A stretch of 64,000 bases of DNA from contig NZ_JACBYQ010000002.1 in assembly GCF_013408295.1 (NCBI RefSeq), positions 1,302,001 to 1,366,000 of the forward strand, read 5' to 3'. How positions within the stretch are numbered: position 1 is the stretch's first letter; each line of letters opens with the position of its first letter. This document shows positions 1 to 64,000 of the stretch, one piece after another. The position numbers were made by a program, and so were the translations under genes. Source of the stretch: Psychromicrobium silvestre (GTDB lineage: Bacteria; Actinomycetota; Actinomycetes; Actinomycetales; Micrococcaceae). The notes beneath the pieces were generated by a model, which did not search any database, had not been told where the DNA came from, and saw nothing but the letters and a program-made list of their open reading frames with translations.

Positions 1-458
1 GGTTCGATAAAGCCGGTGGCGTCCCGGACGGCGTCGTCCGCGCCGCCTAGCATGAAGGCCAGCGTTCCGGCGGCGGCACCGCTGATGCCCCCGGAGACCG
101 GGGAATCGACGAAGCGGAATCCACGGGCTGCGGATTGCTCATGGCAGAAGCGGGAGGTCTCGATATCCACCGTGGAGCTATCCGCCAGCAGCGTGCTGGT
201 CTTGGCATTGGCCCAGATTCCTTCCGGGCCGTCAAAGACGCTGCGCACATGTTCGCCCTTGGGCAGCATGGTAAATACCACCTCGGCATCCAACACAGCG
301 GCCGCGATGTTCTCCACGATCTCCACGCCCTCAGCAGCGGCAGCGGCGCAGGCCTCGGGGTTTAGATCAAAAGCCCGTACCCGGTGGCCCGCCTTGACCA
401 GATTCGCCGTCATCGGTCCGCCCATATTTCCCAGGCCGATCCATCCGTAATTCGTCAC
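1..458 (-). CDS. mmsB: 3-hydroxyisobutyrate dehydrogenase, 3' end cut by window edge
   Basis: NAD-dependent beta-hydroxyacid dehydrogenase that would oxidise 3-hydroxyisobutyrate to methylmalonate semialdehyde in valine breakdown. Only the N-terminal 152 residues are in the window. They show the Rossmann dinucleotide motif GLGNMGGPM at residues 7-15 and the substrate-loop signature DSPVSGG near residue 120, both diagnostic of the family. The start is GTG at 456-458, preceded by an AGGAGG-type ribosome site about 8 bases upstream; no ATG start fits. It is divergent from the LysR gene that follows, which may regulate it. The C-terminal half, including the catalytic Lys, lies outside, so an intact enzyme is assumed, not seen. 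Confidence 0.88.
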   Translation of the reverse strand, partial: MTNYGWIGLGNMGGPMTANLVKAGHRVRAFDLNPEACAAAAAEGVEIVENIAAAVLDAEVVFTMLPKGEHVRSVFDGPEGIWANAKTSTLLADSSTVDIETSRFCHEQSAARGFRFVDSPVSGGISGAAAGTLAFMLGGADDAVRDATGFIE

Positions 459-549
459 GAGTCCTCCTTCAGTCGCTGTGATGAAAACCACTCTATGACG
501 GACGTAGATGCCGATCAACGCACAAACAGAACCAATCTTGCAAGCATCC

Positions 550-565
550 TGTGCATGAATGCACA
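550..565. promoter_or_regulatory. Perfect palindrome, candidate LysR operator
   Basis: TGTGCAT-GA-ATGCACA is a perfect 7-bp inverted repeat with a 2-base spacer in the divergent region between mmsB and the LysR gene. LysR-type regulators bind dyads of T-N11-A form between themselves and a divergent target, so this is a good candidate autoregulatory/target site. The position overlaps a possible upstream ATG of the LysR gene, one reason to prefer the later start. Binding is inferred. Confidence 0.5.
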
Positions 566-573
566 ATGTATGG

Positions 574-1494
574 ATGGAGCAAGGCTTTGATGAACACCGA
601 CACCTCGAGGACCTAATGACTTTCCTGGCGGTCGCCAGGCTAGGTCGATACAACGCGGCCGGTGAAGCGTTGGGAGTGAACCATTCCACCGTTTCCCGGC
701 GGATCCGCTCGTTGGAGAAGGCGATGGGTGGGCGGGTCCTGGTTCGCACGCCCACCGGCTGGGAGGTCACCGGCCTGGGTCGTCAAGCCTTGACCACCGC
801 CGAAGAGATTGAGCGGGCGCTGGCGTCCTTGGCACAGCGTAGCCAGGACGGAGAGATGAAGGGGATGATCCGGGTGGCGGCGCCGGATGCCTTTTCCACC
901 GAGTTCGCGGTGCCCGCGCTGGCTAGATTACAACAGCAAAATCCGGGTCTCACGGTCGAGCTGATCAGCGCCACCCAACGAGTCCGGCAGAATCGTTCCG
1001 GGGTGGACCTGGAAGTGGTGGTGGGCAAGCCGTTCGTACACAAGGCGATCGCCGTACGGCTGATGGACTATGAGCTCGGACTTTACGCCAGCCAGGACTA
1101 TCTGGACCGTTTCGGCACCCCACAGGGCCTGCCGGAGCTGGCCGGGCACCGGATTAATTTCTATATCGAGTCAGCCCTGCGCATCGACGATCTGGATCGG
1201 GCCACCGAAAGCCTTCCGCAATGCCGCCGCGGCATCGACTCCACGAGCGTCTTCGCCCACGTCGCCGCCACCGAAGCCGGGGCGGGCATCGGTCTGCTGC
1301 CCAGCTACCTGGGCGAGCAGCGTCCCGGCTTGCGGAGGCTGCTCGCCCAGGAATATGCGCATCCTTTGTCCTACTGGGCGGTGGTCCGGGAGGAGGCAAT
1401 GCGTAATCCCGTGGTGGCCGCCACTATCGATGCTCTGCAGAGCAAAGGCGCCGCAGGCATCGACAGTAGAGCATCGATAACAGAGCATCGATAA
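574..1494 (+). CDS. LysR family transcriptional regulator
   Basis: DNA-binding regulator of 306 residues. The N-terminal winged helix-turn-helix covers about residues 9-68 (core AGEALGVNHSTVSRRIRSLE), followed by a linker helix and a periplasmic-binding-like effector domain from about residue 90. Family members normally activate a divergent gene in response to a small metabolite; here the divergent gene is mmsB, so control of valine or branched-acid catabolism is a reasonable inference. The start is uncertain: in-frame ATGs exist at 559, 574 and 616. I chose 574 because it gives the usual short stretch before the HTH and lies outside the palindrome at 550-565. The 3' end runs into a 14-bp tandem repeat that includes the stop codon. 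Confidence 0.85.
   Translation: MEQGFDEHRHLEDLMTFLAVARLGRYNAAGEALGVNHSTVSRRIRSLEKAMGGRVLVRTPTGWEVTGLGRQALTTAEEIERALASLAQRSQDGEMKGMIRVAAPDAFSTEFAVPALARLQQQNPGLTVELISATQRVRQNRSGVDLEVVVGKPFVHKAIAVRLMDYELGLYASQDYLDRFGTPQGLPELAGHRINFYIESALRIDDLDRATESLPQCRRGIDSTSVFAHVAATEAGAGIGLLPSYLGEQRPGLRRLLAQEYAHPLSYWAVVREEAMRNPVVAATIDALQSKGAAGIDSRASITEHR
1425..1493. terminator. Possible stem-loop at the LysR / MHS transporter convergence
   Basis: Bases 1425-1437 (TATCGATGCTCTG) are the exact reverse complement of 1481-1493, giving a 13-bp stem with a 43-base loop. It sits at the convergent 3' ends of the LysR gene and the transporter gene and may serve both. There is no T-run, and the right arm can slip between tandem repeat units, so function is uncertain. 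Confidence 0.35.
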
Positions 1495-1512
1495 CAGAGC
1501 ATCGACAGTAGC
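1457..1512. repeat. Four tandem copies of a 14-bp unit
   Basis: Units GCATCGACAGTAGA, GCATCGATAACAGA (twice) and GCATCGACAGTAGC lie head to tail at 1457-1470, 1471-1484, 1485-1498 and 1499-1512. The two outer units share one variant and the two inner ones another. Because 14 is not a multiple of 3, each added unit changes the reading frame, so copy number sets where the LysR protein ends (currently at 1494). Confidence 0.9.
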
Positions 1513-1529
1513 GCTGATAGAGGTGCCGC

Positions 1530-2909
1530 CTAGGCCGTAGCCAATCGCTGCCGATCCACTTCATCCAGTTCTCGCAAGGAAGAGCCCTTGGTTTCGCGGA
1601 GGAAATAGACGGCAACCAAGGTGATTACCGCCGCGATTGCCATGTAGATGGAGATGGGCACCCAGCTGCCGAATTGATTCAACAGCGAGGTAGCGATCAC
1701 CGGAGCGAGTGAACCCGCCACAATGGAGGTCACCTGGTACCCCAGCGAAACACCCGAGTACCGCATCCGGGTGGGGAACATCTCCGACATAATGGCGGGC
1801 TGACCCGCGTACATGAGCGCGTGAACCATTAGCCCCAGACAGATCGTGAGCAGGATGATCCAATCGTTTTTGGTGTTAAAGAGCGGGAAGCAGATGAAGC
1901 CCCAAACGATCATCAGCGCGGCTCCCAGCGCATAGAGCGGGCGTCGCCCAATTGTGTCGGTGAGACGGCCCACCAGGGGAACCACGATGAAATGCAGCAC
2001 ATGCGCACCTAGCAACAAGATCAGAATGGTGGAAGTGACCATCTTGAGCTGCGAACTCAGATAGGTGATGGAGAAGGTCACCACCATGTAGTAGAGAATG
2101 TTCTCGCCTACGCGTAGACCCATTGCGGTAAAGACGCCGCGCGGGTAAAGCCGGAAAACCTGGAAGACGCCGTAGCCGGCCTTCTGATTCTCCTCTAGCT
2201 CGCGCTTGGCCTCCTGGAAAATGGGGGCGTCGGTGATCCGGGAGCGGATGTAATAGCCGACGGCGACAATCACCACGGAGAGCCAGAAGCCCACCCGCCA
2301 GCCCCAGGCCAGGAAGGCGTCCGCGCTCAGGGTGCCGGAGAGCACCAGGAGCACCAAGGTGGCAATAATATTGCCCATCGGCACCGCTGCTTGCGGCCAG
2401 CTGGCCCAGAAACCGCGTTCCTTGTCGGGGGAGTGCTCAGCCACCAGTAGGACTGCACCACCCCATTCACCGCCCACCGCGAATCCCTGCAGGAAGCGCA
2501 AGATGATCAGGAACACCGGGGCCAGGTAGCCAACCTGTCCGAAGGTGGGCAGGCAGCCCATTAGGAAGGTGGTTACGCCGACCAGGATAATCGCGAATTG
2601 CAGCAGTTTTTTACGGCCGTACTTATCGCCGAAATGGCCAAATATCACCCCGCCGATGGGGCGGGCTACGAAACCAACGGCATAGGTCAGAAAGGCTTTG
2701 ATGATCCCATCCAGCACATTGCCGGTATCCGGGAAGAAGATCTTGCCGAACACCAGGGTGGCCGCGGTGGCGTAGAGAAAGAATTCGTACCACTCCACAA
2801 CGGTTCCGGCCATCGAGGCCATTACCACCCGCTTGAGCCCGTTCTGTTTGGTTGCTCCGACCGTGCTTTCCCCCGATGGAATAGGTGCGGTTTGACTGCT
2901 ATTTGGCAC
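1530..2909 (-). CDS. MFS transporter, metabolite:H+ symporter (MHS) family
   Basis: Twelve-helix proton symporter of 459 residues in the cytoplasmic membrane, of the ShiA/ProP/KgtP (MHS) type, likely importing an organic acid or other small metabolite. Seen: the MHS hallmark EWYEFFLYATAATLVF near residue 39, the loop 2-3 motif GHFGDKYGRKK near residue 91, and QGFAVGGEWGGA near residue 140. The start is GTG at 2907-2909 with GGGAGG about 8 bases upstream. It converges on the LysR gene and is divergent from the DUF3052 gene across a 160-base regulatory region. Substrate cannot be told from sequence; proximity to mmsB suggests a carboxylate but this is weak. Confidence 0.88.
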   Translation of the reverse strand: MPNSSQTAPIPSGESTVGATKQNGLKRVVMASMAGTVVEWYEFFLYATAATLVFGKIFFPDTGNVLDGIIKAFLTYAVGFVARPIGGVIFGHFGDKYGRKKLLQFAIILVGVTTFLMGCLPTFGQVGYLAPVFLIILRFLQGFAVGGEWGGAVLLVAEHSPDKERGFWASWPQAAVPMGNIIATLVLLVLSGTLSADAFLAWGWRVGFWLSVVIVAVGYYIRSRITDAPIFQEAKRELEENQKAGYGVFQVFRLYPRGVFTAMGLRVGENILYYMVVTFSITYLSSQLKMVTSTILILLLGAHVLHFIVVPLVGRLTDTIGRRPLYALGAALMIVWGFICFPLFNTKNDWIILLTICLGLMVHALMYAGQPAIMSEMFPTRMRYSGVSLGYQVTSIVAGSLAPVIATSLLNQFGSWVPISIYMAIAAVITLVAVYFLRETKGSSLRELDEVDRQRLATA

Positions 2910-3029
2910 TGACTACCTCCCTGTAGCTACAGGTGCATCACCTCACCACAACAGCTTTGTCCATTGTGAGGCGGAACACACTTCTAGTTTAGGAGTATTC
3001 AGTTTCGTTCCTTGCGCATCAAGCGCGAC

Positions 3030-3052
3030 TTTTGCGCGTCTACTGCGCAAAA
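3030..3052. promoter_or_regulatory. Inverted repeat in divergent promoter region
   Basis: TTTTGCGC - 7 bases - GCGCAAAA is a perfect 8-bp inverted repeat in the 163-base region (2910-3072) between the MHS transporter and the DUF3052 gene. A second palindrome, CTGTAGCTACAG, lies at 2921-2932 next to the transporter ribosome site. Both look like operators; which regulator uses them is unknown. Confidence 0.45.
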
Positions 3053-3072
3053 ATGTGCAGTATGGTGTGGCC

Positions 3073-3510
3073 ATGACGAACAATCAGTCCGGCTCAGCCG
3101 GCTATTCCGGCACGCCGCTGGTGAGGAAAATCGGCATTAAGGCTGGCCATCGACTGCGGTTCAGCGGGCGACCCGAAGGATGGGAACTACCGGGACTACC
3201 GGAACAGGTCACCGAATTTGATACCGAGGTGAGGGCGGAGGACAGCCCGGAAGCCGACGTCGTACTTGCCTTCTTTCGCGAACTGACAGTTCTGCGTGCC
3301 GCCAGCTCGAAACTGGCTCTGGAACTTGATGACCGGGCAATGCTTTGGATCGCTTGGCCGCGGAAGGCGGCCGGGCACCGCAGCGATATTACCGAGAATT
3401 CATTGCGTGAGCTGCTTTTGCCCTTGGGGCTGGTTGATGTGAAGGTTGCCGCGCTGGATCACGATTGGTCGGGCTTGAAGTTTGTCCGACGCAAAGAAAA
3501 CCGAGGCTGA
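3073..3510 (+). CDS. DUF3052 family protein
   Basis: Conserved actinobacterial protein of unknown function, 145 residues. The family's opening GYSGTPLVRKIGIKAGHRL and the later core around MLWIAWPRKAAGHRSDITEN are clear; the C-terminal half resembles a cofactor-free methyltransferase-like fold in related proteins, without a visible SAM motif here. The start at 3073 is preferred over an in-frame ATG at 3055 because homologues begin just before the GYSGTP block, but the ribosome site is weak in both cases. It is monocistronic and ends in a GC-rich hairpin shared with the convergent small membrane protein gene. Confidence 0.85.
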   Translation: MTNNQSGSAGYSGTPLVRKIGIKAGHRLRFSGRPEGWELPGLPEQVTEFDTEVRAEDSPEADVVLAFFRELTVLRAASSKLALELDDRAMLWIAWPRKAAGHRSDITENSLRELLLPLGLVDVKVAALDHDWSGLKFVRRKENRG

Positions 3511-3532
3511 GCACTTAGATGCGCAGCCTCGG
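3501..3532. terminator. Bidirectional terminator-like hairpin
   Basis: CCGAGGCTG at 3501-3509 pairs with CAGCCTCGG at 3524-3532 (9 bp, extendable past one mismatch). It overlaps the DUF3052 stop codon and faces the 3' end of the convergent membrane-protein gene. No T-tract on either side. Confidence 0.55.
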
Positions 3533-3550
3533 CCTAGGAGCCAGTGCGGT

Positions 3551-3805
3551 TTAGAACTCGCCGGAGGGCTTCCGCTTGGCGGTCTTCACCATTGACTTGC
3601 GTCCGGTGTCCGAGCGGCCCAGGAAGGTCTGCGGAACCCAGAAGGAGAGGAAGAACAAGCCAAGGCCGATGGCGAACGGCCAGACATTCTGCAAGGTGCC
3701 CCAGGAGAAGGCCACGATGCCGCCCAGGAAGAGGACGAAGAAAAGCAGGAAAAGCAGGATTGAGGAGAGCAGGCTGTTCTCCCGCTCAGGTTCTTGGTAT
3801 GACAA
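3551..3805 (-). CDS. Small two-helix membrane protein, unknown function
   Basis: An 84-residue protein with two predicted membrane helices at about residues 13-34 and 41-60, joined by a very short loop, and a basic tail ending RKSMVKTAKRKPSGEF. I do not recognise a named family. Start is TTG at 3803-3805, supported by AGGAGG five to six bases upstream; there is no usable ATG. It lies 32 bases downstream of deoC on the same strand and may be the last gene of the nucleoside-salvage operon, though nothing in the protein suggests a role in it. Confidence 0.7.
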   Translation of the reverse strand: MSYQEPERENSLLSSILLFLLFFVLFLGGIVAFSWGTLQNVWPFAIGLGLFFLSFWVPQTFLGRSDTGRKSMVKTAKRKPSGEF

Positions 3806-3837
3806 AATTTCCTCCTGGAATCGACGTCGAGATAATT

Positions 3838-4512
3838 CTAATACGAGCTGGTACCGGTACCACCGGTGACGATCGCAATGCCGGAGCTGGCACCGATTCG
3901 GCTGGCCCCTGCGGCGATCATAGCCTCGGCGTCCTCACGGCTACGCACCCCACCGGAAGCTTTGACACCGATAGAAGGCCCGACCACCGAACGCATCAGG
4001 GCGACGTCCTCGGCGGTGGCTCCACCGCCATTGAAGCCAGTGGAGGTTTTGACGAAATCCGCCCCAGCCTCAACGGCTGCCTGACAGGCCAGCACCTTCT
4101 GCTCATCGCTGAGCAGCGAAGTTTCGATAATGACCTTCAAAATGGCGCCACCGGCGTGTACCGCCTCGGCAACGGCAGCGATGTCATCGACCAGGGCACC
4201 CTTGTCTCCGGCCCGGGCGGCGGCAATATTGATCACCATATCCACCTCATCGGCACCGTCCAGCGTCGCCCCGCGAGCTTCGAAGACCTTGACATCGGTG
4301 GGGGTAGCGCCCAGCGGGAAACCGACCACCGAGCAACTTAGCACGGAGGAATCACGCAAGGCATTGTGTACCGTCTTGATCCACACCGGGTTGACGCAGA
4401 CCGATTTGAAACCGTACTGCACGGCCTCGGCGCAGACCCGAAGGATATCGGTCTGAGAGGCCTCCGGCTTCAACAGCGTATGGTCGATGAACGGGGCCAG
4501 ATTCTCAGTCAT
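3838..4512 (-). CDS. deoC: Deoxyribose-phosphate aldolase
   Basis: Class I aldolase that cleaves 2-deoxyribose-5-phosphate into glyceraldehyde-3-phosphate and acetaldehyde in deoxynucleoside catabolism. The 224 residues show the TIM-barrel strand motifs FIDHTLLKP (8-16), VGFPLG, the Schiff-base Lys in FVKTSTGF (about residue 154) and VKASGGVR with the second catalytic Lys. ATG start at 4512. It lies 12 bases downstream of a phosphosugar mutase and 3' of purine nucleoside phosphorylase, so the three enzymes form the path from deoxynucleoside to central metabolites. The acetaldehyde it produces could be a substrate for the aldehyde dehydrogenase encoded at 12746-14269. Confidence 0.95.
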   Translation of the reverse strand: MTENLAPFIDHTLLKPEASQTDILRVCAEAVQYGFKSVCVNPVWIKTVHNALRDSSVLSCSVVGFPLGATPTDVKVFEARGATLDGADEVDMVINIAAARAGDKGALVDDIAAVAEAVHAGGAILKVIIETSLLSDEQKVLACQAAVEAGADFVKTSTGFNGGGATAEDVALMRSVVGPSIGVKASGGVRSREDAEAMIAAGASRIGASSGIAIVTGGTGTSSY

Positions 4513-4524
4513 GCACTGATTCTC

Positions 4525-6297
4525 TCAGAGTCCCAGGGCCTCGCGCACATCGTCCAGCACGGCGTCGAGCGCTGCCCTGGCCTTACGCCGGGATTGCTGG
4601 GCATCGGCCGCTGATTCCACCGGCACGATCACCTCGAGGTAGCACTTCAATTTCGGCTCGGTCCCGCTGGGGCGAATGATCACCCGGCTGCCGTCCCGAG
4701 TCAAATACAACAAGCCATCCGTCGGCGGCAGGCTCTCACTGCCGACCGCAAGATCCACCGAGGTTTCTACTGCCGAGCCACCGAAACTCTGCGGCGGGTG
4801 CTCCCGTAGCCTATTCATCATCGCGCCTAGCAGTCCAAGATCAGCCACCCGAACGCTGAGCTGATCGGAGGCATGCAAGCCGTGACGCAACGCCAGCTCG
4901 TCCAGGGTGTCGAAGATACTGCGACCAGCGGCTTTGGCATCGGCGGCAAACTCGGCGAGCAGCAGGGCGGCGGAAATGCCATCCTTATCTCGCACCAGAG
5001 ACGGAGCCACACAGTAACCAAGTGCCTCTTCATAGCCATAAGTCAGGCCGGGAACCCGGGAGATCCACTTGAATCCGGTGAGCGTCTGGACATGGCCGAA
5101 GCCATTGGCTTCGGCGATCTTGGCCAGCAGGCGGGAGGAAACGATGGAATTAGCGAACACCCCGCGGGAGCCGGAAGTATCCGGCTGGCCGCCTTTGGCT
5201 CGGCCGGCATCCAATCGGGCGACAATATGGGCGCCCAGTAAGGCTCCTACCTCATCACCGCGAAGCATCCGCCAGGATCCGCTGCTCGGGTCCAGTGCGG
5301 CCACTGCGGCTCGGTCGGCGTCGGGGTCGTTGGCCAGCACGATATCCGCGCCAACCTCGGCTGCGGTCTGCAAAGCCAAGTCCAAGGCGCCCGGCTCTTC
5401 GGGGTTAGGGAAAGCCACAGTAGGGAAATCGGGATCGGGTGCGGCTTGGGCGGTGACCAGGGTGACGTCCTGGAATCCACCGGCCCGCAGCACCTGCTCG
5501 GCGGTCTCCCCGCCCACCCCATGCATCGGCGTCAACACGATCTTTAGCTCGCGGGCCGGGAACGCTTCCTGTTTGAGCAGTTCGACGAGTCCTTGACGGT
5601 AGCCGGCGATCAGCTCGGTCGGCACGCTCTGCCAGCCGGAATCGGCTAGCTGGATGGAACTCAGTTCGCCAACCGCGGTGATTTTGGCGGCAATCAGGGC
5701 ATCGAAAGGAGCCACGATCTGTGAACCGCGGCCGGATTCTTCCACCGCCCGTCCGCCAAGGTAGACCTTATAGCCGTTGTCCTGTGGTGGGTTGTGGCTG
5801 GCGGTGACCATCACGCCACCCTCGCAACCGAGTGCGCGCACCGCGAAGGCGAGCAGCGGGGTAGGCAGGGCTGAGGGCATCAAAAAGGTCTCGATCCCCG
5901 CTGCCGTGAAGATTGCTGCCGTTTCCTGGGCGAAGATATCGGAATTGTGTCGGGCGTCGAAGCCGACGACGGCGCGTGGCCGGTAAGCTTCGGAAGCCTG
6001 AGCTGCCTGCTCCAATAAGAAAGCGGCTAGTCCGGCGGCCGCCCGACGTACCACCACCCGGTTCATCCGGTTCGGACCGGCGCCCAGTGCTGCTCGTAGC
6101 CCGGCGGTACCAAACTGAAGGGTGCCGGCGAAGGCGTCTTGGAGCTCCTGGTGGGCTTGGGCAGCCAAATCTGGATCGACGTCGTGCGCCTCAGCCGCTT
6201 CGAGCAATGCTCGCAATTCGCCTGCTGTTGCGGGATCCGGATCGGCATCCGCCCATTCTTGGGCACTCTTGAGGAGCTGGGGGTCGAGGGGACTCAT
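4525..6297 (-). CDS. pmmB: Phosphosugar mutase (phosphomannomutase / phosphopentomutase type)
   Basis: Alpha-D-phosphohexomutase superfamily enzyme of 590 residues that moves phosphate between C1 and the terminal carbon of a sugar. The catalytic phosphoserine loop TASHNPPQDNGYK (near residue 165), the metal-binding loop DPDADR (near residue 323), a GYEEALGY sugar-binding loop and the C-terminal phosphate site RPSGTEPKLK are all present. The length matches the PGM2-like group. Sitting between nucleoside phosphorylase and deoC, it most likely converts (deoxy)ribose-1-phosphate to the 5-phosphate, replacing an unrelated DeoB; this is inference from context. The symbol follows the mycobacterial homologue, which has the same neighbour. 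Confidence 0.88.
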   Translation of the reverse strand: MSPLDPQLLKSAQEWADADPDPATAGELRALLEAAEAHDVDPDLAAQAHQELQDAFAGTLQFGTAGLRAALGAGPNRMNRVVVRRAAAGLAAFLLEQAAQASEAYRPRAVVGFDARHNSDIFAQETAAIFTAAGIETFLMPSALPTPLLAFAVRALGCEGGVMVTASHNPPQDNGYKVYLGGRAVEESGRGSQIVAPFDALIAAKITAVGELSSIQLADSGWQSVPTELIAGYRQGLVELLKQEAFPARELKIVLTPMHGVGGETAEQVLRAGGFQDVTLVTAQAAPDPDFPTVAFPNPEEPGALDLALQTAAEVGADIVLANDPDADRAAVAALDPSSGSWRMLRGDEVGALLGAHIVARLDAGRAKGGQPDTSGSRGVFANSIVSSRLLAKIAEANGFGHVQTLTGFKWISRVPGLTYGYEEALGYCVAPSLVRDKDGISAALLLAEFAADAKAAGRSIFDTLDELALRHGLHASDQLSVRVADLGLLGAMMNRLREHPPQSFGGSAVETSVDLAVGSESLPPTDGLLYLTRDGSRVIIRPSGTEPKLKCYLEVIVPVESAADAQQSRRKARAALDAVLDDVREALGL

Positions 6298-6348
6298 GGT
6301 TCTAACCTATCGTGCTTCACGCCGAAACAATTCGTTGAACTGAAGCTA

Positions 6349-7161
6349 TTAGAGCCGTCCGATGATCTCGGCCAGCAGCGCGGAGATCCGTGGACCTGCG
6401 GCTTCACCAGCCTCGATAACCTCCTGGTGGCTTAGTGGAGTATCGGAGATTCCGGCCGCCAGATTGGTCACCAGGGAGATGCCGAAGACCTCCATACCAA
6501 CGTGTCGCGCCGCGATGGCTTCCAGCGCCGTGGACATGCCCACCAGACTGGCGCCGATGTGCTTGGCGTACTGCACTTCGGCCGGGGTTTCGTAGTGCGG
6601 GCCGGTGAACTGAGCGTAAATGCCTTCATCCAAGGAAGGGTCGACCTCTCGAGCCAGATCGCGCAGTCGCGAGGAGTACAGATCCGTCAGGTCCACGAAG
6701 GTGGCACCCTCCAGTGGGGAGGCCGCGGTCAGGTTGATGTGGTCGCTGATCAATACCGGGGTGCCTGGGGTCCACGCCGGGTTGAGCCCGCCACAGCCAT
6801 TGGTCAACACCAGTGTCTTTGCGCCGGTGGCCGCAGCGGTGCGGACGCCGTGTACTACCGCCCGGACGCCCTTGCCCTCGTAGTAGTGAGTGCGGGCGCC
6901 AAGTACGAGCGCGCGTTTGCCCTCTTTTGTCAGCACCGAGCGGATGGTGCCGACGTGTCCGGCCACTGCTGGCGCAGAGAATCCTGGGACGTCGGTGGCT
7001 TGCAGGGTAGCCGTGGTCTCACCGATGAGATCGGCCGCTGCACCCCAGCCCGAACCTAATACCAGCGCTACGTCGTGCTGCGGGACGCCGGTCTGTTCGG
7101 CGATGTAATTGGCCGCTTCGGCGGCGGCGTCGAATGCTTCCTGAAAATTGCTCACCGTCAT
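6349..7161 (-). CDS. punA: Purine-nucleoside phosphorylase
   Basis: Trimeric-type purine nucleoside phosphorylase (270 residues) that splits (deoxy)inosine or (deoxy)guanosine with phosphate into base and sugar-1-phosphate. Seen: the phosphate loop GSGWG near residue 37, GARTHYYEGKG (phosphate-binding His), VLTNGCGGLN near residue 139, and the ribose/purine-site stretch YAQFTGPHYETPAE followed by VGMSTALEA. ATG start at 7161. First gene of a minus-strand run with the phosphosugar mutase (51-base gap) and deoC, and divergent from lpdA across 85 bases. The same gene pair, with lpdA nearby, is found in Mycobacterium. Confidence 0.93.
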   Translation of the reverse strand: MTVSNFQEAFDAAAEAANYIAEQTGVPQHDVALVLGSGWGAAADLIGETTATLQATDVPGFSAPAVAGHVGTIRSVLTKEGKRALVLGARTHYYEGKGVRAVVHGVRTAAATGAKTLVLTNGCGGLNPAWTPGTPVLISDHINLTAASPLEGATFVDLTDLYSSRLRDLAREVDPSLDEGIYAQFTGPHYETPAEVQYAKHIGASLVGMSTALEAIAARHVGMEVFGISLVTNLAAGISDTPLSHQEVIEAGEAAGPRISALLAEIIGRL

Positions 7162-7246
7162 AACATACCGGCAGAGCCGGGTCAGGAGTATGTAAAGGAG
7201 TGTCCAGGCTTGGTGCGGGCCGCCGGATGGGCGAGAATAGTGGACT

Positions 7247-8662
7247 GTGACCCTTCAAAATGATCTGCATCTTCCCTCGCTGGCAATTCTGGGTGGCGGG
7301 CCCGGTGGCTATGAAGCGGCGACAGTAGCCGCCTCCCTCGGAGCCCGAGTGACCATTATCGAGCGCAACGGCCTGGGCGGTTCCGCCGTGCTGACCGATG
7401 TGGTGCCGTCCAAGACTCTGATCGCCACGGCCGATGTGATGAACCGCTTCGCCGGGGCGAGCGACCTGGGCGTCCGGTTCGACGTGGACGGGGGAGATTG
7501 CGTGCCGCTGATGCGCGCGGATATGAAGCAGGTCAACGACCGTTTGCTGGGCCTGGCCCGCGAGCAGTCCGCCGATATTAAGGCCGGGCTGGAAAAACTC
7601 GGAGTCCGGATCATCATCGGCGAAGGCCGAATGCTCGATGGACACACCATTGAGGTGACGGGGGAGGACGGCGTCGAGACCGTGACAGCGGACTCGGTGC
7701 TGCTCGCCGTCGGTGCGCATCCGCGTGAGTTGCCCTCCGCTAAGCCGGACGGCGAGCGCATTCTGAATTGGGCCCAGATTTATTCACTCACCGAATTGCC
7801 GCGTGAGTTGATCGTGATTGGTTCCGGGGTGACCGGCGCCGAATTTGCCTCGGCTTATGACGGGCTGGGTTCGCGGGTCACGCTGATCTCCTCCCGGGAC
7901 CAGGTTTTGCCGGGTGAGGATTCCGACGCCGCTCAGGTGCTGGAAGATGTGTTTGCTCGGCGCGGCATGACGGTGCTTTCACGATCCCGCGCGGACTCGG
8001 TGGAGCGTACCGAGGACGGTGTGCTGGTCACCCTGTCCGATGGTCGCCAGGTCACCGGAACGCATTGCCTGGTCTGCGTGGGCTCGATCCCCAATACCGA
8101 GGGAATTGGTCTGGAAAACGCGGGCGTGCAGCTCACCGAGACCGGTCACATTAGGGTCGACGGCGTCTCCCGCACTACGGCCTCCAATGTCTACGCGGCG
8201 GGGGACTGCACCGGCGTGCTGGCGCTTGCTTCGGTGGCAGCCATGCAGGGGCGAATCGCCATGGCACATTTGCTGGGCGACGGGCTGCGGCCGATCAAAC
8301 TTATGCAGGTGGCTTCCAATATTTTCACCTCGCCGGAAATCGCTTCGGTGGGTGTTTCGGAAGCCGATGTGATCGCAGATCGTTATCAAGGCGATGTGAT
8401 CAAACTGCCGCTGCGCACCAATGCCCGGGCAAAGATGCGCGGCACCACTGACGGGTTCGTCAAGATCATCGCCCGGAAAGGCTCCGGCACGGTGATCGGT
8501 GGGGTAGTTGTTGGTGCAAATGCCTCCGAGCTGATCTTCCCCATCGCGCTCGCGGTGACCCAGAAGATGCACGTGGATGATGTGGCTTCCACCTTCACGG
8601 TGTACCCCTCGCTCTCCGGCTCGATCTCCGAAGCTGCCCGCCGCCTGCACGTCCACATGTAG
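7247..8662 (+). CDS. lpdA: NAD(P)H-quinone reductase-like flavoprotein (LpdA type)
   Basis: FAD-dependent pyridine-nucleotide disulfide oxidoreductase fold, 471 residues. FAD motif GGGPGGYEA at residues 16-24, NAD motif GSGVTGAEFA near residue 196, and the second FAD motif VYAAGDCTG near residue 318. The paired redox cysteines of dihydrolipoamide dehydrogenase are absent: the site reads GGSAVLTDVVPSK, and the C-terminal HxHPT catalytic His is replaced by FTVYPSLSG. This matches mycobacterial LpdA, which acts on quinones rather than lipoamide. GTG start at 7247. Divergent from punA. Not a lipoamide dehydrogenase despite overall similarity. Confidence 0.88.
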   Translation: MTLQNDLHLPSLAILGGGPGGYEAATVAASLGARVTIIERNGLGGSAVLTDVVPSKTLIATADVMNRFAGASDLGVRFDVDGGDCVPLMRADMKQVNDRLLGLAREQSADIKAGLEKLGVRIIIGEGRMLDGHTIEVTGEDGVETVTADSVLLAVGAHPRELPSAKPDGERILNWAQIYSLTELPRELIVIGSGVTGAEFASAYDGLGSRVTLISSRDQVLPGEDSDAAQVLEDVFARRGMTVLSRSRADSVERTEDGVLVTLSDGRQVTGTHCLVCVGSIPNTEGIGLENAGVQLTETGHIRVDGVSRTTASNVYAAGDCTGVLALASVAAMQGRIAMAHLLGDGLRPIKLMQVASNIFTSPEIASVGVSEADVIADRYQGDVIKLPLRTNARAKMRGTTDGFVKIIARKGSGTVIGGVVVGANASELIFPIALAVTQKMHVDDVASTFTVYPSLSGSISEAARRLHVHM

Positions 8663-8814
8663 CGGAGATTGTTCACATAGTGGACTCGCCGTCCAGCTAA
8701 TGGAGAAATGCCCGCCCTCCGGGTCTACGATGACAAGATCATTGAGGACGCGGCAGGCTGCACGGGATGTCTAGGGGAACGGGTGAGCCTGCCTTTAGCG
8801 GAAAGCACCTAACC

Positions 8815-10212
8815 ATGTCAGCGACGGATGTTGTTATTCCTAAAGCCAATACGCGAGGGCGAGTCATTGTGGCCAGCCTGGTTGGCACTTCGATCGAGTT
8901 CTACGACTTCTACGTTTACGCCACGGCGGCCGTTCTAGTCTTCCCCAAGATTTTCTTCCCCAATGCCGACGGCGTCACCCAACTTTTGAGCTCCTTCGCG
9001 GTCTTTGGCGTGGCTTTTGTCGCCAGGCCGATCGGTTCGGTGATCTTCGGCCATTTCGGTGATCGGATTGGCCGGAAGGGCACCCTGATCGCGTCGCTGC
9101 TCACGATGGGCATAGCGACCTTTCTGATTGGTTGCCTACCCACCGCGCAGGTTGCTGGCTGGACCTTCTGGGCCCCGGCCTTGCTCGTCGTGCTGCGGTT
9201 CGCTCAAGGTCTGGCGCTGGGCGGCGAGTGGAGTGGAGCGGCACTGCTGGCCACCGAGAATGCGCCGAAGAACAAACGAGCGATCTACGGGACCTTTCCG
9301 CAGTTGGGTGCCCCTATTGGCTTCATCATCGCCAATGTTCTGTTCCTGGTGCTCAACCTGACACTTTCCGCGGATGCCTTTGCGGCCTGGGGCTGGCGGA
9401 TTCCCTTCCTGGCTAGTGCCGTGATGGTGATTATCGGTCTTTACGTCCGGCTCAAGCTGGTGGAGACTCCGGCCTTCCAGAAGATCGTGGAGCAGGGCGA
9501 GGTTTCCAAATTGCCGATCGGCAGGGTCTTCCGGAGCAGTTGGCGCCAGCTAATCCTCGGCACCTTCATCATGCTGGCGACCTATGTGCTGTTCTATTTA
9601 ATGACCACCTTCACGCTGACCTTTGGCACCACGGCGGCCAGCTTGGATGCCGCCAAGGCTGCCGCTGTGAAGAGTGGTAAGCCAATGGCTCAGGCCGCTA
9701 TCGATTCTTTTGTCCCTGGCTTGGGATACTCCCGAAACGACTTCCTGCTGATGCTTATTGTGGGCGTGGTCTTCTTCGGAATTTTCACCCTGGTGGCCGG
9801 TCCGCTCGCGGAAAAGTATGGTCGCCGGAAGTCGCTTATGGTGATTACCATCCTGATCTTCGTCTTTGGACTGTGCTTTGTGCCGCTGGTTGCCGGTGGG
9901 TTCTTCGGAGCGATGGCTTGGCTGATCCTCGGCTTCACCCTAATGGGCCTGACCTTCGGCCCGATGGGAGCCTTCTTGCCGGAGCTCTTTCCCACCAATG
10001 TCAGGTATACCGGCTCAGCGGTCAGCTACAACCTCTCCAGCATCCTGGGTGCCGCGGTGGCTCCGTTTATTGCGGTGGCGCTCTGGCAAGCCGCACACGG
10101 CAGCACCTGGCTGGTGGGCGTTTACCTCAGTGCAATGGCTCTGCTGACCCTGCTGGCATTGTTCCTCTCCAAGGAAACCAAAGATGCGGACCTGATCGAA
10201 CAGAGCTCTTAG
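8815..10212 (+). CDS. MFS transporter, metabolite:H+ symporter (MHS) family
   Basis: A second twelve-helix MHS symporter, 465 residues. Seen: EFYDFYVYATAAVLVFPKIF near residue 22, GHFGDRIGRKG near residue 77, and AQGLALGGEWSGAALLATE near residue 135. It has a long insert between helices 7 and 8 (around residues 275-305) rich in Ala, Lys and Ser, typical of the larger actinobacterial members. Start at 8815 is chosen over an in-frame ATG at 8767 because homologues begin close to the first helix; GGAAAG lies about 10 bases upstream. It is only distantly similar to the transporter at 1530-2909. Substrate unknown. A long perfect hairpin follows it. Confidence 0.88.
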   Translation: MSATDVVIPKANTRGRVIVASLVGTSIEFYDFYVYATAAVLVFPKIFFPNADGVTQLLSSFAVFGVAFVARPIGSVIFGHFGDRIGRKGTLIASLLTMGIATFLIGCLPTAQVAGWTFWAPALLVVLRFAQGLALGGEWSGAALLATENAPKNKRAIYGTFPQLGAPIGFIIANVLFLVLNLTLSADAFAAWGWRIPFLASAVMVIIGLYVRLKLVETPAFQKIVEQGEVSKLPIGRVFRSSWRQLILGTFIMLATYVLFYLMTTFTLTFGTTAASLDAAKAAAVKSGKPMAQAAIDSFVPGLGYSRNDFLLMLIVGVVFFGIFTLVAGPLAEKYGRRKSLMVITILIFVFGLCFVPLVAGGFFGAMAWLILGFTLMGLTFGPMGAFLPELFPTNVRYTGSAVSYNLSSILGAAVAPFIAVALWQAAHGSTWLVGVYLSAMALLTLLALFLSKETKDADLIEQSS

Positions 10213-10225
10213 CCCTTAACCACCA

Positions 10226-10284
10226 GCGAGTGTGGAGATCTGCACCTTATGAACGGGTCATAAGGTGCAGATCTCCACACTCGC
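10226..10284. repeat. 27-bp perfect inverted repeat between convergent genes
   Basis: Bases 10226-10252 are the exact reverse complement of 10258-10284, leaving a 5-base loop (ACGGG). It lies between the convergent MHS transporter and accA3. No T-run flanks it, the arms are AT/GC mixed rather than GC-only, and the stem is much longer than a usual intrinsic terminator, so a dispersed palindromic element that also acts as a terminator is possible. Confidence 0.85.
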
Positions 10285-10304
10285 GGAGTTTACAAAGGTT
10301 GTAG

Positions 10305-12086
10305 CTAGTCCTCTATGGTGGCGATCACGGCCCCGGCGGAGACGGTGTCCCCGGCCTTCGCGCTCAGACCCCGAAGCACGCCGGAACGGTGCGCGGTCAG
10401 CGGCTGCTCCATCTTCATGGCCTCTAGCACGACGACGAGATCACCCTCGGTGACCGTATCGCCGTCGTTCACTGCCACCTTGACGATGGTGCCTTGCATA
10501 GGGGAGGTGAGAGCATCTCCGTCGGCCGCTGCCGAGGCTGCGCCACGGGCCCGCCCGGCTTTCTTCGGCTTACCCTTGGCCGCCGGTCCTCTATTGCCGG
10601 AGACTGCAAGTGAAGCTGGCAAAACCACTTCCAAACGCTTGCCGCCAACCTCCACCGTGACCCGCTGGCGCTCGGTGTCCTCCTCGGACTCAGCCACTGC
10701 GGCAGCGACAAAGGCGGGCAGATCATTGACGAATTCGGTCTCGATCCAGCGGGTGTGTACCCGGAAGGGGCTCTCGGTGAAGGCTGGGTCTGCCACCACG
10801 GCCCGATGGAAGGGCAGCACGGTAGGCATACCCGTGACCTCCATCTCGGCCAGCGCCCGCCGCGCCCGCTGTAAGGCCTGGCCCCGGCTCGCGCCGGTGA
10901 CGATGAGCTTGGCCAGCATGGAATCGAAGTTGCCGCCGATCACCTCACCGGACTCGATGCCCGAATCAACCCGTACGCCCGGCCCGGTGGGCAACTTAAG
11001 GGTGTCAACGGTGCCCGGCGCGGGCATGAAATTACGGCCCGGGTCCTCACCGTTGATCCGGAATTCAATGGAGTGTCCGCGAATCTCGGGATCTTGGTAA
11101 CCCAGTTCCTCACCCCGAGCCAAACGGAACTGCTCGCGGACTAGATCGATACCGGAAACCTCTTCGGAGACGGGGTGCTCCACCTGCAGTCGGGTGTTTA
11201 CCTCCAGGAAGGAAATCACTCCGTCTTGCCCGACCAGGAACTCGCAAGTTCCGGCACCTTGATAATTCGCTTCGCGGAGAATGGCCTTTGAGGCTTCGTA
11301 GAGGCGAGTGTTCTGCTCGTTGCTGAGGAACGGCGCGGGCGCCTCCTCAACCAGTTTCTGATTACGACGCTGCAGGGAGCAGTCGCGAGTGGAGACCACC
11401 ACGACGTTGCCGTGCGCATCGGCTAGGCACTGAGTCTCGACGTGCCGGGGGGAGTCCAGGAAGCGTTCGACGAAACACTCTCCGCGGCCAAACGCCGCAG
11501 TGGCTTCGCGGACCGCGGACTCATAAGCCTCGGCGATCTCTTCGCGTTGCCGCACTACCTTAATGCCCCGCCCGCCGCCGCCATAGGCTGCCTTGATCGC
11601 TAGCGGTAAACCGTATTGATCGGCGAAATCCAAAACTTCTTGGGTGCTCTGTACCGGATCTTTGGTGCCGGGGACCAGCGGAGCGCCCACCTTCTCGGCA
11701 ATGTGCCGAGCCTGCACCTTATCGCCCAACTGGGAGATAGCGCTCGGTGAGGGGCCGATCCAGACCAGTCCGGCGTCGATCACCTTCTGCGCAAATTCCG
11801 CGTTTTCGGAGAGGAAGCCATAGCCGGGGTGAACGGCATCGGCGCCGGATTGGGCTGCCACTTCAAGCAGCTTGTCCATCACCAAATAGGACTCTGCGGC
11901 GGTTTGCCCGCCCAGTGCCCAAGCTTCATCCGCGAGCCGCACATGTAGCGCATCGCGATCCGGCTCTGCATAGACGGCGACGGAGGCAATGCCCTCGTCC
12001 CGCGCTGCGCGGGCCACCCGGACTGCTATCTCACCGCGATTGGCAATCAACACCTTGGTGATAGTGGGCAGGCTGTGATTCGACAC
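10305..12086 (-). CDS. accA3: Acyl-CoA carboxylase alpha subunit (biotin carboxylase + biotin carrier)
   Basis: ATP-dependent carboxylation of biotin for acetyl/propionyl-CoA carboxylase, 593 residues. The N-terminal biotin carboxylase starts at [13 protein letters not shown] (residue 9); the ATP-grasp region has [14 protein letters not shown] and the active-site stretch [15 protein letters not shown] variable linker follows, then the biotinyl domain with the acceptor Lys in EAMKMEQP about 35 residues from the end. Start is GTG at 12084-12086: AAGGAG lies 5-6 bases upstream, whereas the open frame extending to 12311 would run through the DUF779 gene. The carboxyltransferase and epsilon partners lie at 18742-20576 and the biotin ligase at 21658. 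Confidence 0.93.
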
Positions 12087-12178
12087 TAAAACTCCTTCTA
12101 CGTCATCCATTTGGAGCCTAGCGCTTTTATGAGGTTTTCGCCCACGCATCATGCCAAATCTGCGTGTATTTCTATGTT

Positions 12179-12598
12179 TTATTGTAGGGACTCTACAAAA
12201 CCCTCTACGAGTCGTGAACGGATCAGGAAACGCACCCCCTCGGGAGCTTCCACCGAGAAGCCGCTGCCCCGGCCTTTCACCACATCCACGGTCAGGTGGG
12301 TGTGAGACCAATAGTTGAATTGCTCCTTGGACATCCAGAATCCGAGCTCACCCTCCGGCAGCCGAAATACGCCGAGCAGCAGATCGGCTTCGGCGGTGAG
12401 GAAATCGCCGACCGGATAACACATCGGCGAGGAACCGTCGCAACATCCTCCGGATTGATGGAACATCAGTGGCCCGTGTTGTTGCCACAGCTTATGCAGT
12501 AGTTCCACGGCGGCGGCGGTGAGCGCGACCCTGGATTCCGTCTCGCCGGGAATTACTATCTCAGCATTCAAAGTACCCAAAGCAGAGAATTCCGACAT
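12179..12598 (-). CDS. DUF779 domain protein
   Basis: A 139-residue DUF779 protein, function unknown. Conserved features seen: the Cys-rich [17 protein letters not shown] near residue 51 and the [21 protein letters not shown] block near residue 87. ATG start at 12598 with AAGGAGG upstream. Members of this family are characteristically encoded immediately downstream of ExaC/AldB-type aldehyde dehydrogenases, as here (148-base gap, same strand), so a role in aldehyde oxidation, perhaps via metal or thiol chemistry at the Cys cluster, is inferred. Confidence 0.88.
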
Positions 12599-12721
12599 GG
12601 TGCCTCCTTCCGGAGTGAAAGGGCAGAGCGAGCAAGGAGAAAGGGCTGGCGAAAGCTAAGAAATAACCCGCCGCCGGGAGGAATCCGCGACCTTACATCT
12701 AGGGGTGCAAAGCCGAAGATT

Positions 12722-12737
12722 CTCCCGACGACGGGAG
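12722..12737. terminator. Short GC hairpin after aldehyde dehydrogenase
   Basis: CTCCCG-ACGA-CGGGAG, a 6-bp stem with a 4-base loop, lies 9 bases beyond the aldehyde dehydrogenase stop codon. It may attenuate transcription into the DUF779 gene. No T-run. Confidence 0.4.
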
Positions 12738-12745
12738 CCTAGGGT

Positions 12746-14269
12746 TTAGAAGAAGCCCAGTTTGGTCTCGCTGTGGCTGACCAGTAGGTTCTTCGTTTGC
12801 TGATAGTGATCCAGCATCATGGCGTGGTTCTCTCGGCCAATCCCGGAAGATTTGTAACCTCCGAAGGCGGCACCGGCCGGGTAGGCGTGGTAATTATTCA
12901 CCCAGACTCGCCCGGCCTGGATCTCACGGCCTGCCCGATAGGCCACATTGCCATTACGAGACCAGACACCGGCCCCCAGCCCGTAGAGGGTGTCATTGGC
13001 GAGCTGCATCGCCTCGGCATAATCGGAGAACCGAGTCACCGCAACCACCGGCCCGAAGATCTCCTCCTGGAAGATGCGCATGCTGTTGTTGCCCTCGAAG
13101 ATCGTGGGCTGCACGTAGTAACCTTCGGCCAGGTCGCCGTCGAGCTGGGTCCTGGCCCCGCCGGTGAGCAGTTTTGCCCCCTCCTGGACACCAATATCGA
13201 TATAGGAAAGGATTTTTTCCAACTGGTCGTTCGAAGCCTGAGCTCCGAGCTGGGTGTCGGTGTCCAAGGGATTGCCCTGAATGATCTTCTCGGAACGTGC
13301 CAGGGCATCCGCCATGAAGCTGTCATAGATCGAGTCCTGGATCAGCGCCCGAGAGGGACAGGTGCAGACCTCACCCTGATTGAAGGCATAAAGGGTGAAT
13401 CCCTCCTGAGCCTTATCGTAGAAATCATCATTGGCCGCGGCCACATCGGCAAAGAAAATATTGGGGCTCTTACCGCCCAATTCCAAGGTGACAGGAATCA
13501 GATTCTGGCTGGCGTACTGGCTGATCAGCCGCCCCGTGGTGGTTTCGCCGGTAAAGGCGATCTTGCGAATCCGGGGGCTGGAGGCCAACGGCTTCCCTGC
13601 CTCCACACCGAAGCCATTGACGATATTGAGCACGCCCGCAGGCAGTAGATCGGCGATCAACTCCACCAACACCAGGATCGACGCCGGGGTCTGCTCAGCC
13701 GGTTTGAGCACCACGGCGTTTCCCGCCGCGAGTGCGGGGGCGAGCTTCCAGACCGCCATCAGAATGGGAAAGTTCCAGGGAATGATCTGACCGACCACGC
13801 CGAGCGGTTCATGGTAGTGGTACGCGGTCATGTCCTCATCGAGTTGGGAGAGATGACCTTCCTGGGCTCGAATCGCGGAGGCGAAGTAGCGAAAGTGGTC
13901 GATGGCCAGCGGCAGATCCGCATTGAGCGTCTCCCGGATCGGCTTGCCGTTATCCCAGGTTTCCGCCACCGCAAGGAGCTCCAGGTTCGCCTCCATTAGA
14001 TCTGCGATCTTATTCAAGGCCGAAGCCCGCTCGGCAACCGAGGCTTTGCCCCAGGCCGGAGCCGCTTTGTGTGCGGCGTCAAGCGCCAGTTCGATATCCT
14101 CGGCGGTCCCGCGAGCCACCTCGCAAAACACCTTGCCGGTGACCGGGGAGACGTTTTCGAAGTATTGACCCTTGACCGGAGCAACCCACTCACCGCCAAT
14201 CCAGTTCTCGTATCGAGTCTTGAAAGTGACTTTCGAATTAGGCTGTCCCGGGGCTACATAGACGCTCAT
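12746..14269 (-). CDS. NAD-dependent aldehyde dehydrogenase (ExaC/AldB type)
   Basis: Tetrameric-type aldehyde dehydrogenase, 507 residues, oxidising acetaldehyde or similar short aldehydes to acids. Seen: IPWNFP and KPAEQTP at the cofactor site, GETTTGR, the general-base Glu in LELGGKSPN (near residue 267), and the catalytic Cys in [12 protein letters not shown] (near residue 305). ATG start at 14269. The upstream gene on the same strand encodes a GAF-domain regulator and the downstream gene is DUF779; this trio is a recurring actinobacterial unit. Direct repeats at 14334-14351 in the promoter region are candidate regulator sites. Confidence 0.93.
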
Positions 14270-14333
14270 TCGCTGACTCCTTGAATCGCTGGAAGACCTC
14301 GTTGTCCTTAGCAGTCAGGATAGGGAATCGCAC

Positions 14334-14351
14334 GTTGCACTCAGGTTGCAC
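14334..14351. promoter_or_regulatory. Direct repeats upstream of aldehyde dehydrogenase
   Basis: GTTGCAC occurs at 14334-14340 and again at 14345-14351, an 11-base period that places both on the same face of the helix. They lie 65-82 bases upstream of the aldehyde dehydrogenase start in the 105-base gap after its regulator gene, a typical activator position. Binding by the GAF regulator is inferred. Confidence 0.45.
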
Positions 14352-14374
14352 GAAGCTGTGCGACTCAAGCCGAC

Positions 14375-15703
14375 TCAGGGGGTCTCCCGCGCTAGCCTCT
14401 CCAAATGTGCGACGACGGCGGCCCGTCTCGGGGAGCGCGGCGGTAGTAGGCTCAGCGCGGCGCGCCAAGCGATATCATCCTGAGCCACCTCGGGAAGCCG
14501 CAGATATTGCAGGAAGGCGTCTGGGCCGGCGTCGTTCAAAATCGCTTCACGGAGCAGGTGACTGACCTCGGTGCGGAAGGTGATGATGGCGAGAGCCTCG
14601 GACCGGGGCAGCAGCAAACCGCGATAGCCGTCCAGGGCGAGACGATGTGCGCCCCGGCTCAGTTGGCTCAGTACCTGGTGCGCATCGAGGGAAAGCTTAG
14701 GCAGCAAGCGGTACGGCCGGGACTTCAGCTCCAGCGTATTGCCCTGAGCCTGTAGCAATCTGCGTAAACGTAGCAGCTCCGCCCGGACGGTGCTGGCCGG
14801 GGTTCCTCGGGGGTAAATCATCTCGGTCAGTTCCTCGGCGGACAGGCCGGCCGGATGCAGAGCCAATAAGGTGATCAGCTCGGTATGCCGCTCGCTCAGC
14901 GTGATGGCTTCTCCGCCCAAGTTCAGCAAGCCACGGTCTCGGCCAAGGATTTGAAGACTGGGGGAGGGCGCTACTAGTTCTGGCTTCCGGCGGAAGCCAG
15001 GCCGGTGAGGTGTGGCCAGTTGAGTCCGCAGCTGTTGCAAGCTCAACTCGGCGGTGGCAGCCGCTACGGTGGCCTCCACGAGGGAGAGCGCATGGCTTTC
15101 CACCGCACTGCTATCCCCGGAGATATCCACCACGCCCAGCAATCGCCCGCTCGCCGGATCGTGGATCGGGACCGCTGTGCAATTCCAGGAGTACACGATC
15201 TGATTGAAATGCTCGGCACCGGCTATTTGTACGCCGCGGCCAAGGGCTAGCGCGGTGCCCGGGGCACTAGTGCCCATCGCCGCCTCCGACCAGTCGGTAC
15301 CAGCCATGAACCCGGTGTTCTCAGCCCGGTCCCGGAGTTTTTGCTCGCCTTCCACCCAGAGCAGCCGGCCAGCTTCATCGCCCACCGCGATCAAGAGTCC
15401 AGAATGCTTGCCCGAGGGAATAAGTAGTTTCCGGATCACCGGCATTACGGCAGCCAACGGATGAGTGTCCCGGTAGTCGCGTAGCTCTTGCTCGCCCCAG
15501 ACAGTGGCAGGCTGAGCCGTTCGGAGGTCTTGGAGGTGGTTGAGGGACCGCTCCCAAGACGCCCGGACCACAGCACGCAGCCGGGAATCCACGGTGCGCA
15601 AATCGGCCAATCGTTCATGGGCGGAGAAAGCCCGGCGCTGCAACTCGGCATCGGTGAGCGCGAGCTGCCCAATAGTAGACACAGCTCCGGTGCTTGAAGG
15701 CAT
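14375..15703 (-). CDS. GAF-domain transcriptional regulator (AcoR-like, no AAA+ domain)
   Basis: A 442-residue regulator. The N-terminal half resembles the sensory part of AcoR/DhaR-type regulators of acetoin, glycerol or aldehyde metabolism: RASWERSL near residue 45 and a GAF core (LLIAVGDEAGRLLWVEG; GTDWSEAAMGTSAPGTALA; NCTAVPIHDPASGRLLGVVD). There is no sigma54-interaction AAA+ domain; the C-terminal half instead carries a winged-helix region (LTEMIYPRGTPASTVRAELL, near residue 305) of the OmpR/SARP sort. ATG at 15703 is chosen over an in-frame GTG at 15715 because GGTGA sits 8 bases before it. It is immediately upstream of the aldehyde dehydrogenase, its likely target. Confidence 0.82.
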   Translation of the reverse strand: MPSSTGAVSTIGQLALTDAELQRRAFSAHERLADLRTVDSRLRAVVRASWERSLNHLQDLRTAQPATVWGEQELRDYRDTHPLAAVMPVIRKLLIPSGKHSGLLIAVGDEAGRLLWVEGEQKLRDRAENTGFMAGTDWSEAAMGTSAPGTALALGRGVQIAGAEHFNQIVYSWNCTAVPIHDPASGRLLGVVDISGDSSAVESHALSLVEATVAAATAELSLQQLRTQLATPHRPGFRRKPELVAPSPSLQILGRDRGLLNLGGEAITLSERHTELITLLALHPAGLSAEELTEMIYPRGTPASTVRAELLRLRRLLQAQGNTLELKSRPYRLLPKLSLDAHQVLSQLSRGAHRLALDGYRGLLLPRSEALAIITFRTEVSHLLREAILNDAGPDAFLQYLRLPEVAQDDIAWRAALSLLPPRSPRRAAVVAHLERLARETP

Positions 15704-15760
15704 CGTTGCTTTCACCTTTGACCGTCCCCTACGATCCGACTTTCCTACATCCTAAGCCGT

Positions 15761-16393
15761 TCAGGGTGTTGGTAGCTCCCAGAACTCCGTGATGCCCAGC
15801 CCGGCCTCGGCCAGCAATCCGCGAAGCGTGGAGACGGAAAGTCCTACGACAGCGTGCGGGTCACCGTCGACCCGGGTGATGAAGGCGCCACCCAGGCTGT
15901 CGATGGTGAAGGAGCCGGCCACCTGCAAGGGCTCGCCGGTGGCCACATAGGCATCGATCTCCGCCTCGCTCATGGCCGCAAAATGCACAGTAGCCGAGGC
16001 CAAGCAGCCATACTGAGCTGCTTCACCGGAGGTGCTCTGGTGTCGGTTGTCCACCAGCCAATGCCCGGTGTGTAACACTCCGGAGCGCCCGCTCATGGCG
16101 CTGATTCTGGCCTTGGCTACCTCGGTTCGATAGGGCTTGCCGTAGGCAGTACCTTCGAATTCGAAAACCGAATCGCAACCGAGTACCAAAGCATCGGCGC
16201 TCTGCGGCAATGCAGCCACCGCCTCGGCTTTCGCCCGCGCCAGGAGCAAAGCAGTCTCACTGGGATCGGTGACTCCGTGCTGCTCGGTCACCGCATCCTC
16301 GTCGACATCGGAGACCAGCACCCGGTGCCTAATTCCGGCGTCGTTGAGCAGTTTGGTCCTGGCCGGTGAAGCCGAGGCGAGGATCAGCTGCAC
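15761..16393 (-). CDS. maf: Maf family nucleotide pyrophosphatase
   Basis: House-cleaning nucleotide pyrophosphatase (210 residues) hydrolysing dTTP/UTP or modified NTPs, also linked to septum inhibition. Seen: LASASPARTKLL at the N-terminus, SDVDED near residue 33, LGCDSVFEF near residue 73, and TGHWLV. Start is GTG at 16391-16393, with AGGAG about 6 bases upstream; the open frame extends to 16564 but the extra N-terminus is not Maf-like and overlaps the next gene. Conserved neighbourhood with accE/accD as in mycobacteria. Confidence 0.9.
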   Translation of the reverse strand: MQLILASASPARTKLLNDAGIRHRVLVSDVDEDAVTEQHGVTDPSETALLLARAKAEAVAALPQSADALVLGCDSVFEFEGTAYGKPYRTEVAKARISAMSGRSGVLHTGHWLVDNRHQSTSGEAAQYGCLASATVHFAAMSEAEIDAYVATGEPLQVAGSFTIDSLGGAFITRVDGDPHAVVGLSVSTLRGLLAEAGLGITEFWELPTP

Positions 16394-16413
16394 GGCAGCT
16401 CCTAACCGAGTTC

Positions 16414-16845
16414 TTACCAGGCTTGCTGGACGTTCGGCGGCATCTGCGTCGGTGCAGGCTGCTGCGGGGTCTGCGGGTTCTGTGCCAGGTAGGCGGATTG
16501 ACCGGTGGAACCTGGCTCGCCAGCGGCTAGCGGGATAACAAAGGCAGCGGTTCCGTAGGCACAAACCTCGGTCCAGGTCTGACCCATTTCCGAGGTGTCG
16601 AAGCGCATCGCGATAATCGCATTGGCACCCTTTTGCTGAGCCTCGTTGACCATCCGGTTCATTACTTCGTGGCGGCTTTCGTAGAGCGCCTTGGTCATTT
16701 CGGGCAGCTCGCCGCCGCCGAGTGAACGAAAGCCGGCGGTGATATTGGCGCCAATGTTCCGGGCCCGGACGGTCAAACCCATTACCTCGCCGAAAATCGC
16801 ATCGATCTTGTAGCCGGGAACGTCGTTGCTGGTCACGATAATCAT
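16414..16845 (-). CDS. YbjQ/UPF0145 family protein
   Basis: Homopentameric YbjQ-like protein of 143 residues, function unknown, sometimes called heavy-metal-binding. The family core is intact: MIIVTSNDVPGYKI at the start, GLTVRARNIGANITAGFRSL at 23-42, and GANAIIAMRFDTSEMG near residue 73. An extra Gln/Pro-rich tail of about 30 residues (AQNPQTPQQPAPTQMPPNVQ) follows the fold and looks disordered. ATG start at 16845 with AAGGGG upstream. It lies 20 bases upstream of maf on the same strand. Confidence 0.88.
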   Translation of the reverse strand: MIIVTSNDVPGYKIDAIFGEVMGLTVRARNIGANITAGFRSLGGGELPEMTKALYESRHEVMNRMVNEAQQKGANAIIAMRFDTSEMGQTWTEVCAYGTAAFVIPLAAGEPGSTGQSAYLAQNPQTPQQPAPTQMPPNVQQAW

Positions 16846-16901
16846 GTTTTCCCCTTGAGGTTAGAAATATATGCTGCGCTTAGAATATCCCTGAGCGAAA
16901 C

Positions 16902-16966
16902 TCTGCACCAGCGGAACCTGGAACGGAAGCCTTTGAAGCTTCTATGAGCGGTTCCGCTGGCGCAGA
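16902..16966. terminator. 17-bp imperfect inverted repeat upstream of ybjQ-like gene
   Basis: TCTGCACCAGCGGAACC at 16902-16918 pairs with GGTTCCGCTGGCGCAGA at 16950-16966 with a single A-C mismatch; a smaller GAAGC/GCTTC hairpin lies in the loop. It sits in the 139-base gap between the DUF885 gene and the YbjQ gene, both minus strand, where it could terminate the DUF885 transcript. It resembles a dispersed palindrome more than a classic terminator. Confidence 0.6.
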
Positions 16967-16984
16967 ATATTAAGCACGAAATAT

Positions 16985-18661
16985 TTAGCCCAGAAGCGCT
17001 TTTTTGAGCACGTCGAGCGGGAGACCACCGAGGTTGAGCGCCTCGGTGTGGAAGGCCTTGACGTCGAAATTTACGCCCTCGCGGCTCTCTCGCTCCGCCC
17101 GGATCTGCTCCCAGATCCGTTGGCCAATCTTGTAGGACGGGGCCTGTCCGGGCCAGCCCAGGTAGCGCAGGTATTCGAAGTTGAGCTGACCTTCACTGAT
17201 GTCCAGGTTCTGCCGGAGGAACTCCAAACCCGCCTCCGCCGTCCAGCTTCCCGAGCCCCAGCGTGCGGGTACCTCAAGCTCCAGGTGCACACCGATATCG
17301 AAGACCACCCGGGCAGCGCGCATCCGTTGCCCGTCTAGCATGCCCATTTTGTCGCCGGGGTCGGAGAGGTAGCCGAGTTCGCCCATCAATCGCTCTGCAT
17401 AGAGCGCCCACCCCTCGCCGTGGCCCGAAACCCAGCACAGATTGCGACGCCACATATTGAGCAGTCCGCTCTGATAGGCAGCGGTGGCACATTGCAGGTG
17501 GTGACCCGGTACGCCCTCGTGATAGACCGTGGAGGTCTCGCTCCAGGTGGTGAAGGAATCCTCGCCCTCGGGAACCGACCACCACATCCTCCCGGGGCGG
17601 GAGAAATCGTCGCTCGGCGGGGTGTAGTAGATGCCACCGTCTTGGGTGGGGGCGATCATGCATTCGAGCTTCTTCATAATGTCCGGGATGTCGAAGTGCA
17701 CCCCAGCGAGTTCCCGGACCGCAGTATCGGAGAGCCCTTGCATCCAGTTGGTGAGCGCCTCGGTGCCCTTGAGCTGACGCGCAGGGTCCTGATTGAGGAT
17801 GGTCTTAGCCTCCTCAATGCTGGCGCCAGGCTTGATCTGCTCGGCCACGGCTTCCTGCTCGGCAATGATTCGATCCAGTTCTTCAACACCCCAGCGGTAG
17901 GTGTCCTCCAGATTGACGGTTGCGCCGAGGAAAGCGCGTGAGGCGAGTGCATAGCGTTCACGGCCGACGGCGTCCTTAGCTGGCGCTACCGGCAGCAGTT
18001 CGGAACTCAGGAAAGCGGAGAGCTTGCGGTAGGCGGTTTTGGCTAGCGCGGCGCCCGCGGCGAGCTCGTCCTTGAGCTCGGCGGCTTTCCCGGTGCCGTC
18101 CTCGGCGAGCTTATCGAAAAAGCCGCCATCTTCCGCGTAACGGGTGGTCTGCTCTGCCACGATCTGGACCTGTCGGGCGGCGGCCACTTTGCCGCTCGCA
18201 TCGGCGGTACGCAGGGATTCGAGGTAGCCGTCGATGGCGCCGGGAACGTTGTGCAGCAACCCGGCAATGTGGCTCCACTGCTCGGAGGTCTCGGTGGGCA
18301 TCAGGTCGAAGGCGGCGCGGATTCCCTGCGCGGGGGAGGCAATATTATTCAGATCGGCTAGGTCCCAGCCACTCTCGTGGAGCTCTAGGCTCAGCCCAAG
18401 CCGTTCGCGCATCGCATCCAGGGTGACCCGATCGACGTCGTCGGAGGGCTCTAGACTATCCAGCCGGGCTAGGGTTTGCCGGTCGAGTTCCGCCTGGGCC
18501 AGAAGGCCTGCGGGGGAGTGATCGTGATACTCGGTTTCGTGGCCGGGTAGACCGAGCGAGGTGGCCAGTTCCGGGTTCAGTTCGAAAAGCTGGCGAGAGT
18601 ATTCCTCGGCGGCTTCATCGATGGCGGACGGGGTGCGAGTGGGTTTGGTGTTCTCAGTCAC
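16985..18661 (-). CDS. DUF885 family protein, likely metallopeptidase
   Basis: A 558-residue DUF885 protein. The hallmark zinc-site sequence YHEGVPGHHLQ is present near residue 379 and a second conserved block GHGEGWALYAERLMGELG near residue 413. The family contains alpha-helical zinc peptidases; substrates here are unknown. Start is GTG at 18659-18661, giving VTENTKP; no strong ribosome site is visible, so the start is tentative. No signal peptide, so cytoplasmic. It follows accE on the same strand after an 80-base gap containing a hairpin. Confidence 0.87.
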   Translation of the reverse strand: MTENTKPTRTPSAIDEAAEEYSRQLFELNPELATSLGLPGHETEYHDHSPAGLLAQAELDRQTLARLDSLEPSDDVDRVTLDAMRERLGLSLELHESGWDLADLNNIASPAQGIRAAFDLMPTETSEQWSHIAGLLHNVPGAIDGYLESLRTADASGKVAAARQVQIVAEQTTRYAEDGGFFDKLAEDGTGKAAELKDELAAGAALAKTAYRKLSAFLSSELLPVAPAKDAVGRERYALASRAFLGATVNLEDTYRWGVEELDRIIAEQEAVAEQIKPGASIEEAKTILNQDPARQLKGTEALTNWMQGLSDTAVRELAGVHFDIPDIMKKLECMIAPTQDGGIYYTPPSDDFSRPGRMWWSVPEGEDSFTTWSETSTVYHEGVPGHHLQCATAAYQSGLLNMWRRNLCWVSGHGEGWALYAERLMGELGYLSDPGDKMGMLDGQRMRAARVVFDIGVHLELEVPARWGSGSWTAEAGLEFLRQNLDISEGQLNFEYLRYLGWPGQAPSYKIGQRIWEQIRAERESREGVNFDVKAFHTEALNLGGLPLDVLKKALLG

Positions 18662-18681
18662 ACTGTGAGCCTAATCGGCTT

Positions 18682-18720
18682 CCCGGGCTCAGGATAGTCG
18701 GCTATCCCGAACAGCCCGGG
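18682..18720. terminator. Nested hairpin between accE and DUF885 gene
   Basis: Outer arms CCCGGGCT (18682-18689) and AGCCCGGG (18713-18720) enclose an inner GGATAG-TCGG-CTATCC (18692-18707). It lies just beyond accE in the direction of transcription. The inner GGATAG/CTATCC words recall the half-sites of the repeats at 59.7, 60.4 and 63.5 kb. Confidence 0.6.
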
Positions 18721-18741
18721 CCGGACTCAAAGTTCGAGCCC

Positions 18742-18996
18742 TCAGCGCCAGGTGCTGCGCTTCCAGGCTCCCGGCCCCGGAGCAGGAGCCAGCCGAAGGT
18801 TGCTGCGGCGCGCCCAACTCCGGCCGGAGGAGGGCGCAGCTTCGGCTTCGGCTTCCGCGGCGGCGGCCACGGCCAATACGACGGCGGTCAGCGCGGCGAG
18901 CTCCTCGGCGCTCGGATTGCCCTTGGTCACCTGGAACAGCGGAGCGTCCTCTGTATCGGCAGGAGATTGGGCATTGGGCATTTGGCTGGGGATCAT
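18742..18996 (-). CDS. accE: Acyl-CoA carboxylase epsilon subunit
   Basis: Small actinobacterial regulatory/structural subunit (84 residues) that binds the carboxyltransferase and stimulates acyl-CoA carboxylase. The conserved [20 protein letters not shown] (residues 21-40) is followed by an Ala/Glu-rich linker and the terminal [20 protein letters not shown] with the usual Trp. ATG start at 18996 overlaps the accD stop by 4 bases, so translation is coupled. Confidence 0.93.
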
Positions 18997-20576
18997 AGGG
19001 GAATGTTCCCGTGTTTCTTGGCGGGCAGCGCGGCTCGCTTATCCCGCAGAGCGCGTAGCCCGCGAATCAGCTGGACTCGGGTTTCGGATGGCGCGATGAC
19101 CGCATCGATATAGCCCAGCTGAGCCGCCTGGTAGGGATTCAGCAGCTCTTCCTCGTATTGCTGGATGAGCTCGGCGCGGCGGGCCTCAACGTCAGCGCCC
19201 TCGGCAGCAGCGGCAGCCAGTTCACGGCGATAGAGAATATTCACCGCTCCCTGCGCACCCATTACGCCGATCTGCGCGGTGGGCCAGGCAAAGTTCAAAT
19301 CGGCACCCAGCTTCTTCGAGCCCATCACGATATAGGCTCCGCCATAGGCCTTACGAGTAATCACGGTCAGCTTGGGTACGGTGGCCTCAGCATAGGCGTA
19401 GAGCAGCTTCGCACCGCGGCGAATAATGCCTTGGAACTCCTGATCCTTGCCGGGCAAGAAGCCCGGCACGTCAACCAGGGTCAGGATCGGGATATTAAAA
19501 GCATCGCAGTGCCGGACGAAGCGGGCGGCCTTCTCGGAAGCATTGATGTCCAGGGTACCGGCAAACTGCATGGGCTGATTGGCCACGATGCCTACGGTGT
19601 GCCCTTCGAGTCGTCCGTAACCGATGATCACGTTCGGTGCGTAGAGCGCCTGCATCTCCAGGAAGTGCCCCTCATCAACTATGCCCTCAATCACGGTGCG
19701 CATGTCGTAGGGCTGATTGGCGGAATCCGGGACCAAGGTGTCCAAGGCGAGATCGGCGTCGTCAATCTCTAGTTCTTGATCGTGTTCGGTGAGAGGAGCT
19801 TCGGCGAGGTTATTGGAAGGCAGGAAATCCAGCAGCTCGCGGACGAATTCGATGGCATCTGTTTCGTCGGCGGCCAAATAGGTGGAGGTGCCGGTGGTGG
19901 CATTGTGCTGGCGCGCGCCGCCCAGAGTTTCCATATCAACGTCCTCGCCGGTGACCGTCTTGATCACATCCGGACCGGTGATGAACATATGCGAGGTCTT
20001 GTCCACCATCACCACGTAATCGGTCAGCGCTGGGGAGTAGGCCGCGCCTCCCGCACAGGGCCCCATAATGAGGGAAATCTGCGGCACTACGCCTGAAGCG
20101 TGCACGTTATTGCGGAAGATATCGGCAAACATCGCCAGCGAGGCCACGCCTTCCTGAATGCGTGCGCCACCGCCGTCGTTGATACCGACCACGGGGCAGC
20201 CATTGCGCAGCGCAAACTCTTGGACCTTGACGATTTTCTCGCCATTGGCTTGGCTCAACGAACCGCCGTAGACCGCGAAGTCCTGGCTATAGATGGCAAC
20301 CAGCCGTCCGTCTACGGTGCCGTAGCCGGAGACCACGCCATCGCCGAGAAGTTTCTTCTTTTCCATCCCGAAGGCGGTGGAATGGTGGGTGACCAGGGCA
20401 TCGAACTCCACAAAGGAGTCTTCATCCAGCAATAAATCGATGCGTTCCCGGGCGGTGTGCTTACCCCGCGCGTGCTGTTTTTCGATGGCTTCGGGGCCGG
20501 AAGGTTGGGCCGCAGACGCGATCCGATCGCGGAAATCTGCAAGCTTTCCCGCGGTGGTGGTCAGGTCATGGCTCAT
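18993..20576 (-). CDS. accD5: Acyl-CoA carboxylase beta subunit (carboxyltransferase)
   Basis: Carboxyltransferase of acetyl/propionyl-CoA carboxylase, 527 residues, moving CO2 from biotin to the acyl-CoA. Two crotonase-type domains are visible: N-terminal GARIQEGV and [17 protein letters not shown] (oxyanion Gly-Gly), C-terminal [14 protein letters not shown] and [16 protein letters not shown] at 20576 with GGAG spaced about 6 bases. Followed by accE with an ATGA overlap; the biotinylated alpha subunit is 6.7 kb away and birA is just across the divergent SDR. Gene order recalls the mycobacterial accD5-accE5-maf-birA region. Confidence 0.94.
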
Positions 20577-20648
20577 AGTTGCTCCGGCTCCTTTGGATAA
20601 TTCCTCTAATCCCTTTCCAGCTTAGTCAGCCAAAATTGCGTCATGGAT

Positions 20649-20702
20649 GTAGGAAACCTACAAAAAACTTGTAATAGAGGTGGCAAGTTACCGTCCAGTA
20701 AC
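20649..20702. promoter_or_regulatory. Two dyads in the accD5 / SDR divergent region
   Basis: GTAGG-AAA-CCTAC at 20649-20661 and GTTAC-6 bases-GTAAC at 20687-20702 lie in the 157-base space between divergent accD5 and the SDR gene. The second has the look of a TetR-family site of the kind found before lipid-metabolism genes. A TATAGGC -10-like word follows near 20720. Functions are inferred. Confidence 0.45.
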
Positions 20703-20733
20703 ATTTTCCTCGAACAAGTTATAGGCTTGGCCC

Positions 20734-21597
20734 ATGAGCGAACAGAACAGCGTTTACCGTGCGGCGGCAGGCCGATCACTGTCCGGAAAAGTCATTCTGA
20801 TGTCCGGTGGAAGCCGGGGGATCGGCTTGGCCATTGCCTTGCGGGCAGCTCGCGATGGAGCGAAGATCGCCCTGCTAGCCAAAACAGATCAACCGCACCC
20901 GGCCCTCGAAGGAACCGTGCACACCGCGGCAGAGCAGATCCGGCAAGCCGGCGGCGAAGCGCTCCCGATTGTCGGCGATGTGCGCAACGACGAGTCGGTG
21001 GCGGCCGCTGTGCAGGCGACCATCGATGCCTTCGGTGGAATCGACGTGGTGGTGAACAATGCCTCCGCGATAGACCTCTCCTCCACGGACGCACTCGCCA
21101 TGAAGAAATACGATCTGATGGCCGATATTAATGTCCGTGGCACCTTCCTGCTCTCCAAACTGGCGCTTCCTGCCCTGCGCCGTTCCGAGAACGCTCACAT
21201 TCTGACGCTTTCACCGCCGCTCAACTTCGATCCGAAGTGGCTGGGTGGTCACCTGGCGTACACGATGGCGAAATACGGGATGAGCATGACCACGATTGGT
21301 CTGGCCGAGGAACTCAAAGCAGACAATATTTCGGTCAACTCGCTCTGGCCGGTGACCACCATCGATACCGCCGCGATCCGGAACCTGCTAGGCGGCGAAT
21401 CCTCCGCACAGCGTTCCCGCAGCTCGGACATTATGGCGGACGCTGCACACGCCATTCTGAGCCGCCCGAGCAGCCAGTCCAGTGGCAACTTCTACACCGA
21501 TGAAGACGTGCTGCGCGAAGAGGGGCTCAGCGATTTCTCCGCCTATAGCCTGGGCGCACCCGAGGACCAGCTGATCAAGGACTTCTTCCTGGACTAG
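20734..21597 (+). CDS. Short-chain dehydrogenase/reductase (HSDL2-like)
   Basis: NAD(P)-dependent oxidoreductase of 287 residues. Cofactor motif SGGSRGIGLA at residues 29-38, NNAS near residue 108, and the catalytic Tyr/Lys in YTMAKYG near residue 176; the usual active-site Ser is in the LTLSPP stretch. The C-terminal region (NFYTDEDVLREEGLSDFSAY) matches hydroxysteroid-dehydrogenase-like-2 proteins, which often act in lipid metabolism, consistent with the divergent accD5. ATG start at 20734. Substrate unknown. Confidence 0.88.
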   Translation: MSEQNSVYRAAAGRSLSGKVILMSGGSRGIGLAIALRAARDGAKIALLAKTDQPHPALEGTVHTAAEQIRQAGGEALPIVGDVRNDESVAAAVQATIDAFGGIDVVVNNASAIDLSSTDALAMKKYDLMADINVRGTFLLSKLALPALRRSENAHILTLSPPLNFDPKWLGGHLAYTMAKYGMSMTTIGLAEELKADNISVNSLWPVTTIDTAAIRNLLGGESSAQRSRSSDIMADAAHAILSRPSSQSSGNFYTDEDVLREEGLSDFSAYSLGAPEDQLIKDFFLD

Positions 21598-21657
21598 GAC
21601 CCTGGACTCAGAGGAGTGATTCCTGGGCAGAGCCAGCCGGGCATCTAAGATCGAAGC

Positions 21658-22548
21658 ATGGACCACGCCGCCGAAAGCTCACGCCAGCCACTCGACGCAG
21701 AGCTGCTTCGCGCCAGTTTGCTCTCTCCCGCGGGGCCTTGGAACAGGGTGGAATGCCTGACCCAGGTAGATTCCAGCAATACCGTGCTGGCTCAGGAATC
21801 CTCTCAGTCGCCGCAGGAATGGCCGGATCTGAGCGTGCTCACCGCCGAGGTGCAACGGCAGGGTAAGGGTCGCTTGGATCGTAGCTGGGTGGCTCCACAG
21901 GGTTCTGCCCTGGCGATCAGCCTGCTCTTGCGGCCCACCGAATTCGGGGTGGAGTCCTTCGGTTGGCTAAGCATGATCAGCGCGGTAGCCGTTTGCCAAC
22001 TGCTAGAAGAGGTTGCTGGGCTGAAGGCCGTCATTAAGTGGCCCAATGACGTGTTGATTCTCGATCAGTCCGGCCGAGCCAAAAAGGTCTGCGGAATCTT
22101 GGCTCAGCTAGTCACGCTCCCTGGGGCCCACCCGGCTGTGGTGCTTGGTACCGGAATTAATGTCAGCCAGGAAGCTCAGGAGTTGCCCACCGAGACCTCC
22201 ACCTCGGTGCTCCTCTCCGGTGGCGCCGAGCTGGATCGAAACGTGCTGTTGACCGAATACGCGCGGAACTTTGCCTCGCTGTACAAGAGGTATGCCGCCG
22301 TCGCCGGTCACGCCTTATTGCGGACGGAGGCCGGCGACGCCTCGATGGCGGAGGAGGTCACATCCCGGCTGCTCAGCCTGGGGCAGCAAGTGCGAGCCGA
22401 ACTACCCGGCGGGAAGTTCCTGATCGGCACCGCCACCGGCATTGATGCTCAAGGCGCGCTGCTGATCACCGACGCTCAGGGGAGTAGCACAGCGGTCTCA
22501 GCGGCCGACGTCGTACACCTGCGTAAGTCCGAAGGCAGCTATGCGTAG
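21658..22548 (+). CDS. birA: Biotin-[acetyl-CoA-carboxylase] ligase
   Basis: Attaches biotin to the acceptor Lys of AccA3 via biotinyl-AMP. The 296 residues contain the biotin-binding/adenylate loop GKGRLDRSW (near residue 71; equivalent to the GRGRxxR loop), KWPNDVLI with the catalytic Lys near residue 123, and GTGINVS near residue 162, then a C-terminal SH3-like domain. There is no N-terminal DNA-binding domain, so it is a monofunctional ligase without repressor activity. ATG at 21658. It overlaps the following PH-domain gene by 8 bases. Confidence 0.93.
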   Translation: MDHAAESSRQPLDAELLRASLLSPAGPWNRVECLTQVDSSNTVLAQESSQSPQEWPDLSVLTAEVQRQGKGRLDRSWVAPQGSALAISLLLRPTEFGVESFGWLSMISAVAVCQLLEEVAGLKAVIKWPNDVLILDQSGRAKKVCGILAQLVTLPGAHPAVVLGTGINVSQEAQELPTETSTSVLLSGGAELDRNVLLTEYARNFASLYKRYAAVAGHALLRTEAGDASMAEEVTSRLLSLGQQVRAELPGGKFLIGTATGIDAQGALLITDAQGSSTAVSAADVVHLRKSEGSYA

Positions 22549-23146
22549 CTGGCTGACTCCGGGGGAACAAGTGATCGTAATCAGCAGGCCACAGGCCCGG
22601 TCATTATTCTGGCCTGCGGTTTTTGTTGTGCTGATCCCAATGGCCGGCGGAATGGGCTTAGCTTGGCTCAGCCGAGTCCCCTGGGACGCTGACACCCAGC
22701 CTTGGCAGAGCCCTGCGACGATCGGCGTGCTGTTTTTGGCCGGAATTTTGCTCCTTTTTTATCCGGTGCGGCGCTATTTCCGTTGGCTTTCCACGCGCTA
22801 CATTCTGACCAGCCGCCGCATTGTGGTGCGCGGTGGATTGCTCCGCCGACGGAATCGGGACGTGCCGCTGTATACCCTGCGAACTCTCAGCACACATCAA
22901 GGCATTCTGCAGCGAATTTTGCGATCCGGGAACATAACCTTGATCTCAGGCGTGGATGAGACGATGTTGATGCGCGATATTCCTGAGGTGATGAAGTTCA
23001 AGAATTTGGCTTTGGAGGCGATTGCCGAGCTGCCACATTCTCAGTTTGGGGAAGCGCCGCCGATCAGCCAGCGTCCGCAACAGATCGGTTTTAACGGGGA
23101 GCTTAGTGAAAATTTCGGTGGGGAGGAGAGCTATGGAAAGCGATGA
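22541..23146 (+). CDS. PH-domain (bPH2/DUF304) membrane protein
   Basis: A 201-residue inner-membrane protein with two helices (about residues 22-42 and 59-76) followed by a bacterial pleckstrin-homology-like domain: RYILTSRRIVVRGGLLRRR, then DVPLYTLRTLSTHQGILQRILRSGNI. Function unknown. Its place directly after birA is conserved in mycobacteria. ATG at 22541 within the end of birA; its own 3' end overlaps the cyclase gene by 14 bases, so the three genes are probably co-translated. Confidence 0.88.
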   Translation: MRSWLTPGEQVIVISRPQARSLFWPAVFVVLIPMAGGMGLAWLSRVPWDADTQPWQSPATIGVLFLAGILLLFYPVRRYFRWLSTRYILTSRRIVVRGGLLRRRNRDVPLYTLRTLSTHQGILQRILRSGNITLISGVDETMLMRDIPEVMKFKNLALEAIAELPHSQFGEAPPISQRPQQIGFNGELSENFGGEESYGKR

Positions 23147-24266
23147 CGTTGTAGCGCTCGACCCGGTGTCGATCCCAGCGGCGCCCAGCCTCGCCGAACA
23201 AACTCCCGCAGACACGGCCATGCCGACGGCGCTCCGACAGGATATCCGAGCCCTGGAATCGCAGCTCCTTGGCGGTGAACGTAGCCTGCACAGGCGCGAG
23301 GTGGCCGCCGGGGCCGGAGTCTCGCTACTCTCTGCCCGGAAAATCTGGCGCGCCTTGGGCTTTCCGAATCTGGGTGATGACGATAAGGCCTTCACTTCGC
23401 GCGATGAAGAAGCCCTGACCACCATCATCGAGTTGGTGCGCCAAGACAAACTGACCGAAGATGCAGCTATTTCGCTGACCCGGGCCGTGGGCCAGATGAC
23501 GGATCGGATCGTGGTCTGGCAGGTTGAGGCGATGGTGGAGGATCTGGTTGCCCAGCGCGGACTCACCGACGCGCAGGCTCGGCAGGAGCTGGTTTCCGCG
23601 CTACCGGAGCTGGTGGAGCCACTGCAGGAGATTTTGGTCTATGCCTGGCGGCGACAATTAGCTGCCGGGGTGCAGCGAATGGCGGTGCGGGCGCAATCCG
23701 GACTGGACGCCTCCGCAGAGGGACGCGACGGCGATGAGGACGATGCACCGCTGCCCCTCGCCCGGGCGGTTGGCTTTGCCGATTTGGTCAGCTACACCTC
23801 GCTTTCCCGCCGAATGAATGAGAAGACGCTCGCTCAACTTGTGCAACGTTTTGAAAATAAATGTGCCGAAATCATCTCGGTAGGTGGCGGCCGACTGATC
23901 AAAACGATTGGTGATGAAGTCCTCTATACCGCGGAGACTCCGGTGGCCGGTGCGGAGATATCACTGGCGCTGGCTCAGGCTTTCACGGAGGACGAGATCC
24001 TGCCTGAAGCCCGAGTGTCCATGGTCTGGGGCAGAATCCTGTCCCGGCTCGGCGATATTTACGGACCGACGGTTAACCTGGCGGCCAGACTGACCGCGCT
24101 GGCGGAGCCGGGCACCGTGCTGGTTGACGAGATGACAGCGGCCGCGCTGAGCGCGGATGAGCGCTATGTTTTCACTCCGCAGCAGGCCGAGCACGTCCGA
24201 GGCTTCGGAGACGTTCGGCCGATCTTGCTGAGCCGCGGCCTGGGCAGCGGCCTGGTGCTGGACTAA
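23133..24266 (+). CDS. Class III adenylate/guanylate cyclase
   Basis: Nucleotidyl cyclase of 377 residues likely making cAMP. The C-terminal catalytic domain carries FADLVSYTSLSRRM with the first metal Asp, KTIGDEVLY with the substrate Lys and second metal Asp, and GDIYGPTVNLAARL with the transition-state Asn and Arg. The N-terminal ~190 residues (RREVAAGAGVSLLSARKIWR, then an all-helical stretch) resemble the regulatory domain of mycobacterial Rv2212/Rv1264, which responds to pH or fatty acids. ATG at 23133 is preferred: GGGGAGGAG precedes it, whereas the open frame extends upstream through the PH gene. No membrane helix. Confidence 0.9.
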   Translation: MESDDVVALDPVSIPAAPSLAEQTPADTAMPTALRQDIRALESQLLGGERSLHRREVAAGAGVSLLSARKIWRALGFPNLGDDDKAFTSRDEEALTTIIELVRQDKLTEDAAISLTRAVGQMTDRIVVWQVEAMVEDLVAQRGLTDAQARQELVSALPELVEPLQEILVYAWRRQLAAGVQRMAVRAQSGLDASAEGRDGDEDDAPLPLARAVGFADLVSYTSLSRRMNEKTLAQLVQRFENKCAEIISVGGGRLIKTIGDEVLYTAETPVAGAEISLALAQAFTEDEILPEARVSMVWGRILSRLGDIYGPTVNLAARLTALAEPGTVLVDEMTAAALSADERYVFTPQQAEHVRGFGDVRPILLSRGLGSGLVLD

Positions 24267-24320
24267 ATTCGACCTAGCATCCGCAGTTGAGGATCTTCTA
24301 GGTATCTTCTCTGCGTGAAC

Positions 24321-24343
24321 TGTCGATGGGGAGAGGTCCCCAT
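24321..24343 (+). promoter_or_regulatory. 13-mer with hairpin upstream of the type VII-like locus
   Basis: TGTCGATGGGGAG at 24321-24333 begins a perfect 7-bp stem, ATGGGGA (24326-24332), GAGG loop, TCCCCAT (24337-24343). It lies about 90 bases before the large Ig-like gene in the 167-base gap (24267-24433). The identical 13-mer occurs on the minus strand at 46855-46867, before the WXG100 gene. I see no other copy in the window's intergenic DNA. A shared regulator site is inferred. Confidence 0.5.
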
Positions 24344-24433
24344 TGCGGTAATCACATCTGACAGGCAAACTAGGAGATGCCCAGGGCATCGAGCGTGCCC
24401 GTCGGTAACGAAGAATGCGGATTGTGAACCATT

Positions 24434-27400
24434 ATGGCCTTGGGGAACGTAGCTAAACGACTGAAAAGTAAGTCTCGATACATCGCAGCGGGCTCGCTCG
24501 CTGTTGTAGGTGCTCTAGTGGTGGCCGGTGCGGTGATTTACCCCGGCTTCACCACGGCCGACGTCAATCTCAACGACGGTAGCGTCTGGGTGACCAATAA
24601 AGGTAAGAACCTGGTGGGCCATCTTAACTACCAGTCACAGATATTGGACGGTGGATTCACTGCCACCACGAGTGGCTTCGACGTTCTGCAGCAGGCCAGC
24701 AATGTGTTCATGGATAACGACGCCGGTTCTAGCCTTTCGACGGTTAACGTGCCGGAGATGGCGTTACAGCCGGAGGCAAAGCTCGGCGGCGGCAAGCAGA
24801 CCTCCCTCGGTTCCTCGGTGCTGGCTCTGGTCGATAGCGGCAAACATTCGGTCTGGCTGGCCACCGCCACCACGGCCGGTTCCTTCGATGACAAATCGAC
24901 GAAACCAACCTTAGAAAACCAGCAGAACCCAGCCGTGGTGGTGGGCCTGGACGATGCCGTTTACGCCGTCGATGGCAAGAGCGGCACCCTAACCACGATG
25001 ACCGTGGACGATAGCGGGCAGGTCAAGGAGCAAAAAAGCAGCAAGATCGATGGCTTGTCAACGGATAGCCCGCTGCAAATCAGCGTAGTCGGCGATCAGC
25101 CGGTGGTTTTCGATCCCAGCGGCGGAAAGCTCTATCTGCCGGGCAATAAAACTGTCCAGGTCCCGGACGCGGAAGGCGCCCTGCTGCAACAGCACGGCAG
25201 CGCCGCCGATTTTGTCGCAATCGGTACCACCAAAGGCCTTATCCAGCAGCCCTTGAACGGCTCTGCCGCGCAGAATTTCGATCTGAAATCGACCGGAACT
25301 CCGGCCGCACCGATTCAGCAGGCCGGTTGCATTCACATGGCTTGGTCGGGATTGAATAAGTACCTGCATTTCTGCGCGGGGAACAATAACAATGCGATCC
25401 CGGTGCCCAAAGCCGGGGTGGGCTCGGAACTGGTGTTCCGGCAGAACCGCGATGTGGTGGTGCTGAACGACACCAAGGGCGGCAATGTCTGGCTGGTCAA
25501 CCAGAATATGGTGCTGGTGGACAATTGGCAGGATCTGGAGACCCAGACCAAAAACAATGCGGATGCCAAAAAGGACTCCGCAGACCCCAGCTTCGTGAAT
25601 ACACTTCCCGACCGGACCAAGCCCAACAGGTCACCGAACGCTAAGGCGGATGAATTCGGAGTCCGGGCCGGGCGCACCACGCTGCTTCCGGTGCTCTATA
25701 ACGACACCGATCCGGACGGTGACGTGCTCACCGTGCAGCAGCCTTCGAAGCAGCCGAAGATTGGCAATCTGGAAACCGTTTATGGTGGCACCGGTCTGCA
25801 AATCACGGTGCCACCGAATGCCTCCAGCAGCCCGGAAACCTTTAGCTACACGGCCGACGACGGCAGAGGTGGAGAAGCTTCCGCCTCGGTCACCGTCAAG
25901 GTAGTGCCAGACTCCGAAAACCATCCGCCAGCCCCTAAACGCGCGCTGCCCACCTTGGTGTTGGAACAGGGCCAGTCCTTAAGTCAGAACGTGCTTTCGG
26001 ATTGGGCCGATCCGGATGGTGACGATGTTTTCCTGGTTTCGGCAAAGTCCGATGATGGTTCCGCAAACGTGAAAACCACCCCCGATGGACAACTCAGCTA
26101 TGCCGATCTGGGCATCTCAAGTGGCCTCAAGAGCTTAACCATTGTGGTCTCTGATGGCCGCGAAACAGCTCCGCGGCAAATCAAGGTCAGCGTCAAGCCC
26201 GCCGGGGGCGCACCGCCGCTGGCCAATGCCGATTTTGCTCGAGCCGTGGTCGGCCAGACCGTGACCGTCGCGCCTTTGAAGAACGACGTCGATCCCTCCG
26301 GCGCGGGCCTGCGGCTGGCGCAGGTGGAGCGCAATAACACGGTGAAGATCTCCGATCCTGCCGATGACGGCACCTTCACCTTCGAGAGCAGCAAAACCGG
26401 TGCTATTTACCTGACCTATCAGGTCAGCAACGGTCCGCAAAGTGCCACCGGACTGATCAGAGTCGACGTTGAGGCTAAGCAGGAGGACGCACCACCCACT
26501 GCGGTGAAGGACCTGGCGATGCTCCCCGCAGGGGGTTCCAGCCTGGTCGACGTGCTGGGCAATGACACCGATCCGAGCGGTGGGGTGCTGGTGGTCAAAT
26601 CGGTACAGGCTCCGGCAGGCTCACCCATTTCGGCAACCGTGCTGGATCATAATGTGGTCAAACTTACCGATCTGCGCGGGCTCAATGCACCACTGCAACT
26701 GAACTACGTGGTGGCCAATGCCGCCGGCTCCAGCACCGGAGTAATCAACGTGATCCCGATTCCGCGCCCGGCCAAGCTCTTGCCGCCGGTGGCTAAGGAC
26801 GATGACGTGAACGTCCGGGTGGGCGATGTGGTCAATATCAAGGTGTTGGCCAATGACATCGATCCCAATGGGCAGCCGCTCAAATCGCCCCAGATCACTC
26901 AGGCCCCAACCGCCGCCCAAGGCAAACTGTTCGTGGACCAGGACCAACTGCGTTTCCTGGCCGGGCCGACTGCAGGAACGGTGCAGGGCATTTACAAGAT
27001 CACCAATGCCTCCGGACAGAGCGAATCTGCCGTGGTGACCATTCACATTCTTCCCGCCGACCCGGCGAATAACTCCGCGCCTACCCCTAAGCAACTCACC
27101 GGACGGGTGATCGCTGGTACCAGTCAGCAGATCCAGGTGCCGTTGGACGGTATCGATCAGGATGGGGATTCCGTCCAACTGGTTGGCATCGACCAGGTGC
27201 CGAGCCTGGGTACCGTGGTGGTTGGCAGCAACTACCTGACCTATATTGCGGCCGCGAGTTCCGCGGGTACGGATACCTTCAGCTATCGGGTTCGTGACCG
27301 GCTGGGAGCCGAGGCAACCGCAACAGTCAAGGTCGGCGTCGCCCCCGCTGAAGCGGTCAATCACCCGCCGGTAGCCAATGATGATGTGATCTCGATGCGT

Positions 27401-30400
27401 CCGGGCCGCAATGTGGCCATTGACGCCCTGCTGAACGATTCCGATCCGGACGGCGACGCACTACAGGTCAAGGTCGATGGCTTCAACGGCCCGGCCGAGA
27501 TGAAACCGCACCTGAGTCAGCAAGGCAGGGTCATTTTGACCTCGCCGAAAGATCCCGGCGTCTACACGATGAACTACACGATCACCGATAAGAAGTCGAC
27601 GGCGCGAGCCAATATCAAAATGACTGTCACCCCCACCGCGCCCTTGCAAGCGCCGATAGGTCGAGACGATCATGTCACCGAGCAGGATACCCTGGGCAAA
27701 ACAGCGGTGGACGTACCGGTGCTAAAGAACGATGAGGACCCGGACGGCGTTACCGAAGAGCTCAAGCTCAGCATCGAAGCCGGTCACCCCGAGGCCAGCG
27801 TTAACCCGGATGGCACCGTGCGGGTCACGTTGAGTAAAGATCCGCAATTGGTTCCTTACACGCTGACCGATATCGACGGACAGAAGGCCACCGCGATCAT
27901 CTGGCTCCCTGGCTTGGGAAAGCAGTATCCGGTGCTGTCGAAGAACGACCACCTTCAGGTGATGGCCGGTAAGACCGTCGCCATGAACCTGAATGAGTGG
28001 GTCAAGGTGCGTACCGGGCACTCACCCAAGCTGACTCAGGCCGATAAGATATCGCTGATCGGTGGGGACAACAGCAATAAGGATCTGATCGCGAACAACG
28101 GAACCGCCATTAACTACCACGCCAATGCTGATTTCTATGGCCTGGGATCGATCACTTTCGAGGTGATGGATGGGGCTAATCCGCAGGATAACGACGTGCT
28201 GAAGTCCACCTTGACGGTGATGGTCGATGTGATCCCGGATCCGAATAGGAACCGGCCGCCCTCCTTCACCGGAACTACTCTTGAGGTGGCTAAGGGGAAT
28301 ACTGAGGAACTGGATCTGACCACGCTGGCCACCGATCCGGACCCGGACGACAATGCCAAGCTCAAGTTCAAGATCGAGGGGAACAAACCCAGCGATTTCG
28401 ATGTGGATCTGAACGGACAGACGCTCAAGGTCGGGGTCAAGGGCGATGTGAAGCCGGGTGCCAATGCCATCCTTCCGCTTACCGTTACCGATGGTAAAAG
28501 CGACGAGGTCAAAGCACAGATCAACCTGCTGGCCATCTCCACGGATAAGCCGTTAGCGGTGGCGAATGATGACGTGCTTGAGGCGAACGCTGGGGCAACC
28601 AGTACCGTGGATGTGCTGGCCAATGATGTGAATCCGTTCCCGGAGACACCACTTGCGATCACTGACGCCGTGGTTGAGGCCGGCGGAACGAATGTTTCTG
28701 TGAAGGTCACTGGATCGCACGGTCGTATTGAGGTCGGCACGAATGAGGACTTCAAGGGCGATGTGGTGGTGCGCTACACGATTGAGGACGCTACCGGGGA
28801 TTCCGCACGGCGGGTCAATGGTCGGATCCACATCACCGTGAAAGGCAAACCGGATGCGCCGGGGATTCCACGGGTGGTGGAAGCCAAAGACAAGTCGGTG
28901 CTGCTGAATTGGTCTCCGGCAGCTGATAATGGCTCGCCGATCACCGGTTACGAGGTGATCGACTCACAAGGCCATACTCATCCTTGCCCGACTAACACTT
29001 GTTTGATTACTGGACTGACCAATAATCAGAGTTACACCTTCACGGTCAAGGCGATTAACGCCGTCGGCGAGTCTGGGACTTCCGCCAGTTCGGCCTCGGC
29101 AACGCCGGATCGGGCACCGAGCGCTCCGGCAGCGCCCGCTGCAAAGTTCGGCGATAAGGAAATTTCGCTCACTTGGGTGACCCCAACCGGCGATTTCAGC
29201 CCGGTGACCAAATTAAATGTGCAGATTTCCCCTGCCCCGGCCGGGCAGAATCCGCAGAAAACCGTTTCCGGCACCAGCTTGGTTTGGCCTGGCTTGAGCA
29301 ACGGAACAGCCTATACCTTCCGAATCCAGGCCATTAATAAGGCCAAGGAACCCAGCCCGTGGAGCAGCTATTCCGTTAAGCAGGTGCCTGCGGGCGTGCC
29401 CCTGACTCCTGCCGCGCCGACCTCGAAGGCGACCAATCAGGTGGGTAGCTCGAATCAGGCTCAGGTGAATTGGACTGCGCCGGATGGCAATGGCGATAAC
29501 AATATGACCTATACCCTGACGGTTTATCGGGGAACCACGGTGATTCAGACCCTGGCGCCGACGACGGCGACAACGGCGACGGTAACTCTGCCGAACTCAC
29601 AGGAGGGTTATTACTTCTCGGTCAAGGCCAAGAACAAGGCTGGTACCTCTGCGGCCAGCCCGCGTTCTGCGGCACAGCGCTCGATTAGCAGGCCGGACAG
29701 GGTTGCGACTCCGAGTATCGTACCCACCGACACCGCGAATGCTGGTAATAGGATCATCATTAATTTCAAGCCACTGAGCGGGCCAGAATTGCATGGTTCG
29801 TATCCCAGCGAGATGACCTACTACGCCAATATCTCTTCGGGCGCCCAACACGTTCAAGTCTCGCCAGGCAGCATGGTGGCAGCACCGAACGGCACACCGA
29901 CGACGGTTACGATAGTCGCCGAATCCAGAGCCTATGAGGGGGATGGCGACGCCTCCGATCATTCGAATGAGGTTATCCCACACGGCACAGCCAAGGCGGC
30001 CACAGTGAGTGGACAGGACGGCAAACAGGGCGACAAAACGGTCACTTTCACCTGGTCTGAGCCGAGTAACGCAGATGTTCAGGTTACCCAAATCAGTATT
30101 GATGGGGGTGGCTGGTCTAAGGTGCAAGCTAGCGGAAGCATCTCTGTGGGGGACGGTTTTGACCAGAAACACAACATCAAGGTAAGGAATATCAATTCGA
30201 ACAAGCCCGGCGATGTAGGCCCTGTGGCCGGTGCGAGTGCAACCACAGGCGCGGATAATCCTCCGCCCCAGGCCAAGGTCGAAGCCTATCCCGACGACAC
30301 TTGCACGGAGCCCGATGGTCCACACACAACTATTTACAACCCAAGTGGACCCACTTGCGCAGGGAAAGACGGCGGAACTAATCAGAATCCGCCGTTCCCT

Positions 30401-30559
30401 TGGCTAGATATCAATAAGCCGGTGGTGATCGATCGGTGTGGAAGCCCCTGGGGTACCAGCGGTTGGTACCACATCACCGGTGGCCCCTTTGATAATCGAT
30501 GGGTTCGTGCGAATACAACCCGAAAGGCGCCAGGCTCCGGCCCGCTACCGTGTTCTTAG
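24434..30559 (+). CDS. Giant membrane-anchored Ig-like / fibronectin type III repeat protein
   Basis: A 2041-residue surface protein. One N-terminal membrane helix at about residues 16-38 after a basic stretch implies a cytoplasmic N-terminus and a huge exported body; no lipobox or LPXTG is present. Residues 45-390 are beta-rich and may form a propeller. From about 399 to 1470 eleven Ig-like repeats of 92-110 residues follow, most containing NDTDPDGD-like Ca-binding loops (clear at about 422, 523, 710, 806, 1003, 1098), with the ninth lacking the loop. Two or three FN3 domains lie at about 1472-1755. The last 95 residues hold four Cys and a GWYHITGGPFDNRWV block. Proteins of this type head PFNA-like clusters. 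Role: probably adhesion, a cell-wall scaffold, or an export partner of the system downstream. Confidence 0.85.
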   Translation: MALGNVAKRLKSKSRYIAAGSLAVVGALVVAGAVIYPGFTTADVNLNDGSVWVTNKGKNLVGHLNYQSQILDGGFTATTSGFDVLQQASNVFMDNDAGSSLSTVNVPEMALQPEAKLGGGKQTSLGSSVLALVDSGKHSVWLATATTAGSFDDKSTKPTLENQQNPAVVVGLDDAVYAVDGKSGTLTTMTVDDSGQVKEQKSSKIDGLSTDSPLQISVVGDQPVVFDPSGGKLYLPGNKTVQVPDAEGALLQQHGSAADFVAIGTTKGLIQQPLNGSAAQNFDLKSTGTPAAPIQQAGCIHMAWSGLNKYLHFCAGNNNNAIPVPKAGVGSELVFRQNRDVVVLNDTKGGNVWLVNQNMVLVDNWQDLETQTKNNADAKKDSADPSFVNTLPDRTKPNRSPNAKADEFGVRAGRTTLLPVLYNDTDPDGDVLTVQQPSKQPKIGNLETVYGGTGLQITVPPNASSSPETFSYTADDGRGGEASASVTVKVVPDSENHPPAPKRALPTLVLEQGQSLSQNVLSDWADPDGDDVFLVSAKSDDGSANVKTTPDGQLSYADLGISSGLKSLTIVVSDGRETAPRQIKVSVKPAGGAPPLANADFARAVVGQTVTVAPLKNDVDPSGAGLRLAQVERNNTVKISDPADDGTFTFESSKTGAIYLTYQVSNGPQSATGLIRVDVEAKQEDAPPTAVKDLAMLPAGGSSLVDVLGNDTDPSGGVLVVKSVQAPAGSPISATVLDHNVVKLTDLRGLNAPLQLNYVVANAAGSSTGVINVIPIPRPAKLLPPVAKDDDVNVRVGDVVNIKVLANDIDPNGQPLKSPQITQAPTAAQGKLFVDQDQLRFLAGPTAGTVQGIYKITNASGQSESAVVTIHILPADPANNSAPTPKQLTGRVIAGTSQQIQVPLDGIDQDGDSVQLVGIDQVPSLGTVVVGSNYLTYIAAASSAGTDTFSYRVRDRLGAEATATVKVGVAPAEAVNHPPVANDDVISMRPGRNVAIDALLNDSDPDGDALQVKVDGFNGPAEMKPHLSQQGRVILTSPKDPGVYTMNYTITDKKSTARANIKMTVTPTAPLQAPIGRDDHVTEQDTLGKTAVDVPVLKNDEDPDGVTEELKLSIEAGHPEASVNPDGTVRVTLSKDPQLVPYTLTDIDGQKATAIIWLPGLGKQYPVLSKNDHLQVMAGKTVAMNLNEWVKVRTGHSPKLTQADKISLIGGDNSNKDLIANNGTAINYHANADFYGLGSITFEVMDGANPQDNDVLKSTLTVMVDVIPDPNRNRPPSFTGTTLEVAKGNTEELDLTTLATDPDPDDNAKLKFKIEGNKPSDFDVDLNGQTLKVGVKGDVKPGANAILPLTVTDGKSDEVKAQINLLAISTDKPLAVANDDVLEANAGATSTVDVLANDVNPFPETPLAITDAVVEAGGTNVSVKVTGSHGRIEVGTNEDFKGDVVVRYTIEDATGDSARRVNGRIHITVKGKPDAPGIPRVVEAKDKSVLLNWSPAADNGSPITGYEVIDSQGHTHPCPTNTCLITGLTNNQSYTFTVKAINAVGESGTSASSASATPDRAPSAPAAPAAKFGDKEISLTWVTPTGDFSPVTKLNVQISPAPAGQNPQKTVSGTSLVWPGLSNGTAYTFRIQAINKAKEPSPWSSYSVKQVPAGVPLTPAAPTSKATNQVGSSNQAQVNWTAPDGNGDNNMTYTLTVYRGTTVIQTLAPTTATTATVTLPNSQEGYYFSVKAKNKAGTSAASPRSAAQRSISRPDRVATPSIVPTDTANAGNRIIINFKPLSGPELHGSYPSEMTYYANISSGAQHVQVSPGSMVAAPNGTPTTVTIVAESRAYEGDGDASDHSNEVIPHGTAKAATVSGQDGKQGDKTVTFTWSEPSNADVQVTQISIDGGGWSKVQASGSISVGDGFDQKHNIKVRNINSNKPGDVGPVAGASATTGADNPPPQAKVEAYPDDTCTEPDGPHTTIYNPSGPTCAGKDGGTNQNPPFPWLDINKPVVIDRCGSPWGTSGWYHITGGPFDNRWVRANTTRKAPGSGPLPCS

Positions 30560-30603
30560 GAACTTGAGCCTTGAAAATAGTGAACCGACAAAGAGGACAA
30601 TAG

Positions 30604-31575
30604 ATGACGATGACCGCGGAGCAGGCCACTTGGTTTGCTGGAACCTTCGAAAAGCTGGTGGCCAATATTGGTCAGGCGGTACTAGGTAAGGCGCATGTGG
30701 TGCGGCTGACGCTGACCGCGATGCTCGCCGAGGGCCATGTGCTGTTCGAGGACGCTCCCGGCACCGGAAAGACCATGCTGGCTCGTGCCTTGGCAGCAAC
30801 CGTGCAGGGCAGTAACTCGCGCATCCAGTTCACCCCGGATCTACTGCCCTCCGATGTCACCGGTGTGACCATCTACGATCAGAAGACGCAGAAGTTTGAG
30901 TTCCATAAGGGGCCGATCTTCGCCACCATTGTGCTTGCCGATGAGATTAACCGTGCCTCGCCGAAGACCCAGTCTGCACTATTGGAGGTAATGGAAGAGT
31001 CTCGGGTCACCGTGGACGGCGTGACCTATGAAGCGGGCCGTCCCTTTATGGTGCTGGCTACCCAGAACCCGATCGAGCAGGCTGGTACCTACCGGCTGCC
31101 GGAAGCGCAGCTGGATCGTTTTCTGATCAAGACCTCCATCGGTTACCCCGATCATGCTTCCACCGTCCAGGTGCTCAGCGGCTCCAGCCAGCGCGACCGT
31201 ACCTCCACCCTGCAAGCCATTATTACCACCGCAGCCGTGGCCGATATGGCGGATCTGGCAGCCACCACACACGCCGACCCGGCGGTGCTGGAATACATCT
31301 CACGGCTCTGCGAAGAAACCCGCAACGCCGCCGAGACCCGGCTGGGCGTCAGCGTCCGTGGTGCTATCGCCATGGTCAGAGCAGCTAAAGTTTGGGCTGC
31401 CTCCCAGGGCCGCAATTATGTGCTCCCCGACGATGTTAAGGAACTGGCTCCTGTGGTCTGGACGCACCGCTTGGTGATGGATCCGGAGGCTGAATTCGCC
31501 GGGGCAACTCCCGACGTCGTCCTCAAGCGCGTCCTCGCTGAGGTGGCCGCGCCGCAGCAGCGCGCCAGCGCCTAA
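30604..31575 (+). CDS. MoxR-family AAA+ ATPase
   Basis: AAA+ ATPase of 323 residues that usually acts as a chaperone for assembly or activation of a partner complex with DUF58/VWA proteins. Seen: Walker [12 protein letters not shown] near residue 52, Walker [21 protein letters not shown] near residue 113, sensor 1 ATQNPIEQ, and arginine-finger region AQLDRFL. ATG at 30604, 44 bases after the Ig-like gene, and followed by DUF58 and transglutaminase-like genes, the standard MoxR-DUF58-TgpA order. It is cytoplasmic. Confidence 0.94.
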
Positions 31576-31606
31576 GCCGCAGCCGAAAATTCCGGGAAGC
31601 TCCTCA

Positions 31607-32938
31607 ATGTCGATCAGTTCAATGGCCTCCAACGCCTTGGCCACCCTACGTAAACCGTTCAAGCGGAACAGGGCACGTGGAAGGCTGCACCCCGCCTCCA
31701 TTTTCTCGGAGGCGGGCAAGCTCGCTGGGGCGTTCTTTGGGCCGATCTGGGCCAAGATCTGGGGCTGGCTCAGCAAGTACTTGGGCCCCGTGTTCGCGCC
31801 GATCAGCCCGCTGGGCTGGATGGTTCTCGCCGTGGTGCTGGGACTCTGGATTCTGGGTGGAATCTTCGGCTGGCAGGAGGCTCAGGCGATGGCCCTGCTG
31901 GGCAGCCTGTTGCTGATGATTGCCATCGGGTTCATTATCGGGCGCTCTTCTTATGGGATTGACATGGACTTAGCTCGGACCCGAGTTGCGGTAGGGGATC
32001 AGGCGGTCGGCAGCATCTCGGTCTCAAATACCTCGACTAGGCCACTACTCCCGGCCAGCCTGGAACTGCCCGTGGGCGGTAACACCGCGGTTTTTCACCT
32101 GCCCCGGATGAAACCCCAGGAAGTGCACGAGGACCTCTTCACCATTCCCACTAGTCGGCGCGCCGTGATTGCGGTGGGCCCGGTGCGTTCGGTGCGCGCC
32201 GACCCCTTGCGGCTTTTGCGCCGCCAGGTGCTGTGGACCGAGCAAACCGACCTGTACGTGCACCCGCGGACCACGCCGTTGCTTGGCTCGGCTGCCGGCT
32301 TCCTCAAGGATCTTGAGGGGCTGCCCACAACCGAACTTTCCAGCGCGGACGTCTCCTTTCACGCGCTACGGGATTACATTCCGGGTGACGACCGGCGACA
32401 TATCCACTGGAAGACGACGGCGCGCACCGGCAAGCTGATGGTTCGCCAGTTCGAAGAGACCCGGCGGGCTCATATCGCGATAGCACTGAGCATCAACACG
32501 AGCGAGTATGAGTCCGAGACGGCATTCGAACTAGCTATTTCCGCGGCGGCATCGATTGGCAGGCAAGCCATTCGGGAGCAGCGTGAGTTGAGCGTGCATG
32601 TGCAGCGTGGTCCCTTAAACTGCGCCACCGGCCGCACCCTGATGGACGATATGACTCGAATTGTGGGTGGAGATCGGCTCCCAGCGAGTGTCGATTTAGT
32701 TCGGGAGATCTCCGATGCCGTGCCCGGTGCTTCGGTGATGTTCTTCGTGGTGGGTTCGCTGGTCACCCCGGCGCAACTTCGTGCCGCGGCCGCCGCGGTG
32801 CCCCTGGGTGTACGTACCTTCGCGATCCGCTGCCTGGAGGAGGCCCCAGCGAGTCGAGCCAATATTGCCGATCTCACCGTGCTGACTCTCGGCGAACTGA
32901 GCGATCTTGCCCTGGTGTTGCGAAAGGCGGCGGCATGA
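31607..32938 (+). CDS. DUF58 domain membrane protein
   Basis: A 443-residue protein with a basic N-terminus, two or three membrane helices between about residues 65 and 125, and a cytoplasmic DUF58 domain whose signature GDDRRHIHWKTTARTGKLMV lies near residue 260, followed by a VWA-like fold. DUF58 proteins act with MoxR ATPases; their precise job is unsettled. The 3' end overlaps the transglutaminase-like gene by 4 bases (ATGA). Confidence 0.9.
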   Translation: MSISSMASNALATLRKPFKRNRARGRLHPASIFSEAGKLAGAFFGPIWAKIWGWLSKYLGPVFAPISPLGWMVLAVVLGLWILGGIFGWQEAQAMALLGSLLLMIAIGFIIGRSSYGIDMDLARTRVAVGDQAVGSISVSNTSTRPLLPASLELPVGGNTAVFHLPRMKPQEVHEDLFTIPTSRRAVIAVGPVRSVRADPLRLLRRQVLWTEQTDLYVHPRTTPLLGSAAGFLKDLEGLPTTELSSADVSFHALRDYIPGDDRRHIHWKTTARTGKLMVRQFEETRRAHIAIALSINTSEYESETAFELAISAAASIGRQAIREQRELSVHVQRGPLNCATGRTLMDDMTRIVGGDRLPASVDLVREISDAVPGASVMFFVVGSLVTPAQLRAAAAAVPLGVRTFAIRCLEEAPASRANIADLTVLTLGELSDLALVLRKAAA

Positions 32939-35505
32939 GTATCCCGTCCAGTAATGGCCAGCCGGTCAAAAAAGCTAAACAAGTCAAGCAGCTGAAGCCC
33001 TCTGCCTTCAGCTCGGGACGGCCACGTTGGCATTACTGGCTCGATGCCGGGGTGCTGTTCGTGCTGCTCGGCATCGCAGTGCTTGGCTTCGCACCGAGTT
33101 TTGGCGGTGACCCCGCCTACCTGATCGCAGGGCTCGGCGGAATTGCCGTTGGCCTGCTGATTGCCGCAGCGGGAGCGCACTGGAGACTCGGGCTAGTCCT
33201 CATGGTTGCGCTCAGCTTTGTTACTTATATGCTGCTCGGCAGTGCACTGGCTGCACCGCATGAGTCCTTACTCAGCTTCATCCCGACCGGAAGCTCGCTC
33301 CGAGGTTTACTGCTTGGCATTGTCTTCTCCTGGAAGCAGTTACTCACCATTGCCGCGCCGGTTGGCGTCTCGGTGGAGGTGCTAGTGGTTCCATATCTCT
33401 CGGCACTGTTCACCTCGGTAGTGGCAGGGACCTTGGCCTGGCGACTGCGCCGTCCTTACTGGACTATGCTGCCCGTGCTTGCTCTGTTCATCACCAGTAT
33501 TGCCTTTGGCACCTCGGAAGCATTTTTCCCGGTAATCCGCGGTGCTTTGCTCGGGATCGGAGGCATTGCCTGGTTGGCTTACCGGAGGGAGCTTGCCCAA
33601 CGGGAACCGGGTGCGCAGCGTGCCGCCGCCCGTCCGGCGGAGGCTGGCAAACCCTTGGCGGCCACCGCGAACCGGAACCGTCGGCTGGTGGCGGGTGCCG
33701 CCGTCGTACTGCTTGCTGGTGGGGTAACCGTTGCCGCGGCTCCGCTGATTTCCCAGGCTGACGACCGTCAGGTGCTCCGGGATGCGGTGATCCCTCCGCT
33801 GGACCCACACGATCTACCCTCGCCGCTGACCGACTTCCGCCGCTATATCGACCAGGACAAGGAAAAGGTTCTGTTTTCGGTGACTGGGCTGCCCCAGGAC
33901 GGACGGGTACGGCTTGCAGCGCTGGATGATTATGACGGCATCGTTTTCAATGTGGATGGACCGAGCTCCGGCTCCTTCGCGCCGATCGGTGACCCTAAAG
34001 CCCTGGGTGGTAACGCCGGTGGCGAGGGTACCAGCCAGCTCAGCTTCGAAATCCAGGACTACTCCGGGGTCTACATTCCGGATGCTCGGGTGGCCCGGTC
34101 GCTGCAGTACGAACAGGCCGATGGTGCGGAAAGCCCGCTCTATCTGAATACCGAATCGGATACCGCAGTGAAGCTCGACGGCGTCAAGACGGGGGATAAG
34201 TACAACGTCTCGGTAGCTTTCCCCAACCGGGTGGACCCGAAGGATTTAGCCAAGGCAAATTTCGGCGGGGTGACCATGCCGAAACTGGAGAACGTCCCGC
34301 AACTGATCGGGACCAAGGCCAACGATATTGCCGGGGACAAGGCAACTCCGTTCGCGAAGATCGAGGCGCTGGTCAATTATTTCCGCCAGGCCGGTAAATA
34401 CAGTACGGGTGCGGGCGGATCTGTACAGAGTCTCTCCGGTCATGGCGCAGCCCGGATCAACAAATTCCTCAGCGGCAAGCAGATCGTCGGCAACGATGAG
34501 CAATACGCCGTAGCTACTGCCTTGATGGCCAACTACTTGGGTATCCCAGCGCGGGTGGTGATGGGGTTCTATCCCGATCCGAAGGATGCCGACTACGGTG
34601 CCAGCACGGTAGAGATCAAAGGTTCGGATGTGCATGCCTGGGTCGAGGTGAACTTTGACGGGTACGGCTGGGTACCTTTCGACCCCACTCCGGACAAGGA
34701 CCATGTGCCCAACCCTCCGGATCCACAAAACGCCTCATCGCCCAAGCCGCAGGTATTGCAACCGCCGCCTCCGCCGCAGGAACAGGCCGAACTGCCACCG
34801 GACAGCTCTCCGGATGCTTTGGACAATGATAAGAAGAAGCAGGATCCCTGGGCTCTTCTAGGCCAGATCCTATTGATCATCGCCTATGCCCTGATTCCCT
34901 TGGTAATCTTGGCTATTCCCTTCGTGCTGATTGCCTTGTTGAAGAGGCGACGGCGGAAGAAGCGGCTCAGCCAAGGCGATCCGGCGCAACGGGTGGGTGG
35001 CGGCTGGAATGAGATGCTCTCCTTGGCCACGGACCTAGGTGCGGCCGTCAATCCCAAGCAGACCCGCAGGGAGACAGCTAATACCTTGGTAGAGGCTTTC
35101 CCCGGTTCGCAGAGCAGCACGACGGCGCTTGCCCAGCGTGCTGATTCGGTGATCTTTGGTGCCGGGCAGCCGAGCGAGCAGGAAGTGCAAAGCTTCTGGG
35201 GCATCGTTGATGACTCATTAAAGGATATGAATCAGTCAGTGGGGCGCTGGCACCGGCTGCGCGCTAAATTCTCGCCCCGCTCGCTGCTGAGCGAAGCAGG
35301 CGTTGCGCTTGCTATTCGTTCGAAGTCTTCGACGGGGAAACCCTCGCCCGTAGGCCCTTCGCCGGTAGCGCAGGGCGGCACCAAGAAACCCGAACAACAG
35401 CCGGAGGCGGGGGAACCGCCGAGCCAGCAACCGGGGAATTACGCTGAGCCGGACGAACAGACCGTGGCTCGGCCACGCCCAGAGGATCCGGGGACGCAGC
35501 GATGA
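32935..35505 (+). CDS. TgpA-like transglutaminase-fold membrane protein, catalytic Cys absent
   Basis: An 856-residue protein with a bundle of six or so membrane helices in the first 270 residues, an extracytoplasmic transglutaminase-core domain at about 500-590, a Pro-rich linker, one more membrane helix near 645-668 and a cytoplasmic tail. The core ends look normal: GIPARVVMGF, H567 in VHAWVEV and D583 in PFDPTP. But where active enzymes have Cys-Glu-Gln, this reads N520-D521-E522-Q523, so the nucleophile is gone. It should be a binding or structural pseudoenzyme. ATGA overlaps join it to the genes on both sides. Confidence 0.88.
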   Translation: MSIPSSNGQPVKKAKQVKQLKPSAFSSGRPRWHYWLDAGVLFVLLGIAVLGFAPSFGGDPAYLIAGLGGIAVGLLIAAAGAHWRLGLVLMVALSFVTYMLLGSALAAPHESLLSFIPTGSSLRGLLLGIVFSWKQLLTIAAPVGVSVEVLVVPYLSALFTSVVAGTLAWRLRRPYWTMLPVLALFITSIAFGTSEAFFPVIRGALLGIGGIAWLAYRRELAQREPGAQRAAARPAEAGKPLAATANRNRRLVAGAAVVLLAGGVTVAAAPLISQADDRQVLRDAVIPPLDPHDLPSPLTDFRRYIDQDKEKVLFSVTGLPQDGRVRLAALDDYDGIVFNVDGPSSGSFAPIGDPKALGGNAGGEGTSQLSFEIQDYSGVYIPDARVARSLQYEQADGAESPLYLNTESDTAVKLDGVKTGDKYNVSVAFPNRVDPKDLAKANFGGVTMPKLENVPQLIGTKANDIAGDKATPFAKIEALVNYFRQAGKYSTGAGGSVQSLSGHGAARINKFLSGKQIVGNDEQYAVATALMANYLGIPARVVMGFYPDPKDADYGASTVEIKGSDVHAWVEVNFDGYGWVPFDPTPDKDHVPNPPDPQNASSPKPQVLQPPPPPQEQAELPPDSSPDALDNDKKKQDPWALLGQILLIIAYALIPLVILAIPFVLIALLKRRRRKKRLSQGDPAQRVGGGWNEMLSLATDLGAAVNPKQTRRETANTLVEAFPGSQSSTTALAQRADSVIFGAGQPSEQEVQSFWGIVDDSLKDMNQSVGRWHRLRAKFSPRSLLSEAGVALAIRSKSSTGKPSPVGPSPVAQGGTKKPEQQPEAGEPPSQQPGNYAEPDEQTVARPRPEDPGTQR

Positions 35506-36974
35506 ACGCCGCTACATTGACCTGCCGAAATTGTGGCACCAAGCTGGCTGCCGGAGCCTCCTTTTGCACCCTCTGCGGTGCCGCCGTCTACAACCGGGCC
35601 GGGCGTACCAGCCAGCAGAGTCCGGCCGAGCCGCTGACGGAAAACGACCAGAAGATCCAGATTCCGGGTATTATCCCGGTGACCCCCTTTAGTAGGGGGC
35701 CGGTGATAGCGCCGAAGACGGACGAGCTGGGAGACGAGATGGCGCGGTTGAATCTGGTCGGTGCGGGGGCGGGAAAACGGCTGGGTGCCAAGCTCATCGA
35801 TATGGTGCTTCCCTCGATACTTTCCGCGGTCGGAGCCATCGTAGGGTTCCTCAACATTGTGGTCACCCGGGTCAACGATCAAGCCGTCAGAGTTGACTCA
35901 ACTTGGTTGCTGATCTGGTTCGGCGCCGCTTCGCTGCTGAGTCTGGTCTATTGGGTGCTGTTGTGGTTCTGGGAAGCTAAAGCGGGCAAGACCCCGGGGA
36001 ACCTGCTGCTTGGTCTACGCACCGCGGACATGAAGGGCTTGGCTCCCGGAATGTTGGCGATTTTCGTGCGTAACCTGATCATTACCATCGGTTTCGGAAT
36101 CGCGCTGGCTGGTGGTGTTCTGGTGATGCTTTCCAGCGCCTGGGATAAGAACGGCAAACGCCAGGGCTGGCAGGACAAAGCCGCGCACACCTTGGTCTTC
36201 GATATCAAGGCCGGGCGGGACCCGCTCACCTCGGGTGGTATCGATGGTCCAGCGTCTTTTGCACCGGTAGAGCTTCCTGGCATGATGCCGGTGAACTCGC
36301 CGGTGGCTGGCGCTTCGCAAGCCGTTGCGCCGCAGGCTGCTGCGCCGCAGGCTGGGCAGCTCCAGAGTGCTCAGGCCTTTTCGCCTCAAGCCGCACCGCA
36401 GCCCGCTGTCCCGCCGGCAGCGCCGCTCGCTCCGCTGGTCATTTCACCGGAGCCCTCCGGTCCGGTCCGGATCGAGTCAGCCCCGGCGCTCGGGAACCCC
36501 TTTGCCCCGCCAGCAGTCCAGGCTCCTGCATCGTGGCAAGCCCCGCCCGAACCTCAGGCTCCCGAGGCTTGGCAGCCAATGCCTGGCACTCCGCATCCGG
36601 ATGAGGAAGCGGGAGAGACTAAGTTCCGGCCACGAGGCGTGACGCCGAGTGTCGCGATGACTTTTGACGACGGAAGAACAGCCATCGTGAGTGGTGCGGC
36701 ACTGATCGGACGTAATCCCTCTGGATACGATAGTGAGGTGATTGATCAGCTGATCGCGGTTCCTGATGAGAGCCGCTCTATTTCCAAAACCCATTTGCAT
36801 GTGCAGGCTGCAGCCGAGGGACTGTGGGTGACCGACCGCCAATCGACGAACGGCAGCGCCGTCGTCAGCGCCGAGGGGATGGTTAACCGCCTGACCCCGG
36901 GCAATGCCGTGTTGGCTCCGTTTGGCTCCACCATCCGCTTCGGCGACCGCAGCCTGGCCGTGGGCAAGGCATGA
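35502..36974 (+). CDS. Zinc-ribbon / RDD membrane / FHA protein
   Basis: A 490-residue three-part protein. Residues 8-27 form a zinc ribbon (CRNCG and CTLCG). An RDD-family membrane domain with three or four helices spans about 85-235 (GKRLGAKLIDMVLPSIL). A long Ala/Pro/Gln linker leads to a C-terminal FHA domain at about 385-490 with the phosphothreonine-binding residues in place: IGRNPS, SISKTHLHV and STNGS. The FHA domain is a likely partner of the kinase encoded 3 kb downstream. ATGA overlaps with both neighbours. Confidence 0.88.
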   Translation: MNAATLTCRNCGTKLAAGASFCTLCGAAVYNRAGRTSQQSPAEPLTENDQKIQIPGIIPVTPFSRGPVIAPKTDELGDEMARLNLVGAGAGKRLGAKLIDMVLPSILSAVGAIVGFLNIVVTRVNDQAVRVDSTWLLIWFGAASLLSLVYWVLLWFWEAKAGKTPGNLLLGLRTADMKGLAPGMLAIFVRNLIITIGFGIALAGGVLVMLSSAWDKNGKRQGWQDKAAHTLVFDIKAGRDPLTSGGIDGPASFAPVELPGMMPVNSPVAGASQAVAPQAAAPQAGQLQSAQAFSPQAAPQPAVPPAAPLAPLVISPEPSGPVRIESAPALGNPFAPPAVQAPASWQAPPEPQAPEAWQPMPGTPHPDEEAGETKFRPRGVTPSVAMTFDDGRTAIVSGAALIGRNPSGYDSEVIDQLIAVPDESRSISKTHLHVQAAAEGLWVTDRQSTNGSAVVSAEGMVNRLTPGNAVLAPFGSTIRFGDRSLAVGKA

Positions 36975-38134
36975 GCGAGAACCCGGTTGAACCACTGACC
37001 GACGACCTCGATGCCGATACCGTGCAAAGCCCAGATGGCCTAAGCCCAGCACCTGTAGCCGAGACGGCCGAACGGATCAACGCGTATCAGATCACGGTGC
37101 ACAGCGGATTCCAGACCGATCGCGGACTGCGCCGGGAACTGAATGAGGACTCCTTCCTGGCCATCGATCCTATTTTCGCGGTAGCCGATGGGATGGGTGG
37201 TCACGAGGCAGGCGAGGTTGCCTCCAGGGAATGCATTCGAACCCTGAGCGAGTCGCAGGCCTTGGCCTCCGGATCGCGCCGGGCGGCGGCAGCCGATATC
37301 CAGACGGCATTGCTGCTGGCAGATGCCAGAATTCGTGAGCTAACCGACGCCCGAGCAGGTACCACTGTCACCGGCGTGGTGCTCGTTGAGGAGGGAGACA
37401 CCCCATATTGGTTGGTCTTCAACGTCGGCGATTCGCGGACGTACCGACTCAGCAAGGGAAAATTTGAGCAGGTGAGCGTGGACCACTCCGAGGTTCAGGA
37501 GATGGTCGATGCTGGCTATATCAGTCGCTCCGAGGCGCTCGTTCATCCGCGACGCCATGTGGTCACCCGTGCGCTAGGTACCGGGGACGATATTGAGGCC
37601 GACTACTGGCTGATCCCGGTGGAGGACGGCGACCGTTACCTGATCTGCTCGGATGGGCTCACCGGGGAGCTCTCCGACGATCAGATCTTCCGAACCATCT
37701 CCACCCTGGCTCAGCCTCAGGAAGCCGCCGATTCACTGGTCCAAGCCGCGCTGCGCTCGGGAGGACGTGACAATGTCACCGTCATAGTGGTGGATGCCAC
37801 CGATGTGCTGCAAGAGCGAGAATTGTTGACCACCGCACCGCGACCCGAAGTGGAGGCCGATACCTTGCCGCGCGGATTTCCCGCGGTCCAGGAGCCGATC
37901 GACGTGGTTTCCGAAGTCCCCGTTGCCGCTGAGGATGAAGCCCCACCGGAGGTCTTCGAGCCGGAAGCATTCGAAGAGGAAGCCTGGCGAGGCGAAACAA
38001 TCGCCGCCGAAACATTTGAGCACGAAACCTTTGAGCCAGGACCATTAGACCTAATAAAGGATATTCTGGATGAGTCCGAAGCCGCTGCGGCCGAATCGGA
38101 CCACGAGGATGGGGGAGAACCGGATGAGAATTAG
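36971..38134 (+). CDS. PP2C-family Ser/Thr protein phosphatase
   Basis: Metal-dependent phosphatase of 387 residues, reversing phosphorylation by the locus kinase. Motifs: RGLRRELNEDSFL near residue 52, VADGMGGHEAGEVAS near residue 73, NVGDSRTYRL near residue 152, ICSDGLTGELSDDQI near residue 222, and GGRDNVTVIVVD near residue 258. The last ~110 residues are a strongly acidic, presumably disordered tail. No membrane helix, unlike PstP. It overlaps the RDD/FHA gene by 4 bases and the next FHA gene by 11. Confidence 0.93.
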   Translation: MSENPVEPLTDDLDADTVQSPDGLSPAPVAETAERINAYQITVHSGFQTDRGLRRELNEDSFLAIDPIFAVADGMGGHEAGEVASRECIRTLSESQALASGSRRAAAADIQTALLLADARIRELTDARAGTTVTGVVLVEEGDTPYWLVFNVGDSRTYRLSKGKFEQVSVDHSEVQEMVDAGYISRSEALVHPRRHVVTRALGTGDDIEADYWLIPVEDGDRYLICSDGLTGELSDDQIFRTISTLAQPQEAADSLVQAALRSGGRDNVTVIVVDATDVLQERELLTTAPRPEVEADTLPRGFPAVQEPIDVVSEVPVAAEDEAPPEVFEPEAFEEEAWRGETIAAETFEHETFEPGPLDLIKDILDESEAAAAESDHEDGGEPDEN

Positions 38135-39884
38135 CTACACCCCTGGCCCCTGGCTGGGTCTGCTGCGATCGGACACCCTGATAGTGCTCGATGAGAGCAC
38201 CGAGGAAAAAGTCATTACGGAGCTCTGGGATTTCCTGGGTAACGCACCCAAGATTCACGAAGTGCTTAACAAAGTCACTACCGGCTTCGGCACCGAACTA
38301 ACCGGGATGCCTTCTTTCGGCATTATTACCCTGGGGGAGCGGCCGCTGGCCATCCTGCGCGGCGAGATGAACTTGCTGGCCCGCTCCGGTACCTCAGAAT
38401 TTGAGGTCTCCGGCCGGGAGGTCACCACTTGGAGCGAGCGGTCGCTTCCGACGGCGGATCAGCTCACCTTGCGACTGGGCGGCGTAGGCGAGAGTCGACC
38501 CGAGCTGCCGCTTGCCGAAGGCGTGGTGCGGCTTTCCAGCCTGCTACTGGGCGAACCAGCCAGTGCCGAACCAGCCGGTGCCGAGCAAATTAGCGCCGAG
38601 CAGGTTAACGCCGGGCAGATCGAGCCCACGGCCTCTGCGGATACTGCACTGCCGTCAGTGCCCATGACGCCGATTGTCCCCGCGCAGCCAGCTTTTGCTC
38701 CCCAACAGCCCGCCGAGCCGGAGCCCGCCGAGCAGGAGTCTGCCGGTCCAGCGGAGACCCCGTTCATCACTCCGGTGCAGGCTCCCGAGCTTTCCCAGGA
38801 ACAGCCTCCAGCCCAAGTCGATGAGGCTGATTTGAGCAGGACGCTTGCCAGTTCAGACTTCGCAGACCTAGCCGAGCAACCGCTAAGCCAGGCTGCCGAG
38901 CAGCCGATTGAACCTGGGCCGTCAACGGCCGGAGCCTTGGCCGAGAGCGAAGAGGCCGATCAGCCGCTTGTCACCGAGGCCCAGGAGAGCACGACGAGCT
39001 ATGACCACCTTTGGGACCGTACCGTATCGCGTTCGGTTGAAGACGCCGCAATCCGGGCCTCCGAAGAAGCCGAAACCCCTTTGGAACCCGTTGTCGCAGC
39101 AGAGCAGGCCGCCCCGGCGGCTGAGGAACTCGCCGCAGAAGCGCCCGAAGTACCAGGAGCGCCCGAAGTAGCCGAGGCACCGCCCGCTTTCGGGCAGCCC
39201 GTGCAGCCGCCGTCGACCGCTCCGGCATCCCCTTTTGCGAGTGGGTTGATTGATTCGGTGCCCTGGCAGCACACCGATGCTGACCCCTCCGCGGCCTCCG
39301 TTCAAGCCGGAGTCCCACAACCCGCTCCGGCCAATGCGGACCACGATGGACAGACCGTGATGCGCACGGAACTGGATGATCAGCCCGCGCCACAGCAAGC
39401 CTTCGCCGAGCCCGCCGTGGGCACGGGTGCCTTAGTGCTGGCCCGGCTATGTGCTAACGGTCATGCCAATCCGCCGACGTATGCGCGTTGCGCCGCCTGT
39501 GGTCAGCCGATGAGCGGCGATGCGCTCCAGGTGCGACGCCCGGTGCTCGGTCAGATGCGAATCTCCACGGGCGAAGTGATCGATCTGGATCGTTCCCTCG
39601 TGGTGGGTAGACAGCCATCGGTATCCCGGGTGAACGGTGAAGGAATGCCGAAGCTGATCCAGGTGCGCAGCCAGGCCGGCGATATCTCGCGTTCTCATGT
39701 CGAGATCCGCCTGGAAGGCTGGGATGTGGTTCTGGTCGATTTGAAGGCGACGAACGGCACCGTCCTGGTGCGTGACGGTCAGCCGCCACGCAGGCTCGGC
39801 CAAGGCGAGCAGGCGCTCCTGCTCAACGGCGATATTGCGGAGCTGGGGGAGGATGTGTCTTTGAGGTTTGAGGGCCTGTTGTGA
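38124..39884 (+). CDS. FHA protein with zinc ribbon and acidic low-complexity linker
   Basis: A 586-residue cytoplasmic protein. The first ~145 residues (MRISYTPGPWLGLLRSDTL) are a conserved domain I cannot name. Residues 145-440 are Ala/Glu/Pro/Gln-rich, with imperfect copies of SAEPAGAEQ. A zinc ribbon (CANGH, CAACG) near 455 precedes a C-terminal FHA domain with VVGRQPS, ISRSHVEI and ATNGT, so phosphothreonine binding should be intact. ATG at 38124 fits the conserved N-terminus and has GGGGGAG upstream; the frame opens earlier at 38070. GTGA overlap with the kinase gene. Confidence 0.85.
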   Translation: MRISYTPGPWLGLLRSDTLIVLDESTEEKVITELWDFLGNAPKIHEVLNKVTTGFGTELTGMPSFGIITLGERPLAILRGEMNLLARSGTSEFEVSGREVTTWSERSLPTADQLTLRLGGVGESRPELPLAEGVVRLSSLLLGEPASAEPAGAEQISAEQVNAGQIEPTASADTALPSVPMTPIVPAQPAFAPQQPAEPEPAEQESAGPAETPFITPVQAPELSQEQPPAQVDEADLSRTLASSDFADLAEQPLSQAAEQPIEPGPSTAGALAESEEADQPLVTEAQESTTSYDHLWDRTVSRSVEDAAIRASEEAETPLEPVVAAEQAAPAAEELAAEAPEVPGAPEVAEAPPAFGQPVQPPSTAPASPFASGLIDSVPWQHTDADPSAASVQAGVPQPAPANADHDGQTVMRTELDDQPAPQQAFAEPAVGTGALVLARLCANGHANPPTYARCAACGQPMSGDALQVRRPVLGQMRISTGEVIDLDRSLVVGRQPSVSRVNGEGMPKLIQVRSQAGDISRSHVEIRLEGWDVVLVDLKATNGTVLVRDGQPPRRLGQGEQALLLNGDIAELGEDVSLRFEGLL

Positions 39885-41599
39885 GCGCTAAGCGGCCGCC
39901 TGCGCCGCCGCCAGAGATTCCGGGATACAACTATATTTCCTTGCTCGGATCTGGTGGCTTTGCTGACGTTTTCCTCTATGAGCAGGATCGACCGCGGCGT
40001 AGGGTCGCCGTCAAAGTCTTGATTTCCGATTTGAAGACCGAAGGTGCCCGTCGCCGCTTCGAATCCGAAGCCAACCTGATGGCTCAGCTCTCCAGCCATC
40101 CTTATATCGTTACCATCTACGAGGCAGAGGTCACCGCCGCAGGGCACTCCTATTTGGCCATGGAGTACTGCTCCAGGCCCAGCCTGGACGTACGCTACCG
40201 GCGGGCTCGGTTCAGCGTGGACGAGGTGCTTGCCGTCGGAGTCCAGGTTTCCTCCGCAGTAGAGACCGCACATCGAGCCGGGATCGTGCATCGCGACATT
40301 AAGCCCGCGAACATCTTGGTCACCGACTACAACCGCCCCGCGCTCACCGATTTCGGTATTTCCGCCACCATGGATTCCTCCGATGAGGACGATGCCGGGA
40401 TGTCCATTCCCTGGTCGCCGCCGGAGTCCTTTAGCGGTCGCAATGTGGACGGGGTAAAGGTCGATGTCTGGGCGCTTGGTGCCACCCTGTACACGCTTTT
40501 GGCGGGCCGCTCACCCTTCGTAATTCCCGGGGCGGACAACTCACAGCGGGAGCTGATCAACCGGATTAGCTCGGCCCCGTTGCCGCGCCTGGGCCGGGCC
40601 GATGTGCCGGAGGCGCTCGAACTCGTCTTGGCTACCGCAATGGCGAAGTCTCCGGGCTCGCGCTACGCCTCGGCTCAGGACTTCGCCCGGGCGCTGCAAC
40701 GCGTGCAAACCGAGCTTGGCTTATCGATGACCCCTTTCGAGGTGCAGGAGGATGTTCACCTCGAGGAGCGCACCCCGGAGGAGGACAATACCGAGGAAAC
40801 CCGGATCCGCAGCGTGGTTTCGATCGATCCCGATGCCACCACCGGGAAATCCTTCAATGGTCGAACTGGTGCCAGATTTCCGGCGATGGAATGGGGCTCG
40901 ACGGCCGATCGCGCGGGCACTATTGACCGCAACCCCACCGCAGACAGCATTCCGACGACGGCTCGCGAGGCCCAAACGTCTTTGCCGAGCTTTACCCAGG
41001 GACCGAGCATCAGCGCGGTACCGGGGGTCAACGCGGCCCGGGCTCAACAAGGTTTCCTTGCCGCTCCGCCCACTTGGACTCAGAGCCCGGGAGCCGAGCC
41101 GGAAGAGGCCTTGGCGCAGACTGTGAACCGGCCGGTGGCGGCACCGCCGGAGACCCCAAGCGAGCCCGAAAAATCCGCGGGTAAGGCCCGGCTGCTCTGG
41201 TCGGTGATCGGCGGCGTGGTGATCGTCGCTGCCGTGGTGATCGCGATTGTGATGGTTAATCTCGGTGGTGCACCGCAGGGCAACCCGAAGGCTTCCATCA
41301 CCGTGAGCCAGACCCCGAGCGGTATTAATTTCGGTAAACAGGTGCCGATGGTGACAAACCTGAAGTCCACTCCGGGCGACGGCGGATCGAATTGGAGCTG
41401 GAAAAATCCGGACCCGCAAGACGGTGATAAATATCAATACGCTTCGGTCAGCCAACTCAGCACAGATCCCGATTTCAAAATCATCACTACGCCCGCTGTT
41501 TTCGTAGCCGACAACAATCAGGGAAAATCCTGTATTTCGGTGATTCTGATCCGAAAAGATGGCTCCTCATCCGAGGAAGCAAAAAAGTGTTCTCCCTGA
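39881..41599 (+). CDS. Transmembrane Ser/Thr protein kinase (PknB-like, no PASTA)
   Basis: Hanks-type kinase, 572 residues. All catalytic elements are visible: Gly loop LGSGGFADVF, Lys45 in VAVKV, HRDIKPANIL with Asp139, and DFG with Asp157. After the kinase domain (to about 280) comes a Pro/Thr-rich linker, one membrane helix at about 436-460, and an extracellular domain of ~110 residues with two Cys (SCISV, KKCSP), with no PASTA repeats. GTG start at 39881. Likely phosphorylates the FHA proteins and ATPase around it. The topology, kinase fold inside and small domain outside, is that of type VII EssB/YukC. Confidence 0.92.
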   Translation: MSAKRPPAPPPEIPGYNYISLLGSGGFADVFLYEQDRPRRRVAVKVLISDLKTEGARRRFESEANLMAQLSSHPYIVTIYEAEVTAAGHSYLAMEYCSRPSLDVRYRRARFSVDEVLAVGVQVSSAVETAHRAGIVHRDIKPANILVTDYNRPALTDFGISATMDSSDEDDAGMSIPWSPPESFSGRNVDGVKVDVWALGATLYTLLAGRSPFVIPGADNSQRELINRISSAPLPRLGRADVPEALELVLATAMAKSPGSRYASAQDFARALQRVQTELGLSMTPFEVQEDVHLEERTPEEDNTEETRIRSVVSIDPDATTGKSFNGRTGARFPAMEWGSTADRAGTIDRNPTADSIPTTAREAQTSLPSFTQGPSISAVPGVNAARAQQGFLAAPPTWTQSPGAEPEEALAQTVNRPVAAPPETPSEPEKSAGKARLLWSVIGGVVIVAAVVIAIVMVNLGGAPQGNPKASITVSQTPSGINFGKQVPMVTNLKSTPGDGGSNWSWKNPDPQDGDKYQYASVSQLSTDPDFKIITTPAVFVADNNQGKSCISVILIRKDGSSSEEAKKCSP

Positions 41600-41641
41600 T
41601 TGACTATCGGCTTTTAGAGCCCCGAGAGAAGGCAACCGGCA

Positions 41642-42346
41642 ATGCCTGATTTGACGATAGATTTTTGCGGCGAATGGTACGAGCCCTCCGAAACGGAGGT
41701 GTTCAGCATCGGTCGCGAAGGTGACTTAGAGGTTGATGACAACCCTTATTTGCACCGTAAGTTCCTCCAGATCGCCTATTACGACGGCATCTGGTGGTTG
41801 ACCAACGCCGGGAGCATTCTCTCTGCCACGGTTGCCGATGCCAAGGGCGGCATGCAGGCATGGCTTGCTCCCGGGGCCCGGATTCCGCTGGTCTTTGGCC
41901 AGATCAATGTGGTTTTTACCGCCGGGCCAACCACCTATGAATTCTCTGCGCACCTGAAGAGCCCCTCTTTCAAGCAACAGAGCTCCGAGGAGGATTCGGT
42001 CGGCGACACCACAATCGGCCCGGTAATTTTCACCGACTCACAGAAAGCCGTGATTGTTGCGCTTGCCGAGCCGATGCTGCGGCGCGAAGGCACCGGGTTT
42101 ACCGCGATTCCGTCCTCCGCGGAGGCCGCACGGCGGCTGGGCTGGGCACTGACCAGATTCAATCGAAAACTGGACAATGTCTGCGACAAACTGGACCGGG
42201 TCGGAGTGGCCGGGCTGCGCGGTGGCGGCGGAAAGCTGGCTACCAATCGTCGGGCGCGATTGGTAGAACACTCGGTGACCTCACATTTGGTCACCGCCGC
42301 AGATCTACCGCTTTTGGAGACCATAAAATTACTGGACGAAGAATAA
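41642..42346 (+). CDS. FHA-like protein with C-terminal helix-turn-helix region
   Basis: A 234-residue protein. The N-terminal ~95 residues look like an FHA fold (FSIGREGDLEVDDNPYLHRK) but lack the Asn-Gly of the second binding loop, so phosphopeptide recognition is doubtful. Residues 125-234 (TDSQKAVIVALAEPML; SSAEAARRLGWALTRFNRK) resemble a winged helix, usual for proteins next to this kind of ATPase. DNA binding is not established. ATG at 41642, preceded by GAGAAGG; 16 bases before the EssC-like gene. Confidence 0.75.
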   Translation: MPDLTIDFCGEWYEPSETEVFSIGREGDLEVDDNPYLHRKFLQIAYYDGIWWLTNAGSILSATVADAKGGMQAWLAPGARIPLVFGQINVVFTAGPTTYEFSAHLKSPSFKQQSSEEDSVGDTTIGPVIFTDSQKAVIVALAEPMLRREGTGFTAIPSSAEAARRLGWALTRFNRKLDNVCDKLDRVGVAGLRGGGGKLATNRRARLVEHSVTSHLVTAADLPLLETIKLLDEE

Positions 42347-42362
42347 TCGGGGCTGAAGATCA

Positions 42363-45300
42363 ATGAGAATTAGGTTAACCCTGCGCCGCGATCCTGAACC
42401 CGCGAAGGACCTGGCCGTCACCGTCGACGGCCTCGCCACGGTAGGGGATATTGCTGCCGAATTGTTCTCCGCCGATCCAAGCCGCCAGGGATCACCCGTG
42501 CCACAGAACCTGTCCCTGCTGGTGGAGGATTCGCCGATGGCCGGCGGGAGCGTCAAGGGCCGAGCCCTGGACCCGACCGGCAATCTGATGGAATCGGGAT
42601 TACGCCCCGGATCCACTATTTCACTGACCCAGGTCAGCGAAAATTTTTCCACCCCGGGTCAGAACCGAGGGCCAGCGGCGGCAACTCTTCGTGTGGTGGC
42701 CGGGCCCGATGTCGGCAGGGAGTTTTCGTTGCCGGTCGGCACCAGCTATATCGGCCGGGATCGGGACGCGGACGTGCGGCTCGGCGATCCGATGATGTCC
42801 AAGCGCCACGCCAGGGTCACGGTGGGGGAGACCATCGAGATCGTGGACACCAACTCGGCCAATGGGCTCACCATGGAGGGGCTGGCGGTAAGCCGGGTGG
42901 TGCTGGGCCCCAATGATGAAATCACGCTAGGCGATAGCACGCTCAGCATAGTGGCCCTGGGTGGTTCCGGCGGCTCCTCACCTACCAGCCCGCTGGTCGA
43001 ATTCAACCGCTCGCCAAGGGTGGTACCGCGTTTTGGTCCGGATGATCAGCTCATCCCAGAGGGCCCGCAGCGCCCGCAACCTCAGCGCTTCCCGATGGTG
43101 ATGATGATTGCGCCCGTACTGATGGGCGGGGTGATGTTCGCCGTTACGCAGAACGTCTTCAGCCTGGTCTTCATCTTTATGATGCCGCTGATGCTGATCG
43201 CGAGCTACGTTGACCAGCGGGTGAATGCGAAGAAAATGCTGCGCCTGGGCACCGAGGCGTTCTATCAAAACTTGGAGGTCTTCCACGGCCAGATGGGTCA
43301 GCTGCAGCAGTTGGAACGAGCCGTCCGGGTGGCCGAGAGCCCCTCGGTAGCCGAGACCGTGGACGGTATTTACAAACTCGGGCCGCTGCTCTGGACCCAC
43401 CGACCCGAGCACACCGGTTTTATGTCGCTGCGCTTTGGCCTGGGGCGGCAGCCCTCCCGGATTCCGGTCAAGGTACCGGGCTCGAGCAATACGGTGGCGG
43501 AGATTCAGAAGGTCATCACGCAAACCAAAGCCGAATACGAGATGATCGAAGCCGTCCCGGTGGTCTCGCAATTGCGCACCTCCGGCGCGCTCGGCTTGGC
43601 CGGTCCGCGTGAGGTGCTCGACGACGTCGCCCGCGGGATGGTGCTGCAAGTCGTCGGGCTGCACTCACCTGCTGAACTAGTGGTAACCGCCTTCACTAGT
43701 GCCGAGTCCCGGGGCCGCTGGAGCTGGCTGCAATGGTTACCGCATGTCGGCTCGCCGCACTCTCCGCTCGGTGGCGATCATCTGGCGGCGGGGCCCGGTG
43801 CTGGCGGCATTCTGCTCTCCAAGCTGGAGGATCTCTTGGCGGCTCGAGGTGGCTCGCTTGCCGCCAATTCCGCCCAGCTGCGGGGAGCAATCGAGAAAAA
43901 CAAGCAAAACGAGCAGATCCCAGCCCCGGTATTGCCGAGCATTCTGGTCATCGTCGAAGATGATGCCAGGGTGGATCGTGGCCGGATGGCTCGGCTGGCG
44001 GAACACGGCGCCGACGTCGGCATCCATGTGATCTGGTTAGCGGGCTCAGTTGCGGGGCTGCCAGCCAGTTGCCGCGACTTCATGCAGATCGATGGGCAGA
44101 ATGGCACCACTACTGGCCAGGTGCGGCTCGGTGAACTGAGCTATCCGGTGAGCTGCGAAAGCGTGGATGCCGAACTCGCCGTCCAACTGGCGCGGATGCT
44201 CGCGCCCGTGGTGGATGTCTCTAAGCCCGTTGATGACGACTCCGATTTGCCGCAGTCCGTGTCCTGGGCAACCCTGGCTGGCATCGAGATCATTGAGAGT
44301 ACCTCGCCGATTGCCGATCGCTGGAAAGAGAACAACTCGGTAGCCTCCACGGCGGTGCCAAACCGGAAGCACCAGGGCTCGCTGCGTGCGCTGGTGGGTT
44401 CCAAAGGCGTTGAACCAATGTATCTGGACCTGAAGACCGAAGGCCCGCACGCCCTAGTGGGTGGCACCACCGGCGCCGGGAAATCCGAGTTCTTGCAGGC
44501 GTGGGTGCTCGGCATGGCTGCCGCCTATAGTCCGGACCGTTTGACCTTTCTCTTCGTGGATTACAAGGGTGGAGCGGCCTTTGCTGACTGCGTCAAACTG
44601 CCACACACGGTGGGGCTGGTAACGGACCTGTCCCAGCACTTGGTGCGCCGCGCCCTCACCTCGCTGCGCGCAGAACTGCACTACCGTGAGCACCTGTTCA
44701 ACCGGAAAAAGGCTAAGGATCTGCTCGCGATGGAACGAGAGGCCGATCCGGAAACTCCGCCCTCGCTCATCATCGTGGTGGATGAGTTTGCCGCCTTGGC
44801 GAAGGAAGTGCCGGAGTTCGTTGACGGTGTGGTGGATGTCGCCGCCCGTGGCCGTTCGCTCGGCCTACACCTGATCCTGGCTACCCAGCGCCCGGCCGGG
44901 GTGATCAAGGACAATCTACGTGCCAATACCAATATGCGGATTGCGTTGCGAATGGCCGACGTTGACGATTCCCAGGACATTCTCGGTGACCAGATGGCCG
45001 CCTATTTCAGTCCCTCCATTCCCGGCCGCGGAGCCGCTAAAACCGGACCGGGACGAATCCAGGGTTTCCAGACCGGTTATGCCGGTGGCTGGACCACCAG
45101 AATCCCGCAGCGTCCGCGCATCGACATCGTCGAAATGGACTTTGGCTCGGGCCCGCAATGGGAGCAGGAACTACAGCAGGCCCCGGTGGAGCAGGACGCC
45201 GGTCCGAATGACATTGCCCGGGTGGTGGATAACATCTCACAGGCAGCCATTGAACTGGGCATTAAGGCTCCCCGGAAGCCTTGGATGGAGGAGCTGGCCA

Positions 45301-46811
45301 CCACCTACAATTTCTCCCTACTGCCTAATCCGCGTACCGATGAGCGGCTCTTATTGGGCGTGGTCGATGATCCGGCCAATCAGGCTCAACCCACCGTGTT
45401 CTACGAACCGGACCGGGACGGCAATATGGCCATTGTCGGAGCCTCGGGTAGCGGAAAATCGGCGGCGCTGCGCACCATCGCCATCGCCGCTGCCATCACC
45501 CCAAGGGGTGGTCCGGTACAGGTTTACGGTATCGACGCCGCCTCCAATGGCCTGCAGATGCTGGAGCAGTTACCCCATGTCGGTGACGTGATAGCGGGCG
45601 ATGACCATGAGCGGGTGGGCAGGCTGCTGCGCTATTTGCGTGAAGTGGTTGAAAAACGCACCGAGGCTTTCTCCGCGGTCAAAGCAGGCAGCATTGCCGA
45701 ATATCGCAGGCTTGCCAATAAGCCGGAGGAAGCCCGAATTATCCTGCTGATCGATGGGCTGGGTGCCTTCCGGGAGACCTATGAGTTCAAAACCGGGATG
45801 ACCCAGTTCGAGACCCTGCAACAGATCGCCACCGACGGCCGTCCAATGGGTGTGCACGTCGTGGTGGCCGGTGACAGCCCCAAGTCCTTGCCGCCGTCGC
45901 TAGCCGCCTCGATCCAGCGTCGCCTGGCGCTGCGGATGGCCAATACGGACGACTATCTCTCGATGGGGGTGCCGCGCGATGTGCTGAACGCCTCCTCACC
46001 TCCGGGCCGAGGTCTGCTGGAGAAGCAGGAAGTTCAGCTCGCCATCTTCGGCGGGAATGCCAACCTGGCGCTGCAATCCCGTCAGGTGGAGAAGCTGGCC
46101 GAATCAATGCGTAGGCAGGGCGTTCCGGAGGCTCCCGGGGTGCTGGCGCTACCGGAGAATATTGACCTAGACGTGCTGCCCGCTGGAGCGCCTGGCACGG
46201 CGATTATCGGGGTGGATGATTTCAACCTGGAGCCTGCCGGAGTGGCTACTTCCGGTGCCTTAATGATCACCGGTCCACCCGGGGCAGGACGCACGACGGC
46301 GTTAGTCACCTTAGCGGAGGCACTTAAACGTTCCGCGCCACGCACCCGCCGGGTCTATTTTGGAGCTCGGAAATCGGCCATCGCCTCGCTTGGAGTTTGG
46401 GATGAAGCCTTTGCCACCCCGGCTCTGGTCAAAGAAGAACTGGAACGATTGACCGCGCTCACCGAACAGAATGCGGATACCGTGGCTTTCTTCATTGAGG
46501 GAGTTACCGAATTTACCGACTCCGCCGCCGAAATGGATTTGGCGACCTTGATCAAGGGCGCCATCAAGACCGGACAGTGGGTAGTTGGGGAAGCGGAGAC
46601 ATCTACCTGGTCGGCGGCTTGGAACCTAGCGGGCCTGTTCAAGGCCGGTCGCCGAGGGGTGCTTTTGAATCCGGGAGACACCGAAGGCGACACCCTGATG
46701 AACACGCCCTTGGGCCGGATCCGCGGTAATAAGTTTGTGGCTGGTCGCGGCTACATCGTGGGTCGAGGTAAGGCTTTCAAGGTGCAGATTGCAAACACCT
46801 TGGATCGCTGA
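42363..46811 (+). CDS. EssC-like FtsK/SpoIIIE ATPase of a type VII secretion system
   Basis: Motor ATPase of 1482 residues, almost the length of staphylococcal EssC. Order: an N-terminal ubiquitin/YukD-like region (1-95), an FHA domain (about 110-195, with YIGRD, SKRHA, NSANG), two membrane helices at about 243-283, then three FtsK/SpoIIIE modules. Module 1 has a full Walker A (GGTTGAGKS, Lys707) and Walker B (IIVVDEFAAL). Module 2 has GASGSGKS (Lys1032) but LLIDGLGA in place of a DE box. Module 3 has GPPGAGRT, with Arg1310 for Lys, and is probably inactive. There is no FtsK gamma DNA-binding domain. The WXG100 gene follows. It should drive WXG100 export. Confidence 0.93.
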   Translation: MRIRLTLRRDPEPAKDLAVTVDGLATVGDIAAELFSADPSRQGSPVPQNLSLLVEDSPMAGGSVKGRALDPTGNLMESGLRPGSTISLTQVSENFSTPGQNRGPAAATLRVVAGPDVGREFSLPVGTSYIGRDRDADVRLGDPMMSKRHARVTVGETIEIVDTNSANGLTMEGLAVSRVVLGPNDEITLGDSTLSIVALGGSGGSSPTSPLVEFNRSPRVVPRFGPDDQLIPEGPQRPQPQRFPMVMMIAPVLMGGVMFAVTQNVFSLVFIFMMPLMLIASYVDQRVNAKKMLRLGTEAFYQNLEVFHGQMGQLQQLERAVRVAESPSVAETVDGIYKLGPLLWTHRPEHTGFMSLRFGLGRQPSRIPVKVPGSSNTVAEIQKVITQTKAEYEMIEAVPVVSQLRTSGALGLAGPREVLDDVARGMVLQVVGLHSPAELVVTAFTSAESRGRWSWLQWLPHVGSPHSPLGGDHLAAGPGAGGILLSKLEDLLAARGGSLAANSAQLRGAIEKNKQNEQIPAPVLPSILVIVEDDARVDRGRMARLAEHGADVGIHVIWLAGSVAGLPASCRDFMQIDGQNGTTTGQVRLGELSYPVSCESVDAELAVQLARMLAPVVDVSKPVDDDSDLPQSVSWATLAGIEIIESTSPIADRWKENNSVASTAVPNRKHQGSLRALVGSKGVEPMYLDLKTEGPHALVGGTTGAGKSEFLQAWVLGMAAAYSPDRLTFLFVDYKGGAAFADCVKLPHTVGLVTDLSQHLVRRALTSLRAELHYREHLFNRKKAKDLLAMEREADPETPPSLIIVVDEFAALAKEVPEFVDGVVDVAARGRSLGLHLILATQRPAGVIKDNLRANTNMRIALRMADVDDSQDILGDQMAAYFSPSIPGRGAAKTGPGRIQGFQTGYAGGWTTRIPQRPRIDIVEMDFGSGPQWEQELQQAPVEQDAGPNDIARVVDNISQAAIELGIKAPRKPWMEELATTYNFSLLPNPRTDERLLLGVVDDPANQAQPTVFYEPDRDGNMAIVGASGSGKSAALRTIAIAAAITPRGGPVQVYGIDAASNGLQMLEQLPHVGDVIAGDDHERVGRLLRYLREVVEKRTEAFSAVKAGSIAEYRRLANKPEEARIILLIDGLGAFRETYEFKTGMTQFETLQQIATDGRPMGVHVVVAGDSPKSLPPSLAASIQRRLALRMANTDDYLSMGVPRDVLNASSPPGRGLLEKQEVQLAIFGGNANLALQSRQVEKLAESMRRQGVPEAPGVLALPENIDLDVLPAGAPGTAIIGVDDFNLEPAGVATSGALMITGPPGAGRTTALVTLAEALKRSAPRTRRVYFGARKSAIASLGVWDEAFATPALVKEELERLTALTEQNADTVAFFIEGVTEFTDSAAEMDLATLIKGAIKTGQWVVGEAETSTWSAAWNLAGLFKAGRRGVLLNPGDTEGDTLMNTPLGRIRGNKFVAGRGYIVGRGKAFKVQIANTLDR

Positions 46812-46829
46812 GTTCCGAGCCTGTGCGGG

Positions 46830-46863
46830 GATGGGGAGTTCTGCATGGGTAGTCCTCCCCATC
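46830..46863. terminator. Hairpin between the EssC-like and WXG100 genes
   Basis: GATGGGGAG (46830-46838) and CTCCCCATC (46855-46863) form a 9-bp stem with a 16-base loop, 19 bases after the ATPase stop. The right arm carries the minus-strand 13-mer shared with 24321-24333 (46855-46867) and abuts the -35 of the WXG100 promoter. It may terminate the long transcript, regulate the promoter, or both. Confidence 0.5.
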
Positions 46864-46890
46864 GACACTAATACTTAGTCTCTTATAGAT
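46862..46890 (+). promoter_or_regulatory. Predicted promoter of the WXG100 gene
   Basis: TCGACA at 46862-46867 and TATAGAT at 46884-46890 are separated by 16 bases and fit a housekeeping sigma-A promoter; the surrounding 46868-46900 region is unusually AT-rich for this genome. It would give a leader of about 75-80 bases. Its own promoter would allow the substrate to be made in larger amounts than the machine. Confidence 0.5.
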
Positions 46891-46974
46891 TCTTATTAGT
46901 TGCTCAGCCGGACAAGCTAGCTGAGCGTAGAGTCCAGTGGAACTTCCAGGACTCTTACACGAAAGGTGCATCTC

Positions 46975-50470
<3,496 letters not shown>

Positions 50471-50478
<8 letters not shown>

Positions 50479-50944
50479 CTGGCAGGCAGCGTTTGCAGCT
50501 CTACAAAAGGTGGAGTTGCGTGAGGCTTACGCTCGGATGCTCATCGGGGACTCCGAGCTACCGGAAGCGAGCCTGGCCAGACTCCGCCAGGCCGGGCTAT
50601 TGCTTCTGGTGGAGGGCGAGTACCGGGTCAATGAGTCCTTTTATGCCGAGACGCTGGAGGCGGAGCAGCGGCAGAAACCACAGGGTTTGCAGCGATATCT
50701 GAGCTTGGGGAAGCTCGAAGGGCTGCCGCAGAACCGCACCGATCGGGAGGCGCTGCTGAGATTGCTCTGCGGGAGGCTCTTCGAACCCGGTAAGCACTAC
50801 TCCGAGGCGGAAGTCAACGGACTGCTCCGAGTGGTCAGCGACGATGTTCCGGGGCTGCGCCGGGCGATGGTGGATTACGACTATTTGGCGCGGGTTCGGG
50901 ATGGCTCCGATTACTGGCTCAGCGAATTCGCCGCACTACCTTGA
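50471..50944 (+). CDS. DUF2087 domain protein
   Basis: A 157-residue protein whose C-terminal ~75 residues match DUF2087 (LPQNRTDREALLRLLCGRLF, YSEAEVNGLLRVVSDDVPGL, YWLSEF), a small winged-helix-like domain often found in regulators. The N-terminal half (LREAYARMLIGDSELPEASL, then a beta wing) also looks like a helix-turn-helix. Probably a DNA-binding regulator; target unknown. ATG at 50471 overlaps the phosphatase gene by 8 bases; its stop overlaps the TTG start of the ATPase gene. Confidence 0.75.
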
Positions 50945-52119
50945 TCAACACGTTGGCGATCCGCAATTTCAGATCCATCCGCGACCTGGTGCTGGATCTG
51001 CATGGTCTTGACCTGGTCACCGGCGCAAACGGCAGCGGAAAATCCAATCTCTATAAGGCGCTGCGCTTGCTCGCTGAGTGCGCCAACGGCGAGGTGATCG
51101 GCTCGCTTGCCCGCCAGGGTGGGCTCAATTCGGTGCTCTGGGCCGGTCCGGAATCCCTGAGTCGAGGTATGTTATCGGGCGAGATTCCGGTGCAGGGCAC
51201 CGTGCGTAAGGAGCCTGTCAGTCTGCGTCTGGGGTTCGCCTCGGAGGACTTTGGTTATCTACTCGACCTCGGCCTGCCGGTGCCGGGTGAATCCTCCTTT
51301 GGCCGCGATCCGATCATTAAAGCCGAACAGGTTTTTGCGGGTCCCTCGGCCAGGCCCGCCGCCGTACTGACCGAGCGCAATGGCAGCCTGGTGCGGGGAC
51401 GGGACGAACAGGGCCACTGGCAGGAACTGAGCCGAAATCTGCACAGTCACGAATCGATGCTCAACGAGGTGGCCGATTTACAGCGTTCACCGGAGCTGTA
51501 CCGGGTTCGGCAGATGATGCGTGCCTGGAGATTTTATGACCATTTCCGTACCGATCCCTTGGCCCCGGCAAGGCAAGCCCAAGTGGGTACTCGCACTCCC
51601 ATCCTGAGCCATCACGGAGACGACCTAGCGGCCGCGCTTCAAACGGTAATCGAAGCCGGAGGTGGCGAACGCCTCGCGCTCGCAATTGACCGCGCGTTCC
51701 CGGGCAGCGCGGTCCGCATCGAGGAGCATGAGGGCATGTTTCAGACCACGCTGAAACAAGCCGGAATGCTTCGTCCACTCAGCGCGGCAGAACTCTCCGA
51801 TGGAACGTTACGATATCTACTGCTCTGTGCGGCCCTGCTGACCTCCCGGCCGCCCGAGCTGATGGTGCTTAACGAACCGGAGACCTCCCTACACATTGAT
51901 TTGCTGCCCGCCCTGGCACAGTTATTGCTTGACGCCTCGGAGCACTGCCAGCTCCTGGTGGTGACCCATTCACCCTTGCTTATTGGAGAACTTGAACATT
52001 CCCCGGGTGCCGTGCATCGGCATGAGTTGTCCAAACAGCTTGGCGAGACAACGCTGGAGGGACGCGGACTGCTTGACGTGCCGTCATGGACCTGGCCCAA
52101 TCGTGGCAGGATGGGCTGA
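50941..52119 (+). CDS. RecF/OLD-like AAA ATPase
   Basis: ABC-type ATPase of 392 residues beginning with the RecF/SMC-like strand LAIRNFRSIRDLVLDL and Walker A GANGSGKSN at residues 29-37; the ABC signature region ELSDGTLRYLLL near residue 288, Walker B LMVLNEPETSLH and the His-switch VVTHSPLLI follow. There is no TOPRIM nuclease domain, so it is not a full OLD nuclease. Members occur both as housekeeping repair factors and in defence pairs. TTG start at 50941 overlaps the DUF2087 gene; the stop overlaps the esterase ATG. Confidence 0.83.
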   Translation: MINTLAIRNFRSIRDLVLDLHGLDLVTGANGSGKSNLYKALRLLAECANGEVIGSLARQGGLNSVLWAGPESLSRGMLSGEIPVQGTVRKEPVSLRLGFASEDFGYLLDLGLPVPGESSFGRDPIIKAEQVFAGPSARPAAVLTERNGSLVRGRDEQGHWQELSRNLHSHESMLNEVADLQRSPELYRVRQMMRAWRFYDHFRTDPLAPARQAQVGTRTPILSHHGDDLAAALQTVIEAGGGERLALAIDRAFPGSAVRIEEHEGMFQTTLKQAGMLRPLSAAELSDGTLRYLLLCAALLTSRPPELMVLNEPETSLHIDLLPALAQLLLDASEHCQLLVVTHSPLLIGELEHSPGAVHRHELSKQLGETTLEGRGLLDVPSWTWPNRGRMG

Positions 52120-52766
52120 TGACTAGCGAAGCCACTCTATGGTCCAAAGACGCCTCGCAACGAGCGGGCTCCCCACTTCTGCTGCTGTTTCACGGCTACG
52201 GCGCCAATGAAGCCGATTTATTCGGCCTGGCCGAGGAACTCCCGGCAGAATTCACCGTTGCCTCGGTGCGTGCCGGGCTTGCCGCGGGTCCGGGCTATGC
52301 CTGGTTCCCCTTGGGACCCGACGGCGAAGGCGGCCTGAGCTTTGATCCTCAAGAAGTGAAGCGGGTCAGCGCCGAAATCGGCTCCTGGATTGATAGCGTG
52401 CGAGGCGAGCACAGCAGTGTCAGTCTGCTGGGCTTCTCCCAGGGGATGGCCATTGTGAGCACTCTGGCGAGGCATCGTCCCACCGACTTCGCCGCCGTCG
52501 TCGGTCTTTCCGGCTTTGTGCTGGACACCGCGGAGGACGATTTCTTCCGCGACCAAGAATTGGCAGCGCGCAAACTGCCCTTCTTCTGGGGCCGCGACCA
52601 GGCTGATCCAGTGGTTCCGCAGCCGCTTGTGGAGAGCAGCAATGCCTGGCTGCCGAAGCACACCGTGCTAACCAAGGTGCTCTACAACGGGATGTGGCAT
52701 GGCATCTCGGCGGCCGAGATCAAACATGTTTCGGAATTCTTGACCGCCACGGTTCTGGCTGAGTAG
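52119..52766 (+). CDS. Phospholipase/carboxylesterase family alpha/beta hydrolase
   Basis: A 215-residue serine esterase. LLLLFHGYGANEADL supplies the oxyanion hole, GFSQGMA near residue 108 the nucleophile Ser, DPVVP the Asp and WHGIS near residue 197 the His. Intracellular, with no signal peptide. The substrate class (acyl esters, thioesters) is not determined. The ATG at 52119 overlaps the ATPase stop by one base; the frame is open from 52086 but that N-terminus is not conserved-looking. Converges on the S4 gene with a one-base gap. Confidence 0.87.
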   Translation: MTSEATLWSKDASQRAGSPLLLLFHGYGANEADLFGLAEELPAEFTVASVRAGLAAGPGYAWFPLGPDGEGGLSFDPQEVKRVSAEIGSWIDSVRGEHSSVSLLGFSQGMAIVSTLARHRPTDFAAVVGLSGFVLDTAEDDFFRDQELAARKLPFFWGRDQADPVVPQPLVESSNAWLPKHTVLTKVLYNGMWHGISAAEIKHVSEFLTATVLAE

Positions 52767-52767
52767 C

Positions 52768-52998
52768 TCAGGAACCAACGACCCTGATCGACTGGCCGTT
52801 CAAGCTCACCACCGAGCCGGAGTGTAGCTGCCGACCGCGCCGGGTTTCGATCTCTCCATCGACCTTCACCAGGCCGTTTTCGATGAATTCTTTGGCTTGT
52901 AAACCGTCATCGGCCAGATTGGCGAGCTTAAGCAATTGGCCGAGTCGGATGGTTTCATCGCGGATCGTGATTTCATCGATAGGGGACATAGCATCCAT
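52768..52998 (-). CDS. S4-domain RNA-binding protein
   Basis: A 76-residue protein that is essentially one S4 domain of the YbcJ/YaaA kind: IRLGQLLKLANLADDGLQAK, then FIENGLVKVDGEIETRRGRQ. Such proteins bind structured RNA, often ribosomal. ATG at 52998, alternative ATG at 52989. Divergent from the YdcZ-type transporter across 70 bases. Confidence 0.88.
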   Translation of the reverse strand: MDAMSPIDEITIRDETIRLGQLLKLANLADDGLQAKEFIENGLVKVDGEIETRRGRQLHSGSVVSLNGQSIRVVGS

Positions 52999-53068
52999 GA
53001 TGCCTTAGAAAGTTGGATGTGAAGCACGATCCCCACACCGACAACATCAGCAAAACCGGAGGAAGCCG

Positions 53069-54031
53069 ATGACTGCTCATAAACTGCCCGTGCTGCTCGG
53101 TATGCCACTCGCGGTACTTGCGGGCCTCGGCATCGCGGCGCAGGGCCGGATCAACGGTGCGCTGGGTGCCCGGCTCAACGACGGGCTGGCCGCGGCCGTG
53201 GTGAGCTTCGGCAGCGGTTTAGTGGTGATTGTTCTGGTTTCTTTGCTCTTGCCTTCCGGTAGGAGGGGAATTCGGGCCATTCTGCCATCCCTGCGGGAGC
53301 GGAAATTCCCGCGCTGGTATTTGGCGGCCGGGGCGATCGGGGCGTTCTTCGTGCTCACTCAGGGGCTCACCGTTTCGCTGATCGGGATTGCGCTCTTCAC
53401 CGTCGCGGTGGTCACCGGGCAGAGTTTGAGCGGGCTACTGGTGGATCGGATCGGCCTTTCACCAGCCGGAAAGCGGGCGATCACCCCCATCCGGGTAATT
53501 TCGGCCGTACTGACCATCGCCGCGGTGATCTGGGCGGTTTCTCCCCGATTCGCCCAAGCGGAAGATGCCTCGCACTGGCTTTTGCCGGTCGTGCTGCCCT
53601 TGGCTGCAGGCTTCCTGATGAGCTTCCAGCAAGCCATGAATGCCACCCAAACGGTGCACTACGGCACCCCGCTGGCGGCCACCCTGATCAATTTTGGCTC
53701 CGGGGTTTTGGTGCTGCTGATCGCGTGGTTGATCAAGGTCTCGGTGGCGGGAGTGGGAAATCCGCTGCCGTCCGAATGGTGGTATTACCTGGGTGGAGCC
53801 ATCGGCTGCCTTTTCATCGGGCTGAGCGCTTGGCTAGTCCGGGGCCTGGGTGTCTTGCTGACCGGACTGGGTACCATTGCCGGCCAGTTGCTTGGCTCGT
53901 TGGCTCTGGATCTGATTTTCCCGACCCCGGGATCGGTGATTGCCACCGCCACCTGGCTGGGAACCCTGTTGACCCTATTGGCGATGGTGCTCGCCACACT
54001 GCCCTGGCCACGCCGGAAGCGTGTTTCCTGA
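53069..54031 (+). CDS. DMT-superfamily transporter, YdcZ/DUF606 type, duplicated
   Basis: A 320-residue membrane protein with about ten helices formed by two tandem DUF606 units: the first carries GIAAQGRINGALGARLNDGL, the second FQQAMNATQTVHYGTPLAAT. The fused two-unit form is usual in actinobacteria. Substrate unknown; drug/metabolite export is the family-level guess. ATG at 53069 with GGAGGAAG upstream. Followed by the interleaved inverted repeats at 54032-54078. Confidence 0.88.
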   Translation: MTAHKLPVLLGMPLAVLAGLGIAAQGRINGALGARLNDGLAAAVVSFGSGLVVIVLVSLLLPSGRRGIRAILPSLRERKFPRWYLAAGAIGAFFVLTQGLTVSLIGIALFTVAVVTGQSLSGLLVDRIGLSPAGKRAITPIRVISAVLTIAAVIWAVSPRFAQAEDASHWLLPVVLPLAAGFLMSFQQAMNATQTVHYGTPLAATLINFGSGVLVLLIAWLIKVSVAGVGNPLPSEWWYYLGGAIGCLFIGLSAWLVRGLGVLLTGLGTIAGQLLGSLALDLIFPTPGSVIATATWLGTLLTLLAMVLATLPWPRRKRVS

Positions 54032-54078
54032 GCGTCCCGCACCACCTCAATCGGCGTCTGGGACGCGACGTCGATTGA
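54032..54078. terminator. Interleaved inverted repeats after transporter gene
   Basis: GCGTCCC (54032-54038) pairs with GGGACGC (54060-54066), while TCAATCG (54047-54053) pairs with CGATTGA (54072-54078). The order is A-B-A'-B', which allows two mutually linked stems (pseudoknot-like) or two alternative hairpins. It begins immediately after the transporter stop codon, so termination or 3'-end stability is likely. Confidence 0.5.
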
Positions 54079-54196
54079 AACTGGGGATTTCCTTCCTTTT
54101 GGCTGGGAGTTCTCCGGGATTCCCGAGATTCGCTTGTATGCGCTCTCATCTCTCCATAACGTTACTTAAGGCAACTAAATGAGAGGATGAAGCACT

Positions 54197-56059
54197 ATGT
54201 GTGGAATTGCAGGCTGGGTGTCCTTCGAGCGAGATCTGCGCGAGGAGCGGCAAGTAGCACAAGCCATGACCGAAACGATGATTTGCCGAGGCCCGGACGA
54301 TGAGGGCCTCTGGATTGACCGACATGTGGCTCTTGGCCATCGCAGGCTCTCCATCATCGACCTGGATAACGGCAAACAACCCATGCTCCGCCAGGACGAA
54401 GGCGCCACTCGGGAGGTGCTGATCTATACCGGCGAGACCTACAACTTCCGTGAGCTGCGCGAGCAACTCAGCAACTCCGGACGGCATTTCCGCACCCGCA
54501 GCGACACCGAAGTCGTGCTGCAGGCACATCACGAATGGGGCGCTACCGAGCCGCGGAACGCCGTCGAACGCTTCAATGGCATGTTCGCCTACGCACTCTG
54601 GGACACCGCGAAAGAAGAGCTGATCCTGGTTCGCGACCGTCTGGGCATCAAGCCCCTTTATTACCTGCCCACCGCTGATGGGGTTCTTTTTGGTTCGGAG
54701 CCTAAAGCGATCCTGGCTAATCCGCTTGCCGAGAGATCCGTTGACCTGGATGGGCTGCGACGCCTGCTCGGCTTTGTTGGTAATCCGGGGAACGCGGTCT
54801 TCAAGGGGATGCGAGAGGTACCGCCCGCTCATATCGTCCGGATCAATCGCCAGGGCATCACCGAACAGCGCTATTGGGCACTCGATGATCACGAGCATGT
54901 TGATGATCTGGATACCACGATTAAAACCGTTCGTGAGCTGCTCGAAGACACCGCCGAACACCAGTTGATCGCCGATGTTCCCTTGGGAACGCTGCTTTCC
55001 GGAGGTTTGGACTCCTCTGCATTAACTGCCCTGGCGGCTGAGCAACTCGATCGGTCCGGCGAAGGCGTTCGGTCTTTCTCGGTAGATTTCGCGGGCTATG
55101 AGGACGATTTCAAGGCCGACGAACTCAGGGATACCCCGGATGGTCCCTACGTTATTGCGGTAGCCGAGCATCTTAAAGCAAGGTACGCCAAATCGGAGCA
55201 CACCAATTTGGTGCTCAATAATGATGAGCTGATGGACCCGGCTGCCCGCTCTGCCGTGCTCACCGCTCGTGATTTCCCGGGCATGGGGGACATGGATACC
55301 TCGCTCTATCTGCTCTTTAAAGCGGTGCGCCAGCATTCCACCGTGGCGCTCTCCGGGGAGTCCGCCGATGAGGTTTTCGGCGGCTACAAGGAGTTCCACG
55401 ACCCCCAGGCTCGCGACGCGGGCACTTTCCCCTGGTTTGCGGGTGCCATGGCAAGGGGGATTGGCCGAACGGGTACCTGGAACTCTGCTTTCGCGGCAAA
55501 ACTCGATATGCCCGGTTACGTGCAGGGCGAGTATCACAAGGCATTGGCCGAAGTGCCGCGCCGAGCCGGTGAAACCGGTTTGGAAGCCCGGATGCGCGAG
55601 GTGAGTTACCTCTACCTGACCCGGTTCCTGCCAAATCTGTTGGATCGCAAGGATCGGATGAGTATGGCTGTGGGCCTTGAAGTCCGGGTGCCCTTCTGTG
55701 ACCATCGTTTGGTGCAGTATGTCTATGGCACGCCTTGGGCCATGAAGACCTTCGATGGCCGGGAAAAGTCTCTACTGCGCGCAGCGACGAAACACTTACT
55801 GCCGGAGTCCGTGGTGCAGCGGGTGAAAAGCCCCTATCCCTCCACCCAGGACCCGGCCTATAACAAGTCCTTGTTCTATTTGCTGGGCGAGGTGCTGGAT
55901 CGCGGCGATAGCCCGATCATTGACTTGGTTGATGCCCCTCGGCTCAAGGAACTGGTCCGAACCGGCGGTTCGGGGGCCTCCTCGGAGCGGTATCAAGCCG
56001 AGTCGGTACTGCAAATGGATCGTTGGGTGCGTAGCTACGGCTTGGACTTGCAGCTCTGA
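54197..56059 (+). CDS. asnB: Asparagine synthase (glutamine-hydrolysing)
   Basis: Converts aspartate, glutamine and ATP to asparagine; 620 residues. Starts MCGIAGWVS, so Cys2 becomes the N-terminal nucleophile of the class II glutaminase domain; RGPDDEG and RLSIIDL are glutaminase residues. The synthetase domain has the PPi loop LLSGGLDSSAL near residue 267 and SGESADEVFGGYKEF near residue 391. ATG at 54197 with GAGAGG upstream. Monocistronic, about 165 bases after the transporter. AsnB-like enzymes can also amidate cell-wall precursors, which cannot be excluded. Confidence 0.93.
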   Translation: MCGIAGWVSFERDLREERQVAQAMTETMICRGPDDEGLWIDRHVALGHRRLSIIDLDNGKQPMLRQDEGATREVLIYTGETYNFRELREQLSNSGRHFRTRSDTEVVLQAHHEWGATEPRNAVERFNGMFAYALWDTAKEELILVRDRLGIKPLYYLPTADGVLFGSEPKAILANPLAERSVDLDGLRRLLGFVGNPGNAVFKGMREVPPAHIVRINRQGITEQRYWALDDHEHVDDLDTTIKTVRELLEDTAEHQLIADVPLGTLLSGGLDSSALTALAAEQLDRSGEGVRSFSVDFAGYEDDFKADELRDTPDGPYVIAVAEHLKARYAKSEHTNLVLNNDELMDPAARSAVLTARDFPGMGDMDTSLYLLFKAVRQHSTVALSGESADEVFGGYKEFHDPQARDAGTFPWFAGAMARGIGRTGTWNSAFAAKLDMPGYVQGEYHKALAEVPRRAGETGLEARMREVSYLYLTRFLPNLLDRKDRMSMAVGLEVRVPFCDHRLVQYVYGTPWAMKTFDGREKSLLRAATKHLLPESVVQRVKSPYPSTQDPAYNKSLFYLLGEVLDRGDSPIIDLVDAPRLKELVRTGGSGASSERYQAESVLQMDRWVRSYGLDLQL

Positions 56060-56088
56060 GCATCGGGGCCGAGGGATAGGCTGAATGG

Positions 56089-57111
56089 GTGGAACTTTTC
56101 GTTGGATCGTACACCTCTGAAGACAGTCATGGCGCTGGGATCAGCGCCCTAGCCCTCGGCCCGGAGGGGCTGCTCGGTGCGCCCGCTCTGCTTGCCGAGC
56201 AGTCGAATCCCTCCTTTCTGATTCGATCAGGGGACCTGATCTATGCCGTGTTGGAGGGCGAGGTGGGCAGGGTCGTGGCCTTGCGGGCTAGAGCGAATCA
56301 ACCTCATGCGGAACTCATCGGCCGGTCTGAGCTGACCGGGGCAGATCCTTGCCACCTCGTTCTCCTTCCGGACGGCCGGGTGGTGGTGACGAATTACGGC
56401 TCCGGTACGGTCTGCCTGCTTGGCCCTGCTCCCGGCTTAGAACTGCTCGATACCGTTCGACTAAGCGGTTCCGGGCCCGTGGCTGAGCGACAGGAAGGTC
56501 CGCACGCCCACCAAGCCACGCTGACCAGTCGGGGAACGGTGCTGGTGAGCGATCTTGGCGCGGATCGTCTGATCGAGTTCAAGGTGCTAGGTGATTCGTT
56601 GATCGAACAGTCCAGCTTTCGGCTACCTGCTGGCACCGGACCGAGACATCTGGCCTTCAGGGCGGGAGCCGCCGTCGCACACTTACTGGTAGTGGGGGAG
56701 CTGGACGGCAAGCTGCATGTGCTGGAAGGTGAGCCGGGAGCGGCCATCGGGGAATGGCGGCATCGTGGTGCGGTGCCGTTGTGCAGTTGGCAGGTCGAGG
56801 GCAAGAGCTATCCGGCGCATATCGAACTCTCTGCCAACCGAGCGAAGGCTTATCTGAGCATCCGCGGACAGGATCAGCTCAGCGTCTTGGAGCTTTCCGG
56901 AATGGACGACGGCGGGCTGCCGGAGCTGGTTCAGGAAGTTTCCTCGGGCGGTAGCTGGCCCAGGCACTTCGCGCTGGGAGATGGCTTGCTCTACGTGGCC
57001 AATCAATTCGGGGACAATATTGTGGTTTTCCGCCTGCGGGACGACGGCTTGATCGGGGAACGACTGCAGGAAGTGGAGATCGGTACGCCGAGTTGCCTGC
57101 TGATTGGCTGA
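56089..57111 (+). CDS. Lactonase family beta-propeller protein
   Basis: A 340-residue seven-bladed beta-propeller of the 6-phosphogluconolactonase (YbhE/Pgl-2) type: begins LFVGSYTSED, with GPHAHQATL near residue 138, AGTGPRHLAF near residue 184 and SGGSWPRHFALGDGLLYVAN near residue 284, the repeated G-x-x-PRH blade signature of the family. Likely hydrolyses 6-phosphogluconolactone in the pentose phosphate path, or another sugar lactone. GTG start at 56089 after GAGGGA. Confidence 0.87.
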   Translation: MELFVGSYTSEDSHGAGISALALGPEGLLGAPALLAEQSNPSFLIRSGDLIYAVLEGEVGRVVALRARANQPHAELIGRSELTGADPCHLVLLPDGRVVVTNYGSGTVCLLGPAPGLELLDTVRLSGSGPVAERQEGPHAHQATLTSRGTVLVSDLGADRLIEFKVLGDSLIEQSSFRLPAGTGPRHLAFRAGAAVAHLLVVGELDGKLHVLEGEPGAAIGEWRHRGAVPLCSWQVEGKSYPAHIELSANRAKAYLSIRGQDQLSVLELSGMDDGGLPELVQEVSSGGSWPRHFALGDGLLYVANQFGDNIVVFRLRDDGLIGERLQEVEIGTPSCLLIG

Positions 57112-57236
57112 GCTCCGACAGGTGCAAGCCAGCCTGGCTCAACTTCGGTGCTGGACCGGACGCCCGGTAGGCTTATCTTGTTTATCCCACCTGCGGTCTG
57201 CATCCAGCCGTCCGCCTATTCCAGGAGCTGACCTCT

Positions 57237-58622
57237 ATGGCCGCCAAATCATCCCTCGACCCGATCATCTCGCTGGCTAAGCGCCGCGGATTCGTCTTCC
57301 AGGCCGGAGAGATCTACGGCGGTTCGCGCTCGGCCTGGGATTACGGTCCCCTTGGCGTGGAGCTCAAGGAAAACATCAAGAAGCAGTGGTGGCAGAACTT
57401 TGTCCGCGGTCGCGATGACATGGTTGGCCTGGATTCTTCGGTAATCCTCCCCACTCCTACCTGGGTGGCTTCCGGACACGTGGAGACCTTCACCGATCCG
57501 CTGGTTGAATCGCTGCACACGCATAAGCGCTATCGCGCGGATCATCTGATTGAGGCCTATACCGCCAAGCACGGTCACCCTCCGGAGAACGGGCTAGCCG
57601 ATATCAAGGATCCGGATACCGGGCAGCCGGGCAACTGGACTGAGCCGCAGCTGTTCTCCGGGCTGATGAAGACCTTCCTGGGTCCGGTAGATAACGAAGA
57701 GGGCCTGCATTACCTGCGCCCGGAGACCGCGCAAGGGATTTTCACGAACTTCAATAACGTGGTCACCACCTCACGCAAGAAGCCCCCCTTTGGCATCGGC
57801 CAGATGGGCAAGGCTTTCCGCAATGAGATCACTCCGGGGAATTTCATCTTCCGGACCCGTGAGTTCGAACAGATGGAAATCGAGTTCTTCACCGCGCCCG
57901 CAGACGCCGACGAGTGGTTCAAGCACTGGGTGGAAGCCTGCTGGAACTGGTTCGTCGATCTGGGCATTAACCCGGAGAACATGCGCCGCTTCGACGTACC
58001 GGAAGAGGATCGGGCGCACTACTCGGCGGGCACCATCGACGTGGAGTACAAGTTTGGTTTCCAGGGTTCCGAATGGGGTGAGCTGATGGGCATTGCCAAT
58101 CGCACCGACTTTGACCTGAACAATCATTCCAAGGCCTCAGGGACCGAGCTGAGCTACTTCAATCAGGCCACCAATGAGCGCTACACGCCCTATGTCATTG
58201 AGCCGTCCTTCGGTCTGACTCGTTCGATGATGGCTTTCCTGATCGATGCCTACACCGAAGACGAGGCGCCAAACACCAAGGGCGGTGTGGATAAGCGCAC
58301 CGTGCTCAAGCTGGACCCGCGGCTGGCTCCGGTCAAGGCCGCGGTGCTGCCGCTATCCCGCAACGAAGACCTCTCGCCCAAGGCAAAGGGTCTGGCCGCC
58401 GAGTTGCGCGGATTGTGGAATATCGAATTCGATGACGCCGGTGCCATCGGCCGCCGCTACCGTCGCCAGGATGAAATCGGCACGCCGTTCTGCATCACGG
58501 TGGACTTCGACACCCTGGAGGACCAGGCCGTCACCATTCGCGAACGGGATTCGATGAGCCAGGAACGCGTTTCCTTGGACAAGGTGCGCAGCTACCTTGG
58601 CGAGCATCTGGCAGGCGCCTGA
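57237..58622 (+). CDS. glyS: Glycine-tRNA ligase, single-chain dimeric type
   Basis: Class II aminoacyl-tRNA synthetase, 461 residues, charging tRNA-Gly. Seen: [20 protein letters not shown] at the N-terminus, motif 2 region [20 protein letters not shown] near residue 195, and motif 3 [14 protein letters not shown] near residue 322, then the anticodon-binding domain starting near [14 protein letters not shown]. The eukaryote/archaea-like alpha2 form is usual in actinobacteria. ATG at 57237 with AGGAG upstream. I looked for a T-box leader in the 125 bases before it and saw none. Overlaps the GNAT gene by one base. Confidence 0.94.
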
Positions 58623-59629
58623 TGGCTTTGGAGTATCGCCCCTGGCTCGAAGGCGATGATCGAGAACTGCTACAGATCTGGGGTGACCCGGAAGGGGAGC
58701 AAGTTAGCTGGTTCCGGCAGACCCTGGAGCCAAGTAACGACGGCGGCGTGCAGCCGGATGGTTCACGGCGTAACTGGAAGCGTTGCATCGTCGCGACAGA
58801 TCAAGGTATCCCGGTAGCCGCCGGGATGGTGATGGAGCAAGGGCTGCACTCCAGCGCGCTCTGGATTTACGTTGAGGTGGCCAGGGATCACCGCCGCCAC
58901 GGCGTGGCTGCCACCTTGCTGACCATGCTTCGGCACGAAGCCGAGCAGGCACCGAGTGGGGTCCGCGCGGTGACCACCAAGGTCGACGAAGGCACTTCCG
59001 GGGCTGCCTTTGTGCAGGCTCTGGGCTGGCAGGTCATTCAAACTTCTCGATTCGTACAGGTAGATCCCGGAGTTTTAGCCCTACCGCGCTTTCCGAAGCA
59101 ATCCGATCAAGCCGATGAGGACGCCGGTTCCGAACTGGTGCAGGATCTGGCGACCGGATCGGTGGAGCTGACTGACGTCGTCGGACGCTGGTATGAATCG
59201 GTGCATCGTGACTGGAGCCCCACCGGGCCACTGAGTCCCGGCGCCGTGCAGTCGTTCTTCCTGGCGGATTCGAGCGGTGCGCAGGGAGCTATTGTGTTGC
59301 GTGCCGAGCCGGAGAGTGCTTTCGGCGCTGAGGTGCAGCCGATCAAGAAGGGCAGGGTTCGGGCTTTCGCGGTGAGCTATGGTCCGCATCCGGCCGCCGC
59401 TCCGTCCGAGGACCCGCCCGCGGACGTGTTCCTGGGCTGGGAGCCTGAGCTGGAGCCAGAAGATGCCGCCGATGCGGTTCACGATCTGGTTGCCCTCGTC
59501 GCTTATCAGCACCCCGTTGTGCTGGAGGTGGACAGCTCAATGCAACCGCTGACCGCCCTGGTAGATCCTTTGATCGAGGCAGGTCAGGCAAGGCAGCTTG
59601 GTGCCACCACGATCATCGTGGCGGATTAG
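58622..59629 (+). CDS. GNAT family acetyltransferase
   Basis: A 335-residue protein. The N-terminal ~150 residues hold a GNAT fold with the acetyl-CoA loop region VARDHRRHGVAATLL near residue 86. The remainder (about 160-335) is a second, degenerate GNAT-like half (FLADSSGAQGAIVLRAEP) without the acetyl-CoA signature. Substrate unknown. ATG at 58622 overlaps the glyS stop (TGATG), so it is co-expressed with the synthetase. Confidence 0.82.
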   Translation: MALEYRPWLEGDDRELLQIWGDPEGEQVSWFRQTLEPSNDGGVQPDGSRRNWKRCIVATDQGIPVAAGMVMEQGLHSSALWIYVEVARDHRRHGVAATLLTMLRHEAEQAPSGVRAVTTKVDEGTSGAAFVQALGWQVIQTSRFVQVDPGVLALPRFPKQSDQADEDAGSELVQDLATGSVELTDVVGRWYESVHRDWSPTGPLSPGAVQSFFLADSSGAQGAIVLRAEPESAFGAEVQPIKKGRVRAFAVSYGPHPAAAPSEDPPADVFLGWEPELEPEDAADAVHDLVALVAYQHPVVLEVDSSMQPLTALVDPLIEAGQARQLGATTIIVAD

Positions 59630-59687
59630 GCTCTTTCACGGCTCCTCGCGCTTCCTAGTCGTCCCAGTGTTAGGGTTTTCGCTGGCT

Positions 59688-59758
59688 CGCGATAGCTCAC
59701 TGACTTCGGGATAGTCCATTGTCCGTGCAGTGAGCTATCGCGATGTCATTGGACTATC
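59688..59758. repeat. GATAG four-half-site element, copy 1 (interleaved)
   Basis: Order A-B-A'-B'. A 59688-59702 (CGCGATAGCTCACTG) is the exact reverse complement of A' 59728-59742. B 59710-59721 (GATAGTCCATTG) matches B' 59747-59758 in 11 of 12 positions. Lies between the convergent GNAT and 2'-5' RNA ligase genes. Confidence 0.85.
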
Positions 59759-59774
59759 TTGGGGGTGGCTTGAG

Positions 59775-60389
59775 CTACCTTGGGCTGCGGAAAACCTGGC
59801 TGGAATCCCAATGGAATATGCCATGTTCTACGTCCTGATGCACGGCCAAGAAATGAATTTCCTGCACTTTCAAGGGCGGTAATTCGGAGAGTTTCAGCGC
59901 ATCGGAAGCCGCTTGGACCTGCTCGGAGCTGCCCTGAGCCACGCCATAACCCAGGGTGAGGTGAGGCCCGAAAGGTGCTCTGGGCATTTCCCGGTCGAGA
60001 TTGATGGTCTGCTGGGCGGCGGAGCGCACGCCGGAGACCAGATTCTCCCATTCGAGGCTGGGTTTCCCCCGGACGCCGAGTGACCAGTCATCGGCCACTG
60101 GTGTGCTCAGTGCAATCTCGAAGGGCTTCATGGAGCTGGCCAGTCGTTCGAGCTCTGAAGCAAAGGCGGCGAGTTGTTGCTGAGTGACCTCCTCGCTGGT
60201 CACCGCAAACTGCTGAACCGTGGCGTGCAGGAACTTTGGAGGTTGAACAGAACAGTAGCTGAAGGGCGTTAGCGCGCGTTGATAATCGACCAGCGCGGCA
60301 CGGAGTTCCGGATCCGGGAGCGCATAGACATGCAATCGATTCCGCAGTGAAGCCCAGATCGTTGAGGGTTGTCCAAAGAATCTCTTCAT
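59775..60389 (-). CDS. 2'-5' RNA ligase / 2H phosphoesterase family protein
   Basis: A 204-residue 2H-superfamily protein with both catalytic HxTx motifs: HATV (in LHATVQQF, near residue 54) and HLTL (in PHLTLGYG, near residue 142). Such enzymes act on 2',3'- or 2',5'-phosphodiesters in RNA or nucleotides; the bacterial ligase activity is often vestigial and a cyclic phosphodiesterase role is as likely. ATG at 60389. Flanked on both sides by copies of the GATAG element. Confidence 0.85.
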   Translation of the reverse strand: MKRFFGQPSTIWASLRNRLHVYALPDPELRAALVDYQRALTPFSYCSVQPPKFLHATVQQFAVTSEEVTQQQLAAFASELERLASSMKPFEIALSTPVADDWSLGVRGKPSLEWENLVSGVRSAAQQTINLDREMPRAPFGPHLTLGYGVAQGSSEQVQAASDALKLSELPPLKVQEIHFLAVHQDVEHGIFHWDSSQVFRSPR

Positions 60390-60439
60390 CCGTTCAGCTT
60401 ATTCGTGCCACCTCGGTGACACCCGGTGTTGCATCTGCT

Positions 60440-60510
60440 CGCGATAGTCCATTGGCTTCCGGATAGCTCAATGTAGGCACATTGAGCTATCGCGAAGCTA
60501 TTGGGCTATC
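60440..60510. repeat. GATAG four-half-site element, copy 2 (nested)
   Basis: Order A-B-B'-A'. B 60462-60474 (GATAGCTCAATGT) and B' 60479-60491 are perfect reverse complements (13 bp, 4-base loop). A 60440-60455 and A' 60498-60510 pair through the GATAG core plus GU wobbles and one mismatch. Lies between the 2'-5' RNA ligase and lysE genes. Confidence 0.85.
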
Positions 60511-60554
60511 TCGAACCGGGGAGAGAAGCGGGTAAAGAAGCTTAGAGCCGAGGT

Positions 60555-61169
60555 TTAGAGCGAGCCGAGTAGCAGCATGATGCCCAGGCCCAGCATCACC
60601 AAGGCCACCAGCCCATCCAGGATCCGCCAGGCGATGGGCTTGACGAAGAGCGGCGCCAATAGCCGCGCGCCGAATCCCAGGGCTCCGAACCAGAGCAGGC
60701 TCGCCACCACCGCGCCCAGCCCGAAGAACCATCGCCCCGGATCACCGTGCGTATTTGCGATAGAGCCGAGCAGCAGCAAGGTGTCTAGGTAAACGTGGGG
60801 GTTGAGCCAGGTCAGCGCTAGGCAAGTGGCAATTGTGGCGCCTAGCGACAGTGGCTTACCGGCTGGATCGGCTCCTAGCTTCTCTTTCCGCAGCGCCCGA
60901 CGGGCTGCCAACAGGCCATAGCCGATCAAGAAAGCCGCTCCGACAAAACGAACGATGGTTAGCACCAGGGGAGCCGTTGCCACCACCAGACCGATGCCGG
61001 AGATGCCCAACAGGATCAACAGGGCATCCGAACCAGCGCAGATCGCCACGATAATGAAGACATGCTCCTTGCGTAATCCTTGTCGGAGTACGAAGGCGTT
61101 CTGAGCGCCGATAGCAATGATCAAGGAGAGACCGGTGCCTAGCCCGGCAAGGGCAGAGAGGATGTCCAC
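60555..61169 (-). CDS. lysE: LysE/ArgO-family basic amino acid exporter
   Basis: Membrane exporter of lysine and/or arginine, 204 residues, six helices. Family start [20 protein letters not shown] (about 14-33) and the [16 protein letters not shown] block near residue 119 are intact. GTG start at 61167-61169. Divergent from a LysG-type regulator, the arrangement studied in Corynebacterium, where excess intracellular lysine or arginine turns on export. Confidence 0.93.
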
Positions 61170-61213
61170 AGATCTAGGCTAGGCAACATCTGAAATTCAG
61201 TAAAGCTAATATT

Positions 61214-61230
61214 TCTTACTCAAGATAAGA
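61214..61230. promoter_or_regulatory. Candidate LysG operator
   Basis: TCTTA - 7 bases - TAAGA forms an inverted repeat in the AT-rich 68-base region between divergent lysE and lysG, 8 bases before the lysG start. It fits the T-N11-A layout of LysR sites and could mediate both lysE activation and lysG autorepression. Binding is inferred. Confidence 0.5.
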
Positions 61231-61237
61231 TTTACTT

Positions 61238-62113
61238 ATGTTGAATGTGCAGCTAGACCAGCTTCGAGCGCTCAACGCCATTGCCACTCACGGCAGCTTT
61301 GAAGCCGCTGCCCTAGAGCTCCGAGTGAGCCAGTCCGCGATTAGCCAGCGAATGAAAGCCTTGGAAAAACAACTCGGCCGCCCGGTGCTCTGGCGGAACA
61401 AGCCGCTACGACTGACCGAACCCGGTGAAATCTTGCTCCGCTTCGCGCGCCAGGTGGAGCTGCTCGGCAACGAAGTACTGACCGAATTGGAACTGGAGCC
61501 GGGAACTGAACCCGCGCTCGCCGTCGTGGTCAACGCTGATTCGCTCAGCACCTGGGCGCTGCCCGCGCTCGCCGAACTGAGCTCCCGGCAACGCTTAGAG
61601 ATCCTGCGCGAGGATCAGGATCATTCGGTTGAGCTGTTGCGTGAGGGGCGTGCGGTCGCCGCGATTACCTCCTATGCCGAGCCGATGCCGGGCTGTCTTT
61701 CTCGCAGACTCGGGGTGATGCGCTACCTTCCGGTCTGTGCACCGGGCTTTGCGGCTCAATGGTTCGACGGCGGCGCTACAGTTTCCGCTCTTGGGCTCGC
61801 TCCGATGGTGGTCTTCGACCGTAAGGACGATTTACAGGACCGCTATCTACGCCAGCGCAGTGCCGTTCCGCTGGAGCCGCCGCGGAACTACATCCCGTCC
61901 TCGCATGATTTCTTCCGGGCGGTGGAACTGGGACTGGGCTGGGGGATGCTGCCGGAGCAGCAATGCTTGGAGCTACTTGCTGGTGGGTCTTTGCAACTTC
62001 TCAGTGAGGACCATCTCGATATCCAGCTTTACTGGCAGCAATGGCGACTGCATTCCGCGGCGCTCGATGCGGTGGCGGCGGGGATTATTACTGCGGCTGC
62101 TGAGCTGAGATAG
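61238..62113 (+). CDS. lysG: LysR-type regulator of lysE (LysG/ArgP family)
   Basis: A 291-residue LysR regulator sensing basic amino acids. The helix-turn-helix spans about residues 18-60 (AALELRVSQSAISQRMKALE); the effector domain carries NADSLSTWALPALAEL near residue 90, a stretch typical of the ArgP/IciA/LysG group. ATG at 61238. Divergent from lysE. Its last 26 bases overlap, tail to tail, the gene on the other strand. Confidence 0.92.
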   Translation: MLNVQLDQLRALNAIATHGSFEAAALELRVSQSAISQRMKALEKQLGRPVLWRNKPLRLTEPGEILLRFARQVELLGNEVLTELELEPGTEPALAVVVNADSLSTWALPALAELSSRQRLEILREDQDHSVELLREGRAVAAITSYAEPMPGCLSRRLGVMRYLPVCAPGFAAQWFDGGATVSALGLAPMVVFDRKDDLQDRYLRQRSAVPLEPPRNYIPSSHDFFRAVELGLGWGMLPEQQCLELLAGGSLQLLSEDHLDIQLYWQQWRLHSAALDAVAAGIITAAAELR

Positions 62114-62723
62114 CGGCCGGCGCAGTCGATACGACTGCATTATGCAGGTAAATCTCCGGCTTTAACGGTGCTGGTGCAAGCTCGGCAGTTAAGGAATCGA
62201 GAAGTCGAGCAACCTTGCGCTTATTGCGGCCAAAATTGTAAGCGATGTAGTTTTTCGACCAAATCCCCAGAGTGAGCGTAGTGCCTTGCTGATTTGGTGC
62301 TAGGTAAGCCGCCAGCCAGTATCCGGCCCGGTCATAGTTCTTTCCGAGGGAAGCCCAGAGCCAATCGGGGTGCTGTTCATGGATACGAACTTTGGGGTCT
62401 TCGTCCAGAACCTTCGCCACTGCCCGATAGACCTGTTCTGTGGGCAGCGGAATCGAGACCTTTCCGACGCTTTCAGCCCCTCGTTCCCAAAGCCAGTAGG
62501 GCGATTTTGTATCTATATAGGGCTTTTTCCCTACCCAATACAGCCAAAACACCGTAAAACTAATTACCAGACCGAAATAGCCGGGAAATGGGAAAGGGCG
62601 GATCGTCCGGTGGGAGTCAAGGGCCCCGATGATACTGTAAATTCCCGACGCCATCATCGCAAGAGAGACAACAATAGACAGTCCTATGACCCACGGTCGC
62701 ATAGCGCGAAAGAACCTCTCCAT
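62088..62723 (-). CDS. Membrane protein with two N-terminal helices, unknown function
   Basis: A 211-residue protein I do not recognise. Two helices (about residues 11-35 and 46-64) precede a soluble part (VSIPLPTEQVYRAVAKVLDE; DWLWASLGKNYDRAGYWLAA) reminiscent of a small sensor or lipid-binding alpha/beta domain. The C-terminus is Ala/Gln-rich. ATG at 62723. The final 26 bases overlap the 3' end of lysG antisense. Lower GC words and an unremarkable ribosome site suggest modest expression. Confidence 0.7.
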   Translation of the reverse strand: MERFFRAMRPWVIGLSIVVSLAMMASGIYSIIGALDSHRTIRPFPFPGYFGLVISFTVFWLYWVGKKPYIDTKSPYWLWERGAESVGKVSIPLPTEQVYRAVAKVLDEDPKVRIHEQHPDWLWASLGKNYDRAGYWLAAYLAPNQQGTTLTLGIWSKNYIAYNFGRNKRKVARLLDSLTAELAPAPLKPEIYLHNAVVSTAPAAISAQQPQ

Positions 62724-62761
62724 GGCCGCAATCCTAACGGAGTACAGCCATGGAACCCGGA

Positions 62762-63412
62762 TCAGGCTTGCTCGGCGTAGCGCTTGGCGGCGGTCAGCGC
62801 TTCCTTGAGGCCTGCGGTATCAAATCTCTTCACATAAGCCGGGGTATCCCGCTGGTAACGCCAGCCCTCGCTGAGTGGGCCGACGTCGAACGGTTCAAAG
62901 CCGAAGAGATTGATCAACTCGGCCACCTTGGCGTTGGCAGCATCGTCGTTGCCCGCTAATGGAAGAGCACGACGCCCCTCCGTTCCAGCGGGCACTCCTT
63001 GGCTAGCGAGGTCCGCCGAGGCGATGTTGTTGAAGGTTTTGATTACCTTGGAGGTCGGTAGGTGCTTTTGCAGCAACTCGCTCACGGTGGTCTCCTCGGA
63101 GTCCAATTCGGTGATTTGGCCATCACGCTGCGGGTAGTAGTTATTGGTGTCAATGACCACCTTGCCCGCCAGCGGCTCGACGGGAACCTGCAGGTAGTTC
63201 TTCAGCGGGATGGTTACCACCACCAGATCTCCTGCTTGTGCAGCCTCCGCAGGGGTAGCTGCCCGGGCTTTCGGGCCGAGTTTGGCAACCAGATCCTGCA
63301 AGGTTTCCGGCCCCCGCGAGTTGCTCAGTACGACGTCGTAACCGTGGTCCACGGCGAGCCTCGCTAGCGCGCTGCCAATATGCCCGCTGCCTATTAATCC
63401 AAGAGTTGTCAT
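62762..63412 (-). CDS. NADP-binding protein of the F420-dependent NADP reductase family
   Basis: A 216-residue Rossmann protein: GLIGSGHIGSALARLAVDHG at residues 5-24, SNSRGPETL for NADP phosphate binding near residue 30, VVIDTNNYYPQRDG near residue 84 and KTFNNIASADLA near residue 118. These match the NADPH-dependent F420 reductase (Fno)-like group, many of which are of unknown substrate and not truly F420-dependent. ATG at 63412. Same strand as, and 38 bases upstream of, the membrane protein. Confidence 0.85.
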   Translation of the reverse strand: MTTLGLIGSGHIGSALARLAVDHGYDVVLSNSRGPETLQDLVAKLGPKARAATPAEAAQAGDLVVVTIPLKNYLQVPVEPLAGKVVIDTNNYYPQRDGQITELDSEETTVSELLQKHLPTSKVIKTFNNIASADLASQGVPAGTEGRRALPLAGNDDAANAKVAELINLFGFEPFDVGPLSEGWRYQRDTPAYVKRFDTAGLKEALTAAKRYAEQA

Positions 63413-63817
63413 GGCTGTGTAACGGGTCCGGTCAGAATATATTCCGGCGCTCCGGTTGCTTCGCGATAGTCCACTAGCTTGGCGATAGCTTCCTGTCGCG
63501 TCATTGGGCTATCGCGAAGCCAGGGAGCTATCCCGAGCTGTGGGGCAAGGCTCTGAACGCCACGTTCGAACTCCGGGCTCGAGTCGTTGGTGGTGGCCTA
63601 GCTGGTACTGGCCTTCTCCATTCTGCCCGGGCTGGTGGTGAGTGATGTCCTAATTTCTTGCACGCAGTTTCCACCCGCACCTCAACGGCGCTGATCGGGG
63701 CGTTATTCGGCTTCCCGGTGACCCAGGCGTAGCTCCCTGGATCACCGGATCCACTCATTTGAGCTGCTCAATGACGTCACCATCGCCCAAGCCGCTGCGG
63801 ACTCCATCCCACTATTT
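63413..63817. other. 405-base gene-free region
   Basis: No credible gene. The first third contains the GATAG element copy 3. The rest (63540-63817) has no ribosome site followed by an open frame with family features. On the plus strand it encodes short hydrophobic stretches in two different frames (LVLAFSILPGLVVSDV near 63610-63655 and STALIGALFGFPVTQA near 63680-63730) ended by stops, which may be a decayed transporter fragment. Evidence for that is weak. Confidence 0.5.
63458..63532. repeat. GATAG four-half-site element, copy 3 (interleaved)
   Basis: Order A-B-A'-B'. A 63458-63473 (GCTTCGCGATAGTCCA) pairs over 16 bp with A' 63505-63520 with one GU; B 63484-63495 (GATAGCTTCCTG) pairs over 12 bp with B' 63521-63532, also with one GU. 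Lies between the GNAT fragment and the F420-reductase-like gene. Confidence 0.85.
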
Positions 63818-64000
63818 TCAGCCCAGACCGATCAGGGCGCGCAATAGCCCGTCGTCTAGCACCCGATCCGCATAAATCCGCCGGGGGAGGTTGGTGGTGG
63901 GTCCCTCGGGAACTCCCTCCGGTACCCCCTTCGCAGCCCACAAAAGCTTCAAACCGACTTTTTCCAGCACGGTTGCCGAGGCTGGATTGTTCTCCAGCAC
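63818..64000 (-). CDS. GNAT acetyltransferase C-terminus, 5' end beyond window
   Basis: The last 60 codons of a RimJ/RimL-like GNAT enzyme: VLENNPASATVLEKVGLKLL is the classic C-terminal ENxxSxxVxEKxG motif. The tail PEGVPEGPTTNLPRRIYADR contains a short GVPE duplication. The GTG at the window edge is internal, not a start. Substrate unknown. Confidence 0.8.
   Translation of the reverse strand: MLENNPASATVLEKVGLKLLWAAKGVPEGVPEGPTTNLPRRIYADRVLDDGLLRALIGLG

What the first reader, a model, noticed from the sequence alone, without database searches (positions are those of the whole stretch)
39881..41599. An active kinase may occupy the EssB/YukC position
EssB/YukC of firmicute type VII systems has a cytoplasmic pseudokinase fold, one membrane helix and an extracellular domain. 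The kinase here has the same topology but keeps Lys45, Asp139 and Asp157, and lies two genes before an EssC-like ATPase in a locus without EssB. It could be a catalytically live counterpart or ancestor-like form of that subunit.
Basis: inference. Interest (0 to 1): 0.7.

Follow-up and report, generated by a model that had tools for sequence, protein, structure and literature searches.

The report
Live kinase beside secretion ATPase
A bacterial gene cluster for a type VII-like secretion ATPase carries a working-looking membrane protein kinase with a fibronectin-like outer domain and a tail full of likely docking sites for the ATPase; it does not look like a relative of the firmicute subunit EssB, but may do a switchable version of EssB's docking job.

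Summary
In detail: 39881-41599 encodes a 572-aa kinase with K45, D139 and D157, one membrane helix and a 111-aa outer domain, two genes before an EssC-like ATPase; the genome has no YukC/EssB match. EssB kinship is not supported: the nearest solved relatives are PknB/PknA/StkP, and the outer domain models as an all-beta Fn3 fold, while YukC's is all-helical. An active-site-conserving kinase with EssB's topology beside a type VII ATPase is already published (PMC11217815: TscD, and TsdD of T7SSd). The gene set also matches the bifidobacterial PFNA operon. New here: a Thr-x-x-Arg array in the kinase's cytoplasmic linker, enriched in 20 linkers and in 11 fetched later, at chance in Ser, reversed and other-kinase controls; and ATPase FHA phosphothreonine residues intact in 105 of 106 rows with the kinase but 1 of 4 without. 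Best reading: phospho-switched docking of the kinase tail to the ATPase FHA domain. Kinase and ATPase genes are separable, so a core-subunit role is unproven.

The parts
39881..41599 (+). Transmembrane Ser/Thr kinase, 572 aa
   Evidence: Pfam Pkinase 8.3e-42; catalytic residues kept in all ungapped rows of 96
39926..40705 (+). Kinase domain (about residues 16-275), P+1 loop GMSIPWSPPE
   Evidence: this loop is in 0 of 28 other transmembrane kinases of relatives, all 28 of which have GTxxY
40799..41122 (+). Cytoplasmic linker with Thr-x-x-Arg sites T307 (ETRIR), T347 (TIDR) and T414 (TVNR)
41204..41263 (+). Transmembrane helix, about residues 442-461
   Evidence: hydropathy
41264..41596 (+). 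Outer domain (residues 462-572), Fn3 fold
   Evidence: model mffe960c19bc5, pLDDT 84.3, seven strands and no helix; Fn3 domains at Z about 11, e.g. 2.1 A over 84 residues
41642..42346 (+). 234-aa protein (called g234 here): FHA domain plus helical, winged-helix-like C-terminal half; no Pfam family
   Evidence: 0 Pfam families at E 0.1; model md7c170865f63; Foldseek best hits FHA domains, Rv1747 FHA-1 E 8.3e-5; 'winged-helix-like' is my reading of the helices
42363..46811 (+). EssC/TsdC-like FHA-FtsK ATPase, 1482 aa
42690..42950 (+). FHA domain of the ATPase with phosphothreonine-site residues G131, R132, S146, H149, N167, G168
   Evidence: that these residues make the site is recalled from FHA biology
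46966..47247 (+). WXG100-like protein, 93 aa
   Evidence: weak, below cut-offs
38070..39884 (+). FHA-domain protein, 604 aa (possible zinc ribbon before the FHA domain)
   Evidence: Pfam FHA 7.9e-6; the zinc ribbon was read by eye only
36971..38134 (+). PP2C-type phosphatase (Stp1-like), 387 aa
35502..36974 (+). Zinc-ribbon plus RDD membrane protein with FHA-like C-terminus
   Evidence: RDD 1.4e-17; FHA-type profile hit weak, E 0.0055
32935..35505 (+). Transglutaminase-like membrane protein
31607..32938 (+). DUF58 protein
30604..31575 (+). MoxR-type AAA ATPase
24434..30559 (+). 2041-aa surface protein with Big_9 and fn3 domains

Best explanation
The kinase is an active envelope-sensing Ser/Thr kinase of a T7SSd-like locus that also holds the PFNA gene set. 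Its Fn3 outer domain contacts something in the cell envelope. The kinase then phosphorylates threonines in Thr-x-x-Arg sites of its own cytoplasmic linker, and perhaps in the phosphatase tail. The phosphorylated sites are bound by the intact FHA domain near the N-terminus of the secretion ATPase, and possibly by the other FHA proteins of the operon. This brings the kinase to the ATPase and gates its assembly or activity; the PP2C phosphatase resets it. It would thus do EssB's FHA-docking job in a reversible, phosphorylation-dependent way, without being an EssB. Shown by computation: active-site residues, topology, Fn3 fold, gene order, enriched motif, intact FHA residues and their association with presence of the kinase. 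Inferred: ligand, autophosphorylation, FHA binding, and an effect on secretion.
For: Catalytic residues kept in all ungapped rows of 96. Linker motif T[VMIL]xR: 25 times against 3.6 in shuffles over 20 linkers from loci chosen below 75% ATPase identity; Ser version 5 vs 3.5, reversed motif 2 vs 3.8. In 11 linkers fetched after the motif was defined: 16 vs 3.2, reached by 0 of 1000 shuffles; Ser 3 vs 2.8, reversed 2 vs 3.2. In 28 other transmembrane-kinase linkers of relatives: 1 vs 2.2. A TRxR-type site after the kinase domain is in 89 of 93 linkers (18 of the 20 less related), a T[VMIL]xR site within 55 residues of the membrane in 80 of 93 (14 of 20). Two EssC paralogues of the same genome with no kinase nearby lack R132 and S146. 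Fn3 fold. Literature: in T7SSb the YukC pseudokinase binds the YukB FHA region, apparently independently of phosphorylation (PMC9600267, passages); bifidobacterial Pkb2 phosphorylates the MoxR of its own operon (PMC8430577, passages).
Against: Four of the 31 ATPase loci of the order sample that I examined are in genomes without such a kinase, so the ATPase persists without it, and one of these (G067) keeps intact FHA residues. One kinase-less change (L038, N to H) is also seen in a kinase-bearing member of the same family (L031), so it may mean nothing; counting only changes of R, S or loss of the domain it is 2 of 4 against 0 of 106. In 6 of 14 genomes with g234 but no ATPase orthologue over 840 bits, the transmembrane kinase sits with fn3 and MoxR and no EssC-like gene is seen in the fetched 20 kb. 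The motif is not enriched in the transglutaminase tail, the RDD linker or g234; in the FHA protein it was enriched in the first set (13 vs 2.2) but in the second no more than Ser (4 vs 1.3 both); in PP2C tails T[VMIL]xR was 6 vs 0.4 in the first set and 0 vs 0.2 in the second, where only the looser T..R is enriched (5 vs 0.7, five tails). Rows are related, so p values overstate independence. Some linkers of the second set begin inside the kinase domain. No binding, phosphorylation or secretion data exist in my calls for this locus.
Confidence: 0.48

Rival explanations
1. The kinase serves the fn3-MoxR-DUF58-transglutaminase (PFNA) envelope module; the type VII ATPase is a neighbour only, and its FHA domain reads other phosphoproteins.
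For: The order PP2C-FHA-kinase-g234-fn3-MoxR-DUF58 occurs without EssC in the fetched 20 kb in several genomes. In five genomes with both, the kinase module and the ATPase lie far apart (G083, G054, G047, G031) or on different contigs (G105). Four genomes have the ATPase without the kinase. Pkb2 phosphorylates MoxR (PMC8430577, passages).
Against: FHA residues go with presence of the kinase. g234 is present in 29 of 32 genomes with the ATPase orthologue and 14 of 87 without, Fisher p 6e-14, not corrected for kinship. In the 78 named loci with the kinase the order is kinase, g234, ATPase.
Confidence: 0.32
2. A transcription switch: the kinase tail recruits the 234-aa FHA plus winged-helix-like protein, which controls the operon.
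For: g234 lies between kinase and ATPase, is well conserved (mean column identity 67% over 28 sequences) and has an FHA domain with a helical C-terminal half. The NCBIfam model of the ESX-1 transcription regulator EspM matches the ATPase's FHA stretch (E 7e-4), so FHA-bearing regulators occur in the type VII world.
Against: The canonical Ser of the phosphothreonine site is not kept in g234 (N-P-Y-L-H-R). DNA binding was not tested. It does not explain the ATPase FHA residues. It is compatible with the best explanation.
Confidence: 0.13
3. One reading: the kinase is a live homologue or ancestor-like form of EssB.
For: Same order of domains; EssB not found in the genome.
Against: Outer domain all-beta Fn3 against all-helical in YukC (PMC9600267, passage). 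No Pfam YukC match. Nearest solved chains are PknB/PknA/StkP (best 60 of 2758 shown).
Confidence: 0.03

Closest known systems
T7SSd (TsdA, C, D, H, I) of Actinomycetota, kinase TsdD (PMC11217815, section 9 and passages)
   Same: FHA-bearing EssC-like ATPase with conserved phosphothreonine residues, transmembrane kinase, WXG100 protein, large Ig-like surface protein.
   Different: TsdD's C-terminal region is described as extensively helical; here it models as Fn3. Here phosphatase, further FHA proteins, MoxR, DUF58 and transglutaminase are in the cluster; the paper's five core components do not include them. TsdH was not searched for. No direct sequence comparison with Olsenella TsdD was made.
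PFNA operon of Bifidobacterium, kinase Pkb2 (PMC8430577, PMC6803598, passages)
   Same: Gene set kinase, fn3, AAA/MoxR, DUF58, transglutaminase, in some species PP2C and FHA; kinase with one membrane helix and a variable C-terminal region.
   Different: The passages read name no EssC-type ATPase and no WXG100 ('WXG' and 'ESAT' occur 0 times in PMC8430577). Gene order in the window differs. No direct sequence comparison with Pkb2.
T7SSb EssB/YukC
   Same: Cytoplasmic kinase-like fold, one membrane helix, outer domain, beside an FHA-bearing ATPase.
   Different: EssB is a pseudokinase (PMC12599244 passage) with an all-helical outer domain, and its FHA contact appears to need no phosphorylation (PMC9600267 passages).
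PknB/PknA/StkP kinases
   Same: Nearest solved kinase domains (best 2.8e-30).
   Different: Different P+1 loop, and no enriched Thr-x-x-Arg in linkers of other transmembrane kinases of relatives.

Membership tests
EssB/YukC | Degraded catalytic motifs (pseudokinase) | tested here: not met
   K45, D139, D157 present and conserved
EssB/YukC | All-alpha-helical outer domain | tested here: not met
   Model has seven strands and no helix; literature passage for YukC
EssB/YukC | Match to Pfam YukC PF10140 | tested here: not met
   Not listed for the protein at E up to 5 (HMMER filters drop most weak matches); 0 in the genome
EssB/YukC | Binds FHA region of the ATPase | not testable with these tools
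   Only indirect: FHA residues go with presence of the kinase
T7SSd | EssC-like ATPase with N-terminal FHA keeping phosphothreonine residues | tested here: met
T7SSd | Membrane Ser/Thr kinase | tested here: met
T7SSd | Helical C-terminal region of TsdD (as modelled in the paper) | tested here: not met
   Fn3 fold here; the section read does not say whether this is defining
T7SSd | WXG100 protein TsdA | tested here: inconclusive
   WXG100-like gene directly downstream, below curated cut-offs
T7SSd | Large Ig-like TsdI | tested here: inconclusive
   2041-aa Big_9/fn3 protein in the cluster; no comparison with TsdI
T7SSd | TsdH, small one-helix protein | not tested
   No search was made
PFNA operon | Core genes kinase, fn3, AAA, DUF58, transglutaminase together | tested here: met
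PFNA operon | Order kinase-fn3-AAA-DUF58-transglutaminase | tested here: not met
   In the window fn3-MoxR-DUF58-TGM come first and the kinase later; kinase-g234-fn3-MoxR-DUF58 order is found in other genomes
PFNA operon | Sequence homology of the kinase to Pkb2 | not tested
   No Bifidobacterium Pkb2 was fetched; the nearest named record is a Bifidobacteriaceae MAG locus, L136

The most novel reading that the evidence does not exclude
T7SSd-type systems switch their secretion ATPase by phosphorylation: a sensor kinase writes phosphothreonine-x-x-Arg docking sites on its own membrane-proximal tail, and the ATPase FHA domain reads them. EssB would be the constitutive, phosphorylation-free version of the same kinase-fold-to-FHA contact. 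The bifidobacterial PFNA operon, studied as an immune-sensing cluster, would be the signalling half of such a secretion system.
Probability: 0.38. Interest if true: 0.75.

Novelty: new variant of a known kind. Interest (0 to 1): 0.5.

Why it matters
How T7SSd-type secretion is controlled is open. The 2024 survey suggests control by threonine phosphorylation; the parts of it that I read name no acceptor sites. Here there are specific, conserved candidate sites, a natural control (genomes and paralogues without the kinase in which the FHA site is mostly changed or gone), and many relatives such as Arthrobacter in which to test it. It also ties the PFNA operon, studied for host immune sensing, to a secretion ATPase.

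Tried and rejected
EssB homology: rejected on fold, Pfam and active site. EssB was not seen in the kinase's PDB sequence list (best 60 of 2758 shown) nor among the outer-domain fold matches shown (50 rows each); such absences alone prove nothing.

A motif shared by many cluster proteins: first suspected by eye in the window's transglutaminase, RDD, FHA, PP2C and kinase proteins. Tests support it for the kinase linker; for the FHA protein in the first set only; for PP2C tails as T[VMIL]xR in the first set and only as the looser T..R in the second (five tails); not for transglutaminase, RDD, g234, DUF58, MoxR, fn3 or ATPase (ATPase 45 vs 37.2). ligA, four sequences, gave 6 vs 2.4 with a shuffle maximum of 7, which I take as chance.

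Rows dropped: linker counts used 93 of 96 kinases (L043, L078, L131 dropped). The less related set is 21 loci, 20 with a linker. The second set lost L143 (no helix called) and L155, L166, L167, L168 (no PPE match), excluded L141, L142, L145, L146, L151 beforehand as distant kinases, and L152, L153 as own-genome controls. A first control run dropped 20 of 30 loci because my pattern was too strict (10 linkers, 1 vs 0.6); repeated with a wider pattern it gave 28 linkers from 21 loci, 7 loci being duplicates and 2 without a helix. Those 30 loci are the best-scoring ones fetched from ten genomes, not all kinases there. In the FHA table L070 (cut by its contig) is left out of both groups, and L043 and L078, whose kinase is cut by the end of the stretch, count as having it.

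blastp missed the kinase of L139 under its default statistics; a profile search found it. The 143 loci L026-L058 and L061-L170 were therefore re-checked with that profile; L139 is not among the 96 aligned kinases.

Ubiquitin-like N-terminus of the ATPase: suggestive only (redesigned ubiquitin E 0.0042; YukD in 2 of 25 members, window's own not; hhalign probability 6.6).

No structure of the full kinase or of a complex was run (both jobs went to the outer domain and g234). A first alignment of YukD rows had three rows on the wrong strand and was redone. Papers: PMC11217815 abstract, section 9 and passages; PMC9600267, PMC8430577, PMC6803598 and PMC12599244 passages only; others listing only. 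Novelty searches.
Full report
What was claimed.

Setting. The plus-strand genes run: 2041-aa Big_9/fn3 surface protein, MoxR, DUF58, transglutaminase-like, RDD protein, PP2C, FHA protein, kinase, 234-aa protein (g234), EssC-like ATPase, WXG100-like protein, then a gene I read as ligA by eye, with overlapping starts and stops from DUF58 to the kinase. The nearest ATPase among the named records kept is from a Renibacterium MAG (81%), then Arthrobacter. ATPase orthologues over 840 bits occur in 32 of 119 genomes of the order; one (G030) is split over two contigs and one (G116) matches only from residue 212 on. Of the 80 named loci kept, 78 hold the kinase; the other two are cut by contig ends, one of them (L078) holding only its tail.

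Prior art. PMC11217815 (abstract, section 9 and passages) defines T7SSd in Actinomycetota with kinase TsdD and an ATPase whose FHA phosphothreonine residues are conserved, and raises control by threonine phosphorylation. For the T7SSc kinase TscD it states EssB-like topology with a conserved active site. So the core of the finding is in print. The bifidobacterial PFNA operon (PMC8430577, PMC6803598; passages) has the same gene set, with no secretion ATPase named in the passages read. The five bifidobacterial papers with 'PFNA' among the 20 of 77 listed show 0 occurrences of 'type VII secretion', and the T7SS survey shows 0 of 'PFNA'. Within these searches I found no paper that joins the two; the library lacks most subscription papers.

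Not EssB. The nearest solved kinases are PknB, PknA and StkP. The outer domain, modelled from 48 sequences, is all beta (pLDDT 84.3) and matches Fn3 domains: Foldseek best E 0.0024, none at 0.001; Z about 11, e.g. 2.1 A over 84 residues; best PDB profile hit an interleukin-13 receptor chain at E 0.0077. Single sequences give no significant Pfam match. YukC's outer domain is all-helical (PMC9600267 passage). The paper describes TsdD's C-terminal part as helical too, so this is also a variant within T7SSd.

Linker motif. I noticed Thr-x-x-Arg by eye in the window and in a listing of kinase linkers, so one search is not blind. In 20 linkers of loci below 75% ATPase identity, T[VMIL]xR occurs 25 times against 3.6 in shuffles (maximum 11 of 300); Ser and reversed versions are at chance. 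The set of 11 linkers from loci fetched later, many with another gene arrangement, gave 16 against 3.2, with 0 of 1000 shuffles as high. Twenty-eight other transmembrane-kinase linkers, from loci of ten relatives, gave 1 against 2.2, and the four other kinases of the own genome gave 0, 0, 1 and 0, the last having almost no linker. Of 93 usable linkers, 89 have a TRxR-type site just after the kinase domain, 80 have T[VMIL]xR within 55 residues of the membrane, and 92 have at least one T[VMILR]xR. In the FHA protein and PP2C tail the results differ between the two sets, as told under evidence against; transglutaminase, RDD, g234, DUF58, MoxR, fn3 and ATPase are not enriched.

FHA coupling. Of 111 ATPases, many from close species, 107 keep all six FHA residues GRSHNG. 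With the kinase in the locus (97 rows) or elsewhere in the genome (9 rows) 105 of 106 are intact, the exception being one N-to-H change (L031). In four genomes without the kinase at E 1e-50 (G090, G062, G116, G067), one is intact (L040), one has N-to-H only (L038, same change and family as L031), one has R, S and N changed (L039) and one lacks the domain in its open frame (L055). The two other EssC-like genes of the own genome, with none of its five kinases nearby, lack R132 and S146.

Against a core-subunit role. Four of the 31 ATPase loci of the order sample that I examined (one of the 32, G030, was not fetched) are in genomes without the kinase. g234 is found strongly in 43 of 119 order genomes: 29 with the ATPase orthologue and 14 without. 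Of the 14, a transmembrane kinase with no EssC-like blastp hit in the fetched 20 kb occurs in six (L148, L149, L156, L159, L163, L164), though more distant EssC-like matches exist elsewhere in those genomes. Five have no such kinase in the stretch (L157, L158, L160, L161, L162), L155 has a form without a membrane helix, and L147 and L154 have the kinase with a divergent EssC-like gene nearby. So kinase module and ATPase gene can be apart.

Mechanism. The most economical reading is a switchable docking: kinase-tail phosphothreonines read by the ATPase FHA domain, reset by PP2C. In T7SSb the same two partners (kinase fold, FHA) meet apparently without phosphorylation. The kinase's activation segment is acidic, has the P+1 loop GMSIPWSPPE, and lacks a further Thr in 57 of 93 sequences, so activation may not need the usual loop phosphorylation; that is inference. 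The preference of FHA domains for phosphothreonine over phosphoserine, and their reading of the +3 residue, is recalled, not from a call.

Verdict. Observation confirmed; EssB homology not supported; EssB-like function plausible in a phospho-switched form; class already described, with new and testable detail.

Noticed in passing
42363-42662: The first 100 residues of the ATPase look ubiquitin/YukD-like (redesigned ubiquitin E 0.0042; YukD in 2 of 25 members), although the T7SSd survey reports no ubiquitin-like protein; such a domain may be fused to the ATPase here. Weak evidence.
   Followed up: partly
L056 9775-14214 (own genome C1, near 747954) and L058 reverse strand (own genome C1, near 1323519): Two further EssC-like ATPases in the same genome, without a kinase nearby and lacking the FHA residues R and S.
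   Followed up: partly
41642-42346: A well conserved 234-aa protein with no Pfam family: FHA domain plus helical, winged-helix-like half, with a conserved TT stretch between them (T124 invariant in 28 rows). Found strongly in 43 of 119 order genomes and at E up to 1e-10 in 12 of 296 phylum genomes.
   Followed up: partly
L037 / genome G039: Seven matches to this kinase class in one genome, five of them on contig C27, which also holds the ATPase; one of the seven is a fragment with a stop.
   Followed up: no
L065: A record titled Sporosarcina carries this locus with an ATPase 73% identical, like those of Arthrobacter: contamination or transfer.
   Followed up: no
L155 (genome G002): A kinase with a GMSLPW loop, HYD in place of HRD, an extra N-terminal part and no membrane helix seen, in a genome without an EssC match at E 1e-30.
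   Followed up: no
L038, L039, L055, L040: Loci that keep the ATPase in genomes where the kinase was not found; in L039 phosphatase, FHA protein and g234 remain in order with the kinase alone missing.
   Followed up: yes
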